Source: Streptomyces dysideae
GTDB lineage: Bacteria > Actinomycetota > Actinomycetes > Streptomycetales > Streptomycetaceae
NCBI RefSeq assembly: GCF_001514305.1
Contig: NZ_KQ949103.1
Coordinates: 62,001-126,000, forward strand
Direction: 5' to 3'
DNA length: 64,000 bases
Part shown: positions 1 to 64,000 of the stretch, one piece after another
Position numbering within the stretch: position 1 is the first letter of the stretch
How the letters are laid out: the number at the start of each line of letters is the position of its first letter
Made by a program: the position numbers and the translations under genes
The notes under the pieces: model-generated
The model's input: only the letters and a program-made list of their open reading frames with translations
Databases searched by the model: none
Told to the model about the DNA's origin: nothing

Positions 1-1339
1 ACGTCTTACGTCGTGGGGTGGTCAGTGGTTTCTGCCAGTGCTGGGCACCCCACTTGCTGGTGCAGGCCGGGTCGACCGCGACGACGGCGATGTCCTGCTC
101 GGCTGCCATCGACACCAGCCGGGCCTTGAGCTTCGCGGTAGGGAAGCGGGAGAGCAGGCGGCGGAAGCGTTTGTTGCGGCCGTGCTTCTCGCGGCCCTTC
201 TCCGCCGCGAAGTCGAGGTCCTCGATGGCGATCGCGGCGGCGCCGCCGCGGCGGGTGTGGTGCAGCAGCCGGGTCAGCGCGTGCCGGATCTGCGCGTCGC
301 GGTGCTCCGTGCTGCCGGTCAGGTCGTAGAAGAAGCGCTGCGGCTCGCCGACCGGGTTGCCGTGCACGTCGAGTTGCCAAGCGGCGAGGTGGTCGTCGTT
401 CATGTCCACCCCCACCACACCCCGGGCGAGCGCCGTGTCCAGCGGCAGCACCGAGGCGGCGGCGCGCTGCCAGGAAGCGGTCACATACCAGCGGCCCCGG
501 AGTACGTCGTGGTGGATGCGGTAGGCCACCGCCCGGTTCGCCGTGATCCGGTCTCGCCACTCCTGACCTCGATGCCGGAAGCGTACGGTCGCGTCGAGCA
601 GATACCGGCCGTGCGGCGCGTTGGCCAGGTGGACCAGCGGAGCCGGGAGCTTGATGGAAAGCTGTCCGATGTCGGTGACGCGGATGGTCTCGTTGCCCAA
701 CCGTTTGCCGGACTCCCCGTCGGCGGCCAGGAGCATCCGTGCCGCCTGCCACCGCCGGCGCCACGCCGCTTCGTCCAGCCCGGCCGCCTCCAGGTGGTGG
801 CGGGCGTGGGCGAGTCGTTTGCCGCCGCGCACCACCCGCACCCGGCCCGCCGCCCAGTCCGCCTCCACCGAAACGAGGCGGTTCTTCAAGGTCTGGAGGC
901 GGCGCGATTTGGCATGCCACTCGCCGCGCGAGCCATACCCGCGCACCAAGCCTTCCCGTCTGTTGGCCTTGGCGCCCAGCGGCCGGGCCAGCCGCGCCTC
1001 GATCGACGCGATCTGTCCCCGCAGCCAGCCCCGGTGTGCCGCCTGGCCGCGCCGGGCCAGTGCCCACTGATCGTGCGTGGCCTTGGTGATACTGCCCGCC
1101 CACCGCGCCGACGACTTGCCCGTCAGCGCCCGCTTGCGCACCGCCCACCCGGCCGCGTCATGGCCCAGGCCCTGCCGGGACCGCTCCGCAAGATCCCCGG
1201 CAGCCAGCGAGCCCAGGAACCTCCCGACCTCAGCCAGCACGGCCGCGTCCGCCGCCGACACCCGCAGCCGGTCCCGAACCGCCACCCCCGCCGGACCAGG
1301 CACGACGAACGACCCCGCCAACTCCCGCAGCCCGCCCAT
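1..1339 (-). CDS. tnpB: TnpB-type RNA-guided nuclease of an IS200/IS605-like element (copy A, 3' part off the window)
   Basis: From the ATG at 1339 the minus-strand frame stays open for 446 codons and runs off the left edge, so the C-terminus is not seen. RuvC-like signatures are present: GVVGVDMNDD with the first catalytic Asp near residue 312, and AIAIEDLDF with the Glu near residue 373. The last visible residues (DPACTSKWGAQHW) correspond to the strand that normally leads into the TnpB zinc ribbon; the third acidic residue lies beyond the edge. In this family the protein uses a guide RNA from the element's right end to cut DNA. ATG 1339 was chosen because, relative to a leader shared with the tnpB at 21203-22615, it sits where that gene starts; ATGs at 1390 and 1393 are alternatives. 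No tnpA is visible. The protein is clearly different from the other TnpB proteins here. Functional status is unknown because the end is missing. Confidence 0.85.
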   Translation of the reverse strand, partial: MGGLRELAGSFVVPGPAGVAVRDRLRVSAADAAVLAEVGRFLGSLAAGDLAERSRQGLGHDAAGWAVRKRALTGKSSARWAGSITKATHDQWALARRGQAAHRGWLRGQIASIEARLARPLGAKANRREGLVRGYGSRGEWHAKSRRLQTLKNRLVSVEADWAAGRVRVVRGGKRLAHARHHLEAAGLDEAAWRRRWQAARMLLAADGESGKRLGNETIRVTDIGQLSIKLPAPLVHLANAPHGRYLLDATVRFRHRGQEWRDRITANRAVAYRIHHDVLRGRWYVTASWQRAAASVLPLDTALARGVVGVDMNDDHLAAWQLDVHGNPVGEPQRFFYDLTGSTEHRDAQIRHALTRLLHHTRRGGAAAIAIEDLDFAAEKGREKHGRNKRFRRLLSRFPTAKLKARLVSMAAEQDIAVVAVDPACTSKWGAQHWQKPLTTPRRKT

Positions 1340-1424
1340 CTGTTCACCCCCGCCCGTCCCGAAGACCCCGTCACCGCAGTCAACGAGCATCATCCGAAAA
1401 GGTCACCCGTTCGTCCCAAGAACT
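1340..1424 (-). repeat. Shared tnpB leader / putative element left end, copy A
   Basis: The block AAAGGTCACCCGTTCG at 1398-1413 is identical to 22675-22690 in front of the second tnpB. Read in the tnpB sense direction, about 37 of the first 48 positions downstream of GGTGACC match between the two copies, and a GAACTC lies at the same distance on the outer side. In sense, GTTC...GAAC at the outer side can form a small hairpin, as IS200/IS605 left ends usually do. The outer boundary is inferred. From here to the meaB stop at 1718 (about 290 bases) I see no gene or clear structure. Confidence 0.65.
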
Positions 1425-1717
1425 CCAGTTCACTTCGGGAAGCCGGGGCCCGGAACGCACCGCATGGCAGAAGAGAACACCCCTGGAGCACCGCGAACGG
1501 CCGGACCGACATCCAGCCCTGCCACTCACTCAAACTCACCAAAAGTCACTACCGTTCACTACATCGGCAGCAGTTCCCAACCCCGCCGGGGCGGCAGGCA
1601 GCGGTGGAGGAGTTGAGCTGCCGGCCGTCGTGCTGCGCGTGGGCGTTGAGTGGGCGTGGCTGGCGTGCGGGTGGGGGGGCTGATCGGGCTCACTCCCGCT
1701 CAGTCCTGAGGAACGGT

Positions 1718-2677
1718 TCACCCCTCGGTGAGCCCCGCCACCAACTCATCCGCCGCCCGGTACGGATCCAGCTCCCCGGCGACGATCTTCTCTGCCAGTG
1801 CCCCCAGGCGCCGGTCCCCGTGCAGGTCGCCGATGCGTTCCCGCAGGGCCGTGACCGCGATGGTCTCCACCTCGACGGCGGCCCGGGTCAGTCGGCGTTC
1901 CGTCAGGACGCCGCGTTCCTCCATCCATGCCCGGTGCTTCTCCAGGGCCTCGACGACCTCGTCGATGCCCTCCGCGCGGGCGGCGACCGTCTTGACGATG
2001 GGTGGGCGCCAGTCGCCGGGGGCGCGGGACTCGCCGAGGCCCAGCATGTGGTTGAGTTCGCGGGCCGTGGCGTCGGCGCCGTCGCGGTCGGCCTTGTTGA
2101 CGACGTACACGTCGCCGATCTCGAGGATGCCCGCCTTGGCCGCCTGGATGCCGTCGCCCATGCCGGGGGCCAGGAGGACGACGGAGGTGTCCGCCTGCGA
2201 GGCGATCTCCACCTCCGACTGGCCCACGCCCACCGTCTCGACCAGGATCACGTCACAGCCCGCCGCGTCCAGGACGCGGATCGCCTGCGGGGCAGCCCAG
2301 GCCAGTCCCCCGAGATGACCGCGCGTGGCCATCGAGCGGATGTAGACGCCGGGGTCGGAGGCGTGCTCCGACATCCGCACCCGGTCGCCGAGCAGGGCGC
2401 CGCCCGAGAACGGCGAGGACGGGTCGACGGCCAGGACGCCGACCCGCTTGTCCTGCTTGCGGTACGCCGTCACCAGCGCCGACGTCGATGTCGACTTGCC
2501 GACACCCGGTGACCCCGTCAGACCCACCACATACGCCCCGCCCGTCAGCGGCGCGAGCGTCGCCATGACCTCCCGGAGCTGTGGGGACGCCCCCTCCACC
2601 AGGGAGATCAGCCGGGCCACGGCGCGCGGCCGGCCTTCTCTGGCCTGGGCCACCAGTGTGGAGACGTCCTGCATCAC
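1718..2677 (-). CDS. meaB: Methylmalonyl-CoA mutase-associated GTPase MeaB
   Basis: G3E-type GTPase (319 aa) that gates adenosylcobalamin loading into methylmalonyl-CoA mutase and protects the mutase from inactivation. The P-loop is GLTGSPGVGKST around residues 52-63, a switch segment follows at AVDPSSPFSGGALLGDR, and the base-recognition motif NKAD lies near residue 190. Length fits the MeaB/ArgK family. ATGs at 2677 and 2674 are both possible starts. It lies 41 bases downstream of the thiolase gene on the same strand and opposite the methylmalonyl-CoA epimerase gene. The cobalamin adenosyltransferase at 22808 would supply the cofactor handled by this system. The mutase subunits themselves are not in the window. 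Confidence 0.95.
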   Translation of the reverse strand: MMQDVSTLVAQAREGRPRAVARLISLVEGASPQLREVMATLAPLTGGAYVVGLTGSPGVGKSTSTSALVTAYRKQDKRVGVLAVDPSSPFSGGALLGDRVRMSEHASDPGVYIRSMATRGHLGGLAWAAPQAIRVLDAAGCDVILVETVGVGQSEVEIASQADTSVVLLAPGMGDGIQAAKAGILEIGDVYVVNKADRDGADATARELNHMLGLGESRAPGDWRPPIVKTVAARAEGIDEVVEALEKHRAWMEERGVLTERRLTRAAVEVETIAVTALRERIGDLHGDRRLGALAEKIVAGELDPYRAADELVAGLTEG

Positions 2678-2718
2678 AGCTCCGTTCCGAGGAGAGACGT
2701 ACGACGAAGTACGGGGTC

Positions 2719-3927
2719 TCAGGCCTTGGGTACCCGCACGATCAGCGCGTCACCCTGCCCACCGCCACCGCACAGCGCCGCCGCGCCCACGCCGCCGCCC
2801 CGCCGCTTCAGCTCAAGCGCCAGGTGGAGGACAAGCCGCGCTCCCGACATACCGATCGGGTGGCCCAGGGCGATGGCTCCGCCGTTGACGTTCACCTTTT
2901 CCGATGACACCCCGAGGTCCTTCATTGACTGCACCGCCACCGCGGCGAAGGCCTCGTTGATCTCGATCAGGTCCAGGTCGGAGACCTCCAGGCCCTCCTT
3001 CTTCAGGGCGTGCAGGATGGCGTTCGACGGCTGGGACTGGAGGCTGTTGTCCGGGCCGGCCACGTTGCCGTGCGCGCCGATCTCCGCGATCCACTCCAGG
3101 CCGAGCTCCTGCGCCTTGGCCTTGCTCATCACGACCACGGCCGCCGCGCCGTCCGAGATCTGCGACGAGGTGCCCGCGGTGATCGTGCCGTCCCCGGTGA
3201 ACGCCGGGCGCAGCCGGCCCAGCGACTCGGCCGTGGTCTCGGCGCGGATGCCCTCGTCCTTGCTGAAGACGACGGGCTCGCCCTTGCGCTGCGGGATCTC
3301 GACCGGGGTGATCTCGGCCTCGAAGGTGCCGTTCTTCTGCGCGGCGGCGGCCCGCTGGTGGGAGAGCGCGGCGATCTCGTCCTGCTCGGGGCGCTTGATG
3401 CCGAGGCGCGTGTTGTGCTTCTCCGTCGACTCGCCCATGGCGATGTTCTCGAAGGAGTCGGTCAGACCGTCGTAGGCCATGGCGTCGATCATCTCGATCG
3501 CGCCGTACTTGAAGCCCTCACGGGACTTGGGCAGCAGGTGGGGCGCGTTGGTCATGGACTCCTGACCACCGGCGACGATCACGTCGAACTCGCCCGCGCG
3601 GATCAGCTGGTCGGCGAGCGCGATGGCGTCGAGGCCGGACAGGCACACCTTGTTGATGGTGAGCGCCGGGACGCTCATCGGGATGCCGGCCTTGACCGCG
3701 GCCTGCCGCGCCGGGATCTGTCCCGCCCCGGCCTGCAGCACCTGGCCCATGATCACGTACTGCACCTGGTCGCCACCGATCCCCGCACGGTCGAGGGCGG
3801 CCTTGATCGCGAAGCCGCCGAGGTCGGCTCCGGAGAAGGACTTCAGCGAGCCGAGCAACCGCCCCATGGGCGTCCGCGCGCCCGCGACGATCACTGAACT
3901 GTTCGTTCCGGAAGTTCCAGAAGACAT
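2719..3927 (-). CDS. Acetyl-CoA C-acetyltransferase (thiolase)
   Basis: 402-aa thiolase that reversibly condenses two acetyl-CoA to acetoacetyl-CoA. The acylated Cys is near residue 95 in [11 protein letters not shown]. The C-terminal catalytic parts are present: [16 protein letters not shown] (His) and [11 protein letters not shown] (second Cys). The start at ATG 3927 is preceded by AAGGGG about ten bases upstream; a longer GTG start at 3954 lacks such a site. It precedes meaB on the same strand and diverges from the methylmalonyl-CoA epimerase gene. The neighbourhood suggests acetoacetyl-CoA/ethylmalonyl- or methylmalonyl-CoA metabolism together with the 3-hydroxybutyryl-CoA dehydrogenase at 20240. 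Confidence 0.93.
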
Positions 3928-4076
3928 GAGGTGCGATCCCCTTCCAGCCTGCACAGCCGAGGAGTGAACGAGGGTTTACTTCGAATGTACTGAGTGGCAC
4001 TCCGTGCCGTCATCGGGCCGTCGGTGTGATCGCGCGCACGTTGCGTAACCACCTCCGGAGCGGTGCACTGAGTTCC

Positions 4077-4517
4077 ATGCTGACGCGAATCGACCACATC
4101 GGGATCGCCTGCTTCGACCTCGACAGGACTGTCGAGTTCTACCGGGCCACCTACGGCTTCGAGGTGTTCCACTCCGAGGTCAACGAGGAGCAAGGCGTAC
4201 GCGAGGCCATGCTCAAGATCAACGATACGTCCGACGGCGGCGCTTCCTACCTGCAGCTTCTCGAACCGACCCGGGACGACTCGACGGTCGCGAAGTGGCT
4301 CGCGAAGAACGGCGAGGGCGTGCACCACATCGCTTTCGGTACGGCGGATGTCGACACCGAGGCCGCGGACATCCGCGACAAGGGTGTGCGCGTTCTGTAC
4401 GAAGAGCCCCGACGCGGCTCCATGGGGTCACGGATCACCTTCCTGCACCCGAAGGACTGCCACGGCGTACTGACAGAACTGGTCACTTCAGCGCCTGTTG
4501 AGTCACCTGAGCACTGA
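4077..4517 (+). CDS. mce: Methylmalonyl-CoA epimerase
   Basis: 146-aa protein of the glyoxalase/vicinal oxygen chelate fold that interconverts (2R)- and (2S)-methylmalonyl-CoA. Metal-ligand positions typical of the family are visible: the first His in RIDHIGIA, the second in VHHIAFG, and the Glu near the C-terminus in VLTELV. The ATG at 4077 gives the usual family length. It diverges from the thiolase and meaB genes, which serve the same pathway, with about 150 bases between them that must hold both promoters. About 210 bases separate it from scy, and that stretch probably carries the scy promoter. Confidence 0.94.
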   Translation: MLTRIDHIGIACFDLDRTVEFYRATYGFEVFHSEVNEEQGVREAMLKINDTSDGGASYLQLLEPTRDDSTVAKWLAKNGEGVHHIAFGTADVDTEAADIRDKGVRVLYEEPRRGSMGSRITFLHPKDCHGVLTELVTSAPVESPEH

Positions 4518-4726
4518 CCCTCGTACATATGGGCCGGTAGGGTTGGGAGCGGTCGCCGCTCACTCCAGGGCGACCGCGTTCCGGGGTCCGGTTTTGGGGG
4601 ACGAGCGTCTGGGCGGAAGCCCTTGCTCCGCCGTTGATCTGACACCATTCCCCGGGGGCCCCGTTCGGCGGATGGACGGAGCTCGTATGGAGAGACTTGC
4701 GACCAGGGGACGGATGGGACCGCGCA

Positions 4727-7700
4727 GTGCGGGGCTACGAACGCCAGGAGCGAGAGCCGGCGGCTGACGTCGACCACCTCTCTCGGTTCGAGGCCGAGAT
4801 GGAACGGCTGAAGACCGAGCGGGAAAAGGCGATTCAGCATGCCGAGGATCTCGGCTACCAGGTCGAGGTGCTGCGCGCCAAGCTGCACGAGGCGCGGCGC
4901 ACCATCATGTCCCGGCCCTCGTTCGACGGCGGCGACATCGGCTATCAGGCCGAGCAGTTGCTGCGGAACGCCCAGGTCCAGGCCGACCAGCTGCGCCAGG
5001 ACGCCGAGCGTGAGCTGAGCCAGGCGCGGGCCCAGACCCAGCGCATCCTCCAGGAGCACGCCGAGCAGGCGGCCCGGCTCCAGGCGGAGCTGCACCAGGA
5101 GGCGGTCACCCGCCGCCAGCAGCTCGACCAGGAGCTCGCGGAGCGCCGCCAGACGGTCGAGTCGCACGTCAACGAGAACGTGGCGTGGGCGGAGCAGCTG
5201 CGCGCCCGCACCGAGCAGCAGGCGCGCCGCCTGCTGGAGGAGTCGCGGGCCGAGACCGAGCAGGCCATGGCGGCCGCACGGGCCGAGGCCGAGCGGCTGA
5301 CCTCGGAGGCCAGGCAGCGACTGCAGAGCGAGGCCGAGGCGGCCCGTGCGGAGGCCGAGCAGCTGCTGCGCCGGGCCCGTACCGACGCCGAGCGGCTGCT
5401 GAACGCCGCGTCGACGCAGGCCCAGGAGGCCACCGACCACGCCGAGCAGCTGCGCAGCTCCACCGCGAACGAGTCGGACGCCGCCCGCCGGCAGGCGACC
5501 GAGCTCAGCCGGGCCGCCGAGCAGCGCATGGCGGAGGCCGAGACCGCGCTGCGCGAGGCCCGCACCGAGGCCGAGAAACTGGTCACCGAGGCCAAGTCGG
5601 CCGCCGAGAAGGCGCTCTCCAGTGCCGAGTCGGCCAACGAACAGCGCACGCGTACGGCGAAGGAGCAGGTCGCCCGGCTGGTCAGCGAGGCCACCAAGGA
5701 GGCCGAGTCCACCAAGTCGGACGCCGAGCAGATCGTCGCGGACGCCCGCGCGGAGGCCGAGAAGGTTCTCGCCGAGGCCGCCGAGAAGGCCCGGACGCTC
5801 ACCGCCGAGGAGAGCGCGACCCAGCTGTCCAAGGCGGCCAAGACAGCCGAGGACGTCCTCAACAAGGCGCAGGAGGACGCGAAGAACACCACCAAGGCCG
5901 CCGCCGAGGAGGCCGAGCGGATCCGCACCGAGGCGGAGACCGAGGCGGACCGGCTGCGCGCCGAGGCGCACGACATCGCCGAGCAGCTCAAGGGCGCGGC
6001 GAAGGACGACACCAAGGAGTACCGCGCCAAGACGGTCGAGCTGCAGGAGGAGGCCCGTCGGCTGCGCGGCGAGGCCGAGCAGCTGCGCGCCGACGCGGTC
6101 GGCGAGGGCGAGAAGATCCGCGCGGAGGCCCGCAAGGAGGCCGTCCAGCAGATCGAGGAGGCGGCCAAAACCGCCGAGGAACTGCTGGCGAAGGCCAGGC
6201 AGGACGCGGACGAGCTGCGCCAGAAGGCCACCACGGACAGCGAGAAGGTCCGTACGGAGGCCATCGAGCGGGCGACGACACTGCGCCGGCAAGCCGAGGA
6301 GACCCTCCAGCGCACCCGCCAGGAGGCCGAGCGGCACCGCGAGGAGGTCGTCGAGCAGACCGAGGGCATCAAGGCCGACGCCGAGCGGGCCGCGCGCGAG
6401 CTGCACGAGGAGACCGAGCGGGCCATAGAGGCCCGCCGTGCGGAGGCCGCCGAGGAACTGACGCGGCTGCACACCGAGGCCGAGCAGCGGCTCGCCGCCG
6501 CCGAGCAGGCGCTGACGGACGCCCGCGAGGAGGCCGCGCGGATCCGCCGCGAGGCCGGCGAGGAGACGGAGCGGCTGCGCGCCGAGTCCGCCGAGCGGAT
6601 CCGTACGCTCCAGCAGCAGGCCGAGGCGGAGGCCGAGCGGCTGCGCAACGAGGCCGCGTCCGACGCGTCCGCGTCGCGTGCCGAGGGCGAGGCCATCGCC
6701 GTACGGCTGCGGTCGGAGGCCGCGTCCGAGGCGGAGCGGCTGAAGTCGGAGGCGCAGGAGAGCGCGGACCGGGTCCGTGCGGAGGCGCAGGCCGCCGCCG
6801 AGCGGCTCGCCACCGAGGCGTCGGAGACGCTGGCCGCCGCCCAGGAGGAGGCCGTCCGGCGCCGCCGCGAGGCCGAGGAGACCCTCGGCTCGGCGCGCCA
6901 GGAGGCCGACCAGGAGCGGGAGCGGGCCCGCGAGCAGAGCGAGGAGCTGCTGGCCTCGGCGCGCAAGCGCGTGGAGGAGGCACAGGCCGAGGCGCTGCGG
7001 CTGGTCGAGGAGGCCGACCGGCGCGCCACCGAGATGGTGTCGGCGGCCGAGCAGCACGCCCAGCAGGTACGGGACTCCGTGGCCGGGCTGCACGAGCAGG
7101 CCCAGGAGGAGATCACCGGGCTGCGCTCCGCCGCCGAGCACGCGGCGGACCGTACGCGCCGGGAGGCCGAGGAGGAGTCGGACCGCGTTCGCGCCGACGC
7201 CTACGCCGAGCGGGAGCGGGCCGCCGAGGACGCCAACCGGGTCCGGCGGGAGGCGACCGCGGAGACGGACGCCGCCAAGGCGCTCGCCGAGCGCACGGTG
7301 TCGGAGGCGATCGCGGAGGCGGAGCGCCTCCGGTCGGACGCGTCCGAGCATGCCCAGCGGGTGCGCACGGAGGTGTCGGACGCCCTGGCGGAGGCCGACC
7401 AGACGGCGGCGCGTACCCGGGCCGACGCCCGCGAGGACGCCAACCGCATCCGGTCGGACGCGGCGACGCAGGCCGACACCCTGATCACCGAGGCGCGCAA
7501 CGAGGCCGAGCGGCTCACCACCGAGACGATCACGGACACCGACCGGCTGCGTACGGAGACGGTCGCGGAGGCCGAACGCGTACGGGCCGAGGCGATCGCC
7601 AAGGCCGAGAAGCTCATCGGGGACGCCTCCGGCGACGCGGAGCGGCTGCGTGCCGAGGCCGCCGAGACGGTCGGGTCGGCCCAGCAGCACGCCGAGCGGA

Positions 7701-8608
7701 TCCGGAACGAGTCGGAGCGGGTCAAGGCGGACGCCGAGGCGGAGGCGGAGCGCATGGTGTCCGCCGCGCGCGACGAGGCCGAGCGCACCCTCGACGGGGC
7801 CCGCAAGGACGCCAACAAGCGGCGTTCCGATGTGGCCGAGCAGGTCGACAAGCTCATCACGGAGACCACGGCCGAGGCGGACAAGCTGCTCACCGAGGCG
7901 CAGCAGCAGGCGCACAAGACGACCGCGGACGCCGAGGCGCAGGCCGACTCCATGGTGGGCGCGGCCCGCAAGGAGGCCGACCGGCTGGTCTCCGAGGCGA
8001 CGGTCGAGGGCAACTCCCGGGTGGAGAAGGCCCGTACGGACGCGGACGAGCTGCTCGTCGGCGCACGCCGGGACGCGACCGCCATAAGGGAGCGCGCGGA
8101 GGAGCTGCGCGACCGCATCACCAACGAGATCGAGGACCTGCACGAGCGGGCCCGCCGTGAGTCCGCCGAGACGATGAAGTCGGCGGGCGACCGCTGCGAC
8201 GCGCTCATCAAGGCTGCAGAGGAGCAGCTCCAGAAGGCGCAGGCGAAGGCCAGGGAGCTGGTCTCGGAGGCCAATTCGGAGGCCGGCAAGGTCCGTATCG
8301 CCGCCGTCAAGAAGGCCGAGGGGCTCCTCAAGGAGGCCGAGCAGAAGAAGAACTCGCTCGTCCGGGAGGCCGAGGAGCTCAAGGTTGAGGCGATCCGCGA
8401 GGCGAGGCGCACGGTCGAGGAAGGCAAACGCGAACTGGAGACCCTGGTCCGGCGCCGCGAGGACATCAATGCCGAGATCTCCCGTGTCCAGGACGTCCTG
8501 GAGGCGTTGGAGTCTTTTGAGGCCCCGTCGGCGGGCAAGGACGGCGGGGTCAAGGCCGGCGCCGCGGTCGGAGCTCCTCGTTCGGGTGGCAAGGCGTCGG
8601 ACGGGTAG
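4727..8608 (+). CDS. scy: Scy, polarisome coiled-coil scaffold for tip growth
   Basis: About 1293 aa, almost entirely Ala/Glu/Arg-rich coiled coil (repeated A-E-A-E-R-L/R type segments), after a short head containing YQVEVLRAKLHEARR near residue 50 that resembles DivIVA-like coiled coils. In Streptomyces, Scy marks hyphal tips and branch sites and assembles with DivIVA and FilP; the family is known for hendecad-based 51-residue repeats. The GTG at 4727 (VRGYERQE) is preferred; an in-frame TTG at 4697 is a less likely start. The C-terminus is a short Gly/Ala-rich tail. filP follows 200 bases downstream. The base bias of the repeats leaves a 1,500-codon antisense frame open, which is an artefact. 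Confidence 0.93.
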   Translation: MRGYERQEREPAADVDHLSRFEAEMERLKTEREKAIQHAEDLGYQVEVLRAKLHEARRTIMSRPSFDGGDIGYQAEQLLRNAQVQADQLRQDAERELSQARAQTQRILQEHAEQAARLQAELHQEAVTRRQQLDQELAERRQTVESHVNENVAWAEQLRARTEQQARRLLEESRAETEQAMAAARAEAERLTSEARQRLQSEAEAARAEAEQLLRRARTDAERLLNAASTQAQEATDHAEQLRSSTANESDAARRQATELSRAAEQRMAEAETALREARTEAEKLVTEAKSAAEKALSSAESANEQRTRTAKEQVARLVSEATKEAESTKSDAEQIVADARAEAEKVLAEAAEKARTLTAEESATQLSKAAKTAEDVLNKAQEDAKNTTKAAAEEAERIRTEAETEADRLRAEAHDIAEQLKGAAKDDTKEYRAKTVELQEEARRLRGEAEQLRADAVGEGEKIRAEARKEAVQQIEEAAKTAEELLAKARQDADELRQKATTDSEKVRTEAIERATTLRRQAEETLQRTRQEAERHREEVVEQTEGIKADAERAARELHEETERAIEARRAEAAEELTRLHTEAEQRLAAAEQALTDAREEAARIRREAGEETERLRAESAERIRTLQQQAEAEAERLRNEAASDASASRAEGEAIAVRLRSEAASEAERLKSEAQESADRVRAEAQAAAERLATEASETLAAAQEEAVRRRREAEETLGSARQEADQERERAREQSEELLASARKRVEEAQAEALRLVEEADRRATEMVSAAEQHAQQVRDSVAGLHEQAQEEITGLRSAAEHAADRTRREAEEESDRVRADAYAERERAAEDANRVRREATAETDAAKALAERTVSEAIAEAERLRSDASEHAQRVRTEVSDALAEADQTAARTRADAREDANRIRSDAATQADTLITEARNEAERLTTETITDTDRLRTETVAEAERVRAEAIAKAEKLIGDASGDAERLRAEAAETVGSAQQHAERIRNESERVKADAEAEAERMVSAARDEAERTLDGARKDANKRRSDVAEQVDKLITETTAEADKLLTEAQQQAHKTTADAEAQADSMVGAARKEADRLVSEATVEGNSRVEKARTDADELLVGARRDATAIRERAEELRDRITNEIEDLHERARRESAETMKSAGDRCDALIKAAEEQLQKAQAKARELVSEANSEAGKVRIAAVKKAEGLLKEAEQKKNSLVREAEELKVEAIREARRTVEEGKRELETLVRRREDINAEISRVQDVLEALESFEAPSAGKDGGVKAGAAVGAPRSGGKASDG

Positions 8609-8809
8609 TCGATGGACAGCTGGTCGGCAGTTCGAAATTCCGGTGCCGTTTTTGGGGCCTTTGACCAAGTTTTTGGCAAGCCGTCCGAAGGTCAGCCACC
8701 CAAAAGGGGTGTCATTCTCCAGATCAAACACGTATCCGCTCGATGACACACCGCTTCGGCCCCTAGGATTCCCCCTATCACCTCACCGGTCTCATTTGAC
8801 AGGAACCCC

Positions 8810-9748
8810 ATGAGCGACACTTCCCCCTACGGCTTCGAGCTTGTGCGGCGTGGGTACGACCGCGCTCAGGTGGACGAACGAATCTCCAAGCTCGTCTCCG
8901 ACCGTGACTCCGCTCTCGCCCGCATCACCGCTCTGGAAAAGCGCATCGAGGAGCTCCACCTCGAGACGCAGAACGCCCAGGCACAGGTCAGCGATGCCGA
9001 GCCGTCGTACGCCGGTCTCGGCGCGCGTGTCGAGAAGATCCTCCGCCTCGCCGAGGAGGAGGCCAAGGATCTGCGCGAGGAGGCCCGCCGCGCCGCCGAG
9101 CAGCACCGCGAACTCGCCGAGTCGGCGGCCCAGCAGGTCCGCAACGACGCAGAATCGTTCTCGGCGGAGCGCAAGGCCAAGGCCGAGGACGAGGGCGTCC
9201 GGATCGTCGAGAAGGCCAAGAGCGAGGCCTCCCAGCTGCGCGCCGAGGCGCAGAAGGACGCGCAGTCGAAGCGTGAGGAGGCGGACGCCCTCTTCGAGGA
9301 GACCCGCGCGAAGGCCGCGCAGGCCGCCGCCGACTTCGAGACGAACCTCGCCAAGCGCCGCGAGCAGTCCGAGCGCGACCTGGCCTCGCGTCAGCAGAAG
9401 GCCGAGAAGCGTCTCGCCGAGATCGAGCACCGGGCGGAGCAGCTGCGCCTGGAGGCGGAGAAGCTGCGCACCGACGCCGAGCGCCGTGCCCGCCAGACGG
9501 TGGAGACGGCTCAGCGCCAGGCCGAGGACATCGTGGCCGACGCCAACGCCAAGGCCGACCGGATCCGTTCGGAATCCGAGCGCGAGCTCGCGGCTCTCAC
9601 CAACCGCCGCGACTCGATCAACGCCCAGCTCACGAACGTCCGCGAGATGCTCGCGACGCTCACGGGCGCCGCGGTCGCCGCGGCCGGCTCGCCGTCCACG
9701 GACGACGAGCCGATCTCCCGCGGGGTGCCTGCTCAGCAGTCCCGGTAA
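8810..9748 (+). CDS. filP: FilP, filament-forming coiled-coil cytoskeletal protein
   Basis: 312-aa coiled-coil protein. The N-terminus (SPYGFELVRRGYDRAQVDE) has the DivIVA-like short helix motif, then long Ala/Glu/Arg coiled coil to about residue 285, then a short disordered tail. FilP of Streptomyces forms intermediate-filament-like networks behind the hyphal tip and interacts with Scy and DivIVA. The ATG at 8810 is preceded by AGGA at 8801-8804, five bases away. It is the partner gene of scy just upstream and is followed by a strong terminator, so it ends this transcription unit. Confidence 0.94.
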   Translation: MSDTSPYGFELVRRGYDRAQVDERISKLVSDRDSALARITALEKRIEELHLETQNAQAQVSDAEPSYAGLGARVEKILRLAEEEAKDLREEARRAAEQHRELAESAAQQVRNDAESFSAERKAKAEDEGVRIVEKAKSEASQLRAEAQKDAQSKREEADALFEETRAKAAQAAADFETNLAKRREQSERDLASRQQKAEKRLAEIEHRAEQLRLEAEKLRTDAERRARQTVETAQRQAEDIVADANAKADRIRSESERELAALTNRRDSINAQLTNVREMLATLTGAAVAAAGSPSTDDEPISRGVPAQQSR

Positions 9749-9779
9749 CACCCGGCGTACGTCCGCTGAACACTGTGAA

Positions 9780-9807
9780 GCCCTCTGCCACTCCGGTGGC
9801 AGGGGGC
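9780..9807 (+). terminator. Rho-independent terminator after filP
   Basis: GCCCTCTGCCAC (9780-9791) pairs with GTGGCAGGGGGC (9796-9807) over 12 positions with one G-U pair and a four-base loop, followed by TTT. It lies 32 bases after the filP stop and before the ABC ATPase gene. Confidence 0.85.
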
Positions 9808-9831
9808 TTTGCCGCGTTCTAGCGTGGCCGC

Positions 9832-10785
9832 ATGATCGAGCTCGAGGGGCTGACCAAGCGGTACGGCGAGAAGGTGGCGGTCAACAACCTCACCTTCACC
9901 GTCAGACCGGGCATTGTCACAGGCTTCCTCGGTCCCAACGGCGCGGGCAAGTCCACCACCATGCGGATGATGCTCGGCCTCGACCGGCCCACCGCCGGGG
10001 ACGTGCGGATCGACGGCAAGCACTACGACCGGCTCAAGGACCCGCTGAAGTACATCGGCGCCCTCCTCGACGCCAAGGCCATGCACGGCGGCCGCAGCGC
10101 CTACAACCACCTGCTGTGCCTCGCGCAGAGCAACGGCATCGCGAAGAAGCGGGTGCACGAGGTCCTCGACACCGTCGGACTCACCGCGGTCGCCCGGAAG
10201 AAGGCCAAGGGGTTCTCGCTGGGCATGGGACAGCGGCTCGGCATCGCGGGCGCCCTGCTCGGTGACCCGCGGATCCTGATGTTCGACGAGCCGGTCAACG
10301 GGCTCGACCCCGAGGGCATCCACTGGATCCGCAATCTCATGAAGTCGCTGGCCGCCCAGGGTCGGACCGTCTTCGTCTCCTCCCACCTCATGAGCGAGAT
10401 GGCACTCACCGCCGAGCACCTCGTCGTCATCGGGCAGGGGCGGCTCCTCGCCGACACCACCATGGCCGACTTCATCGCGCGGAACTCACGCTCGTACGTC
10501 CGGATCCGCACCCCGCAGCGCGAGCGGCTCCTCGACGTGCTGTACGGGGCCGGCATCACCGTCGTACAGACCGGCAGCGGCACGCTCGAGGTCGACGGCG
10601 GCAAGCCCGAGCACATCGGGGAGCTGGCGGCCCAGCACCAGATCGTGCTGCATGAGCTGAGCCCGCAACAGGCCTCGCTGGAGGAGGCGTTCATGCGGCT
10701 GACCGCGGAGTCGGTGGAGTACCACGCACACTCCGACGCGCCTCCGGAGGAGCAGGCGTGGGGCAACGACTGGAGGAGGAGCTGA
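9832..10785 (+). CDS. ABC exporter ATP-binding subunit (first pair)
   Basis: 317-aa ATPase of the ABC-2 exporter class. Walker A is GPNGAGKST near residue 40, the signature is LGMGQRLGIAGALL, and Walker B is ILMFDEPVNGLDP. A C-terminal domain of about 90 residues follows the ATPase core, as in DrrA/BcrA-like subunits. It is followed two bases after its stop by a permease gene. A second, closely similar pair starts at 11694, so the locus looks like a tandem duplication. The substrate is not indicated; such transporters export drugs, lipids or peptides. Confidence 0.9.
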   Translation: MIELEGLTKRYGEKVAVNNLTFTVRPGIVTGFLGPNGAGKSTTMRMMLGLDRPTAGDVRIDGKHYDRLKDPLKYIGALLDAKAMHGGRSAYNHLLCLAQSNGIAKKRVHEVLDTVGLTAVARKKAKGFSLGMGQRLGIAGALLGDPRILMFDEPVNGLDPEGIHWIRNLMKSLAAQGRTVFVSSHLMSEMALTAEHLVVIGQGRLLADTTMADFIARNSRSYVRIRTPQRERLLDVLYGAGITVVQTGSGTLEVDGGKPEHIGELAAQHQIVLHELSPQQASLEEAFMRLTAESVEYHAHSDAPPEEQAWGNDWRRS

Positions 10786-10787
10786 GC

Positions 10788-11558
10788 ATGGCGGCCACCC
10801 AGGTCATCCGTTCCGAGTGGACCAAGATCCGGTCCGTGGCGTCCACGGTGTGGACGCTCTCCCTCGCCGTGATCGTCACCATCGCGCTCGGCATGCTGAT
10901 CTCGGCCCTGTCGAAGAACGAGTTCGACAACATGAGCGCCCGGGACCAGCTCTCCTTCGACCCCACCTTCATCAGTTTCGCCGGCATGAGCCTCGGCCAG
11001 CTCGCGATGATCGTGTTCGGGGTGCTCGTCGTCTCGAACGAGTACAGCACCGGCATGATCCGCACCTCGCTGGCCGCGGTACCGCAGCGCGGCACCTTCC
11101 TGTTCAGCAAGATCGCCGTCGCCACCGGCCTCGCGCTGGCCGTCGGCATGGCCACCAGCTTCGTCACGTTCTTCCTCGGGCAGGCGATGCTCGGCGAGCA
11201 CCGGGCGCAGCTCGGCGACCCGGGCGTGCTGCGGGCGGTGATCGGCGGCGGGCTCTACATGACCCTCATCGCGATGTTCTCGATGGGTGTCGCCGCGATG
11301 CTGCGCTCGCCGATGCTGTCGCTGGGCATCCTGATGCCGTTCTTCTTCCTGGTCTCCAACATCCTCGGCAATGTCTCGGCCACCGAGAAGATCGGCCGCT
11401 ACCTGCCCGACCAGGCCGGCAGCAAGATCATGCAGGTGGTCACGCCTGTCGACGACAGCACGCCGTACGGCCCCTGGGGCGGGCTCGGGATCATGGCGTT
11501 GTGGGTGGTCGCGGCGCTCGCCGGCGGATACGTGCTGCTGAAGCGGCGGGACGCGTAG
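10788..11558 (+). CDS. ABC-2 type permease (first pair)
   Basis: 256-aa membrane protein with about six hydrophobic segments, beginning with VWTLSLAVIVTIALGMLI. The early segment VIRSEWTKIRSVASTVWTL is the characteristic N-terminal motif of this Streptomyces ABC-2 permease family and recurs in the second permease at 13004. The ATG at 10788 follows GGAGGAGG (10773-10780), inside the end of the ATPase gene, so translation is coupled. It forms the membrane channel for the upstream ATPase. Confidence 0.88.
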   Translation: MAATQVIRSEWTKIRSVASTVWTLSLAVIVTIALGMLISALSKNEFDNMSARDQLSFDPTFISFAGMSLGQLAMIVFGVLVVSNEYSTGMIRTSLAAVPQRGTFLFSKIAVATGLALAVGMATSFVTFFLGQAMLGEHRAQLGDPGVLRAVIGGGLYMTLIAMFSMGVAAMLRSPMLSLGILMPFFFLVSNILGNVSATEKIGRYLPDQAGSKIMQVVTPVDDSTPYGPWGGLGIMALWVVAALAGGYVLLKRRDA

Positions 11559-11693
11559 AACTCGCCCTGGCGGCCGTCATCTGGTCGAGACCTTTTACTT
11601 GCTCTTGAGTGGAACCGTCAGTCCACCGATAAGCTCCTAACCCTTACGGGGGCGTGTGCCCCGCTGTCCTGAACCTTGCGATGGGTGCGGAGC

Positions 11694-13007
11694 ATGATCG
11701 AGGCAGTCGGCCTGACCAAGCGCTACGGCGACAAGACCGCTGTGTACAACCTTTCCTTCCAGGTGCGGCCAGGTGCCGTCACCGGCTTCCTGGGCCCCAA
11801 CGGCTCCGGCAAGTCGACGACGATGCGGATGATCCTGGGCCTGGACAACCCCACCTCGGGGCAGGTGACGATCGGCGGCTACCCGTATCGCAAGCTGCCG
11901 AACGCCCCCCGCCAGGTCGGCGCCCTGCTGGACGCCAAGGCGGTGCACGGCGGCCGGGCGGCCCGGAACCACCTGCTGTCGCTGGCCCAGCTGTCCGGCA
12001 TCCCGGCCCGCCGGGTCGACGAGGTGCTCGGCGTCGTGGGCCTGCACGAGGTGGCCAGGAAGCGGTCCAAGGGCTTCTCCCTCGGCATGGGCCAGCGGCT
12101 CGGCATCGCCGCCGCGCTGCTCGGCGACCCGCAGGTGCTGCTGTTCGACGAGCCGGTCAACGGCCTCGACCCCGAGGGCATCCTCTGGGTGCGGAACCTG
12201 ATGAAGTCCCTTGCGTCGGAAGGCCGTACGGTCTTCGTCTCGTCCCACCTCATGAGCGAGATGGCGGTGACCGCCGACCACCTGATCGTCATCGGACGCG
12301 GTCAGCTGCTCGCCGACATGAGCATCAAGGACTTCATCTCGGCGAACTCCGCCGACTTCGCCCGGGTCCGCACCCCCGACACCGAGCCGCAGTTGCGCGA
12401 GAAGCTGTCCGCCGCGCTCACCGAGTCGGGCGGGCACGTCATGCCCGAGCAGGACGGCGCGCTCCGCGTGACCGGGCTGCCGCTGCCCCGGATCAGCGAC
12501 ATCGCGCACGACAGCGACGTACGGCTGTGGGAGCTGTCGCCGCACCAGGCCTCGCTGGAGGAGGCGTACATGCGGATGACGCAGGGCGCCGTCGACTACC
12601 GCTCCACGGTCGACCAGAAGGAAGGCCTGATGCAGCAGCTGCCGCCGGGCGCGCAGCCGCCGATGCCGGTACCCGGCCAGGGCCAGCCCGGCTGGTATGC
12701 CCCGCCGCCGCCCCAGCAGGGCGGCCAGCCGTTCGGGATGCCGCAGGGGCAGCCGATGGCACCGGGACAGCCCGCGCCCCAGGGCCAGCAGGCGCCTCAG
12801 GGGCCCTACGGCGCTCCTGTGTCGCCCGGTGCGGCTCCCGGCGCCCCCGGCGCGGGCGCGCCCAACCCGTACGCCCAGCAGGCGCCCCAAGGCCCGGCTC
12901 AGCCCGCCGCCCAGGCGCCCGCGCAGCCGCCCGCGCCCCCCACCGCCGCCCCCGAGAAGCCCTCCGCCCCCGCAGCCGCCCCGACCACGCCCGAGGACGC
13001 CCGATGA
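11694..13007 (+). CDS. ABC exporter ATP-binding subunit with long Pro/Gln/Gly tail (second pair)
   Basis: 437 aa. The first 300 or so residues are a close paralogue of the ATPase at 9832 (Walker A GPNGSGKST, signature LGMGQRLGIAAALL, Walker B VLLFDEPVNGLDP). From about residue 314 to the end it carries roughly 120 residues rich in Pro, Gln, Gly and Ala (for example PPPQQGGQPFGMPQGQ), absent from the first copy and predicted to be disordered. The ATG at 11694 replaces a longer TTG frame. The stop overlaps the next gene's ATG (ATGA). Confidence 0.88.
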   Translation: MIEAVGLTKRYGDKTAVYNLSFQVRPGAVTGFLGPNGSGKSTTMRMILGLDNPTSGQVTIGGYPYRKLPNAPRQVGALLDAKAVHGGRAARNHLLSLAQLSGIPARRVDEVLGVVGLHEVARKRSKGFSLGMGQRLGIAAALLGDPQVLLFDEPVNGLDPEGILWVRNLMKSLASEGRTVFVSSHLMSEMAVTADHLIVIGRGQLLADMSIKDFISANSADFARVRTPDTEPQLREKLSAALTESGGHVMPEQDGALRVTGLPLPRISDIAHDSDVRLWELSPHQASLEEAYMRMTQGAVDYRSTVDQKEGLMQQLPPGAQPPMPVPGQGQPGWYAPPPPQQGGQPFGMPQGQPMAPGQPAPQGQQAPQGPYGAPVSPGAAPGAPGAGAPNPYAQQAPQGPAQPAAQAPAQPPAPPTAAPEKPSAPAAAPTTPEDAR

Positions 13008-13876
13008 GCACGCCCCAGCCCCCGATGCCGCAGGCCGCCGCACCGAACTGGCAGGCGGCGCCCGGCCCGTCGTACCCCACCTACACCTCGCCGATCCCGG
13101 TGGTGCGCACGCACCTCGGGCACGCGCTCGCCTCGGAGTGGACCAAGATCCGGTCGGTGCGCTCCACGATGTGGACGCTCGGCGTGTTCGTGCTGCTCGT
13201 CGTCGGCATCGGCCTCGGGGCCGCCGCCCTGGTCTCCGCCAACGCCTCGTCGGAGGGCCTCGCGGGCGAGAACCCGCTGTCCTTCGGCTTCTTCGGGCTG
13301 CTGCTCGGCAGCATGTGCATCATGACGCTCGGCGTGCTGACCACCGCCTCGGAGTACGGCACCGGCATGATCCGGACCACGATGACCGCGTGCCCGTCCC
13401 GCGGGCGGGTGCTGACGGCGAAGGCGATCGTGTTCACCACGGTCGCGTTCGTGGTCACGCTGGTGTCGGCCCTGCTCGTCGCCTTCGCCGACGTCGCCAT
13501 GCTGGACGGCGCCAAGGAGCCGTCCGGCGAGGAGTGGCTGAAGGGCACCGTCGGCATCTCGCTCTACATCGCGCTGCTCGGGCTGCTCTCGCTCGTCATC
13601 GGCTCGATCATCCGGCACTCGGCGGGCGCCATCACCATCATGATCGGCGTCCTGCTGGCGCCGCTGGTCATCGCGCTGTTCATGTTCTCGGAGTCCCTGG
13701 CGGACCTGCGCGACGCGCTGTTCGAGTACTCCATCCCGAACCAGCTCAGCGTCTTCTACGCCAACTCCCTCAGCGAGTCCGGCCCGTCCGGCTGGGACCC
13801 GCTGTGGATCATGCTCGGCGTTACGGCCGCCGCGTTCGCGGGCGCCTACGCGCTGCTCGAGCAGCGCGACGTGTGA
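13004..13876 (+). CDS. ABC-2 type permease (second pair)
   Basis: 290-aa membrane protein with about six hydrophobic segments. After a Pro/Gln/Ala-rich cytoplasmic stretch of about 35 residues comes the family motif ASEWTKIRSVRSTMWTLG. It starts inside the stop of the ATPase gene, so the two are translationally coupled and surely form one transporter. Both subunits of this pair have Pro/Gln-rich extensions, unlike the first pair. Only 22 bases separate its stop from the convergent gene at 13899. Confidence 0.87.
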   Translation: MSTPQPPMPQAAAPNWQAAPGPSYPTYTSPIPVVRTHLGHALASEWTKIRSVRSTMWTLGVFVLLVVGIGLGAAALVSANASSEGLAGENPLSFGFFGLLLGSMCIMTLGVLTTASEYGTGMIRTTMTACPSRGRVLTAKAIVFTTVAFVVTLVSALLVAFADVAMLDGAKEPSGEEWLKGTVGISLYIALLGLLSLVIGSIIRHSAGAITIMIGVLLAPLVIALFMFSESLADLRDALFEYSIPNQLSVFYANSLSESGPSGWDPLWIMLGVTAAAFAGAYALLEQRDV

Positions 13877-13898
13877 GTCTCCAGAAACCCCTGAGGCT

Positions 13899-14231
13899 CT
13901 AGAACTTCGGCGCGTTACGGGACCGCTGCACCCGCGTGGTGCGGCGGTCCTTCGCGTTCCAGCACGCCTTGTGCCAGTGCCGGCGGTCGTCGACGCCCGA
14001 GTGCTCCGGCCAGGCCACGACATGCGGCACACCGTCCGGAATCAGCTGCTCGCAGCCGGGACAGCGGTACGCCTTGCCCTGCGCACTCGCACCCGCCACA
14101 TGCCGCACACTCCACGCCTCGCCCTGCCAGTCCTCCATCGACTGCCAGCCGCCGTAGCGGCCGGGACGGTCGTCCTCGCCGCCCCCTCCGGAAGAGCCGG
14201 AACCCTTGGGACGGTTGCGACGCGGGGACAC
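13899..14231 (-). CDS. Small conserved Streptomyces protein with a putative zinc-binding Cys/His cluster
   Basis: 110 aa. The C-terminal half has a CPGC, then HVVAWPEHSG, then HWHKACW, a Cys/His spacing that could bind zinc. The N-terminus is basic and Gly-rich (SPRRNRPKGSGSSGGGGED). Proteins of this kind are often labelled 'ATP/GTP-binding protein' in Streptomyces, but I see no nucleotide-binding motif. The GTG at 14231 follows GAGGTG at a good distance; an upstream GTG at 14243 is less suitable. It faces the ABC permease and diverges from the oxidoreductase gene. Function unknown. Confidence 0.7.
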   Translation of the reverse strand: MSPRRNRPKGSGSSGGGGEDDRPGRYGGWQSMEDWQGEAWSVRHVAGASAQGKAYRCPGCEQLIPDGVPHVVAWPEHSGVDDRRHWHKACWNAKDRRTTRVQRSRNAPKF

Positions 14232-14453
14232 AGGACACCTCACGGGGCTATACAGGAAGCACGGGCTGTGTCCAGCCTACGCGGCACGCACACGGGTACG
14301 CGTAGACAACCAATCCGCACAAGTCCCCCTCCAAGGCGCCTCATTCTGCAGACAATCCGCAAATCTCTCCGCCCGGCCGTGTCCTCGGCACGTGTCAGAC
14401 GGTTATGCCGGGTGGGGGAGCTCCGCGTCGGAGCCAAGGAAGCAGGAAAGCAC

Positions 14454-15482
14454 ATGCGCGTAGGAAGTTTCGTGTTGGCGGCCCAGTTCCCGGGACAGGG
14501 CGAGGGGGAGGCACTGCACCGCGCGGTCCGCTCCGCGGAAGTCGCCGAGGAGGCGGGGCTCGACACAGCCTGGCTGGCCGAGCACCACTTCGTGCCGTAC
14601 GGCACCTGCCCGTCGGCGGTCACGCTGGCCGCGTTACTGCTGGGCCGCACCCGCCGCCTGCGGGTCGGTACGGCGGTCAGCGTGCTGCCCACCGCCCACC
14701 CCGTGACGCTGGGCGAGCAGGCGGCGCTGCTGCACGTCACGTCCGGCGGGCGGTTCTCGCTGGGCGTGGGGCGCGGCGGGCCGTGGGTCGACCTGGAGGT
14801 GTTCGGGTCGGGTCTGGAGGCGTACGAGAAGGGGTTCCCGGAATCACTCGATCTGCTGGTGCGCTGGCTGCGCGAACCCTCGGTCGCGGCCGCCGGAGAG
14901 CGCTTCAGCTTCCGCGAAGTCCCCGTCGTACCGAGGCCGTCGGAGTCCCTGTCGGAGGCGCCGGGCCCCGAGGTCGTCGTCGCGTGCACCTCGCCGTCGA
15001 GTGTGCGGCTGGCCGCCGAGCGCGGACTGCCGATGCTGCTGGGGATGCACGTGGGGGACGAGGAGAAAGCCGAGATGGTCTCCCTGTGGCGGGACCTCGC
15101 ACGCGCCGCCGGGCGCCCGGCGGAGGAGATCCACGGCGCCGCCCATGTCTCGGCCGGCGTCTGCCAGATCGCCGACCGGCGGACGGACGCGGTCGAGACC
15201 CTGGTGAAGGCGATGCCGGGCTGGCTGCGGCAGGGTCTTGAGGCCCATGTGACGGTGGACGGCCGGCAGCGCTCGATGCGGGACCCGGTGGCGTACACCG
15301 AACTGCTCTGCGGACTGCACCCGGTGGGCACCCCGCGACTGTGCGCCGACCGCCTCGCCGCGACGAGCGAGCGCACCGGAATCTCGCGCTTCGCGCTGCT
15401 CGTCGAGGGCTCGGGCGACCTCGCGGCGACCGAGGAGAACGTACGGCGGTTGGGCGCCGAGGTGCTGCCGCACCTGAGTTGA
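14454..15482 (+). CDS. LLM-class (luciferase-like) flavin-dependent oxidoreductase
   Basis: 342-aa TIM-barrel monooxygenase-type protein. Family features include AWLAEHHFVPYGTCPSA near residue 40, RLRVGTAVSVLPTAHPV, and GRFSLGVGRGGPW, which matches the conserved strand near the flavin site. Such enzymes use FMN or F420; the sequence does not say which. The ATG at 14454 follows AGGAAG-type purine-rich sequence. Substrate unknown. It appears monocistronic, divergent from the small Cys/His protein. Confidence 0.85.
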   Translation: MRVGSFVLAAQFPGQGEGEALHRAVRSAEVAEEAGLDTAWLAEHHFVPYGTCPSAVTLAALLLGRTRRLRVGTAVSVLPTAHPVTLGEQAALLHVTSGGRFSLGVGRGGPWVDLEVFGSGLEAYEKGFPESLDLLVRWLREPSVAAAGERFSFREVPVVPRPSESLSEAPGPEVVVACTSPSSVRLAAERGLPMLLGMHVGDEEKAEMVSLWRDLARAAGRPAEEIHGAAHVSAGVCQIADRRTDAVETLVKAMPGWLRQGLEAHVTVDGRQRSMRDPVAYTELLCGLHPVGTPRLCADRLAATSERTGISRFALLVEGSGDLAATEENVRRLGAEVLPHLS

Positions 15483-15568
15483 AGGGCCCGTCCCGCGGGG
15501 AGCTTGCCGCCCCGTACTGATTGCACCTCCCGCGTACGGAGCGGCAAGCGAGCAACTCACTGCGTCAG

Positions 15569-15961
15569 TCAGCAGTCCCTGAACTCCGGAGACTGGTTGA
15601 GCAGCTGACTGCGGACCGAGGTGAAGCGGGTCAGCGTCTCGTCGACCGCTGAGTCCAATGGGAACACCGCCACCCGGTGGCAGTTCTGGAAAGCCAGCCG
15701 CACACCGAAGTGCCGTTGCAGCGCGCCTCGAATCGCGTCACTGGCGAGCGCACGCAGCAGCTGGCCACGCGCCTGCTCGTCCGGCGGGGGCGTCTGGTTG
15801 TCGGCGAACTGACCGCCGTCGACCTTCAGCTGGGCCACCAGGGAGCTGATCATCTCCCATGCGTAGGGCAGGGAGGTCCGGACGCAGTCGACGAATTCAG
15901 CTTCGTCGACCTCGCCTCGCTCGGCCTTCTCGAGTAGGGCCGGTGAGACGTCGAGCGACAT
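15569..15961 (-). CDS. SCO5389-family conserved Streptomyces protein
   Basis: 130-aa soluble protein without signal peptide or membrane segment. It begins MSLDVSPALLEKAERGEVDE and ends with a well-formed motif region (NCHRVAVFPLDSAVDET). The ATG at 15961 is preceded by GAGGAGA in ideal position; longer in-frame starts upstream are not supported. The neighbourhood (nucS next door, divergent) is conserved in Streptomyces. No function can be assigned. Confidence 0.72.
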   Translation of the reverse strand: MSLDVSPALLEKAERGEVDEAEFVDCVRTSLPYAWEMISSLVAQLKVDGGQFADNQTPPPDEQARGQLLRALASDAIRGALQRHFGVRLAFQNCHRVAVFPLDSAVDETLTRFTSVRSQLLNQSPEFRDC

Positions 15962-16273
15962 GGGTTCTCCTCTCGCACCCCCGAACAGCAGGGGTTGCCG
16001 GACAGATAGGGGAGTTCGCGATACCGAACACTCTGCGTACACGCCTCGCGACCTCCCGTTTAATACGGTAAGCAACCGACGGTGACGGCACCAGGAGAAT
16101 GAGTACATAGACGGACCCCGTTGGGCCCACAATCGGCCATCAACGAACACGGGTCGTCCAGGGTCTTACAGAACATTAGGGGCGGCCCGAAGGGCCTCGG
16201 TTGAGGGCGGTGGTGGTGGGAGACGGGTGGGCGAATCGCGTGTACTGCTGCCCGTCGAGTAGCGTTGCCGACC

Positions 16274-16945
16274 ATGCGTCTCGTCATTGCCCGATGCTCC
16301 GTTGACTACGCGGGCCGGCTCACCGCCCACCTCCCGTCGGCCCCCCGTCTGATCCTGGTGAAGGCGGACGGCAGCGTCTCGATCCACGCGGACGACCGGG
16401 CCTACAAGCCCCTGAACTGGATGTCGCCGCCCTGCACGCTGAAGGAGGGCAGCGGCGAGGAAGAGGACGTCTGGACCGTCATCAACAAGGCGGGCGAGAA
16501 GCTCATCATCACGATGGAGGAGATCCTCCACGACTCCTCGCACGAACTCGGCGTGGATCCCGGCCTGATCAAGGACGGCGTGGAAGCGCACCTCCAGGAA
16601 CTGCTCGCCGACCGCATCGAGACCCTCGGCGAGGGCTACACGCTCATCCGCCGCGAGTACATGACGGCCATCGGCCCGGTCGACATCCTGTGCCGGGACG
16701 CGGACGGCCAGACCGTCGCCGTGGAGATCAAGCGGCGCGGCGAGATCGACGGCGTGGAGCAGCTCACCCGCTATCTGGAGCTGCTGAACCGCGATCCCCA
16801 TCTCGCCCCGGTCCGCGGCGTCTTCGCCGCCCAGGAGATCAAGCCGCAGGCCCGGGTCCTCGCGACGGACCGCGGCATCGGCTGCGCGGTCCTGGACTAC
16901 AACGCGCTGCGCGGCATCGAGGACGACAAGCTGCGCCTGTTCTGA
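16274..16945 (+). CDS. nucS: Endonuclease NucS (EndoMS), non-canonical mismatch repair
   Basis: 223-aa mismatch-specific endonuclease that replaces MutS/MutL in most Actinobacteria. The C-terminal nuclease domain has a PD-(D/E)xK core: Asp137 in GPVDILC and Glu151/Lys153 in AVEIKRRG. The extreme C-terminus DKLRLF fits the sliding-clamp-binding tail described for NucS. The N-terminal domain contains the typical [14 protein letters not shown] strand. The ATG at 16274 is chosen over a TTG three codons upstream. It is followed by a bidirectional terminator shared with the convergent P-loop gene. Confidence 0.95.
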
Positions 16946-16955
16946 CCGTTGCAGG

Positions 16956-16989
16956 CTGTTCTACGACAGTGGCTGTTCTACGACAGTGA
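16956..16989 (+). repeat. Tandem 17-base direct repeat after nucS
   Basis: GGCTGTTCTACGACAGT occurs twice head-to-tail with no gap, between the nucS stop and the terminator. It is probably a simple slippage duplication; the copies are identical, so it may be recent. Confidence 0.85.
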
Positions 16990-16990
16990 G

Positions 16991-17021
16991 GGCCGGGTCC
17001 GCGGTGCGGACCCGGCCCTCT
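16991..17021. terminator. Bidirectional terminator between nucS and the P-loop membrane protein
   Basis: AGGGCCGGGTCCGC pairs perfectly over 14 bases with GCGGACCCGGCCCT across a three-base loop. It sits between two convergent genes and can serve both. Confidence 0.85.
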
Positions 17022-17037
17022 TGTCCTGAACGTGGTG

Positions 17038-19560
<2,523 letters not shown>

Positions 19561-19764
19561 AGGTTCAAGCCCCCCAAAAGCGTCGTGTGCCGAGCCCCTC
19601 CCGGCCTTGCTGCACACCGCGCTGTCGCTTCTGGTCCGGGCCCGCTCGAAGGGTTTTGACATCGCGGGCAGCCGAACCCTAAACCTTTGCACAGTATCTA
19701 CGACAGCCCGGGGTACCGCGCCGTCCGAGACGTCACAGTCTCGTGAGGATTGTCGTGCCGGGTG

Positions 19765-20088
19765 TCACACCCGGGGCAGTGACTCCACCCCGATGCCGCC
19801 CTCGATCGCCAGGATCCGGTGCAGGCGGGTGGCCACCAGCAGGCGCTGCATCTGCGGCGGTACGTCGCGCAGCACCAGGCGCCGGCCGCAGCGGCCGGCC
19901 CGTCGGTGGGCCCCCATGATCACACCGAGTCCGGTGGCGTCCCAGGAGTCCAGCTCGGACAGGTCCAGCACCAGATCACCGACTCCGTCGTCGACGGCCG
20001 TGTGCAGGACCGTACGGGCGTCCGCCGCGCTGCGGACGTCGAGGCGGCCCCCGACGACCAGCTCGGCGTGGTCGCCCCTGATGAACAT
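19765..20088 (-). CDS. STAS-domain anti-sigma factor antagonist
   Basis: 107-aa single STAS domain, the fold used to release sigma factors from anti-sigma kinases. The helix carrying the phosphorylation site reads LDSWDATGLGVIM; Thr52 is at the position usually occupied by Ser in DSSGL-type proteins. The ATG at 20088 follows GGGGAG. No anti-sigma factor or sigma gene lies beside it; its partners must be elsewhere. It lies between the P-loop membrane protein and 3-hydroxybutyryl-CoA dehydrogenase on the same strand but with gaps of 150-200 bases, so it probably has its own promoter. Confidence 0.88.
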   Translation of the reverse strand: MFIRGDHAELVVGGRLDVRSAADARTVLHTAVDDGVGDLVLDLSELDSWDATGLGVIMGAHRRAGRCGRRLVLRDVPPQMQRLLVATRLHRILAIEGGIGVESLPRV

Positions 20089-20239
20089 ATGCGCTCCCCG
20101 TGCGTCGTCTTGTGCTCCGCGGAAGTGAAAGGCCGGTGTTGCAACCTCTGACTGTGTTCGGCGGCAAGAGGTTGCCGTCTGTAAGCGAACCGATACCGAA
20201 TTCACCCATGGGTGTGATGCCCCAGGGGCATGTGCGGTT

Positions 20240-21088
20240 TCAGTGCTTGTAGAAGCCCTGCCCGCTCTTGCGCCCGATGTCACCGGCGTCAACCATCCGG
20301 CGCATCAGCTCCGGCGGAGCGAACTTCTCGTCCTGGGACTCGGTGTAGATGTTGCTGGTGGCGTGCAGCAGGATGTCGACGCCGGTGAGGTCCGCCGTGG
20401 CGAGCGGGCCCATGGCGTGGCCGAAGCCCAGCTTGCAGGCGAGGTCGATGTCCTCGGCGGTGGCGACGCCCGACTCGTAGAGCTTGGCGGCCTCGACGAC
20501 GAGGGCGGAGATGAGACGGGTCGTCACGAACCCGGCGACATCCCGGTTGACGACGATGCAGGTCTTGCCGACGGACTCGGCGAACTCCCGTGCGGTGGCG
20601 AGGGTTTCGTCGCTCGTCTTGTAACCGCGTACGAGTTCGCACAGCTGCATCATCGGGACCGGCGAGAAGAAGTGCGTGCCGACGACGCGCTCCGGGCGCT
20701 CCGTCACCGCCGCGATCTTGGTGATCGGGATGGCGGAGGTGTTGGAGGCGAGCACGGCGTCGTCGCGCACGATCTTGTCGAGGGCGCGGAAGATCTCGTG
20801 CTTGACTTCCAGCTTCTCGAAGACGGCCTCGACGACTATGTCCGCGTCGGCGGCGGCGTCCAGGTCGGTGGTCGCGGTGATCCGGGCGAGGGCCGCGTCG
20901 GCGTCGTGCGCCTCCAGCTTGCCCTTGCTGACGAACTTGTCGTACGAGGCCTTGATGCCGTCGGTGCCACGCTTGAGTGCCTCGTCGGTGACGTCGCGCA
21001 GGACGACGTCCCAGCCCGCCTGCGCGGAGACCTGGGCGATACCGGAACCCATGAGTCCGGCGCCGATGACGGCAAGCTTCCGTGCCAC
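20240..21088 (-). CDS. 3-hydroxybutyryl-CoA dehydrogenase
   Basis: 282-aa NAD(P)-dependent enzyme converting acetoacetyl-CoA to 3-hydroxybutyryl-CoA. The Rossmann motif GAGLMGSGIAQ lies at residues 9-19, and the catalytic His with neighbouring conserved residues is in GTHFFSPVPMMQLCELV. The C-terminal domain includes NRDVAGFVTTRL. Length equals that of PaaH/Hbd-type single-domain enzymes. The GTG at 21088 has AAAGGGGAG upstream. It fits with the acetyl-CoA acetyltransferase at 2719 as successive steps of C4 acyl-CoA formation. A tnpB element is inserted just upstream of it. Confidence 0.94.
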   Translation of the reverse strand: MARKLAVIGAGLMGSGIAQVSAQAGWDVVLRDVTDEALKRGTDGIKASYDKFVSKGKLEAHDADAALARITATTDLDAAADADIVVEAVFEKLEVKHEIFRALDKIVRDDAVLASNTSAIPITKIAAVTERPERVVGTHFFSPVPMMQLCELVRGYKTSDETLATAREFAESVGKTCIVVNRDVAGFVTTRLISALVVEAAKLYESGVATAEDIDLACKLGFGHAMGPLATADLTGVDILLHATSNIYTESQDEKFAPPELMRRMVDAGDIGRKSGQGFYKH

Positions 21089-21202
21089 TGTGCGACTCCC
21101 CTTTGAAACGCCTTACACGCTGTTTAAGTAAGCCTCTCTGGCGGAGAATAGCGCTCGTGAGGGGCCATGTGACCGGTAAGTAATGCGCGTCACGTCTGCT
21201 TC

Positions 21203-22615
21203 CTACTGCTGCCGCAACTTTGTTGCCTGGCTCGGATACTTCGCTCTCCGCACTGGGGTGCTGGAGTCCTGGACCGGCAGTCTGGTCCGTCGGCGATCGG
21301 CCCGTTCCTGGATGATCTGCTTCACCCGCGGGTGCGGGGTGTGCAGGGTGATGTCGGGGTCACCGTCTCGTTCCAGGACGTTGATCGCTCCCGCGTGGTC
21401 TGCCTGCCACACCGCCCCGCACTGGGTGCAGTGAAGCCGGTCCCCTTTGCGCGTGCCGAGGATCCGGCAGCAGGGGGCGACTTGTGAGGTATAGGCCGCG
21501 TTGACCAGCGTCAGCGCAGAACCTCTGCGCTCCGACACGCTGTGGAGTGCCTCAGCCGTGACGCCCTTGTTCCAGGCGGCGAGGCGGCGGTTAGTGTTCT
21601 TGCCCAGCTTCTTCCCTGCGGGGAAGGAGCGGGTGAGATCCTCGGCCACCACGTGCTTCGCCTTGTCGATCACGGCGCGGGCCGCTGTGAAGGTCACCGA
21701 GCGGACGCAAGCCTCGAAGGCGCGGCGCCGACGGTTGCGTTTCTTGGTGCCGAGGTTGTTTCGGGTGATCCGGTCGGCCTTTGCCGAGTTGCCGACCGCC
21801 CGGGCTTTCTCCGCAACGGCCTGAATCTTTGCCCGGCGGGCGTTCTTGGCCTTGTGGAAGTCCGACTCTGTCCGCAGCAGGCCACCGAGTTCCTGGCCGT
21901 GATGGTTGCTTTTGGAGTCGGTGAGGACTTCCGAGTACCCCTTGTCGACGCCGATCTTTGCGGTACCGCAAGACCGCTGACTGGACTTCAGGGAGGATCC
22001 GTCGATCTGGTAGTGCACTTCCACCCGGCCGTCACGCAGGATCAGCCGTAGTGTTCCGGTGGGGGCGACCGTTGTGTTCAACGGGATGGCGATCAGTTGT
22101 CGGCGAACCAGTGAAGGAACGGCAAGCCAGACGTCGCCGCCCTCGGTCACGGTGAAGGTGCGATACAGGTCGGAGCGGACCACGATCTGATTCGCCGTCC
22201 GGTTCTGGCCGTGCTTCCAGTGCTTGCGCATCAGGCGCGAGAGATACGGATCGTCCACCCATTGGTCGCGCTTGAGCGCGGTGAAGAGCCGCTTCCTCTC
22301 GGCCTCGTCAGTGGTGCGGCGCCGGATCGTCTGCCGGACCAAGGCCTTGGCAGCCTCACGGTTCGCCTTGATGTCGGCAACCGCGTCCCGCAGCGTCTCC
22401 TTCCAGTCGGTGGCGAGCACCCCGAAGGTCTCGGCAGTGCCGTCCTTCATCCATTGGTCACGGATGGTCCGGTCAGAGACACCAACACCAGCCAGTGCCC
22501 CGTACTTCCGCCACGCCAAGGAGCGCACCTGGCCAAGACGCCGGGCCTGCTCAGCAAGTTGCCCGTACTTATGGGCATTGAGATTCTTGCTGCAGGCGAT
22601 ACGAGTGACCTTCAC
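21203..22615 (-). CDS. tnpB: TnpB-type RNA-guided nuclease (copy B, complete)
   Basis: 470 aa with all three RuvC-like acidic residues: Asp224 in KIGVDKGYSEV, Glu325 in HVVAEDLT, Asp406 in QADHAGAINVL. The zinc-ribbon region has CTQC (396-399), but the first pair is the unusual PCC (382-383) rather than CxxC. The GTG at 22615 starts MKVTRIACSKNLN, the usual family opening, with GGGGGG upstream; a longer GTG at 22696 would translate the element's left end and is unlikely. In this family the guide RNA comes from the 3' end of the gene and the right end of the element, here between 21203 and about 21100. No tnpA is present, so mobility would depend on one elsewhere. It appears intact. Confidence 0.92.
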   Translation of the reverse strand: MKVTRIACSKNLNAHKYGQLAEQARRLGQVRSLAWRKYGALAGVGVSDRTIRDQWMKDGTAETFGVLATDWKETLRDAVADIKANREAAKALVRQTIRRRTTDEAERKRLFTALKRDQWVDDPYLSRLMRKHWKHGQNRTANQIVVRSDLYRTFTVTEGGDVWLAVPSLVRRQLIAIPLNTTVAPTGTLRLILRDGRVEVHYQIDGSSLKSSQRSCGTAKIGVDKGYSEVLTDSKSNHHGQELGGLLRTESDFHKAKNARRAKIQAVAEKARAVGNSAKADRITRNNLGTKKRNRRRRAFEACVRSVTFTAARAVIDKAKHVVAEDLTRSFPAGKKLGKNTNRRLAAWNKGVTAEALHSVSERRGSALTLVNAAYTSQVAPCCRILGTRKGDRLHCTQCGAVWQADHAGAINVLERDGDPDITLHTPHPRVKQIIQERADRRRTRLPVQDSSTPVRRAKYPSQATKLRQQ

Positions 22616-22705
22616 CAGACACCCCCCAGTCGACGTCGAAAGCTCCGTCACCACAGACAACGAGCGCCGCACGTAAAGGTCACCCGTTCGCCACACGAAC
22701 TCTCA
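22616..22705 (-). repeat. Shared tnpB leader / putative element left end, copy B
   Basis: Contains AAAGGTCACCCGTTCG (22675-22690), identical to the copy in front of the tnpB at the left edge. In sense the outer part reads GTTCGTGTGGCGAAC, a perfect five-base stem with a five-base loop, followed by GGGTGACCTTT and then GCTCGTTG at a fixed distance. A third, less exact copy lies at 23660-23703. Confidence 0.7.
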
Positions 22706-22807
22706 TTCCCATGCCGTGACGCTCACGGGCGCTCCGACTTGAGCGCCAACCCAGAACCGCAGACACACGGACGTTCTGGCGACCCTGAGGGCGCTTACCC
22801 TGACCAC

Positions 22808-23380
22808 ATGGTCAATCTGACGCGCATCTACACCAGGACCGGCGACCAGGGCACCACCGCCCTCGGCGACATGAGCCGGGTCGCCAAGACCGATCTGCGG
22901 ATCTCCGCGTACGCGGACGCCAACGAGGCGAACGCGGTGATCGGTACAGCGATCGCGCTGGGCGGCCTGGACGAGGAGATCGTCAAGGTCCTCACCCGCG
23001 TGCAGAACGACCTGTTCGACGTGGGTGCGGACCTGTCGACGCCGGTGGTGGAGAACCCGGAGTTCCCGCCGCTCAGGGTGGAGCAGTTCTACATCGACCG
23101 CCTGGAGGCGGACTGCGACCACTTCAACGAGCAGCTGGAGAAGCTGCGGTCCTTCATCCTCCCGGGGGGCCTGCCGGGCGCGACCCTGCTGCACCACGCC
23201 TGCACCGTCGTCCGCCGGGCCGAGCGCTCCACGTGGGCCGCGATGGAGGTCCACGGCGAGACGATGAACCCCCTCACGGCGACCTACCTCAACCGGCTGT
23301 CCGACCTGCTCTTCATCCTGGCCCGGACGGCCAACAAGGACGTCGGGGACGTGCTGTGGGTGCCGGGCGGGGAGCGTTAG
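22808..23380 (+). CDS. Cob(I)yrinic acid a,c-diamide adenosyltransferase, PduO type
   Basis: 190-aa ATP:cob(I)alamin adenosyltransferase that makes adenosylcobalamin, cofactor of methylmalonyl-CoA mutase. The ATP-binding N-terminus TRTGDQGTTALGDMSRVAK and the conserved RRAERS near residue 140 mark the PduO/MMAB family. The ATG at 22808 is 100 bases beyond the left end of the tnpB element. Functionally it belongs with meaB and the epimerase at the start of the window. It is followed immediately by remnants of a response-regulator gene. Confidence 0.94.
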   Translation: MVNLTRIYTRTGDQGTTALGDMSRVAKTDLRISAYADANEANAVIGTAIALGGLDEEIVKVLTRVQNDLFDVGADLSTPVVENPEFPPLRVEQFYIDRLEADCDHFNEQLEKLRSFILPGGLPGATLLHHACTVVRRAERSTWAAMEVHGETMNPLTATYLNRLSDLLFILARTANKDVGDVLWVPGGER

Positions 23381-23381
23381 G

Positions 23382-23596
23382 GCAGCTTGGCCGCATCCCG
23401 CTCCGGGCCGACGCCTGATCGCCGAGTTCGCCACCAAGCCCGTACGCGAGAGCACGGCCGATCCCGCGATCCTGGACGCCCTCACCCGCCGCGAGCGCGA
23501 GGTGCTGTCCTGCCTGGCGAAGGCCTGTCCAACGCGGACATCGCAGCCCGTCTGGACATGCGACGGTGAAGACACACGTCAGCAGGGTCACTGACA
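23382..23596 (+). pseudogene. Remnant of a LuxR/NarL-type response regulator C-terminus
   Basis: Immediately after the adenosyltransferase stop, one frame reads a linker and helix-turn-helix start (RRLIAEFATKP ... LTRREREVLSCLAK). A one-base loss shifts the reading to GLSNADIAARLDM, and a further deletion of about seven bases shifts it again to TVKTHVSRVT. These are the three consecutive parts of a LuxR-type DNA-binding domain, so this is a decayed regulator with its receiver domain gone and its 3' end cut off near 23596. In S. coelicolor the two-component pair chiS/chiR lies just upstream of chiC; this may be what is left of chiR, which is inference. Confidence 0.75.
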
Positions 23597-23659
23597 GCGG
23601 ACCGATTGGCTTGGGTTTCCTTGGTGTTGCTGTGATCCTTCCGGTCTATTCGGGGCTCT

Positions 23660-23703
23660 TCTGGTGGCTGCGTGACCTTTCTGGGCGGAGCGCGTTGTGT
23701 ATG
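23660..23703 (+). repeat. Shared tnpB leader, copy C (diverged)
   Basis: GTGACCTTT at 23672-23680 is followed by a segment matching copy B at 24 of the first 29 positions (GCGG.GC.CGTTGT pattern), and preceded by TTCTGGTGGC resembling the TTCGTGTGGC of copy B. It lies directly in front of the TnpB-like truncated gene, in the same relative place as copies A and B. Confidence 0.6.
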
Positions 23704-24926
23704 TGAGTTCGATGATCGGACGGCAGTCTTGGGTGGCCGGGCGGGGTGACGGGGTGCGGCGGAAGGTCCAGCTGGGTGAGGGGGAGACGGAGTGGGTGGC
23801 GTGTGCGTCGGCGTCCGCGTTCCGTGGCCTGGATGCCGTCACCGGCGAAGTTTTGGACACCGGCGTGCTGGCCGGGCGGGTGGGCTGGCTTACGGCTCTG
23901 GTCGAGAGCATGTGCACTTCAGTGACCCGCGCCCACTGGAACCGCCCCGACCTGGCCCAACTCGCCTCCGGGCGGGACCTGTCGGGTGTGCGACTGCCGT
24001 CGAATGCGTGGATGGCGCTGCGCATGCTGGGCTGGGCGGCCACTGTGCCCGAAGGCCTGTACGTTCCTGACCGGGTGCGGCGGGTTGCCGAGGAGCAGGC
24101 CGGGCGGGCGCTGCGCTCGGCCTGGTGGCGCACCGAGCTCACCGATGCAGTGCTGGCGACCTGGCCGGCCGGCCCCGATCCGATGCGGCGTACCGAGAGT
24201 GAGTGGGAGTCGTTGCGGGAGGCGTTGCCGGACGGGCAGGCCGTCGCGGCTTCGGTGCTGCTCGCCCGGACCCGGCAGAGCGCCGCCTTCCAGGCAGCCC
24301 ATGGTCGGCTGCCCGCCGACCTGTGCGAGCTGGAGGCCGCGCCGGGCGGCGGCCATCAGGTGGTGCTGGCCGCCGCGGACAAGCAGCTGGCCACGCTGGC
24401 CCGCTGCGATCAGGACCCGGCCCGCTACGCGGTTTTGACCGTGCGCCTGCCGGTGCGGCCCGATCCGCGCACCCGCGCCGACTGGCACTCCGTGGTGATC
24501 AGGTTCCGGCTGCCGCCCACCATCGATGTCACGGCCGCCCTGCACGCCCCGACCCTGCGCCAGTCTGCTGCTGCCCAGGACCGGACGAAGGCGGGCCCGA
24601 CGAGAAACCGCCCTGTGCCCAGGAAGCGACGCAGGGTCCCCGCCCCACCCGGAGCCAATGCCCCGGGTGGAAAGCGTCCGGCGGGGAGGATGCCCCAGTC
24701 ACCAGCCCGCCGCATCCAGCGGCGGGACAGGGGGCAGGCACCGCACACGATGAGCACCCCCACCCGGCACCAGCCACGCGGGGCCAGACTCGGCGCAGGT
24801 TTCCACCTGCACACCCATGCCACCCCCGTCACACGACACGGGCGGCCGGGACCACAGCCGAGATCACGTTTCCACCGGGACCGGGCCGAAAACCCGGCCC
24901 CGCCCAGGAAACCTAAGCTCATCTGA
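23697..24926 (+). pseudogene. Truncated TnpB-like gene: N-terminal part fused to non-coding-looking DNA
   Basis: The GTG frame from 23697 gives 409 codons. Residues 1-285 look like real protein (IGRQSWVAGRGDGVRRK ... RLPADLCELEA ... VIRFRLPPTIDVTAALHAPT) and resemble, from memory, the N-terminal half of long actinobacterial TnpB-like transposases, ending at the wedge-domain strand that leads toward RuvC. After about 24565 the composition changes to Pro/Arg/Gly runs with no RuvC acidic motifs or zinc ribbon, and no other frame continues the homology. I read it as a deletion derivative in which the catalytic half is lost. It has its own copy of the shared leader in front and a strong hairpin at the end. 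Family assignment is moderate. Confidence 0.5.
24868..24912 (+). other. Strong stem-loop at the end of the truncated TnpB-like gene
   Basis: GTTTCC (24868-24873) pairs with GGAAAC (24907-24912), and the interior can add GGG/CCC and CCGGG/CCCGG pairs around a GAAAA-containing loop. It could be the right-end guide-RNA hairpin of a TnpB element or simply a terminator. The 160 bases after it, before the chitinase promoter, show nothing else I can identify. Confidence 0.5.
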
Positions 24927-25046
24927 GACGCTGCTGGGGAAGCTGGAGCTGCGGAGCCGGGTGCAAGCAGCGGTGCTGGCACAGGAGTTGGGAGTCTGAG
25001 TCGCCAGGGGCCAGGGGGGACGGCAAGGGAGGCCGAGGAGCAGGTG

Positions 25047-25090
25047 ACTGGTCCAGACCTATTGACCTATGGTCCAGACCTTTCTATTCT
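25047..25090 (+). promoter_or_regulatory. chiC promoter with two DasR-operator-like direct repeats
   Basis: TGGTCCAGACCT occurs at 25049-25060 and 25070-25081. Between and after them are TTGACC (25063-25068) and TATTCT (25085-25090), a -35/-10 pair with 16-base spacing. Each repeat with its flanks (ACTGGTCCAGACCTAT, TATGGTCCAGACCTTT) is close to the dre consensus ACTGGTCTAGACCACT bound by the GlcNAc-responsive repressor DasR. Such 12-base direct repeats are a known feature of Streptomyces chitinase promoters. Confidence 0.85.
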
Positions 25091-25159
25091 CGCGGCACCG
25101 TGGGCGTGAAGGCTCAGTCACGCCCACCCCTCCCCGACAACTCCACAAGGAGGCGCAGC

Positions 25160-26980
<1,821 letters not shown>

Positions 26981-26989
26981 AGAAGTTCG

Positions 26990-27436
26990 CTAGGCGACGT
27001 TGACGCGCTGACCGGGCGGGGCTGCTTCCAGCCACGCGAGGAAACCGGTCAGCGCGTCTTCGCTCATCGCGAGTTCGAGACGCGTGCCCCGGTGCAGACA
27101 GGTCAGGATCACGTGGTCGGAGAGCAGCGCCAGCTCCTCCTCGCCCTCCGGGAGCCGGCGGCCGGCCACCTCGATCGCGGCGCGCTCCAGGATGCGGCGC
27201 GGCCGGGGGGCGTAGGAGAAGACGCGGTACCACTCGATGCGGTCGCCGCTGTAGCGGGCGACGCCGTAGCTCCAGCCCTTGCCGCTGGTGTCGGGTTTCT
27301 CCGGCACGTCCCAGCGGAGGCTGCAGTCGAAGGTGCCACCGGAGCGCTGGATGAGTCTGCGGCGCAGGCCGAAGACGAAAAGCCCCAGCACCACAAGGGC
27401 GACGACAATTCCGCACACAGTCAGAGCGAGGACCAT
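26990..27436 (-). CDS. DUF2550 membrane-anchored protein
   Basis: 148 aa with one N-terminal transmembrane helix (VLALTVCGIVVALVVLGLFV), followed by a DUF2550 domain (TFDCSLRWD ... GWSYGVARYSGDRIEWYRVFS). This is a small actinobacterial family located beside atpC in Streptomyces and mycobacteria; its function is unknown. ATG 27436 has GGAGG eight bases upstream, better placed than the GTG at 27442. It lies downstream of the ATP synthase operon but after its terminator. Confidence 0.85.
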   Translation of the reverse strand: MVLALTVCGIVVALVVLGLFVFGLRRRLIQRSGGTFDCSLRWDVPEKPDTSGKGWSYGVARYSGDRIEWYRVFSYAPRPRRILERAAIEVAGRRLPEGEEELALLSDHVILTCLHRGTRLELAMSEDALTGFLAWLEAAPPGQRVNVA

Positions 27437-27492
27437 CGACACCGACCTCCTCGTCTCCTAGGTAACGGAACGGAAAAAACATCCATATCTGC

Positions 27493-27540
27493 CTCAGCCG
27501 CGGCGGGCACCGGATTACTCCGGTTCCAGCCGCGGCTGAG
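27493..27540 (-). terminator. Terminator at the end of the ATP synthase operon
   Basis: CTCAGCCGCGGC (27493-27504) pairs perfectly with GCCGCGGCTGAG (27529-27540), and inside it ACCGGA pairs with TCCGGT around a TTAC loop. It lies 24 bases downstream of the atpC stop on the minus strand and before the DUF2550 gene. Confidence 0.85.
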
Positions 27541-27563
27541 TGACGTCATCGCAACGCGCTGTG

Positions 27564-27938
27564 TCAGCGCGTCGTCGCCGCACGCAGTCGGACCTCCGCA
27601 CGACGCTCGGCGGAGGCGTCCTCCTCCGACTTCGCGCGCTCGAGCGCCCGCTCCGCGCGCTGGACGTCGATCTCGTCCGAAAGCTCGGCGATCTCGGCCA
27701 GCAGCGACAGCTTGTCGTCCGCGAACGAGATGAAACCGCCGTGCACCGCGGCGATGACGGTCCCGCCTTCACTCGTACGGATGGTCACCGGGCCCGACTC
27801 CAGCACACCGAGCAGCGGCTGGTGACCGGGCATGACGCCGATGTCGCCGGACGTGGTGCGCGCGACGACCAGGGTGGCCTGGCCCGACCAGACCTCACGG
27901 TCGGCGGCGACCAGCGCGACGTGCAGCTCAGCAGCCAA
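27564..27938 (-). CDS. atpC: ATP synthase F1 epsilon subunit
   Basis: 124-aa central-stalk subunit that links the rotor ring to gamma and can inhibit hydrolysis. The N-terminal beta-sandwich includes SGDIGVMPGHQPLLG, and the C-terminal two-helix part is AERALERAKSEEDASAERR. The start is a TTG at 27938 preceded by GAGGAG seven bases upstream; no ATG or GTG gives the family N-terminus. Last gene of the atp operon, separated from atpD by a hairpin-containing gap of 131 bases. Confidence 0.95.
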   Translation of the reverse strand: MAAELHVALVAADREVWSGQATLVVARTTSGDIGVMPGHQPLLGVLESGPVTIRTSEGGTVIAAVHGGFISFADDKLSLLAEIAELSDEIDVQRAERALERAKSEEDASAERRAEVRLRAATTR

Positions 27939-28005
27939 GGGTGGCTCCTCGGGTCACCACCCGGCGGTTGTGCCGGGTGTTGGGGTCAATTCTAGTAGGC
28001 GTGGA

Positions 28006-28035
28006 AGAGGGGGCGGGACGCACCCCGCCCCCTCT
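28006..28035 (-). terminator. Hairpin between atpD and atpC
   Basis: AGAGGGGGCGGG (28006-28017) pairs perfectly with CCCGCCCCCTCT (28024-28035). It lies 35 bases after the atpD stop inside the operon and lacks a clear U-run. It may act as a partial terminator or RNA-stability element setting the low epsilon:beta ratio (one epsilon to three beta). That role is inferred. Confidence 0.6.
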
Positions 28036-28069
28036 GGCGTGAGCACGCGGCTCACTGTGAGCTCCGAGC

Positions 28070-30423
<2,354 letters not shown>

Positions 30424-30443
30424 GAGTCAGGTCCCTTCCGTCG

Positions 30444-32036
30444 TCACTTGCCCGCAGCGGCAGGGGTTTCCTCGCCGAGCAGCTTGCCGTCCGACGTCTC
30501 GAACTGCTTCTTGAAGTCCACGATCGCGTCGGCGATGGCCTGCAGGGTGTCGTCGGACATCTTGCCGCCCTCCTTGATGGAGGTCATGAGGCCCTGCTCC
30601 TTGCGGTGCAGGTACTCGAGGAGCTCCTTCTCGAAGCGGCGGATGTCGTTGACCGGCACCTCGTCCATCTTGCCGGTGGTACCGGCCCAGACGGAGACGA
30701 CCTGGTCCTCGGTGGCCATCGGCTGGTACTGAGCCTGCTTGAGCAGCTCGACCATGCGCTGACCGCGCTCCAGCTGCGCCTTCGACGAGGCGTCCAGGTC
30801 GGAACCGAAGGCGGCGAACGCCTCCAGCTCACGGAACTGGGCGAGGTCCACGCGCAGACGGCCGGAGACCTGCTTCATCGCCTTGTGCTGCGCGGAACCA
30901 CCGACTCGGGAGACGGAGATACCGACGTTCAGCGCGGGGCGCTGACCGGCGTTGAACAGGTCCGACTCCAGGAAGCACTGGCCGTCGGTGATGGAGATGA
31001 CGTTGGTCGGGATGAACGCCGAGACGTCGTTGGCCTTGGTCTCGACGATCGGCAGACCGGTCATCGAGCCGGCCCCCATCTCGTCGGAGAGCTTCGCGCA
31101 GCGCTCCAGCAGACGGGAGTGCAGGTAGAAGACGTCACCCGGGTAGGCCTCACGGCCCGGCGGGCGGCGCAGCAGCAGGGACACGGCGCGGTAGGCGTCG
31201 GCCTGCTTCGAGAGGTCGTCGAAGATGATGAGGACGTGCTTGCCCTCGTACATCCACTGCTGGCCGATGGCCGAGCCGGTGTACGGCGCCAGGTACTTGA
31301 AGCCGGCCGGGTCGGACGCCGGGGCGGCGACGATGGTCGTGTACTCCAGCGCGCCGGCCTCTTCGAGGGCGCCACGCACGGAGGCGATGGTCGAGCCCTT
31401 CTGACCGATGGCGACGTAGACGCAGCGGACCTGCTTCGTCGGGTCGCCCGAGCGCCAGTTGTCGCGCTGGTTGATGATCGTGTCGACGGCCAGGGCGGTC
31501 TTGCCGGTCTGGCGGTCACCGATGATCAGCTGACGCTGGCCACGGCCGATCGGGGTCATCGCGTCGACGGCCTTGTAGCCGGTCTCCATCGGCTCGTGCA
31601 CCGACTTACGGGCCATGACGCCCGGAGCCTGCAGCTCGAGGGCGCGGCGGCCGGACGTCTCGATCTCGCCGAGGCCGTCGATCGGGTTGCCGAGCGGGTC
31701 GACGACGCGGCCGAGGTAGCCCTCGCCGACGGCCACGGAGAGGACCTCACCGGTACGGGAGACCGGCTGACCCTCCTCGATGCCGCTGAACTCACCGAGG
31801 ACGATGGCACCGATCTCGCGCTCCTCGAGGTTGAGGGCGAGGCCGAGGGTGCCGTCCTCGAACTTCAGCAGTTCGTTGGCCATGGCCGAGGGCAGACCCT
31901 CGACCTTCGCGATGCCGTCGCCGGCAAGGGTGACCGTACCGACCTCCTCGCGCGAGGCCGCGTCCGGCTTGTACGACTGGACGAAGTTCTCCAGCGCGTC
32001 CCGGATCTCCTCCGGCCGGATCGTGAGCTCCGCCAT
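30444..32036 (-). CDS. atpA: ATP synthase F1 alpha subunit
   Basis: 530-aa non-catalytic nucleotide-binding subunit. The P-loop is [13 protein letters not shown], with [17 protein letters not shown] and the Arg-finger region [12 protein letters not shown] further on. The start at ATG 32036 ([10 protein letters not shown]) follows GGAGAGCAGGGAACC. A Lys-rich C-terminal tail is missing, as is usual. About 130 bases separate it from atpH, longer than other gaps in the operon. Confidence 0.97.
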
Positions 32037-32165
32037 CTGGGTTCCCTGCTCTCCTTGTTGGGCCCGAAGTTTCACTTTGGGGGTCTGGGGGCGACCCCCA
32101 GGATTCTTCTGCACGGCCCAACCAGGGCCGTAAGTACGTACTGCGTATTAAGTTGCGAGTCGCTG

Positions 32166-32987
32166 CTAGCCCGCCAGACGGCGGCCGGCGTCCTCGATGC
32201 GGTCCGCGAGGGAGCCGTTGATGACCTCGTCGCCGACCTGCACCCGGATCCCGCCGAGGACCTCGGGGTCCACGTCGAGGTTGAGGTGCATCCGGCGGCC
32301 GTAGAGCTTCGCGAGGGCGGCGCCCAGGCGCTGCTTCTGCGGGTCGCTCAGCGGCACCGCCGAGGTGACGACGGCCACCATGCGGTCCCGGCGCTCGGCG
32401 GCGAGCTTGGACAGGGAGTCCAGTCCCGACTCCAGGCTACGTCCACGCGGCGCGGTCACAAGACGCGTCACCAGACGCTCGGTCGTCGCCTTGGCCCGGC
32501 CGCCGAGCAGGCTGCCCAGCAGCTCGCCCTTGGCCGAGGCCGTCGCGGCGCGGTCGGTCAGCGCGGCGCGCAGCTCGGTGTTCGAGGAGACGATCCGGCC
32601 GAACCGGAACAGCTCGTCCTCGACGTCGTCGAGCGTGCCCGCCCGCTGGGCGGCGGTGAGGTCGGCGGTGTTCGCCAGCTCCTCCAGCGCGTCCACCAGG
32701 TGGCGCGACTGCGTCCAGCGGGAGCGCACCATGCCGGCCAGCAGGTCGGCGGTCTCGCCGCTGACCTGGCCGCCGAGCAGGCGCTGGGCCAGCTCGGCCT
32801 TGGCCTCACCGGCCTGCGCCGGGTCGGTGAGGACCCGACGCAGCGAGACCTCGCGGTTGAGCAGCGCGGTGACGGAGGCCAGCTCGTCGGCGAGCTTGCC
32901 GGCGTCCACGGACGTGTTGTCCGTCAGCGCGTCGAGACGCTCACGCGCGGCTGCGGTTGCCTCGCGGCTCGCTCCGTGCGCTGTCAT
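32166..32987 (-). CDS. atpH: ATP synthase F1 delta subunit
   Basis: 273-aa peripheral-stalk subunit (OSCP-like), longer than the roughly 180 aa of most bacteria, as is typical of Actinobacteria. The conserved C-terminal part is VTSAVPLSDPQKQRLGAALAKL followed by the DPEVLGGIRVQVGD segment. The ATG overlaps the atpF stop (ATGA). Confidence 0.95.
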   Translation of the reverse strand: MTAHGASREATAAARERLDALTDNTSVDAGKLADELASVTALLNREVSLRRVLTDPAQAGEAKAELAQRLLGGQVSGETADLLAGMVRSRWTQSRHLVDALEELANTADLTAAQRAGTLDDVEDELFRFGRIVSSNTELRAALTDRAATASAKGELLGSLLGGRAKATTERLVTRLVTAPRGRSLESGLDSLSKLAAERRDRMVAVVTSAVPLSDPQKQRLGAALAKLYGRRMHLNLDVDPEVLGGIRVQVGDEVINGSLADRIEDAGRRLAG

Positions 32988-33541
32988 CGACTCGCCTCGG
33001 CCTTCGTCGCGGCCTCGTCGAGTCCGTCGAGGAAGCGGTCGATCACGCGGCTCTGCCGGGCGTGGTCCTCGAGGGACTCACCGACGAGCTTGCCGGCCAG
33101 GTCGGTGGCGAGCTTGCCGACGTCCTGACGCAGCGCGGACGAGGCGGCCTTGCGGTCGGCCTCGATCTGGGCGTGACCGGCGGCGACGATCTCCTCGCGC
33201 TGCCGCTGGCCTTCCGCGCGCATCTCGGCGATGAGCGTGGCGCCCTGCTCCTGCGCCTCCTGGCGCAGACGCGCGGCCTCGTGCCGGGCCTCGGCGAGCT
33301 GGGCCTTGTACTGCTCGAGGACGCTCTGCGCCTCGACCTGCGCCGCCTCGGCCTTCTCAATACCACCCTCGATCGCCTCGCGGCGCTCTTCCAGAACCTT
33401 GTTGATGTTCGGAAGCAGCTTCTTCCAGAAGAAGAAGAACACGATGGCGAAGGCGATGGTGCCGACGAGCAGCTCGGGGCCCGGAGGAATGAGCGGGCTC
33501 TGCTCTTCCTCGGCCGCCAGCTGTACCAGGTTGGCGATCAC
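32984..33541 (-). CDS. atpF: ATP synthase F0 b subunit
   Basis: 185-aa stator subunit: one N-terminal transmembrane helix (ELLVGTIAFAIVFFFFWKKL) followed by a long charged coiled coil. The GTG at 33541 follows AAAGG. Ends within the atpH start codon (ATGA overlap). Confidence 0.96.
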   Translation of the reverse strand: MIANLVQLAAEEEQSPLIPPGPELLVGTIAFAIVFFFFWKKLLPNINKVLEERREAIEGGIEKAEAAQVEAQSVLEQYKAQLAEARHEAARLRQEAQEQGATLIAEMRAEGQRQREEIVAAGHAQIEADRKAASSALRQDVGKLATDLAGKLVGESLEDHARQSRVIDRFLDGLDEAATKAEASR

Positions 33542-33581
33542 ATCAGTGCCTTTCGTCGAAAAGTGTCAGGTGGCTAAGGGC

Positions 33582-33893
<312 letters not shown>

Positions 33894-34712
33894 TCAGTGG
33901 TGCTCGGCGAGAGCGCCCTGAATGTAGGAGCAGGCAAGGAGCACGAAGACGTACGCCTGGACTGCCTGCACAAAGAGCTCGAAGAGGATCATGGTGATCG
34001 TCATCACGAACGAGATACCGGCCGCCGGGATCATCCAGCTGTTCAGCAGGTACCAGGAGGCGACGGTGAACATCACCAGCATCAGGTGACCGGCGAACAT
34101 GTTCGCGAACAGTCGCACCGCGTGCGTGAACGGCCGGACGAAGAGGTTCGAGAGGAACTCGATGACCATCACGAGCGGCAGCACAGCACCGAGCGACTTG
34201 TCGTAGCCGGTGAGGTTCTTGAGGCCGCCGACGAAGCCGTGACGCTTGAAGGTCAGCGAGACCCACAGGATCCAGACGACCGCGGCCAGCACGATCGGGA
34301 ACGCGATGATCGACGACACCGGGAACTGGGCCAGCGGAATCACGGACCAGATGTTCATGATCCAGATGAAGAAGAACAGCGAGACCATCAGGGGGACGTA
34401 CTTCTCGCCCTCCTTCTTGCCGAGGGTCTCGTAGACGATGCCGCGGCGTACGAAGTCGTAGCCGGCCTCACCGACCATCTGCAGCTTGCCCGGGACGACC
34501 CTGGCCTTGCCGAAGGCGGCCCAGAAGAACGCGACGACAAGAACGGTGGTGATGAGCGCGAGCAGCATCACCTTGTTGAACTCGAACCCACCGACCTCGG
34601 CGATCGGCTGGAACAGGAATGAGTGCAGGCCCGGAGCCGGAAAACCACACCCGTTGTCGGACATGATCCGACAGCTCCAGTCAAAGGCGAGCTGGGTCTG
34701 GTCAGCACTCAC
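33894..34712 (-). CDS. atpB: ATP synthase F0 a subunit
   Basis: 272-aa membrane channel subunit with about six hydrophobic segments. The essential Arg is in FVRPFTHAVRLFANMFAGH. The GTG at 34712 (SADQTQLAFDW) has AAGGAG six bases upstream, whereas the ATG at 34748 has none. The proton path lies between this subunit and the c ring. Confidence 0.95.
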   Translation of the reverse strand: MSADQTQLAFDWSCRIMSDNGCGFPAPGLHSFLFQPIAEVGGFEFNKVMLLALITTVLVVAFFWAAFGKARVVPGKLQMVGEAGYDFVRRGIVYETLGKKEGEKYVPLMVSLFFFIWIMNIWSVIPLAQFPVSSIIAFPIVLAAVVWILWVSLTFKRHGFVGGLKNLTGYDKSLGAVLPLVMVIEFLSNLFVRPFTHAVRLFANMFAGHLMLVMFTVASWYLLNSWMIPAAGISFVMTITMILFELFVQAVQAYVFVLLACSYIQGALAEHH

Positions 34713-34937
34713 CACGGGCTCCTTCGGCGTGACGCATGGGTACGGCAACCTCGTTGTGTCGGCGCGGCACGAAACCGCGGGTCGGCACCGGATTGGTGTT
34801 ACGGATGTGGGGGCGGCTGTGGGGCATCGAGCCTCGCGATTGAGCAGGCGTCAGCTCAGATGCCCGCGCCCGCGATGCCGCAGTTGGCACCGGACGATAG
34901 CAGGAGATCCCCCTGGCCTTTATCCCGGCCCTACCCC

Positions 34938-35375
34938 TCACGACGACGGCCCCGTCTTCTCGGACTTCTCGCTCTTCCCGGAGTCGGGGTCGATGTAGAA
35001 AATCTTGGCCTTCATATGCGCACGAGCCTGCGCAGCCATCCACACGACCGTCGCGACAACGAGCGAGGCGGCGAACGCCCTCGCGTTGAAGAGAGAGGTG
35101 TCCTTGAAGAGGGTGACGAAGATCAGGAGCAGCAGGAGCTGGGCGACGTAGAGCATCAGCCCCATGGCCTGGAACAGCTGCGGGAGCGTTTTCGCCGTCC
35201 ACTGCAGGACGTACAGGCCGATCCCCATGAAGAGGACGGCCAGCACCACGCCGACGGCTGCGCCGAGCGCCCCCTTACCGCCCGCGACCACTCCACTGAC
35301 GGCGACGGCGACCGCACCGGCAGCCGCTGTGGGCACAGCGGTCTGCAGAAGGTTCCGGACGTCATTGGACGGCAT
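34938..35375 (-). CDS. atpI: ATP synthase-associated membrane protein AtpI
   Basis: 145 aa with four hydrophobic segments (for example AVAVAVSGVVAGGKGALGAA and AQLLLLLIFVTLF), in the position of atpI at the head of the atp operon. AtpI proteins assist assembly of the c ring. The ATG at 35375 has GGAG seven bases upstream. The operon promoter should lie in 35376-35590; I see no convincing consensus there. Confidence 0.88.
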   Translation of the reverse strand: MPSNDVRNLLQTAVPTAAAGAVAVAVSGVVAGGKGALGAAVGVVLAVLFMGIGLYVLQWTAKTLPQLFQAMGLMLYVAQLLLLLIFVTLFKDTSLFNARAFAASLVVATVVWMAAQARAHMKAKIFYIDPDSGKSEKSEKTGPSS

Positions 35376-35596
35376 GGCGGCAACTCCGCTTTCGCAGGGG
35401 GGCAGGGGTGTCGTCATGGACGAGCGTAGCCCCGGGACGAGAGTGAAGACCTCACACCAACGGACCGTCGCACTGCGGTCCTTCGGCTCTATCCGGGGGT
35501 TCTCGTGAACCGTATCACAAACTATTTGATGAGGTCTTTACCTACTTGGTGTGCTCGACGTCACACATGAGAGTGACAGTGCGCGCCTGTGCAGGA

Positions 35597-35628
35597 AAGC
35601 GGCCTTCTTGTCTGGTATTAGGCCGCTT
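35597..35628 (-). terminator. Hairpin downstream of rfe
   Basis: AAGCGGCCT (35597-35605) pairs perfectly with AGGCCGCTT (35620-35628) across 14 bases. It lies 37 bases after the rfe stop and before the atp operon on the same strand, separating the two units. The tail is not U-rich. Confidence 0.5.
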
Positions 35629-35665
35629 CGTTCCCCCACGGTTTGGCAATGCTCTCGTCAGATTC

Positions 35666-37003
35666 TTACCTTGACTGTGATCGGGCACCCAGCGCGGTCG
35701 CGCCGTTGACGCGCGCCACACCGGCGGCGACCGGCGTGCGGGTTTCGGGTGCGGGCTCGTGCCCGGATTCCTCGGCCTCGGACTCGGCCTCGGCCTCCGG
35801 CCCGGACTCCGGCTCGGTGACGCTGGCGACGACCTTGCTGCGGCGGTAGCGCGGCGGCACGAAGGCCTCGGCCCACCGCGGGGCACGCGGCGTGAAGCGC
35901 GGCAGCAGGAGCAGTACCAGGCCGATCGCGCTGAGGAACACGACGCTCAGCACGATCCACATGGAAGCCGAGTTGACGGAGTACGCGAGCGAGCCGAACC
36001 CGATCAGCGCCGACCAGAAGTACATGATCAGCACGGCCCGGCTGTGCGAGTGGCCGATCTCCAGCAGCCGGTGGTGCAGGTGGCCCCGGTCCGCAGCGAA
36101 CGGCGACTGGCCGCGCCAGGTGCGGCGCACGATCGCCAGCACCAGGTCGGCGGCCGGCACCGCGATGATCGTCAGCGGCAGCAGCAGCGGGATGTAGACG
36201 GGGACCGTCTGGTGCACGGCCTCCTTCTCGGAGCCCGCGTACAGGTTCAGCGCGTCCGGGTCGATCTGGCCGGTGATCGAGATGGCGCCCGCGGCCAGGA
36301 CCAGGCCGATCAGCATCGAGCCGGAGTCGCCCATGAAGATCCGCGCCGGGTGAATGTTGTGCGGCAGGAAGCCCAGGCACATGCCCATCAGGATCGCCGC
36401 GAACAGGGTGGCCGGGGCGGCGGCCTCGATGCCGTACGAGTACCAGATCCGGTAGGCGTACAGGAAGAACGCGGTCGACGCGATGCACACCATGCCGGCC
36501 GCGAGGCCGTCCAGGCCGTCGACGAAGTTGACCGCGTTGATGGTGATGACGACCAGCGCGACCGTCAGCAGGGTGCCCTGCCCCTGGGTCAGCGCGACCG
36601 AGCCGAAGCCCGGAATCGGCAGCCACAGGATCGTCAGACCCTGCATGACCATGACGCCGGCGGCGATCATCTGGCCGCCCAGCTTGATCAGGGCGTCGAT
36701 CTCGAACTTGTCGTCCAGGACACCGATCAGCCAGATCAGCGCCGCTCCGGAGAGCAGCGCTCTCGGTTCGTTGGACTTCTCGAAGACCGCGCTGAGGTTG
36801 GTGAGATGGTCGGCGACCAGCAGGCCCGCGCACAGGCCGAAGAACATCGCGATACCGCCGAGCCGCGGAGTGGGTTCGCGGTGCACGTCGCGCGCCCGGA
36901 TCTCCGGCATCGCTCCGGCCACGATCGCGAACTTACGTACCGGCCCTGTCAGCAGATACGTCACCGCGGCCGTGATGCAGAGCGTCAGCAGGTATTCACG
37001 CAC
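35666..37003 (-). CDS. rfe: Polyprenyl-phosphate GlcNAc-1-phosphate transferase (MraY/WecA family)
   Basis: 445-aa integral membrane enzyme with about 11 hydrophobic segments that attaches a sugar-1-phosphate to undecaprenyl phosphate, first step of wall glycopolymer assembly. Signature sequences are GVLDDKFEID, NAVNFVDGLDGLAAG, FMGDSGSMLIGL and the His-rich loop HLHHRLLEIGHSHSR. The last 70 residues are an acidic, Glu/Ala-rich cytoplasmic tail. The GTG at 37003 (REYLLTLC) follows GGGGAAG. The downstream LCP ligase gene (42786) acts later in the same type of pathway. Confidence 0.92.
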   Translation of the reverse strand: MREYLLTLCITAAVTYLLTGPVRKFAIVAGAMPEIRARDVHREPTPRLGGIAMFFGLCAGLLVADHLTNLSAVFEKSNEPRALLSGAALIWLIGVLDDKFEIDALIKLGGQMIAAGVMVMQGLTILWLPIPGFGSVALTQGQGTLLTVALVVITINAVNFVDGLDGLAAGMVCIASTAFFLYAYRIWYSYGIEAAAPATLFAAILMGMCLGFLPHNIHPARIFMGDSGSMLIGLVLAAGAISITGQIDPDALNLYAGSEKEAVHQTVPVYIPLLLPLTIIAVPAADLVLAIVRRTWRGQSPFAADRGHLHHRLLEIGHSHSRAVLIMYFWSALIGFGSLAYSVNSASMWIVLSVVFLSAIGLVLLLLPRFTPRAPRWAEAFVPPRYRRSKVVASVTEPESGPEAEAESEAEESGHEPAPETRTPVAAGVARVNGATALGARSQSR

Positions 37004-37143
37004 GGGCTTCCCCACAGGTCTCGCTGGCCATGTCAGCCCCACACCCTAGCGACGGACTCGTACGTGACGCATATGTGTGGGGACTACCGGGTAGCGACGA
37101 TAGTTGCACGCGTGGCTGTGTACGCAGTCGCGTCTACCCCGCC

Positions 37144-38382
<1,239 letters not shown>

Positions 38383-38454
38383 GATGGGCTCCGGGCGTGC
38401 GTCGACGGTGACGTACGTCCAATGTAGGCCCGGTGCCCGTGGGGTGCTCGGTTG

Positions 38455-38736
38455 TTACGCCCTCGCAGGTACTCCGGTGAGCGCCGTCACCACCGGATCC
38501 ACCGCCTGCTGCATCTCGTCCGCCTCCGCCGTCGGCGCCAACAGCCACCCGCGTAGAGCCGCCGCCGCACGAACCAACGCACGCGCGCGTGGGACCACGC
38601 CGTCCTCCAGGGGCGGCAGGGTCGCGGAGGCCCTATCCCCGACGCGGCTCTCGCACCGCTCGGCCCTGCCGGGCCTCCCGGGCAGCGAGCCGCTGCGGCG
38701 GACTCCGTCCGCCGACTCATGTCCCGCCCGCGTCAC
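38455..38736 (-). pseudogene. Duplicated 3' fragment of the LMW-PTP-like gene
   Basis: Bases 38461-38629 repeat the 3' end of the neighbouring gene (38738-38961) at very high identity. They encode the same C-terminal segment (SATLPPLEDGVVPRAR ... VVTALTGVPAR) but with an in-frame loss of 18 codons between two CTCGTCC copies, removing the YDPYGAPLTF loop. A GTG at 38736 overlaps the neighbour's stop (GTGA), so a 93-codon hybrid frame could be translated, but it lacks the active-site domain. Best read as a partial tandem duplication that then suffered a slippage deletion. Confidence 0.8.
38697..38713 (-). terminator. Hairpin after the LMW-PTP-like gene
   Basis: GGCGGAC pairs perfectly with GTCCGCC around TCC, 20 bases after the stop of the LMW-PTP-like gene and before the duplicated fragment. 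No U-run. Confidence 0.4.
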
Positions 38737-39410
38737 GTACGCGCAGGCACCCCCGTCAGCGCCGTCACCACCGGATCCACCGCCTGCTGTATCTCGTCCC
38801 CCACCGAACGGAAAAACGTCAACGGCGCCCCATACGGGTCATACACCTCGTCCGCCTCCGCCGTCGGCGCCAACAGCCACCCGCGTAGAGCCGCCGCCGC
38901 ACGAACCAACGCACGCGCGCGTGGGACCACTCCGTCCTCCAGGGGCGGCAGGGTCGCGGAGTCTATGGCCTTCACCAGGCGGGTGAACTCCTTGAGGGTG
39001 AAGGTGCGCAGGCCCGCCGAGTGGCCCATGGAGATGACCTGGGCTCGGTGGTCGCGGGTCGCGGTGAGGACCAGGTCGGCCATGATCACGTGTTCGTCCA
39101 GCAGTTCCCGGCCGGTGAAGCCGGAGGCGTCCGCGCCGAAGTCGGCGAGGACCGTCTCCGCGTTGGCCTCCATGGGCGCGCCCTCGTGGCCCCAGGTGCC
39201 CGCGCTCTCCACGATCAGTCCGCCCCACAGCGGGTCGCCGAGCCGGTCCGCCAGGGCATGACGGGTCAACCGCTCGGTGATCGGCGAGCGGCACACGTTG
39301 CCGGTGCTGACGTGGAGGATGCGGAAGCTGTCTCGAGGGAGGCCGTGTTCAAACAGGTCTCCCGTCTCTTCCCCGTTGCCTATGCCACGCCCCGCGTCAG
39401 GGGCCGTCAA
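38733..39410 (-). CDS. Low-molecular-weight protein-tyrosine-phosphatase-like protein lacking the catalytic Cys
   Basis: 225 aa, LMW-PTP fold. The P-loop reads HVSTGNVCRSP; family enzymes have VCxGNxCRSP, so Ser35 replaces the nucleophilic Cys while the second Cys (40) and Arg41-Ser42 remain. The distal acidic loop is kept as YDPYGAP. The TTG at 39410 overlaps the stop of the upstream gene (TTGA) and has GAGGTGG upstream. The N-terminal 30 residues are extra. A true phosphatase activity is doubtful; it might bind phosphotyrosine or phosphate. Its 3' end is duplicated just downstream. Confidence 0.85.
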   Translation of the reverse strand: MTAPDAGRGIGNGEETGDLFEHGLPRDSFRILHVSTGNVCRSPITERLTRHALADRLGDPLWGGLIVESAGTWGHEGAPMEANAETVLADFGADASGFTGRELLDEHVIMADLVLTATRDHRAQVISMGHSAGLRTFTLKEFTRLVKAIDSATLPPLEDGVVPRARALVRAAAALRGWLLAPTAEADEVYDPYGAPLTFFRSVGDEIQQAVDPVVTALTGVPART

Positions 39411-40054
39411 TTCGCCACCTCGAGGTCGGGTACGACCTTCCGCAGCTCGTCCGCGGAGATGGCGCCCGCACGGAGGAGGAGCGGGATCTCGCGCGTGACG
39501 TCGACGATCGACGACGGGACGATGCCGGGCGTCGGGCCGCCGTCCAGGTAGACCGAGACCGAGTCGCCGAGCATCTCCTGGGCCGCGTCGCAGTCCTCGG
39601 GGGCGGGGTGGCCCGTGAGGTTCGCCGAGGAGACCGCCATCGGGCCCACCTCCGTGAGCAGTTCGATCGCCACCGGGTGCAGCGGCATGCGCACGGCCAC
39701 CGTGCCCCGGGTGTCGCCCAGGTCCCACTGCAGGGACGGCTGGTGCTTGGCGACCAGCGTCAGCGCGCCCGGCCAGAACGCGTCGACGAGCTCCCAGGCC
39801 AGCTCGGAGAAGTCCGTGACGAGGCCGTGCAGGGTGTTCGGGGAGCCGATGAGGACAGGGGTGGGCATGGTGCGGCCCCGGCCCTTGGCCTCCAGCAGAT
39901 CGCCCACGGCCTCCGCGGAGAACGCGTCGGCGCCGACGCCGTACACCGTGTCGGTCGGGAGGACCACGAGCTCGCCACGGCGGACGGCGGACGCGGCCTC
40001 ACGCAGACCGGTCGTGCGGTCGGTCGCGTCGTTGGTGTCGTATCGCCGTGCCAT
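39407..40054 (-). CDS. L-threonylcarbamoyladenylate synthase (YrdC/Sua5 family)
   Basis: 215-aa enzyme that makes threonylcarbamoyl-AMP for the t6A37 modification of ANN-decoding tRNAs. The YrdC domain is clear: LPTDTVYGVGADAF, the nucleotide-binding KGRGRTMPTPVLIG, and VSSANLTGHPAP. The C-terminal Sua5 domain is absent, as in the short TsaC form. It sits between prmC and the PTP-like gene in the conserved prfA-prmC-tsaC order of Actinobacteria. Confidence 0.94.
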   Translation of the reverse strand: MARRYDTNDATDRTTGLREAASAVRRGELVVLPTDTVYGVGADAFSAEAVGDLLEAKGRGRTMPTPVLIGSPNTLHGLVTDFSELAWELVDAFWPGALTLVAKHQPSLQWDLGDTRGTVAVRMPLHPVAIELLTEVGPMAVSSANLTGHPAPEDCDAAQEMLGDSVSVYLDGGPTPGIVPSSIVDVTREIPLLLRAGAISADELRKVVPDLEVAN

Positions 40055-40106
40055 ATCTAGCGGGCCTCCTCGTACACGTACTTCCGGTGAACAGTCTCTG
40101 GGGTGC

Positions 40107-40952
40107 TCACGGCATCGCCCTGCGGGCGGTCGCGAAGCGCGGGCGCTTGTTGAGGTCGGGGTGGTCGGCCGCGTCGGCCCAGCCCCGCTCCTCGGTGAAG
40201 ATCCACGGCACCTGGCCGCCCTGTGTGTCCGCGTGCTCGATGACGACGACGCCGCCGGGGCGGAGCAGTCGGTGTGCGGTGCGTTCCAGGCCGCGGATGA
40301 GGTCCAAGCCGTCCTCGCCGGAGAACAGGGCGAGTTCGGGGTCGTAGTCCCGCGCCTCGGGAGCGACGTACTCCCATTCGGTGAGCGGGATGTACGGCGG
40401 GTTGGAGATGACCAGGTCGACCTGGCCGTCGAGGTCGTGGAAGGCGTCCAGGGCGTTGCCCTGACGCAGGTCGACCCTGGACCCGGCGACGTTCTTGCGG
40501 GTCCACTGGAGGGCGTCCTCGGACAGCTCCACGGCGTGCACGCGGGAGCGCGGGACCTCCTGGGCGAGGGCGAGCGCGATGGCGCCGGAGCCGGTGCACA
40601 GGTCGACGATGCAGGGCTCCACGACGTCCATGGCGCGCACGGCGTCTATGGCCCAGCCGACCACGGACTCGGTCTCGGGCCGCGGCACGAACACGCCCGG
40701 CCCGACTTGGAGTTCGAGGTAGCGGAAGTACGCCCGGCCGGTGATGTGCTGCAGCGGCTCACGCTGCTCACGGCGGGCGATGACCTCCCAGTACCGGGCG
40801 TCGAAGTCCGAGTCCTTCACGGAGTGCAGCTCGCCCCGCTTCACGCCGTGCACGAACGCGGCGAGCTCCTCCGCGTCGTTGCGCGGCGAGGGCACGCCGG
40901 CGTCGGCCAGCCGCTGCGTGGCTTGAGCCACCTCTGCGAGCAGCAGGTTCAC
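40107..40952 (-). CDS. prmC: Release factor glutamine methyltransferase PrmC (HemK)
   Basis: 281-aa SAM-dependent enzyme that methylates the Gln of the GGQ motif of release factors. The SAM motif is VDLCTGSGAIALALA, and the catalytic NPPY motif is in LVISNPPYIPL. The N-terminal helical domain recognises the release factor. The GTG at 40952 starts 40 bases after its substrate gene prfA, so enzyme and substrate are co-transcribed. Confidence 0.96.
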   Translation of the reverse strand: MNLLLAEVAQATQRLADAGVPSPRNDAEELAAFVHGVKRGELHSVKDSDFDARYWEVIARREQREPLQHITGRAYFRYLELQVGPGVFVPRPETESVVGWAIDAVRAMDVVEPCIVDLCTGSGAIALALAQEVPRSRVHAVELSEDALQWTRKNVAGSRVDLRQGNALDAFHDLDGQVDLVISNPPYIPLTEWEYVAPEARDYDPELALFSGEDGLDLIRGLERTAHRLLRPGGVVVIEHADTQGGQVPWIFTEERGWADAADHPDLNKRPRFATARRAMP

Positions 40953-40991
40953 GCAAGTCCTCCGTGTCGTACTCGTCCGTGCTTACGTGCC

Positions 40992-42068
40992 TTACGCGGC
41001 TGCCAGCTTCGCTGCCGAGTCCGCGTCGACGCAGGCCTGGATCACCGCGTCGAGGTCGCCGTCCAGGACCTGGTCCAGGTTGTACGCCTTGAAGCCGACG
41101 CGGTGGTCCGAGAGGCGATTCTCCGGGAAGTTGTACGTGCGGATCTTCTCGGAGCGGTCGACGGTGCGGACCTGGCTGCGGCGGGCGTCGGCGGCTTCCT
41201 TCTCCGCCTCCTCCTGCGCCGCGGCGAGCAGCCTGGAGCGCAGGATACGCAGTGCCTGCTCCTTGTTCTGCAGCTGGCTCTTCTCGTTCTGGCAGGAGGC
41301 GACGACTCCGGTGGGAATGTGCGTGATGCGCACGGCGGAGTCGGTGGTGTTGACGGACTGGCCGCCGGGGCCGGACGACCGGTACACGTCGATCCGGAGG
41401 TCGTTCGGGTTGATCTCGACGTCGACCTCCTCGGCCTCCGGCGTGACCAGCACACCGGCCGCGGAGGTGTGGATACGGCCCTGCGACTCGGTCGCCGGCA
41501 CGCGCTGCACGCGGTGCACGCCGCCCTCGTACTTCAGCCGGGCCCAGACTCCCTGCCCGGGCTCGGTGGCGCCCTGGCCGCCCTTGGTCTTCACGGCGAC
41601 CTGGACGTCCTTGTAGCCGCCCAGCTCGGACTCGGTGGCGTCGATGATCTCGGTCTTCCAGCCGACGCGCTCCGCGTACCGCAGGTACATGCGCAGCAGG
41701 TCACCGGCGAACAGGGCGGACTCGTCGCCGCCGGCGCCCGCCTTGATCTCGAGGATGACGTCCTTGTCGTCGCTGGGGTCACGCGGGACGAGAAGGAGGC
41801 GCAGCTTCTCCGTCAGCTCCTCGCGCTGCTTCTCCAGGTCCTTGACCTCGGCGATGAAGTCCGGGTCGTCGGCGGCGAATTCGCGCGCGGTCTCGATGTC
41901 GTCGCCCGTCTGCTTCCAGGAGCGGTACGTGGCGACGATCGGGGTGAGCTCGGCGTAGCGCTTGTTCAGCTTGCGCGCGTTGGCCTGGTCGGCGTGGACC
42001 GACGGGTCGGCGAGCTTCTTCTCCAGGTCGGCGTGCTCGGCGACGAGTTCCTCGACGGCCTCGAACAT
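40992..42068 (-). CDS. prfA: Peptide chain release factor 1
   Basis: 358 aa. It decodes UAA and UAG stops. The PxT anticodon-like tripeptide is in [14 protein letters not shown], and the GGQ motif is in [16 protein letters not shown]. The ATG at 42068 ([11 protein letters not shown]) gives the usual RF1 start. It lies about 110 bases after rpmE in the conserved order rpmE-prfA-prmC. Confidence 0.97.
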
Positions 42069-42176
42069 CTTGGGGCTCCTGATACTGCGGGTGAGGGGAA
42101 GGGCGGGCGACCAAAAACGCCGGTCCCGGTGCACCCCGGACGGGGACGCGACCGTGGACCGGCGAAATGGGGCTCG

Positions 42177-42398
42177 CTACTTCTTGGAGCCGGCGGCCTT
42201 GCCGAAGCGGGCCTCGAAGCGGGCCACACGGCCACCGGTGTCGAGGATCTTCTGCTTGCCCGTGTAGAACGGGTGGCACTCGGAGCAGACCTCGGCGCGG
42301 ATGCTGCCGCTCTCGATCGTGCTACGGGTGGTGAACGAGGCGCCACAGGTGCAGCTGACCTGCGTCTCGACGTACTCGGGGTGGATGTCGCGCTTCAA
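42177..42398 (-). CDS. rpmE: Ribosomal protein bL31 (zinc-binding form)
   Basis: 73 aa of the C+ type, with Cys16, Cys18, Cys38 and Cys41 (SCTCG and [11 protein letters not shown]) for zinc. The start is a TTG at 42398 with AGGAG upstream; no ATG exists near the family N-terminus KRDIHPEYV. Streptomyces keep a zinc-free paralogue elsewhere under Zur control. Confidence 0.93.
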
Positions 42399-42630
42399 GG
42401 TGTCTCCTAGTTTCGGGAGGGCGCCGGGTCGCTGCCGCGGGATGCGGAGGCGTGAACCGGAGCCGACGTACCAGTCTGCCAGGACTGGGGCCATCCCCCA
42501 AAACCGGGGGTTGCTGCCGAGTATTCCCTGCGGGTCGTCCTGGGCATGTCGCGCCGACGCGGCGGAGCCGCATATCGATACACCCCCCAGTGCCCCAACA
42601 GGCAACATTCGCCCCGTCGCGGCATCCGGC

Positions 42631-42670
42631 ACGCTCCCCCACTGCCTTAAGGGCGTGGGAGGTGCCCCCC
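42631..42670. repeat. Dispersed Streptomyces intergenic repeat (CTCCCCCAC...GTGGGAGGTGCCCCC type)
   Basis: ACGCTCCCCCACTGCC, TTAA, then GGGCGTGGGAGGTGCCCCC forms an imperfect hairpin. This class of element is scattered between genes in Streptomyces genomes. It occupies the 387-base gap between the LCP gene and rpmE (42399-42785). That gap also has a small hairpin near 42494-42509 and must contain the rpmE promoter; I see no gene in it. Confidence 0.7.
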
Positions 42671-42785
42671 ACTCGCCGCACCGGGCACAAACCCAAGTAC
42701 GTCCAGTACGAGGGCCTGTACCCGGCACGCCGAGAGCACGCACCGGACGCCGCTCCTCAACGGGCGAACGTTGCCTGCCGGGGCA

Positions 42786-43919
42786 CTAGCTGACCACACC
42801 CTTGGCGTCACCGGTTGCCGTGCCTTCGGTGGCCGACTTGGGGATCGCCTTGTCCGCCTTCAATGCCTCCCACACCTGCTTGGCCTTCGCCTCGGCGACC
42901 ATGACCCGGTTCGGGTCTGCCGGGTCGTACTGGACCGGCATCGTGACCATGGTCATGTTCTTGGCGCTGATGCCCTTGAGGCCGCTGGCGAAGGACATGA
43001 GGGAGTTGACCGAGCCGAGGTCGGAGTCGGTCGTGACGGCCTTGGTGGCGGTGCTGGCGACGTCGTAGAGCTTCTTCGGGTTGCCGAAGAGGTCGATGTC
43101 CTTGGCCTGGTTGAGCAGCGCCTTGATGAAGGCCTGCTGGAGCTGGATGCGGCCGAGGTCGGAGCCGTCACCGACGCCGTGCCGGGTGCGGACCAGGCCG
43201 AGGGCCTGCTCGCCGTCCAGCTGATGCGTGCCGGCCTTCAGGTCGAGGTGGCTGTCGGGGTCGCTGATGTCCTTGGTGGTGGTGACCTGGACGCCGCCGA
43301 GCTCGTCGATGAGCTTCTGGAAGCCGGAGAAGTCGACCTCCAGATAGTGGTCCATGCGGATGCCGGAGAGGGACTCGACGGTCTTCACGGCACAGGCGGC
43401 GCCGCCGGTGGTGTACGCGGAGTTGAACATCACGCCGGACGCGGCGTCGTGGGTGTCGCCGTCGGTGTCGGTGCACTCGGGGCGGTCGATCAGGGTGTCC
43501 CGCGGGATGGAGACCACGCTGGCCTTCTTGTGGCCCTCGTAGACGTGCACGACCATCGCGGTGTCGGAGCGGGCGCTGCCGTCGTCGGCGCCGCCGCCGA
43601 GCGCCTTGTTGCTGCCGGAGCGGGTGTCGGAGCCGAGGACGAGGATGTTCTCCGAACCGTTGTCGGCCTTCTCCGGCCGGTCGGTGCCGAGGGCCTGGTC
43701 GATGTTCACGCTCTTGATGTTGCCGTTGAGCTTGAAGTACAGGTACCCGGCCCCGGTGCCGCCGAGGACGACGATGCCGGCCGCCGTCCAGGCCATGACC
43801 AGCAGGCCCTTGCCGCGCTTGACGCCGGGCTCGCTGCGGCGGCCCTTGGCGCGGTGGCGCGGGCCCGTGGTGCCGGTCCCGCCCGGTGTGCCGGGCTCCG
43901 GCGTGCTCTCGGCGGACAT
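42786..43919 (-). CDS. LytR-CpsA-Psr (LCP) family wall glycopolymer ligase
   Basis: 377-aa membrane-anchored enzyme that transfers lipid-linked glycopolymers to peptidoglycan. A basic cytoplasmic N-terminus, one helix (VMAWTAAGIVVLGGTGAGYLYF, residues about 40-60), then the LCP domain with conserved Arg/Asp residues in GSDTRSG, ARSDTAMVVHV, VSIPRDTLID and GLVRTRHG ... DLGRIQLQQ. ATG 43919 has GAGGAG upstream. A longer frame is not supported. It complements the lipid-carrier transferase Rfe at 35666. Confidence 0.92.
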   Translation of the reverse strand: MSAESTPEPGTPGGTGTTGPRHRAKGRRSEPGVKRGKGLLVMAWTAAGIVVLGGTGAGYLYFKLNGNIKSVNIDQALGTDRPEKADNGSENILVLGSDTRSGSNKALGGGADDGSARSDTAMVVHVYEGHKKASVVSIPRDTLIDRPECTDTDGDTHDAASGVMFNSAYTTGGAACAVKTVESLSGIRMDHYLEVDFSGFQKLIDELGGVQVTTTKDISDPDSHLDLKAGTHQLDGEQALGLVRTRHGVGDGSDLGRIQLQQAFIKALLNQAKDIDLFGNPKKLYDVASTATKAVTTDSDLGSVNSLMSFASGLKGISAKNMTMVTMPVQYDPADPNRVMVAEAKAKQVWEALKADKAIPKSATEGTATGDAKGVVS

Positions 43920-44049
43920 GTGCTCCTCGGTTCTCGTCCGGTCGGTTACCCCCCTGCTTTCAGGGTCAGGCGTGGTCGAAACGACCCGAACCCCACCATC
44001 GTCACCCCGTCCGGTCAGACGGGGAAACCGGGCAAAGGGTTGCACGACG

Positions 44050-44084
44050 CACTGTGCCCACCGCGCGGGGCGGTGGGCACAGTG
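44050..44084 (-). terminator. Terminator after the secreted protease
   Basis: CACTGTGCCCACCGC (44050-44064) pairs perfectly with GCGGTGGGCACAGTG (44070-44084) across five bases, about 40 bases after the protease stop. Confidence 0.85.
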
Positions 44085-44125
44085 CTCACTGGTTCAATCG
44101 GGGCGTACCCCGCTCACCTGGGGAT

Positions 44126-45952
44126 TCAGCCCCAGATGTCGTACTGCTTGAAGTCCGTACCGACTGAGATCCTTGTGGCAAAGATCTCGCTCGTGGCCTT
44201 TCCGGTGCCCTTGTACAGATAAAGCGTGCCGTCGGGCTTCCGGGCCAGGAAGTCGGCCCTGCCGTCACCGGTGATGTCGCCGACCGCGTCGACCTTGTTG
44301 TACGTCGTGCTGCTCCAGGTGCGTACCTTGACCCGGGGGGAGAAGGGGGACGAGGCACTGCCCTTCCCCTTGTACAGGTAGACGTAGCCGTTGCTGCCCT
44401 TGCGCGCGATCAGGTCGGTCTTGCCGTCGCCGGTGAAGTCGCCGTGGCCGACCACGAAGTTGTACTGGTTCCAGCCCGTGCCCGTGCCGACCTGTGCGCG
44501 GCCCGAGAAGGAGCCCGTGCCGGTGCCCTTGTAGATCCACATCCGGCCACTGGAGTCCACGGACATCAGGTCGGGGAGGTAGTCGCCGGTGACGTCACCG
44601 GGCGCGACGATGCGGGTGCGGCTCTTCCAGTTGTCGCGGATCTTGGTGGTCGCCCAGGAGCCGCTGGAGGGCACCCAGTGCATCCAGAACACGTCGCCGT
44701 CGGAGCTGCGCCGGGCGATCAGGTCCTGGTAGCCGTCGCGGTTGAAGTCGCTCTGCAGGACGACGTTGTAGGCGCCCCAGTTGCCCCAGGACTGACGGGC
44801 GCCGAAGGAGGTGCCCTTGGAGTCCTTCTCGTAGCCCGTCTTGGTGGAGGCGTTGCGCACCCACAGGTCGGCCCTGTGGTCGCCGCTCAGGTTGGTGTCG
44901 TCGACGCGCGGGTAGGCGGCGCCGACGTAGGTGCTGACCTTGGCGAAGACGCTGTACGCGCCCTGCTCCACGCAGTCCAGCACACCCCAGGAGACGACGC
45001 CGACGATCCGGTTGTTGACGACGAGCGGGCCGCCGGAGTCGCCGTTGCAGGCGGTGGTCGTACCGGTGTCGCTGCCGCTGGCCGGGGTGCCCGCGCAGAC
45101 CATGTGGCCCTTGATGAAGTCGCCGCCGTAGTAGCCGGCACAGGTCGTGTCGGACTGGATGGGCAGCGTGGCCGTCTTCAGCGTCTCGGAGATGTCCGAA
45201 CTGGTGGAGCTGGTCCGGCCCCAGCCGTAGACCTTGGCGCTGGTCCCGGCGGCGTACGAGGCGGTGTCGCCGGACGTCGTCATGCGGATCGGCGTGACCT
45301 TGACGGCGACCGGCAGGGTGAGGACGGCGATGTCGTTGTCGATGGTCGCCGAGCTGTACGACGGGTGGTTCCACTGCCGCCAGACACCGGTGACGGTGCC
45401 ACCGTGCAGGTCGGTGTTGCCGGCCTCGTCACTGGTCGGCAGCTGCGAAGTGCCGGTCAGGATGGCGCCGTTGGCGTACCAGTCGTAGCCCTTGACGCAG
45501 TGCGCGGCGGTGAGGATCTTCGTCGGCGCGACGACGGCGCCGCCGCAGAAGAAGCCGAGGTCGTCGCCCTCGTCGGTGGTGCCCCGGTCGTCGTAGTACC
45601 AGAGCTGGGCCATCCAGGGCGCCGAGGTGATGGTGGTCTCGCTGCCGCCGATGATCTTCGGATCGACGGTGGTGGTGCTGCTGCTGGTCGTGGCGCTGTA
45701 GGACGACTTCGTGGTCGTCTTCCCCGCGGTGTCGTCACCGGCGAGGGCACCCGCGACGCGCCGCTCCAGCTCGGCGAGCGAGGGCGAGCTGACGGCGGGC
45801 TTCACGGTGGGCTGCGGCGGCGCTGTCGTGGCGTCTGCGGAGGAGGTCAGCAGCGCGGCGGCGACGGCCGCGGCGATTCCGGCGGCGGCGACGGGCAGGG
45901 CAAGGCGTATCCGGCGTCTGTGACGTCCGCTGCCGGGCAGGGCGGTGGGCAA
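44126..45952 (-). CDS. Secreted trypsin-like serine protease with FG-GAP repeats
   Basis: 608 aa. Signal peptide (basic RHRRR, then LALPVAAAGIAAAVAAALL), a Ser/Thr-rich propeptide, and a mature trypsin-type N-terminus IIGG at about residue 100. The triad is visible: His in LTAAHCV, Asp in TIDNDIAVLTL, Ser in CNGDSGGPLVV. After about residue 330 the protein has several FG-GAP/VCBS repeats with Ca-binding DxNxDG-like loops (SDFNRDGYQDLIAR, GDFTGDGKTDLIAR, GDITGDGRADFLAR), a beta-propeller used for adhesion. The TTG at 45952 has GGGGGGA upstream; the longer ATG frame would displace the signal peptide. Confidence 0.92.
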   Translation of the reverse strand: MPTALPGSGRHRRRIRLALPVAAAGIAAAVAAALLTSSADATTAPPQPTVKPAVSSPSLAELERRVAGALAGDDTAGKTTTKSSYSATTSSSTTTVDPKIIGGSETTITSAPWMAQLWYYDDRGTTDEGDDLGFFCGGAVVAPTKILTAAHCVKGYDWYANGAILTGTSQLPTSDEAGNTDLHGGTVTGVWRQWNHPSYSSATIDNDIAVLTLPVAVKVTPIRMTTSGDTASYAAGTSAKVYGWGRTSSTSSDISETLKTATLPIQSDTTCAGYYGGDFIKGHMVCAGTPASGSDTGTTTACNGDSGGPLVVNNRIVGVVSWGVLDCVEQGAYSVFAKVSTYVGAAYPRVDDTNLSGDHRADLWVRNASTKTGYEKDSKGTSFGARQSWGNWGAYNVVLQSDFNRDGYQDLIARRSSDGDVFWMHWVPSSGSWATTKIRDNWKSRTRIVAPGDVTGDYLPDLMSVDSSGRMWIYKGTGTGSFSGRAQVGTGTGWNQYNFVVGHGDFTGDGKTDLIARKGSNGYVYLYKGKGSASSPFSPRVKVRTWSSTTYNKVDAVGDITGDGRADFLARKPDGTLYLYKGTGKATSEIFATRISVGTDFKQYDIWG

Positions 45953-46019
45953 GGAAGTCCCCCCATAGAGACAAGAGATGAGAAGGGGCGCACGATGCAC
46001 CCGTCCCTATCTGCGCCAA

Positions 46020-46059
46020 AAGGCCGTCCCCCGTCACACATGTGACGGGGGACGGCCTT
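46020..46059 (-). terminator. Terminator of rho
   Basis: AAGGCCGTCCCCCGTCACA (46020-46038) pairs perfectly with TGTGACGGGGGACGGCCTT (46041-46059). In the minus-strand sense the hairpin is followed by a run of T, so it is a classic intrinsic terminator, 14 bases after the rho stop. Confidence 0.9.
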
Positions 46060-46073
46060 CGGCTGTTCTTGCC

Positions 46074-48164
46074 TCAGTCGCCGTTGCCCGGAGTGGGCGT
46101 CGACTTCTGGATCTGCAGCAGGAACTCGGCGTTCGACTTCGTCTGCCGCATCTTGTCGAGCAGCAGCTCGATCGCCTGCTGCTGGTCGAGCGCGTGCAGC
46201 ACCCGCCGCAGCTTCCACACGATGCCCAGCTCGTCGTTTCCGAGCAGGATCTCTTCCTTACGGGTACCGGACGCGTCGACGTCCACCGCCGGGAAGATGC
46301 GCTTGTCGGCGAGCTTCCGGTCGAGCTTGAGCTCGGCGTTGCCCGTGCCCTTGAACTCCTCGAAGATGACCTCGTCCATGCGGGACCCGGTGTCCACCAG
46401 CGCGGTGGCGAGGATGGTCAGCGAGCCGCCGTCCTCGATGTTGCGGGCCGCACCGAAGAAGCGCTTCGGCGGGTACAGGGCGGTCGAGTCGACACCACCG
46501 GACAGGATGCGGCCGGAAGCGGGCGCGGCCAGGTTGTAGGCACGGCCCAGACGCGTGATCGAGTCGAGCAGCACGACGACGTCGTGGCCCAGCTCCACAA
46601 GGCGCTTGGCACGCTCAATGGCGAGCTCGGCGACCGTGGTGTGGTCCTCGGCCGGGCGGTCGAAGGTCGAGGAGATGACCTCGCCCTTGACCGACCGCTG
46701 CATGTCGGTGACCTCTTCCGGACGCTCGTCGACCAGGACGACCATCAGGTGGCACTCGGGGTTGTTGTGCGTGATCGCGTTGGCGATCGCCTGCATGATC
46801 ATGGTCTTGCCGGTCTTCGGCGGGGCCACGATCAGACCGCGCTGGCCCTTACCGATCGGCGCGACGAGGTCGATGATGCGGGTGGTGAGGATGCCCGGGT
46901 CCGTCTCCAGACGGAGGCGGTCCTGCGGGTACAGCGGCGTCAGCTTGTTGAACTCCGGGCGGCCACGGCCGTGTTCGGGCGCCATGCCGTTGACGGAGTC
47001 CAGGCGGACCAGCGCGTTGAACTTCTCGCGGCGCTCGCCTTCCTTGGGCTGACGGACCGCACCGGTGACGTGGTCGCCCTTGCGCAGGCCGTTCTTGCGG
47101 ACCTGGGCGAGGGAGACGTACACGTCGTTGGGGCCCGGCAGGTAGCCCGACGTGCGGATGAAGGCGTAGTTGTCGAGGATGTCGAGGATGCCCGCGACCG
47201 GGATCAGGACGTCGTCCTCGGTGAGCTGCGGCTCGGGGCCGCCCATCTCGTCGCGGCCACGGCGGCCACGTCGGTCGCGGTAGCGTCCGCGACGGCCACG
47301 GCGGCCGCCCTCGAAGTCGTCGTCATCCTGCGGGCCGTTGTCCCGCTGCTGACGGTCCTGGCGGTCCTGACGACCGCCGCCGCCCTGCTGCTGGCTCTGC
47401 CGGTCCTGGCGGTCCTGACGGCCGCCGCCCTGCTGGTCGTCGCCCTTGCGGCGGTCAGCGCGGTCACCGCGGTCACGGCCGCGCTCACGGCGGTCCCGGC
47501 GACGGCCCTCGGCGCCGTCACCGGCGTCGCCCTTGGCCTCGCCCTGCTGGGGCTGCGCCTGCACCGGCGTCTCGGCCTTCGGCTCACTCTTGGCCTCGGC
47601 GGCGACCGTCTCCGGCGCGGCCGCGGGGGCCCCGGCGTCGGCGGTGGCGCGGCGACGGCGACGCTCCACGGGGGCATCGTCGCCCCCACGCTCGGCTTCT
47701 CCCCCACGCTCGGCTGCGCTCGCGCGGGAGGTGCCCCCATCGCGGGAGGGGCCCCCAGCCGGCTGGCCGGGGATGTCGATCTGCTGCTGGGCCACGGCCT
47801 TATCGGCGGGGGCCTCAGCCGCCTTGGGCGCCTTCTTCTCGGCGTCCTCGCCCGTACGAGCCTTGGAGGTGGCGCGGCGCTTGGGCTTGGTCTCGGCGGC
47901 GGGCTCGGTCTTGGCCGGGGCGGCACCGCCTCCGGCCTGTGCCTCCTTGATGACCTCGATCAGCTGGCTCTTGCGCATCCGCGCGGTGCCCCTGATACCC
48001 AGGCCCGATGCGACCTGCTGCAGTTCGGCCAGCACCATGCCCTCGAGGCCGGTACCGCGGCGCCGCCGGGAGCCGGCACCGCTGGCAGGCGCGGAGGCGT
48101 CCGTGGCGGGCGCGGCAGCGGTCTCCTCGACACGTGCGCCCATCAGATCGGTGGTGTCGCTCAC
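46074..48164 (-). CDS. rho: Transcription termination factor Rho with long actinobacterial insertion
   Basis: 696 aa against about 420 in E. coli. Order: N-terminal Rho helix domain ([19 protein letters not shown], about 38-85); a roughly 250-residue low-complexity insertion, first Ala/Glu/Lys then Arg/Gln/Asp/Gly-rich (repeats of RQDRQ); the cold-shock RNA-binding domain ([20 protein letters not shown], about 320-395); and the RecA-like motor with P-loop [11 protein letters not shown] and [15 protein letters not shown]. Insertions of this type are known in actinobacterial Rho. A dispersed intergenic repeat lies within the insertion coding region (47698-47738). A 400-base leader and an intrinsic terminator frame the gene. 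Confidence 0.97.
47698..47738. repeat. Dispersed Streptomyces repeat embedded in the rho coding sequence
   Basis: TCTCCCCCACGCTCGG, CTGCGCTCGCGCG, GGAGGTGCCCCC has the same CTCCCCCAC...GGGAGGTGCCCCC frame as the repeat at 42631-42670. It is translated on the minus strand as [14 protein letters not shown] (about residues 143-156 of Rho), within the disordered insertion. Confidence 0.7.
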
Positions 48165-48558
48165 GAAGGGTCCTTCCCTGGAGCGGACGTCGGCCTGTCT
48201 GGCTCGGCGACCGGTTGTGCTGTCCGGCTTCGGTCCGTGCTCTGTGGACCGTGCCGGGGCGGTGGTCCGCCAATGTGGCGGAAGAGATATCTGGTGATGG
48301 CGCTTCCCAAAGCAGTGACACGGAATGTCTGTGTCACGCGGCTTGGTCGCACCGGTTCCGGAGCGTGCCCGGCAAGTCGCTCAGTGCCCGCGTACGAGGT
48401 ACTGCCCGCGTACGTCGTACGAAACACAGTGCGGCTTGGGAGGCTCCCGGAAGAATGTCTGTCCCGGACGGGGACACGAAGCACCTCGCCATGGTGGGGT
48501 CGGGTGCAGACTTGAGGTTAACACTACCGGATCCAACAAACATTCCCCCTCTCGAAAT
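48165..48558 (-). other. Long untranslated leader of rho
   Basis: About 390 bases lie between the thrB end and the rho start. They contain an inverted repeat GTGACAC (48315-48321)/GTGTCAC (48331-48337) and several CGTACG-type palindromic stretches near 48390-48420. No gene is visible. Long leaders allow Rho to limit its own transcription in other bacteria; here that is inference. Confidence 0.45.
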
Positions 48559-48572
48559 CCGGCAACCGCCGG
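48559..48572 (-). terminator. Short hairpin after thrB
   Basis: CCGGC (48559-48563) pairs with GCCGG (48568-48572), followed in the minus sense by ATTTC. It starts three bases after the thrB stop and is weak. Confidence 0.4.
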
Positions 48573-48575
48573 CTT

Positions 48576-49505
48576 CTAGATGTCACCGGAGGGCGCGAGC
48601 GGCAGCACGCTCGCTCCCTGGGCGTCGAGTTCGAGCCGGTTCGCGGCCCAGTCGTCGCCTGCCAGATGGGCCACCTTGTCGGCGTTGTCGGTGTCGACCA
48701 GGGCGAGGACCGTCGGTCCCGCGCCGGAGATGACTGCCGGGACTCCGTCGGCCCGCAGCCGCTCCACCAGCGCCGCGCTCTCCGGCATGGCCGGCGCGCG
48801 GTACTCCTGGTGGAGACGGTCCTCAGTGGCGGGCAGCAGCAGCTCGGGGCGTCTGGTCAGGGCCTCGACGAGCAGGGCGGCACGGCCCGCGTTGGTGGCG
48901 GCGTCGACGTGCGGCACGGTGCGCGGGAGCAGGCCGCGCGCGGTCTCGGTGAGGACCGGCTTTCCGGGCACGAAAACCACCGGAACGATGGAATCGGCGG
49001 GATCCATCCTGATCGCCCGCGCGGCGCCGTTCTCCATCCAGGAGAGGGTGAAGCCGCCGAGCAGACAGGCCGCCACGTTGTCGGGGTGGCCCTCGATCTC
49101 GGTCGCGAGCTCGAGCAGGGCCGTGTCGTCGAGCCTGGACTCGCCGCCTATGGTCACGGCGCGCGCTGCGACGATGCCGGCGCAGATGGCGGCCGACGAG
49201 GAGCCTAGGCCGCGGCCGTGCGGGATGCGGTTGGCGCAGACGATCTCGAGGCCGCGCGGCTGTCCGCCCAGCAGGTCGAAGGCGGTACGCAGGGAGCGTA
49301 CGAGGAGGTGCTTCTCGTCGCGCGGCAGGGTCTCGCTGCCCTCACCCGCGATGTCGATGTGCAGCCCGGAGTCGGCCACCCGGACGACGACGTCGTCGTA
49401 GAGCCCCAGCGACAGGCCGAGGGCGTCGAAGCCCGGGCCGAGGTTGGCGCTGGTGGCGGGGACGCGCACCCGGACGGCGGCGGCGCGGAACGCTGGACCG
49501 GCCAT
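48576..49505 (-). CDS. thrB: Homoserine kinase
   Basis: 309-aa GHMP-family kinase that phosphorylates homoserine, the penultimate step to threonine. N-terminal RVRVPATSANLGPGFDALGLSLG and the ATP-binding PHGRGLGSSSAA are diagnostic. ATG 49505 gives the usual start, with AAGGAGAG further upstream. It is 266 bases downstream of thrC, so it may have its own promoter as well as read-through. Confidence 0.96.
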   Translation of the reverse strand: MAGPAFRAAAVRVRVPATSANLGPGFDALGLSLGLYDDVVVRVADSGLHIDIAGEGSETLPRDEKHLLVRSLRTAFDLLGGQPRGLEIVCANRIPHGRGLGSSSAAICAGIVAARAVTIGGESRLDDTALLELATEIEGHPDNVAACLLGGFTLSWMENGAARAIRMDPADSIVPVVFVPGKPVLTETARGLLPRTVPHVDAATNAGRAALLVEALTRRPELLLPATEDRLHQEYRAPAMPESAALVERLRADGVPAVISGAGPTVLALVDTDNADKVAHLAGDDWAANRLELDAQGASVLPLAPSGDI

Positions 49506-49771
49506 CGCTCGATGACTCTCCTTGAGCTGCGTGATTGTCGAAGACATTCGATACGTACGAGAGGACCCACAGGACCACTGGGGACCCCCGGGGACCGCTT
49601 CCGGGCCGCGGAGGCGGCGCGGCACCCGGCCACATGCTCAGGCATATGCGGCGGGCGGGTTCAGTACAGCCTATCGAAGGAAGGTTCTGTGGCGACATAG
49701 GGCGCACAGGAGGCGCACGATGCGTGTCGTAAGCCCCCTGTGCACCCCCTGTCGGGGTTGCCCCGTGTGGA

Positions 49772-50830
49772 TCAGACGAGGCCGAGCCGCTCGGCCGCCG
49801 TCACCGCGTCGACCGGGACGGTGACCGGCTGCGGGGCGCCCGCGACGGCCCAGTCGGGGTCCTTGAGGCCGTTGCCGGTGACGGTGCACACGATGGTCTG
49901 CCCCGGGTCGACCTTGCCCTGCTCGGCGGCCTTCAGCAGACCGGCGACGGAGGCGGCGGAGGCGGGCTCGACGAAGACGCCCTCCTGCGCGGCCAACAGC
50001 CGGTAGGCGCGCAGGATCTCACGGTCCGTCACCTCGTCGATGAGGCCGCCGGACTCGTCCCGCGCCGCGAGGGCGTACTGCCAGGAGGCGGGGTTGCCGA
50101 TGCGGATGGCGGTGGCGATGGTCGACGGGTCCTTGACGACCTCGCCGCGCACGATCGGGGCACTGCCGGAGGCCTGGAAACCCCACATTCGGGGGGTCTT
50201 TCCGGCCACGCCGTCGGCGGCGTATTCCTTGTACCCCCTCCAGTACGCGGTGATGTTGCCCGCGTTGCCGACCGGCAGGACGTGGATGTCCGGGGCGTCG
50301 CCCAGCATGTCAACGATCTCGAAGGCGGCCGTCTTCTGGCCCTCTATACGTACCGGGTTAACCGAATTGACCAGCGCCACCGGGTAGTTCTCGCTCAGCG
50401 CGCGGGCCAGGGTGAGGCAGTCGTCGAAGTTGCCGTCGACCTGGAGGATCTTCGCGCCGTGCACGAGGGCCTGGCCCATCTTGCCGAGCGCGATCTTGCC
50501 CTGCGGGACGAGAACGGCCGAAACCATGCCCGCGCGCACGGCATAAGCGGCGGCGGAGGCCGACGTGTTGCCGGTGGAGGCGCAGATGACCGCCTTCGCG
50601 CCCTCCTCCTTGGCCTTGCTGATGGCCATGGTCATACCGCGGTCCTTGAAGGACCCGGTCGGGTTCGCGCCCTCCACCTTGAGGTGGACCTCGCAGCCCG
50701 TGCGCTCGGAGAGCACCTGCGCGGGCACGAGGGGCGTGCCGCCCTCGCGGAGCGTCACGACCGGCGTGGTGTCGGAGACCGGCAGCCTGTCCCGGTACTC
50801 CTCGATGATTCCGCGCCACTGGTGGGTCAT
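49772..50830 (-). CDS. thrC: Threonine synthase
   Basis: 352-aa PLP enzyme converting O-phosphohomoserine to threonine. The PLP Lys is in [15 protein letters not shown], and the phosphate-binding Gly-rich loop is [13 protein letters not shown]. It starts six bases after hom, on the same transcript. Confidence 0.96.
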
Positions 50831-50836
50831 TGCTGG

Positions 50837-52135
50837 TTACTCTCCTTCAACCCGCATGATGCTGGCGACACCCCGCACGGTGTCGAGCTTGCGCAACGCC
50901 TCGACGGTCCCGTTCAGGGCGGCGTCGGACGCGCGATGGGTGACGACGACGAGAGAGGCCTCGCCGCCTCCGTCTTGTCGTCCTTGCTGGCGAACCGTAT
51001 CGATCGAGACACCGTGCTCGGCGAAAACGGTCGCCACCTGGGCGAGAACGCCCGGTTTGTCGGCCACGTCGAGGCTGATGTGGTAGCGGGTGACGACGTC
51101 ACCCATCGGCGAGACGGGCAGGGCGGCATACGCCGACTCGCCGGGCCCGGTCGACCCGCTGAGCCGGTTGCGGCAGACGGCGACGAGGTCGCCGAGCACG
51201 GCCGAGGCGGTCGGGGCACCGCCCGCGCCGGGGCCGTAGAACATGAGCTGCCCGGAGGCGTCGGACTCCACGAACACGGCGTTGTACGCGCCGCGCACGG
51301 AGGCAAGCGGGTGGGTCAGCGGAATCATGGCGGGGTGCACGCGCGCGGTGACCGACTGACCGTCCTCGGCGCGCTCGCAGATGGCGAGCAGCTTGATGGT
51401 GCAGCCCATCTCCTTCGCCGAGGCGAAGTCGGCGGCCGTGACCTCGGTCATGCCCTCGCGGTAGACGTCGTCGAGCCGCACGCGCGTGTGGAAGGCGATT
51501 CCGGCGAGGATGGCGGCCTTGGCGGCGGCGTCGAAGCCCTCGACGTCGGCGGTCGGGTCGGCTTCGGCGTACCCGAGGGCGGTGGCCTCGTCGAGGGCCT
51601 CCTGATAACCGGCGCCCGTTGAGTCCATCTTGTCGAGGATGAAGTTCGTGGTCCCGTTGACGATGCCGAGCACGCGGTTGACCTTGTCGCCGGCGAGGGA
51701 CTCGCGCAGCGGGCGGATCAGCGGGATGGCGCCGGCGACGGCGGCCTCGTAGTAGAGGTCCGTGTCGTGCTCCTCGGCGGCGGCGTGCAGGGCGGCGCCG
51801 TCCTGGGCGAGCAGCGCCTTGTTCGCGGAGACCACGGAGGCGCCATGTTCGAAGGCGGCGGTGATGAGGGAGCGCGCGGGCTCGATACCGCCGATGACCT
51901 CCACCACTACGTCGATGTCGCCGCGTTTGACGAGGGCGGTGGCGTCGGTGGTGACGAGGCTCGGGTCGATGCCCTCACGCACCTTGGAAGGCCGGCGTAC
52001 GGCGACACCGGCCAGCTCGACGGGGGCACCGATGCGCGCGGCGAGGTCGTCGGCGTGCGTCGTCATGATGCGCGCCACCTCTGAGCCGACCACTCCACAG
52101 CCCAGCAGCGCCACCTTCAGCGGACGCGTACGCAT
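50837..52135 (-). CDS. hom: Homoserine dehydrogenase
   Basis: 432-aa enzyme reducing aspartate semialdehyde to homoserine. Rossmann motif LLGCGVVGSEVAR, catalytic domain with GIVNGTTNFILDKM and GYAEADPTADVEGFDAAAK, and a C-terminal ACT domain (ISLDVADKPGVLAQVATVF) for threonine feedback. Two adjacent ATGs (52138, 52135) follow GAGGTCGG; the second is better spaced. With lysA upstream it forms the branch of the aspartate pathway. Confidence 0.96.
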   Translation of the reverse strand: MRTRPLKVALLGCGVVGSEVARIMTTHADDLAARIGAPVELAGVAVRRPSKVREGIDPSLVTTDATALVKRGDIDVVVEVIGGIEPARSLITAAFEHGASVVSANKALLAQDGAALHAAAEEHDTDLYYEAAVAGAIPLIRPLRESLAGDKVNRVLGIVNGTTNFILDKMDSTGAGYQEALDEATALGYAEADPTADVEGFDAAAKAAILAGIAFHTRVRLDDVYREGMTEVTAADFASAKEMGCTIKLLAICERAEDGQSVTARVHPAMIPLTHPLASVRGAYNAVFVESDASGQLMFYGPGAGGAPTASAVLGDLVAVCRNRLSGSTGPGESAYAALPVSPMGDVVTRYHISLDVADKPGVLAQVATVFAEHGVSIDTVRQQGRQDGGGEASLVVVTHRASDAALNGTVEALRKLDTVRGVASIMRVEGE

Positions 52136-52240
52136 CATCCGACCTCGTTTCCTCATACCGTCACGGTTGGACCAGTCTCACTCACCGGACGGGACTTTCT
52201 ATCCATAGTCCGGATCGTGAGACATCGATTTCATTTGCAC

Positions 52241-52271
52241 GGGGGCGGAAGACAGGAGATCTTCCACCCCC
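52241..52271 (-). terminator. Hairpin between lysA and hom
   Basis: GGGGGCGGAAGA (52241-52252) pairs with TCTTCCACCCCC (52260-52271) with one mismatch and a seven-base loop, 39 bases after the lysA stop. The minus-sense tail is not U-rich, so it may be an attenuator rather than a full terminator. Confidence 0.5.
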
Positions 52272-52310
52272 CCTGTTCCTTTGTTTTGTTTGCTTCTCTT
52301 GTTCCTTCTG

Positions 52311-53702
52311 TCACCCGACGTCGAGACGCAGGAGGTCCTCCTCCGTCTCGCGGCGGACGATCACCCGGGCCTCGCCGTCGTTCACCGCGACGACGGGCGG
52401 CCGGAGCACATGGTTGTAGTTGCTGGCCATGGAGCGGCAGTACGCGCCGGTGGCGGGCACGGCGATGAGGTCACCCGGTGCCACGTCGGCGGGCAGGAAC
52501 GCGTCCTTGACCACGATGTCGCCGCTCTCACAGTGCTTGCCAACGACGCGCGCGAGCATCGGCTCGGCGTCGGAGGTGCGGGAGACGAGGGCGACGCTGT
52601 ACTCGGCGTCGTACAGCGCGGTCCGGATGTTGTCCGACATGCCGCCGTCGACGGAGACGTACGTCCGCAGCCCGTCGAGGGGCTTGATGGTGCCGACCTC
52701 GTAGAGCGTGAAGGCGGTCGGACCGACGATGGCGCGGCCGGGCTCGACGGAGATGCGCGGGGTGCGCAGCTTGGCGGCGTCGCACTCGCGGCTGACGATC
52801 TCGGTGAGCGCCTTGGCGATCTCGTGGGGTTCGCTCGGGTCGTCGTCGCTGGTGTAGGCGATGCCGAGGCCACCGCCGAGGTCGATCTCCGGCAGCTCGA
52901 CGCCGTGCTCGTCGCGGATGTCCTTGAGCAGCCCGACGACCCGGTGGGCGGCGACTTCGAAGCCGGACATGTCGAAGATCTGCGACCCGATGTGGGAGTG
53001 GATGCCGATGAGCTCGAGTCCGTCGAGCTGGAGGGCACGGCGTACGGCTTCGGCGGCCTGGCCCCCGGCGAGCGGGATGCCGAACTTCTGGTCTTCGTGG
53101 GCGGTGGCGATGAACTCGTGTGTGTGGGCCTCGACGCCGACGGTGATACGGATCTGGACGCGCTGTCGCTTGCCGAGGGAGGAAGCGATGTGGGCGACGC
53201 GGACGATCTCCTGGAAGGAGTCGAGGACGATACGCCCGACACCGGCGTCGATGGCCCGGTGGATCTCTTCCGTGGACTTGTTGTTGCCGTGGAAGGCGAT
53301 GCGGTCGGCGGGCATGCCGGCGGAGAGGGCGGTGGCGAGCTCGCCGCCGGAGCAGACGTCGAGGTTGAGCCCCTCCTCGTGCAGCCACCGCACGACGGCA
53401 CGGGACAGGAACGCCTTCCCGGCGTAGAAGACGTCGGCCTCGTGCCCGAAGGCGGTGCGCCAGGCGCGGGCGCGGGCACGGAAGTCGGCCTCGTCCATGA
53501 CGTAGGTCGGGGTGCCGAACTCCTCGGCGAGCCGGGTGACGGGGATGCCGCCGACGGTCACCACACCGTCACCGTCCCTGCCGACGGTCTGGGCCCACAC
53601 CTTGGGGTCCAGGACGTTGAGGTCGGTGGGCGGGGCGGAATAGTGGCCCTCGGGGAGGACATCGGCGTGACGGGGCCCGGCGGGGTGTGCGGAACGGCTC
53701 AT
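52311..53702 (-). CDS. lysA: Diaminopimelate decarboxylase
   Basis: 463-aa PLP enzyme, last step of lysine synthesis. The PLP Lys is in [18 protein letters not shown], His in [11 protein letters not shown], and the phosphate loop is [13 protein letters not shown]; the Cys from the second subunit is in [12 protein letters not shown] 53702 begins [11 protein letters not shown]. It follows nrtL by 17 bases in one transcript. Confidence 0.96.
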
Positions 53703-53719
53703 GACTCTTCTGGGCTTCC

Positions 53720-54778
53720 TCAGAGGTGTTCGGGTGCGTCGATTCCGAGCAGGGACAGGCCGCCGGCCAGCACCGTCCCGGCGGCTTCGGCGAGGGCGAG
53801 CCGGGAGCGGTGGGCGGCCGAGGGTTTCTCGTCGCCGCGCGGCAGTACGGCCGGAAGGAGCGGGAGGACGGCATCGGCGACGGTGACGAGGTGCCGGGCG
53901 AGGCGGTCGGGGGCGCTGGTGGCGGCCGCCGCCTGGAGGATGCGGGGGTGGTCGGCGAGGTGGGTCAGCAGCTCACGTGCGTCCGGTACGTCGCCGGGCT
54001 GGGCGGCGAAGCCGAGGTCGGCGGCGTTGCGGCCGAGGGCGCGGGTGCGGGCGTGTGCGTACCGGACGCGGAAGAGCGGGTTGGTCTCGCGCTGGACGAG
54101 GTGCTCGTCGGTGATGCGTGGCCGGTCGTGGGCAGCAGGGTGGAGGAGGGCCCAGAGGGCGGCGTCGCGGCCGAGCGGGACGGGGTCGGCGGGCGCCGGG
54201 ACGGGCCGTACGTCGACGTCGAGCGGGACGGAGTCGGCGGGCCGGCCGTACGTGTCGACGCGCGCGCCCAGCACGCTCTCCCACGCGGGATCAGGCTGGG
54301 CCTCGCAGCTGGTGCGGACGAGATCGCCCTGGGAACGGAGGAGCCGGGCAACGGCTTCCATGACGACGACGGCGCGGACCTCTCGGGGGCAGCGCAGTCG
54401 CCGGAGCTGCCCAGTGGACCCGTCGACGTACCCGTCGACGACGCCGTACCGCGGTCCCCGCCGCAGGATCTCCTCGACGAGGGCGGCGGGCGCGGTGCCG
54501 TTCAGGCTGATGTTGAGGAACCCCGGCCCGGTGACGACGACGTCCGAGACACCGTCGGTCGCAGCGAGACGCGTGCGGAGGATCTCGGCGACGCGGTGGG
54601 GCGGCTGTCCGGCCCGGCGGGCGAGCTGGAGGGCGATGCTGGTGGCGTAGTCACCACAGCCACCGGGCCCCGGCACGGTGACCACGGCACGCTCCGGCAC
54701 GGTCACGCTCAGCTCCCCCTCGTCGACAGCACGGCGCACCGCGCGCAGCACGGTGCGGGAGAGCTCGACGGGGGTCAC
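53720..54778 (-). CDS. nrtL: ArgS-related anticodon-binding protein NrtL
   Basis: 352 aa. The N-terminal 90 residues resemble the additional N-terminal domain of arginyl-tRNA synthetase ([20 protein letters not shown] ... GPGFLNISL), and the C-terminal 140 residues resemble its DALR anticodon-binding domain ([16 protein letters not shown]). The catalytic HIGH/KMSKS domain is missing. Streptomyces carry this paralogue beside lysA, and it is annotated NrtL; its role is unknown. It cannot charge tRNA. A tRNA-Arg gene lies 770 bases away. Only the response regulator separates the two. Confidence 0.88.
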
Positions 54779-54912
54779 GGGACAAGCGTATGGGAGGGAG
54801 GGGGTGGGTAGGCGAACCTGTTTCGGCGGGGTCCCGGCATGTGGACGGCGGTGGTGGGGTGACTGACGACAGCTCTTTCGCGGCCACGCCGACGGGACTA
54901 CTGACCGCCCGT

Positions 54913-55380
54913 TCAGCCGCCGGCCCGTCCGGCGGCCTCGCCGGCGCCGAAGACACTGCCGAACACGGCCTCGTCACTGATACCGCCGCCGCGCCGCCCG
55001 CTCCGCTTCCGCTCGACCAACTGCCGTACGAGTCCAACCAGTTCGGCGGGCTCGAAGGGCTTGGCGAGGAACGCGTCGACGCCGACGTCGAGGCCGGTCT
55101 CGACCTCGTACTGGGTGCAGGCGCTGACGATGGCGAGGGGCAGGTCGCTGGTACCGGGGTCGGCGCGCAGCCGGGCGGCGGTACGGAGGCCGTCCAGCCG
55201 GGGCATGGCGACATCGAGGGTGACCGCGTCGGGGCGCACCTGATGGACGACTTCCAGACACTCGGCACCATCGGCCGCGGTCACGACCTCGAACCCCTCC
55301 AGTTCGAGATTGACCCTGATCAACTGCCGGATGACCTTGTTGTCGTCCACAACAAGCACCCGGCCCGACGCGCCTGGCAC
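54913..55380 (-). CDS. Single-domain (CheY-like) response regulator
   Basis: 155 aa with a complete receiver domain and no output domain. Acidic pocket Asp12-Asp13 (LVVDDNK), phosphorylated Asp56 (VTLDVAMPRLDG) and Lys107 (FLAKPFEP). The last 35 residues are a Gly/Ala-rich tail. The GTG at 55380 starts at PGASGRVLVV; an upstream ATG at 55470 would add an untypical N-terminus. No histidine kinase lies nearby, so the signal partner is unknown. Confidence 0.88.
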   Translation of the reverse strand: MPGASGRVLVVDDNKVIRQLIRVNLELEGFEVVTAADGAECLEVVHQVRPDAVTLDVAMPRLDGLRTAARLRADPGTSDLPLAIVSACTQYEVETGLDVGVDAFLAKPFEPAELVGLVRQLVERKRSGRRGGGISDEAVFGSVFGAGEAAGRAGG

Positions 55381-55543
55381 AACTCGAGAGTAGGTCGGGA
55401 CCGGCCACCGCGTCCGGGTTTTCCCCACTTCCACCCCCTGCGGGCGACGTGACGGGGATCGCGTGACCACGTAAACCTGTTCATGGACACCCCGAAGGAG
55501 CTGATAGGGTTCTACCCGTCGCCGCGAACACCGCAGCCGACAC

Positions 55544-55615
55544 GCCCCCGTAGCTCAGGGGATAGAGCAACGGCCTCCGGAGCCGTGTGCGCAGGTTCGA
55601 ATCCTGCCGGGGGCA
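55544..55615 (+). tRNA. tRNA-Arg(CCG)
   Basis: A full cloverleaf can be drawn: acceptor GCCCCCG/CGGGGGC with discriminator A, D stem GCTC/GAGC, anticodon stem ACGGC/GCCGT with loop CTCCGGA (anticodon CCG), and T stem GCAGG/CCTGC with TTCGAAT. CCA is not encoded. Its 3' half is the integration site of the element to the right. Confidence 0.97.
55576..55615 (+). other. Putative attachment site (attL) of the AICE in tRNA-Arg
   Basis: AICE integrases recombine within the 3' part of a tRNA gene and restore it from attP. The tRNA points toward the element, and int lies 1.1 kb away, so the core should lie between the anticodon loop and the 3' end. The exact ends need the matching attR, which is outside the window. 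Confidence 0.6.
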
Positions 55616-55670
55616 CTCGCCAGTCAGCCAGCAAGAATCATGCTCTGACCTGTGCGGATGCCGACATGAG

Positions 55671-55703
55671 AGAGCGGGAGTCAGTCTCACTGACTCCCGC
55701 TCT
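55671..55703 (+). terminator. Terminator after tRNA-Arg
   Basis: AGAGCGGGAGTCAG (55671-55684) pairs perfectly with CTGACTCCCGCTCT (55690-55703) around TCTCA, followed by TTCTC. The stretch from here to 55878 has no other gene; it should hold the promoter of the toxin-antitoxin pair. Confidence 0.85.
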
Positions 55704-55878
55704 TTCTCGTTGCCTCTCACTGTTCGCGCACCATCTGCGATACACGCGACACACCTCCGACACGCTCCGGGGACTGCGCCTCCAGCGCTCCCCGGAGCGT
55801 GACGCCTTGACCAGCCGAACCGCGCCCCTGACACTTGGTGTATGACATCTGTACTACGGAGCTAGGGAAGGAGGAACG

Positions 55879-56307
55879 ATGACCCCTGAAACCCGAGGCA
55901 AGAAAGGCAAGCCAGCCGTACCCGGCACGAAGCGGGGCGAGGCGAGCGTCACGCGCGGCAGGATCACCAGGAAGCCTTTGATCAGCAAGACCACGAAAAG
56001 CGCGAAGACTGAGCAGTACAGTGCTCTACTCCGCGTAGGAAGCTATTCCCGTTCTACTGAAGTGGCTCAAGTCAGGCTGAGGCCTGACGAAATGGCAGCC
56101 CTGCGGCTGGTGATGCAGTCCCTCAATCTGCCGTCGGTCTCCGATGCGCTTCGAGAAGGACTCCGCTTGCTCTCACGTGAGGCGGCAGAGGTGGCAGCCT
56201 CTGAGGAGATTCGAGCCTTCTACCAGGGCGCTCCTGCTCCGACTCCGGCAGGTGTGCTGCCTGCCACTGCGGAGGAGCTGGCCGCAGCGGACGAAATCGA
56301 ATGGTAA
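55879..56307 (+). CDS. Ribbon-helix-helix-type antitoxin with long basic N-terminal extension
   Basis: 142 aa. Residues 55-95 (TEVAQVRLRPDEMAALRLVM ... SVSDALREGLRLLS) look like a ribbon-helix-helix DNA-binding domain. Before it is a Lys/Arg-rich extension of about 50 residues, and after it an acidic tail (ATAEELAAADEIEW) of the kind that wraps and blocks a toxin. AAGGAGG precedes the ATG. The stop overlaps the toxin ATG by seven bases (ATGGTAA), the usual coupling of antitoxin and toxin. Base composition is less GC-rich than the host genes. Identity as antitoxin rests mainly on the partner and arrangement. Confidence 0.75.
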   Translation: MTPETRGKKGKPAVPGTKRGEASVTRGRITRKPLISKTTKSAKTEQYSALLRVGSYSRSTEVAQVRLRPDEMAALRLVMQSLNLPSVSDALREGLRLLSREAAEVAASEEIRAFYQGAPAPTPAGVLPATAEELAAADEIEW

Positions 56308-56639
56308 ACCCAGGCTCTGCATTGCGTGGTGAGGTCTGGGGATGCGCACTGCCAAACCCGATTGGTAACCATCCTGTCGTCATTCTCACGGTCAACCGCA
56401 TTGCTGAGCCCTTGTCAGCAATCACGGTTGCCGTGGTCACGGGGACTTCTGGACCTGGCGCTACTCACGTCACTATCGGTCCTGAATGCGGCGTTACCAA
56501 GTACGACGAGTCTTACGTCAACTGCACCGACCTGCACACAGTCGACAAGTCCAGGCTCCGTAAGCGTCTCGGATTGCTAGATCCAGCGGAAATGCGGCAA
56601 GTCGAGGACCGCGTCCGCGTGATCCTGGGACTGTCCTAG
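56301..56639 (+). CDS. MazF/PemK-family endoribonuclease toxin
   Basis: 112 aa. Start of the SH3-like fold in LRGEVWGCALPNP, then HPVVILTVNRIAE, AVVTGT, and the C-terminal conserved part VNCTDLHTVDKSRLRKRLG. These fit the MazF/PemK family, whose members cut RNA at short sequences and are held inactive by the antitoxin encoded upstream. It sits between the AICE attachment site and int, convergent with int, and probably stabilises the element. The RNA target cannot be read from the sequence. Confidence 0.85.
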   Translation: MVNPGSALRGEVWGCALPNPIGNHPVVILTVNRIAEPLSAITVAVVTGTSGPGATHVTIGPECGVTKYDESYVNCTDLHTVDKSRLRKRLGLLDPAEMRQVEDRVRVILGLS

Positions 56640-56660
56640 AACCCAGTGGTCAGGCAGCCT

Positions 56661-56710
56661 AAAGCCTGGAAGGACGGGCCCGAAGAATCGGGCCCGTCCT
56701 TCCAGGCTTT
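56661..56710. terminator. Long bidirectional terminator between toxin and integrase
   Basis: A perfect 23-base stem with an AGAA loop: 56661-56683 (AAAGCCTGGAAGGACG...) pairs with 56688-56710. It separates the convergent toxin and integrase genes and has A/T runs on both sides. Confidence 0.92.
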
Positions 56711-56719
56711 ACAGCGTCG

Positions 56720-58183
56720 CTACGCGGCGTCGCCTTCTTCCTCCAAGGCCTTTGCGATCTTCTCGTTGGCCGCTTCCTCGTGCCCGTCGATGCAGCCGTG
56801 GTACCGGCGGTGGATCACCTCAGGGGAGTTGCCGACGCGCCGGGCTACTTCTGCGATCGGGACCCCCGCGTTGAGCCACCGCGTGATGCACGCGTGCCGC
56901 AGGTCGTACGGGCGTCCAGCCAACGGCGAGGCGACACGCTCGGGCGGGAGGGCGAACAGCCGCGCTTCCTCCCACACGCGCCAGTACGTTGACGAACCGA
57001 CGACTCCCCCGCGCTCGTTGCCGAACACCCGCCCCTCCTTGGCGGTCCCGAACTCCTTCAGGTGGGCCCGCAGGATGGCGACCAGAACGGGCGGGATGGG
57101 GACCGGGCGGTCCGTGTCCGCCTCGCGCGCCTTCAGGCCCCGGCGGTCGTGCCGCTCCCCCGAATCCGTCCACTGCTTGCCGGAGACCGGACGCGTCTCC
57201 CGAAGCGTCAGCGTGCCCCAACCCGCCTCCGGCAGGTGGCAGTCAGAGAGCCTCAGCCCGACCGCCTCAGCGGGCCTGAGTCCCGCGTAGTACAGGACCG
57301 CGTAGAAGGCAGCCAGGCGCCGCCCACGGTTGCGGTCCCATGAACCGACGTAGGAAACCGCGGTGAGCAACTGGCGCCCCTGTACGGCGTTCACAAGGAC
57401 GCGTCGGTCCACCACCGCGCCAGAGCCCACACGCTTCTTGTGGGCCCCCTGGAGAGGGTTCTCCGGGAGTTCCTTCACGGCCACTGCGTGTTCGAGGGCC
57501 GTGTTCAGGGCCCGGCGCCGCCGCTTGTGCGTCTCCCCCGCCGCCGGAGTGCCATCCAGTCGATAACTGAGGCGGTACAGCACGTCCTCGAACACCTCAA
57601 CGTCGGTCAGGTCGACAACCGGCCGATCCTCCTTCGTGAGCCACTCGTACGCGGCCTTCAGTTCGGCCGGCGGCTCCTGTCCCGCGTTCGCGGGGACGAT
57701 CGCCCACCGGAACGCCAGGCGCAGGTACTTGTCCTCAGGGGTGTTCTCGCCCCGCTTCACCATGGCCAGCGCCACGGCCGCGAGACCGTCCGCCATGCCC
57801 TCACGGGTCTTGGCGGCGCTCATGCGCCACCGCCCGGCAACGTACTTCCGGCAGAACTCGAACCACCGCAACGACGGCTTGGCCTCAACCGCCGTTGCCG
57901 CCGCCTCTTCCGCCGCGCGGACTTCGGACTCAGGCTGTCCGCTCGCGATCTTGAATGCCTCGCCCCGGCGCATGGCCTGCCGCAACTCCGAGCGTCGGCT
58001 TTCAGCGAGTGCCGACGTGGCGAACGTCGCGCTGCTCACCTTCCCGCCTACGACCCACCGGAGTTGATACGGCCGTGCCTTGCGGTCGACCTTCGTGACC
58101 TTCCACAGCCGGACGTCAAGGGAGTACCCCGACCGGGCCTCCCCGTGCGGGCGGAGAGGCGAGGCGTCATCGGTCGTGCTCAC
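56720..58183 (-). CDS. int: Tyrosine integrase of the AICE
   Basis: 487-aa tyrosine recombinase. Core-binding domain about residues 110-240; catalytic domain after that with Arg in YYAGLRPAEAVGLRLSD, box II as YDLRHACITRWLNAG (Tyr instead of the first His of HxLRH), and the nucleophile Tyr in VIHRRYHGCIDG. The GH preceding the Tyr in most relatives is GN here (RVGNSPEV). The GTG at 58183 overlaps the xis stop (GTGA) with AGGA upstream. It inserts the element in tRNA-Arg. The large size and SAM-like N-domain match integrases of pSAM2/SLP1-type elements. Confidence 0.93.
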   Translation of the reverse strand: MSTTDDASPLRPHGEARSGYSLDVRLWKVTKVDRKARPYQLRWVVGGKVSSATFATSALAESRRSELRQAMRRGEAFKIASGQPESEVRAAEEAAATAVEAKPSLRWFEFCRKYVAGRWRMSAAKTREGMADGLAAVALAMVKRGENTPEDKYLRLAFRWAIVPANAGQEPPAELKAAYEWLTKEDRPVVDLTDVEVFEDVLYRLSYRLDGTPAAGETHKRRRRALNTALEHAVAVKELPENPLQGAHKKRVGSGAVVDRRVLVNAVQGRQLLTAVSYVGSWDRNRGRRLAAFYAVLYYAGLRPAEAVGLRLSDCHLPEAGWGTLTLRETRPVSGKQWTDSGERHDRRGLKAREADTDRPVPIPPVLVAILRAHLKEFGTAKEGRVFGNERGGVVGSSTYWRVWEEARLFALPPERVASPLAGRPYDLRHACITRWLNAGVPIAEVARRVGNSPEVIHRRYHGCIDGHEEAANEKIAKALEEEGDAA

Positions 58184-58374
58184 GCAGCGTCCTCTCGCTC
58201 TGCAAGCCACCGCTCGTATTCTGACCGGCGGATTCGTACGTCACCGTTCGGGAGCTTGATCGAGCGGGGTCCCTTGCCGAGTTGGCGCCACCGGTAGAAC
58301 GTCGACGGGGCCACCTTCAGATCGGTGATGACCTCCGCGACGGTCAACTTCTCGTCCAGCGCGCGGGCGCTCAT
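58180..58374 (-). CDS. xis: Excisionase (helix-turn-helix, MerR-like)
   Basis: 64-aa DNA-binding protein: KLTVAEVITDLKVAPSTFYRWRQLGKGP ... RIRRSEYERWLAE is the typical AlpA/Xis winged-helix pattern. It directs int toward excision. Its ATG overlaps the AAA ATPase stop (ATGA) and its stop overlaps int (GTGA). Confidence 0.88.
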   Translation of the reverse strand: MSARALDEKLTVAEVITDLKVAPSTFYRWRQLGKGPRSIKLPNGDVRIRRSEYERWLAEREDAA

Positions 58375-59528
58375 ACCGCCGTCCCTTCGGCTTCGGTCGA
58401 CCCGGACAGCCCGGACAGCTCCAATTCCGACTGTCCGGGTTGTTCGTGCTGGTCAGATGAGGTAACCGGACAGTCGGACAGTGCGGACACCTCCGGTACG
58501 CCCTGTGTCCGGGTCTCGGTGTCCGGGTAGTACCGGCCGCTGCCGTCCCTGGTGAGCTGTCCGTCAGCGGCCATGCGGGAGCAGGTGCGGCGGATGGTGT
58601 CGATGTCGACCTGCGGAAAGTCGCCCGCGATGTCCTTCGGCTTCGCCCCGGGGTTGGCACGGACGTGCCGCAGGATCGCGGCACGGGTGTCGCCCACGGT
58701 GTGGTCGGCTACCGGGCCGTCCAACAAGTGCCAGGCACCGGAGGCAGATTGGAACTGAAGCGCGTACTCGGCTTCATCCACGTCCCGGCCGGTGACGTGC
58801 AGGATGCCGTCCGCCTGTCCGCGGGCCCGCTTGAGTACGAGGGTGGCGTCCGCGGCGCCCGCGATGCCGTTGGTCCCGGAGACCTCCGTCAGGAAGTCAT
58901 CCGAGCCTGCCTTGCGGACATGGTGGACCAGGACCACGGCGATGCCGTAGTGGTCCGCGAGCCGCTTGGCGTAGCCGACGGAGACGTAATCCGCGTCGTA
59001 CGCGGACACCCCTTGCGGGGCTTGACCGCGCATCTTGGCGAACACGTCGATCACGACCATGCGCGCATCGGGGTTGCGGTCCAACCACTGGGCAATGGCC
59101 TCGGTGCCGCCCTGGGGGAAGGGCGGACATTCGGTGACCAAGGTCAGCCCGGCGGGCGCCAGCTGTCCGCCCAAGAGCTTGCCCATGCGGGTCTGAAGTC
59201 GTCGCGGGGTGTCTTCCAGGGCGAGGTAGAGCACCGGGCCGCCCTGGACGGGCACGGAGTCGAACGCCTGCCCTCCGGCCGCGACCGACAGCCCCAGCCC
59301 GAGGGAGAGCCAGGACTTGCCGACCTTGGGAGGTCCGGCGAGCAGGCTGACGCCTTCGGCGAGGATGCCGGGCACGGCCCATTTCGGCTCCGGGAAGTGC
59401 GCGGCCATGAGCTGATCGGCCGTCCATGCGGTCCGCGGGCGCTCCCGCTTCGGCGCCGCTGCTGCCGGGGGGTGCGGGTCGCTGGGCACGGAGTACAGGT
59501 GCAGGGGCGGAATCGGGTTGGCGCTCAT
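58371..59528 (-). CDS. AAA-type replication ATPase (RepA-like) of the AICE
   Basis: 385 aa. RecA/DnaB-like ATPase core with Walker A AGPPKVGKSWLSLGL near residue 65 and Walker B RMVVIDVFAKM, then VVLVHHVRKAGSDDF. A winged-helix domain follows (about 280-345: ILRHVRANPGAKPKDIAGDF ... CSRMAADGQL), and a Ser/Asp-rich tail ends the protein. With the primase-polymerase upstream it forms the replication pair of RepPP-type AICEs; it probably loads or acts as the helicase. Overlaps both neighbours by ATGA. Confidence 0.85.
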   Translation of the reverse strand: MSANPIPPLHLYSVPSDPHPPAAAAPKRERPRTAWTADQLMAAHFPEPKWAVPGILAEGVSLLAGPPKVGKSWLSLGLGLSVAAGGQAFDSVPVQGGPVLYLALEDTPRRLQTRMGKLLGGQLAPAGLTLVTECPPFPQGGTEAIAQWLDRNPDARMVVIDVFAKMRGQAPQGVSAYDADYVSVGYAKRLADHYGIAVVLVHHVRKAGSDDFLTEVSGTNGIAGAADATLVLKRARGQADGILHVTGRDVDEAEYALQFQSASGAWHLLDGPVADHTVGDTRAAILRHVRANPGAKPKDIAGDFPQVDIDTIRRTCSRMAADGQLTRDGSGRYYPDTETRTQGVPEVSALSDCPVTSSDQHEQPGQSELELSGLSGSTEAEGTAV

Positions 59529-60424
59529 GCCGCGACCGTCCGGGGGCGCCGTGCTCCGGCCCGCAGGCCGGAGGCGATGGTGCGCTCTGCCTCGCGCTCG
59601 CCCTGGCCGACTTGGAGCGCGGCCGGCAGGAGCCAACCGGTGACCTCGTCTTCACTGAGCTCCCCTCCGGCAACGAGCTGTCCGAGAGCGACCGCGGCGA
59701 CGTACAGCGCGTTGTTGTGCTCGTGCGGGCCGGAGCCGGTGACCCGCTCCACCTCCCCGTTGACGGCGGAGCGCAGGAAGGCGGTGCGCCGTCCACGGCC
59801 CGCGAGGGCGACGGTGATGGGGGTCTGCGGGGGCAGCGGGGCGGGGCGCAGGAGTTCGGCGAGCCAGTCCGGCAGGGGCGCCACGGGGGCGTGGTGGGTG
59901 ACCTCGTAGGGGTGTCCGGCGAAGGTGCTGCCCGCGCCGACCACGAGTCCGCCCCACGCGCGGGTGTCGACCTTCCAGCCGAGCCCGCGGACGCTATCCC
60001 CGGCGGTGTTGCGCAGGGGCTCGCCCTCGGGTGCGGCGAAGTACAGGTGTGTGCCGCCGCTCCACGTGCGCACCGTATGGGTGTCGGCGGGGAACGGCTG
60101 GCCGTGCCGCTCGCAGAGCACCGCGAGCACTTCGGCGCCATCGGTGACGCCGTGCTCAGCCCACACGGCCGGCGGGGTGTCGCCGGGGTGCTTGGGCTTG
60201 TCCAGGTCGATGACGACCAGGCCGGAAGGACCGGTGGCGATGCCGATGTTGAAGGCGGCGGTGGACCAGGCGCGGGTGATGCGGTCCGGGTCGGTCGTGG
60301 CGCGGGTCTCCCAGTCGGAGACGGCCGGGCGCTTGTCGCCTGGGATGAGGGGGAAGACGCGCCAGCCACGCGACGCAGCGTCAAGCGCGGCGGTGAGCTG
60401 GGCAGAGCCGTCCGGGTACTGCAT
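59525..60424 (-). CDS. Bifunctional DNA primase-polymerase of the AICE
   Basis: 299-aa archaeo-eukaryotic-type prim-pol. N-terminal ALDAASRGWRVFPLIPGDKRP, catalytic Asp pair in GLVVIDLDKPK, and HTVRTWSGGTHLYFAAPEG are family features. A helical C-terminal part follows (HNNALYVAAVALGQLVAGGELSE), as in PriCT-like modules. The ATG at 60424 has AGGAGAA upstream, but that site is complementary to a nearby sequence (see 60431-60468). It makes primers for rolling or theta replication after excision. Confidence 0.9.
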   Translation of the reverse strand: MQYPDGSAQLTAALDAASRGWRVFPLIPGDKRPAVSDWETRATTDPDRITRAWSTAAFNIGIATGPSGLVVIDLDKPKHPGDTPPAVWAEHGVTDGAEVLAVLCERHGQPFPADTHTVRTWSGGTHLYFAAPEGEPLRNTAGDSVRGLGWKVDTRAWGGLVVGAGSTFAGHPYEVTHHAPVAPLPDWLAELLRPAPLPPQTPITVALAGRGRRTAFLRSAVNGEVERVTGSGPHEHNNALYVAAVALGQLVAGGELSEDEVTGWLLPAALQVGQGEREAERTIASGLRAGARRPRTVAA

Positions 60425-60430
60425 GCTGAG

Positions 60431-60468
60431 GGTTCTCCTGTTCTGTCTACGGATGGGCAGGGAGAACC
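60431..60468 (-). promoter_or_regulatory. Hairpin that can mask the ribosome binding site of the primase-polymerase
   Basis: In the minus sense GGTTCTCC (60468-60461) is perfectly complementary to GGAGAACC (60438-60431), with 22 bases between. The second arm contains the AGGAGAA ribosome binding site, seven bases before the start codon. An RNA hairpin here would lower translation of the whole replication operon. Inferred, not shown. Confidence 0.5.
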
Positions 60469-60509
60469 GCGGCGGCGGGCGACCTTGCTGGGGAGTCCCG
60501 CCGCCGCGG
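60467..60509 (-). terminator. GC-rich hairpin between the 60515 gene and the primase-polymerase
   Basis: CCGCGGCGGCGGG (60467-60479) pairs perfectly with CCCGCCGCCGCGG (60497-60509) over 13 bases. It lies five bases after the stop of the upstream gene. It shares two bases with the ribosome-site hairpin, so the two may compete. Confidence 0.6.
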
Positions 60510-60514
60510 CGTTG

Positions 60515-60979
60515 CTACTGGTGCTTGGTCCAGTGGGCGTACTGCTGCCGGACGTAGTGGCGCGGGTCGCAGATGACGGCCGCGTCGTCCAGGTCCATCA
60601 GGCGTTCGGCCGCCTCGGTCGCTATCTCGGCCGCGTCGCCGGGGAAGCCGTCGGCTTCGTCCTTGAGGGCGATGCGGTCCAGGACGGCCGCCTTGCGCAG
60701 CCAGAAGTCACGCGGCAGCCGGGTACCGAACGGCTTGTCGGCGGCTGTCTGGGCGGTCCACCCGATCTCGCTGATGATGTTCGGGGCGAGCGCGTACGCG
60801 GTCTCCGGGTCCGGCCACGGTCCGGTGTTGCTGTGATGGTCGGCCGTGACGTACAGCCGCAGCGCCTTGCCGTCGCGGGTGGGGTGCTGGCGGACCGGGC
60901 CGACGGTGAATGCCTGCGACAGGGCGTCGCTGACGCGGTCGGTGTCGGCCGGATCGCAGATGACGCGGATTTCGAACAC
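60515..60979 (-). CDS. AICE-associated protein of unknown function
   Basis: 154 aa, soluble, no signal peptide. It begins FEIRVICDPADTDRVSDALSQAF, an alpha/beta start with a short ferredoxin-like look, contains LRLYVTADHH, and ends with acidic AAERLMDLDDAA and RHYVRQQYAHW. The GTG at 60979 is three bases after the stop of the preceding membrane gene, so it belongs to the spread/transfer transcript. I do not recognise a family. Confidence 0.65.
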   Translation of the reverse strand: MFEIRVICDPADTDRVSDALSQAFTVGPVRQHPTRDGKALRLYVTADHHSNTGPWPDPETAYALAPNIISEIGWTAQTAADKPFGTRLPRDFWLRKAAVLDRIALKDEADGFPGDAAEIATEAAERLMDLDDAAVICDPRHYVRQQYAHWTKHQ

Positions 60980-60982
60980 GGC

Positions 60983-61588
60983 TTACTGCTCCTTGCTGGT
61001 CTCGGTGGCGGGGAGTGCGGGCAGTCCCGCGCGTTCCAGGGCGGTGGGGTCGAAGCCGGGCAGTGCGGCGCGGGTGACGAGTGCCTGCGCGAGCTGTTCG
61101 GCGTAGGCGGCGCCGGTGCGGGCCACCTCGATCTGTGTGGTGGCGCGGAGGGTTTCGACGCGCTCGACGTGGGCGTGTTCCTCGCGCCGCTCGCTCGTCT
61201 GCCGTTCGTACGCGACGGTTTCGCGGCGGTCGGTGCGCCAGTAGCGGGCGGCGAGCCCGTAGGCGCCGGCGGTGGCCAGGGACCACAGCAGCAGCGGCAG
61301 CGAGAGCCCGTCGGCGTATCCGGCCACGCCCGCGAAAGCGAGTGCGCCGGAGGCGGCGAACGCGGTTCCGGCGAGCACGGAGTCTCCGGTTGCGTTGCCC
61401 GCGACCACGCCCGCGGCGGCGGCACCGAGGGAGAGCGCGGTCATCAACGCGGCGTTGCCGAGGGAGTGTTCGGCGCCGTTGGCGTTCCAGATCCGGGCCA
61501 GCGCGAGCACGGTCGTGGTGGCCAGGGCGGGCGCGGCCTTGGGCAGTGCGGCGGCGAGCCAGTGGCGGGCAAGGGTGGGGTCGTTCAC
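60983..61588 (-). CDS. Membrane protein of the spread (Spd) type
   Basis: 201 aa with about four hydrophobic segments in the middle (AALMTALSLGAAAAGVVAG, GTAFAASGALAFAGVAGYA, LPLLLWSLATAGAYGLAA), then a charged coiled-coil-like C-terminus (RRETVAYERQTSERREEHAHVERV). Position beside Tra matches the Spd proteins that move Streptomyces elements between hyphal compartments. The GTG at 61588 has GGGAC upstream; the longer frame is spurious. Confidence 0.7.
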   Translation of the reverse strand: MNDPTLARHWLAAALPKAAPALATTTVLALARIWNANGAEHSLGNAALMTALSLGAAAAGVVAGNATGDSVLAGTAFAASGALAFAGVAGYADGLSLPLLLWSLATAGAYGLAARYWRTDRRETVAYERQTSERREEHAHVERVETLRATTQIEVARTGAAYAEQLAQALVTRAALPGFDPTALERAGLPALPATETSKEQ

Positions 61589-61601
61589 GGCGGTTGTCCC
61601 G

Positions 61602-61793
61602 TCAGTCGAAGGAGGCCAGGAAGTCGGCGAAGGAGGCCACCAGGTCGTGGATGGGCCCGTAGGCGCCGGTCCCGGCGGTGAAGAAGCCGAACAGGAACAG
61701 CAGCACTGCGGCGCCCGGACCGCTGGCCCTGGTCTTGACGGCGACGACGGAGGCGGCACCGAGCAGCAGCACGGCGGAGAAGGTGAGGGTCAT
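61602..61793 (-). CDS. Small membrane protein, Spd-like
   Basis: 63 aa with two hydrophobic stretches (LTFSAVLLLGAASVVAV and AAVLLFLFGFFTAGTGAYG). The ATG overlaps the stop of the preceding gene (ATGA), and the next gene follows 13 bases after its end. Small hydrophobic proteins are usual in AICE spread operons. Function inferred from place only. Confidence 0.65.
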   Translation of the reverse strand: MTLTFSAVLLLGAASVVAVKTRASGPGAAVLLFLFGFFTAGTGAYGPIHDLVASFADFLASFD

Positions 61794-62065
61794 CGCGACA
61801 CCCCCGAGCGGGGGGTGTCGGTACCCGCGCGGTAGATACGGGCCCACCGGTTGTAAAGCCAACGGCCGACGCGTATGCGCTTGCCGGTCGCGTGGCAGCG
61901 GCGGCAGTCCTTGCCGCGCTTCATGCGGCCCTTGCGGTCGGTCTTCATGGTGAAGCCCCAGCCGGAGCACTTGCGGCAGTTGCCGAACGGCGAGGCAGCA
62001 CACACAGCGACGTAACACAGCGTTACGCCGACGAGTAGGGTGATAGCGAGCAGGACAGGGGTCAC
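61790..62065 (-). CDS. Small membrane protein with a CxxC/CxxC zinc-knuckle-like motif
   Basis: 91 aa: one N-terminal transmembrane helix (VLLAITLLVGVTLCYVAVCA), then NCRKCSGWGF and DCRRCHATGK, a paired CxxC arrangement like half of a DnaJ zinc finger, and a basic tail (KRIRVGRWLYNRWARIYRAG). It could bind zinc or nucleic acid at the membrane. The GTG at 62065 has GGAGGG seven bases upstream. First gene after the palindrome cluster and so probably first of the spread operon. Confidence 0.7.
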   Translation of the reverse strand: MTPVLLAITLLVGVTLCYVAVCAASPFGNCRKCSGWGFTMKTDRKGRMKRGKDCRRCHATGKRIRVGRWLYNRWARIYRAGTDTPRSGVSR

Positions 62066-62108
62066 GAAGGGCCCTCCGGGGCGGTTTTCAGGGGTTTCCG
62101 CAGGTGGG

Positions 62109-62197
62109 CCGCTATCCGCTAGCGGCCTGATCAAAGCGGGTTTGGGGCGCTAGCGGGGCCGCTAACGTTAGCGGGGTGTGCCGCTAGCGCTAGCGGC
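62109..62197. promoter_or_regulatory. Cluster of nested palindromes between tra and the spread genes
   Basis: Four palindromes built on the half-site CCGCTA: CCGCTAGCGG (62116-62125), CGCTAGCG (62148-62155), CCGCTAACGTTAGCGG (62159-62174) and GCCGCTAGCGCTAGCGGC (62180-62197), plus a lone half-site at 62109. The two largest are perfect. Such an array between tra and the spread operon suggests operators for an element repressor or a transfer locus. Confidence 0.75.
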
Positions 62198-62206
62198 CCC
62201 GGAACC

Positions 62207-64000
62207 TCAGCCCGCGTCCCGGTTTCCGTCACGCTCCGCAATCGCGGCGACGATGTGGGAGCGGTCGATGCCGCGCCGGTTGACGACCTTGCCCTTCACG
62301 CGGCGGCCCACCTGGATGGTGGAGACGCCGTGCGGCTTGAGGGCGGCGGCGAGCCCTTCGGGGTCCCATCCGTCGTAGACGTCCTCGCGCAGGTCGGCGA
62401 GCCGGGCGACGACGGTCTCGGACCACACCTTGGGCTCATCGGCCGGGACGACGGCGAGGATGTCGGCGAGCAGGTCGTAGCCGCTGCCCGCAGCAGGTTC
62501 CGGCTCCTGACCGAGCGCGTAGCCGGACAGGGTCCCGGCTTCCTCGCGTGCCTTGCGGGCCCGCCGCGCGATCCGGTCCGCGTTCGGGGCGTCGACGTAG
62601 ACGCTGCGGATGATCCGGGCGTCCGAGCCGTCGCCGACGAAGTAGGCAATGCCCTTGTCGGCCCAGGCGAACATGGTGGCGCGCACGCCCCTCTTGTAGG
62701 AGGACGTGCCCAGCACCATGTCGTTCTCGGTCTGGCCCATGACCTTCATGCACAGCCGCACGCCGGCGTTCGCAGAGATGCCCGTGGGCAGCGACTTCGC
62801 GTCGGGCCGCTGAGTGGCCAGCATCAGCACGATCCCAGTGGCCGGTCCGCGCTTGACCAGGTCGGTGCAGATCTCCTCGAACTCCTTGCCGTACTTGTCG
62901 TGCTCGAACCACACCTGGCACTCGTCCACGCAGATGACGATGGGGTGCAGTCCCAGACTCGGCTTGGAGGCAAGGTCGCTGGTCACCTTGGACTCCGGGC
63001 AGATGTCCCGCGGCAGCGAGCGGATCACCTTCGCGCGGCGCCGCAGCTCGCCACGCACCTCGCGCATGTCGGCGATGGCGTACTCGATGTCCTCGTCTTC
63101 CTCCCCGGCACGATGCCGGTAGGAGACGTGCTCGCCGACCGGGTCCAGGTCGCCGGTGCCCTTCAGGTCGTAGGTGTGCAGCTCCGCACGCGGGTCCAAC
63201 GCTGCGATCAGCGCGAACAGACGCAGCAGGAACGTCTTGCCCATACGCGGGATCGCACCGATGATCGCCGCGATGTACATGAACGTCAGGCCCACCCAGC
63301 GGCCCCGCTGGTCGGTGGAGAAGTCGACCGGCTTGAACAGGTCGACCAAACCGGACTTGGCCAGCGACCACGCAGGCTGCTTGGCCCGGTTCATGTCCTG
63401 ATCGCCCACCCACAGCACCAGGCGCCCGGTGTGCTCATCGGCCACCGCCTCCGGCCACACACAGCCCAGCGGGCGGCGCAGGCCGGACGCGAGCCGCTCA
63501 CGCCGCTCGATGATGTCCGTCACGGTCACGCCGTAGGGCAGGTTGCCCTCCGCACGCCAGCCGGGCCCGTCCCGGGTGATCGGGGCGGTGAACTCGAACC
63601 CGTCCCGCCCCTTGCCCTGCGCCTGATTGATCGCGGGAATGCCGAGCGAGCCGAGCGCACGCAGCACGATGTCACTGGTGAGCTTGACCGCCGTAGGCAG
63701 TTCCACCGCACGGTGGATGACCGGGTCATCCGCACGGCGGCCGGCAGCCCCGAGTGCCATCACGACCGCACCCACCGACAGGGCCTGAAGCCAGTCGGGG
63801 GCGAGCACGTAGATGGCGAGCGCGGAACCGAGCCCGATGAACATCGCGAGCACGGTCACGAGGGTGCGCATGCGGACCCGCCCGTCGCGCTGCCGCGACA
63901 GCTTCAGGTACTCCGCCGCGTCCTCACGCCGGACCGCGGCGAGCCGGACCGGCTCACCCTCGCGGTCGGCCACCCACCGCACCGTGCCGCCCACGAACTT
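62207..64000 (-). CDS. FtsK/SpoIIIE-type conjugative translocase Tra (5' end off the window)
   Basis: At least 595 residues. Two N-terminal hydrophobic segments (TLVTVLAMFIGLGSALAIYV and ALSVGAVVMALGAAG), then the motor domain with Walker A IGAIPRMGKTFLLRLF and Walker B PIVICVDECQVWFE, and VLMLATQRPDAKSLPTG. The C-terminal part (AAALKPHGVSTIQVGRRV ... RSHIVAAIAE) looks like the winged-helix DNA-recognition domain of TraB. It pumps double-stranded DNA between mycelia. An in-frame GTG at 63994 exists, but the frame is open to the edge and the true start may be outside. Confidence 0.9.
   Translation of the reverse strand, partial: KFVGGTVRWVADREGEPVRLAAVRREDAAEYLKLSRQRDGRVRMRTLVTVLAMFIGLGSALAIYVLAPDWLQALSVGAVVMALGAAGRRADDPVIHRAVELPTAVKLTSDIVLRALGSLGIPAINQAQGKGRDGFEFTAPITRDGPGWRAEGNLPYGVTVTDIIERRERLASGLRRPLGCVWPEAVADEHTGRLVLWVGDQDMNRAKQPAWSLAKSGLVDLFKPVDFSTDQRGRWVGLTFMYIAAIIGAIPRMGKTFLLRLFALIAALDPRAELHTYDLKGTGDLDPVGEHVSYRHRAGEEDEDIEYAIADMREVRGELRRRAKVIRSLPRDICPESKVTSDLASKPSLGLHPIVICVDECQVWFEHDKYGKEFEEICTDLVKRGPATGIVLMLATQRPDAKSLPTGISANAGVRLCMKVMGQTENDMVLGTSSYKRGVRATMFAWADKGIAYFVGDGSDARIIRSVYVDAPNADRIARRARKAREEAGTLSGYALGQEPEPAAGSGYDLLADILAVVPADEPKVWSETVVARLADLREDVYDGWDPEGLAAALKPHGVSTIQVGRRVKGKVVNRRGIDRSHIVAAIAERDGNRDAG

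Follow-up and report, generated by a model that had tools for sequence, protein, structure and literature searches.

What is the role of a cluster of palindromes that lies between two genes of an integrated Streptomyces element? The window, i.e. the whole 64-kb stretch of S. dysideae DNA that was analyzed, contains four perfect palindromes of 8, 10, 16 and 18 bp that have a half-site in common and are packed at positions 62116–62197. This arrangement was correctly described by the original prediction, which offered two functions, a multi-site operator for an element repressor or a new transfer locus. The evidence supports the latter, as the array is beside traB and its class tracks the TraB C-terminal domain. 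Judged from sequence, the array is probably (roughly 0.87) the TraB loading site (clt) of this TraB family, palindromic rather than tandem and with a natural recognition code.

The palindrome array

The palindromes and the sites S1–S4 are as follows.

62116–62125, palindrome CCGCTAGCGG, 10 bp, perfect
62148–62155, palindrome CGCTAGCG, 8 bp, perfect; site S3
62159–62174, palindrome CCGCTAACGTTAGCGG, 16 bp, perfect
62180–62197, palindrome GCCGCTAGCGCTAGCGGC, 18 bp, perfect
62183–62194, site S1, dyad GCTAGCGCTAGC, core of the 18-bp palindrome
62161–62172, site S2, dyad GCTAACGTTAGC, core of the 16-bp palindrome, 22 bp from S1
62111–62123, site S4, GCTATCCGCTAGC, dyad with a 5-bp centre

The half-site CCGCTA is found eight times within 88 bp, four times on each strand (plus strand, 62109, 62116, 62159 and 62181; minus strand, 62120, 62151, 62169 and 62191). 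The window has 18 half-sites in total and its densest 90 bp holds 8; 100 dinucleotide shuffles of the window give a mean of 20 half-sites, with only 1–3 in the densest 90 bp. Palindromes of at least 16 bp are not rare as such, there being nine in the window; it is the clustering and the half-site held in common that are distinctive. All four copies of CGCTAGCG in the window are inside the array. In the 10.77-Mb genome the double dyad GCTAN4TAGC-N10-GCTAN4TAGC is present once, i.e. as the array (reversed control 0), and CCGCTANCGNTAGCGG twice, both in the array (reversed control 4). The single dyad GCTAN4TAGC is present three times, two of them in the array (reversed control 343). Active avoidance of GCTAN4TAGC by the chromosome is unsupported, as 2.8 copies are expected from the GCTA and TAGC frequencies in the window.

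The array had been placed before the spread operon. A small open reading frame does come after it and is plausibly the start of such an operon, but the position is more exactly described as immediately 3′ of traB, at a distance of 12 bp. The order on the coding strand is traB stop, 12 bp, S1, S2, S3, a TGATCAG box, S4 (which reads GCTAGCGGATAGC on this strand) and the small ORF, with 43 bp between the last half-site and the likely small-ORF start (62065). A conserved block, ACCTGCGGAAACCCC on the coding strand, is located at 62091–62105 between S4 and the small-ORF start; ACCTGC recurs behind traB in several distant loci (CTGACCTGCAAGGT).

The host element and its genes

The array resides in an actinomycete integrative conjugative element (AICE) of approximately 18.7 kb at tRNA-Arg, which displays tRNA attachment repeats, an integrase, a replication gene and an FtsK-like tra gene.

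55575–55618, plus strand, 44-bp attachment repeat, in the 3′ half of tRNA-Arg(CCG) (55544–55616)
Contig position equal to window 74317, beyond the window, second copy of the 44-bp repeat
56720–58210, minus strand, tyrosine integrase (PF00589, 6.7e-06, 26.4 bits, just under the cut-off of 27.1)
59525–60424, minus strand, Prim-Pol replication gene (PF09250, 7.2e-45)
61790–62065, minus strand, first gene that follows the array, a small ORF whose N terminus has a hydrophobic stretch and which carries CxxCxG-type motifs
62207–64000 and on to the contig position equal to window 64447, minus strand, traB, 746 aa, FtsK/SpoIIIE-type DNA translocase

The TraB sequence has no Pfam match at 0.01, and its NCBIfam matches are weak and far below cut-off (EccCa, 9.2e-08; plasmid_TraB, 5.5e-05). 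Its relatives carry the annotation FtsK, and the name TraB rests on these relatives together with the NCBIfam matches. The same element has, outside the window, an open reading frame with a PycTM (Pycsar effector) domain (E-value = 6.8e-13, at 12970–13419 of the fetched locus L002), upstream of traB and adjoining a DUF2637 gene.

Conservation of the array behind traB

Within the genus, 117 of 295 genomes contain TraB matches (E-value ≤ 1e-30), a count that includes distant TraB groups with other arrays. Altogether 132 loci were read: 129 among the matches listed, two plasmid-collection records and the locus of the window itself. A search of other AICEs had been proposed as a check, and the array is indeed kept in related AICEs: a GCTA-type array lies directly behind traB in 114 of the 132 loci (own locus included), and all 114 have the small ORF (by tblastn, weakest E-value 4e-4). 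The common layout is two GCTA-N4-TAGC dyads, mostly 22 bp apart, followed by two further sites. Of the 110 loci that have two scored sites, 106 show an S1–S2 distance of 22 bp, and the first scored site starts 12 bp past the traB stop in 74 of the 114. The distance from the traB stop to the small-ORF start is 124–154 bp. Loose patterns, which miss some true sites, match S3 in 154, S4 in 156 and the TGATCAG box in 127 of 174 rows.

The GCTA and TAGC arms are nearly invariant, and the dyad centres of the 114 loci, four of which were classed from one site, form five classes.

Class W, GCTAG[GA], 47 loci
Class R, GCTA[AG]C, 32 loci
Class C, GCTACC, 25 loci
Class K, TCTA start, 6 loci
Class T, GCTATC, 4 loci

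No small ORF was matched in 18 of the 132 loci, and the class counts exclude these (L107, L108, L113, L122, L123–L134, L135 and L044). All but the last two belong to more distant TraB groups (16 loci), and 12 of these display different repeated words behind traB: GGTTTC in L107, L108, L113 and L122 (at least three copies in all four) and CCTCTAC in L123–L134 (at least three times in 8 of 12). Thus repeat arrays behind traB may be general across TraB groups. A Pseudonocardia broussonetiae plasmid (L251) shows CCTGACC eight times just after traB.

Covariation of TraB residues with the array class

Information on the array class was computed column by column for the TraB alignment, which covered the last 720 aa, and for the small ORF. 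Amino acid position 721 of TraB, a valine in the S. dysideae protein, holds 96% of the class information, and an inserted position after 713 holds 81%. Other columns within positions 701–726 reach up to 0.57, background maxima are 0.46 (positions 40–640) and 0.47 (positions 641–700), and positions 727–746, whose coding DNA is nearest the array, hold at most 0.41. The small ORF shows no strong covariation with class, its best column holding 0.43. Thirty free label shuffles give at most 0.25.

The class changes about 19 times on a FastTree phylogeny of the TraB motor part alone. Phylogenetically independent pairs (same/opposite/no difference) are 7/0/0 for W, 4/0/0 for C, 4/0/0 for T and a median of 8/0/2 for R; these pairs are not blind, as the residue groups were set from the same covariation scan, and only W and R have p < 0.05, the C and T pairs being too few for significance by themselves. 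In distant clades, CCGG sites are paired with wings that differ at position 721, one having Q and the other R.

At the level of single bases (174 rows; the half-sites are related and hence the counts are not independent) the covariation is tight. Residue 721 corresponds to base 5 as follows: F with T (22/22), G with G (232/232), Q with C (52/52), R with C (79/80), V with A, G or T (222/222) and T with G or A (47/48). Where a W is inserted after position 713, base 6 is G or A (236/236), and where the insert is lacking it is C (357/358). At position 725, a threonine accompanies T as the first base in 9/9 rows, and rows in which this residue is R or K have fewer than two T there (164/164). In most classes the cores of S3 and S4 remain GCTAGC-like, and these two sites follow the code less clearly than S1 and S2. 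At position 6 the L221 array shows all four bases, unlike the W-class arrays of the 174 rows, which have G or A.

Predicted structure of the TraB C-terminal domain

AlphaFold modeling of TraB positions 632–746 with an alignment of 73 sequences gives a mean pLDDT of 81.9, with 80 of the 115 residues at 90 or above. The predicted fold consists of helices and a beta-hairpin with strands at positions 711–717 and 720–728, thus positions 713, 721 and 725 are all in or at the hairpin. The C-terminal domain is predicted to be a winged helix with V721 in the beta-wing. The PDB structures matched are, for the most part, generic winged helices of diverse types, with Z no higher than 6.5; scores of this size may arise from nothing more than a common arrangement, and FtsK gamma is absent among the structural matches listed. 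Foldseek shows no match at E ≤ 0.001, the domain has no PDB sequence match at E ≤ 1, and phage records have no TraB relatives at 1e-10.

Loci outside the first set

A second set comprised 80 loci from named genomes; 20 repeat TraB ends of the first set. The residue-to-class mapping of the first set, applied to the remaining 60 loci, which are often close relatives, was right in 57 and wrong in none. Three rows were unscored: L174 (with V) and L169 (with P, a residue also seen in L094 of the first set) agree with the mapping by eye, and L204 (Streptomyces philanthi) has lost S1 and S2 with S3 and S4 kept just after traB, possibly by a deletion between repeats.

A search of 394 genomes of the taxonomic class by DNA pattern alone gave 31 places in 25 genomes and in 7 of 137 genera; the reversed control pattern gave no match in the same 394 genomes. 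The window's own array and six second places in a genome were set aside, and the other 24 were read. TraB is directly 5′ of the array, at +2 to +18, in 21 of the 24. Six of the 24 loci repeat TraB genes of the first set, and 15 of the 21 TraB loci are new with respect to it; all of these fit base 5 by eye. L223 shows a single weak TraB-like stretch by tblastn (60 aa, E-value 0.083).

Inverted, displaced and orphan arrays

In pPaSha2 of Pseudonocardia alni the array is inverted and is found behind the small ORF instead of before it. The wing residue is R and the dyad is GCTACATGTAGC, which matches the prediction at base 5 (by eye). The array of L044 was read in L207, a longer stretch of a record with the same TraB end; it is displaced by about 0.9 kb from traB and is still of the predicted class.

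Three of the 24 pattern-found arrays (L243, L244 and L245) are orphans with no adjacent TraB, and an HMM search gave no small-ORF match for any of them. L243 is a 10.2-kb integrative element (9726–19965) with a 49-bp repeat at tRNA-Gly and the array at 9977; it encodes a tyrosine integrase, an HTH_17 protein and a Prim-Pol, and its array is full by eye. No TraB relative is found in this genome at E ≤ 1e-10. The L244 array (around 10028) is near a Lactococcin_972-type ORF and between two repeats of about 1.1 kb, one copy with a transposase gene; no TraB was found in the genome. The L245 array (around 9985) is beside a serine recombinase and an Mrr-type (Mrr_cat) nuclease. Its genome has four TraB relatives, and their fetched loci display no GCTA-N4-TAGC array. 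A matching helper TraB was not found in the three orphan genomes. The orphan arrays could belong to elements that borrow the TraB of another element, L243 being a candidate for an element moved in trans; decayed former AICEs are the plain alternative.

Alternative explanations

S1 and S2 are nearly reverse complements of each other, thus a transcript running from traB into the small ORF could fold, and the inverted pair might act as an RNA hairpin, i.e. a terminator, attenuator or processing site. The region does fold, at –60 kcal/mol (z = –4.97), an energy that 200 shuffles never reached, and among 140 distinct segments the mirror pairing of S1 with S2 is 97%–99% for both of the innermost centre pairs and 85% for the first flank outside them. 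However, one centre pair (columns 16–35) has a C-A or A-A mismatch in 36 of the 140 segments, the centre bases track a residue of a DNA-binding-type domain of TraB, and the array also occurs inverted behind the small ORF, displaced from traB and as orphans. No promoter-like or terminator-like site (a hairpin followed by a T run) is found in 61500–62700, and Rfam gives no match at gathering score in 61900–62500. A hairpin function is very unlikely.

An operator array that controls the spread operon, bound by an element repressor or by the small zinc-motif protein in an autoregulation of the SpdA/sps type, is suggested by the palindromes, which are usual repressor sites, and by the position before the small ORF in all 114 loci where the array is directly behind traB. 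SpdA2 of pIJ101 binds a 12-bp palindrome (PMC4170104). The operator of the original prediction is nevertheless unsupported, because the array class follows the TraB C-terminal domain and not the small protein (0.96 at TraB 721 versus 0.43 for the best small-ORF column, the small ORF being the sole regulator candidate covered by this comparison), and because of the placement in pPaSha2, behind the small ORF, and in L207, and the three orphans without adjacent traB or small-ORF match. An operator array of this kind is highly improbable.

That the array and the traB 3′ end were swapped together by recombination without functional contact is hardly credible: the two are 12 bp apart and classes jump between TraB clades, but the low class information at positions 727–746, nearer the array than 721, argues against mere linkage, as do the two different wings with which CCGG is reached, the lack of any wrong call among the 57 scored predictions and the persistence of the link in L207 and L250, where the array is displaced or inverted.

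The array as a probable TraB loading site

Two features of a clt are found: position beside the tra gene (114 of 132 loci, and 21 of 24 by pattern alone) and several copies of a motif (four sites, eight half-sites). Binding by TraB through its winged helix, a further feature, may be reflected in the covariation with residues 721 and 725 and the insert after 713 and in the predicted fold; as to a need in cis for transfer, the orphan array of a TraB-less element is suggestive at most. The proposed mechanism is that TraB C-terminal domains bind GCTA half-sites in pairs. The predicted beta-hairpin wing would read the variable bases, residue 721 base 5, the insert after 713 base 6 and residue 725 base 1, and this reading would decide which DNA a given TraB moves. 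Because S1 and S2 are each dyads and are also mirrored with respect to one another, loading would be non-directional, so that two hexamers may load facing opposite ways. Points that speak against the reading are the looser fit of S3 and S4 to the code, the near reverse complementarity of S1 and S2, the recognition helix reported for pSVH1, the loss of S1 and S2 in L204 and the deviating base 6 of L221. The array had been set apart from the tandem TraB recognition repeats; it is indeed non-tandem, yet TraB remains its likely binder.

Comparison with known systems

A search of open papers found no description of the array. The clt/TRS of Streptomyces plasmids (pSVH1, pJV1, pIJ101, pWTY27) is a multi-copy motif at or near tra that is bound by Tra and varies between plasmids (PMC3583192), and the array is likewise a multi-copy short motif beside tra. 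It differs in consisting of mirrored GCTA-N4-TAGC dyads at 22-bp spacing, whereas plasmid clt are mainly direct repeats, although inverted repeats are also described for pIJ101, pJV1 and pWTY27. The pSVH1 TRS is GACCCGGA (PMC5133688), and this 8-mer is absent from both strands of 62100–62206. Recognition by pSVH1 TraB is reported to be in helix alpha3 and not in the wing (according to the citing papers PMC3583192 and PMC10191066), while specificity in the present family maps to the predicted wing.

TcpK of pCW3 is a conjugation winged-helix protein that reads oriT boxes mainly around its beta-wing (PMC6137059). Reading of transfer-locus DNA around the beta-wing of a winged-helix protein is the point of likeness, the role of the wing in TraB being predicted; unlike TraB, TcpK belongs to the relaxosome as an accessory protein that binds tandem 9-mers and is not a DNA pump. 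Foldseek gives weak matches to TcpK with oriT DNA (5vfx and 5vfy chains, E = 0.06–0.41).

The sps sites of SpdA (pIJ101, pJV1) are, like the array, multi-copy palindromes, of 12 bp, in Streptomyces plasmids (PMC4170104). They are mostly inside spdA and match its SRDD/E motif, and their removal from pIJ303 left transfer unaffected (PMC4170104). GCTA-N4-TAGC cannot encode SRDD/E in any frame (by inspection, sps being known by description), and the array follows TraB and can lie behind the small ORF.

KOPS is the loading sequence for FtsK, a related pump, and acts through the C-terminal winged helix of FtsK; the array is similarly proposed to be a loading sequence read by a C-terminal winged helix. 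KOPS has a direction, is not a palindrome and is dispersed over the chromosome, whereas the array is one compact palindromic cluster per element.

Significance

For a large TraB family the array offers a candidate clt, and the residue-to-base code gives predictions that are testable by single-residue swaps. If this reading is right, mobile elements could be sorted into transfer-compatibility groups, and elements that borrow a pump could be detected. There is perhaps an even chance that actinobacterial AICEs fall into clt compatibility groups set by the wing code, and that TraB-less elements with orphan arrays are moved by any class-matching TraB. If so, which element can hijack which would be readable from sequence.
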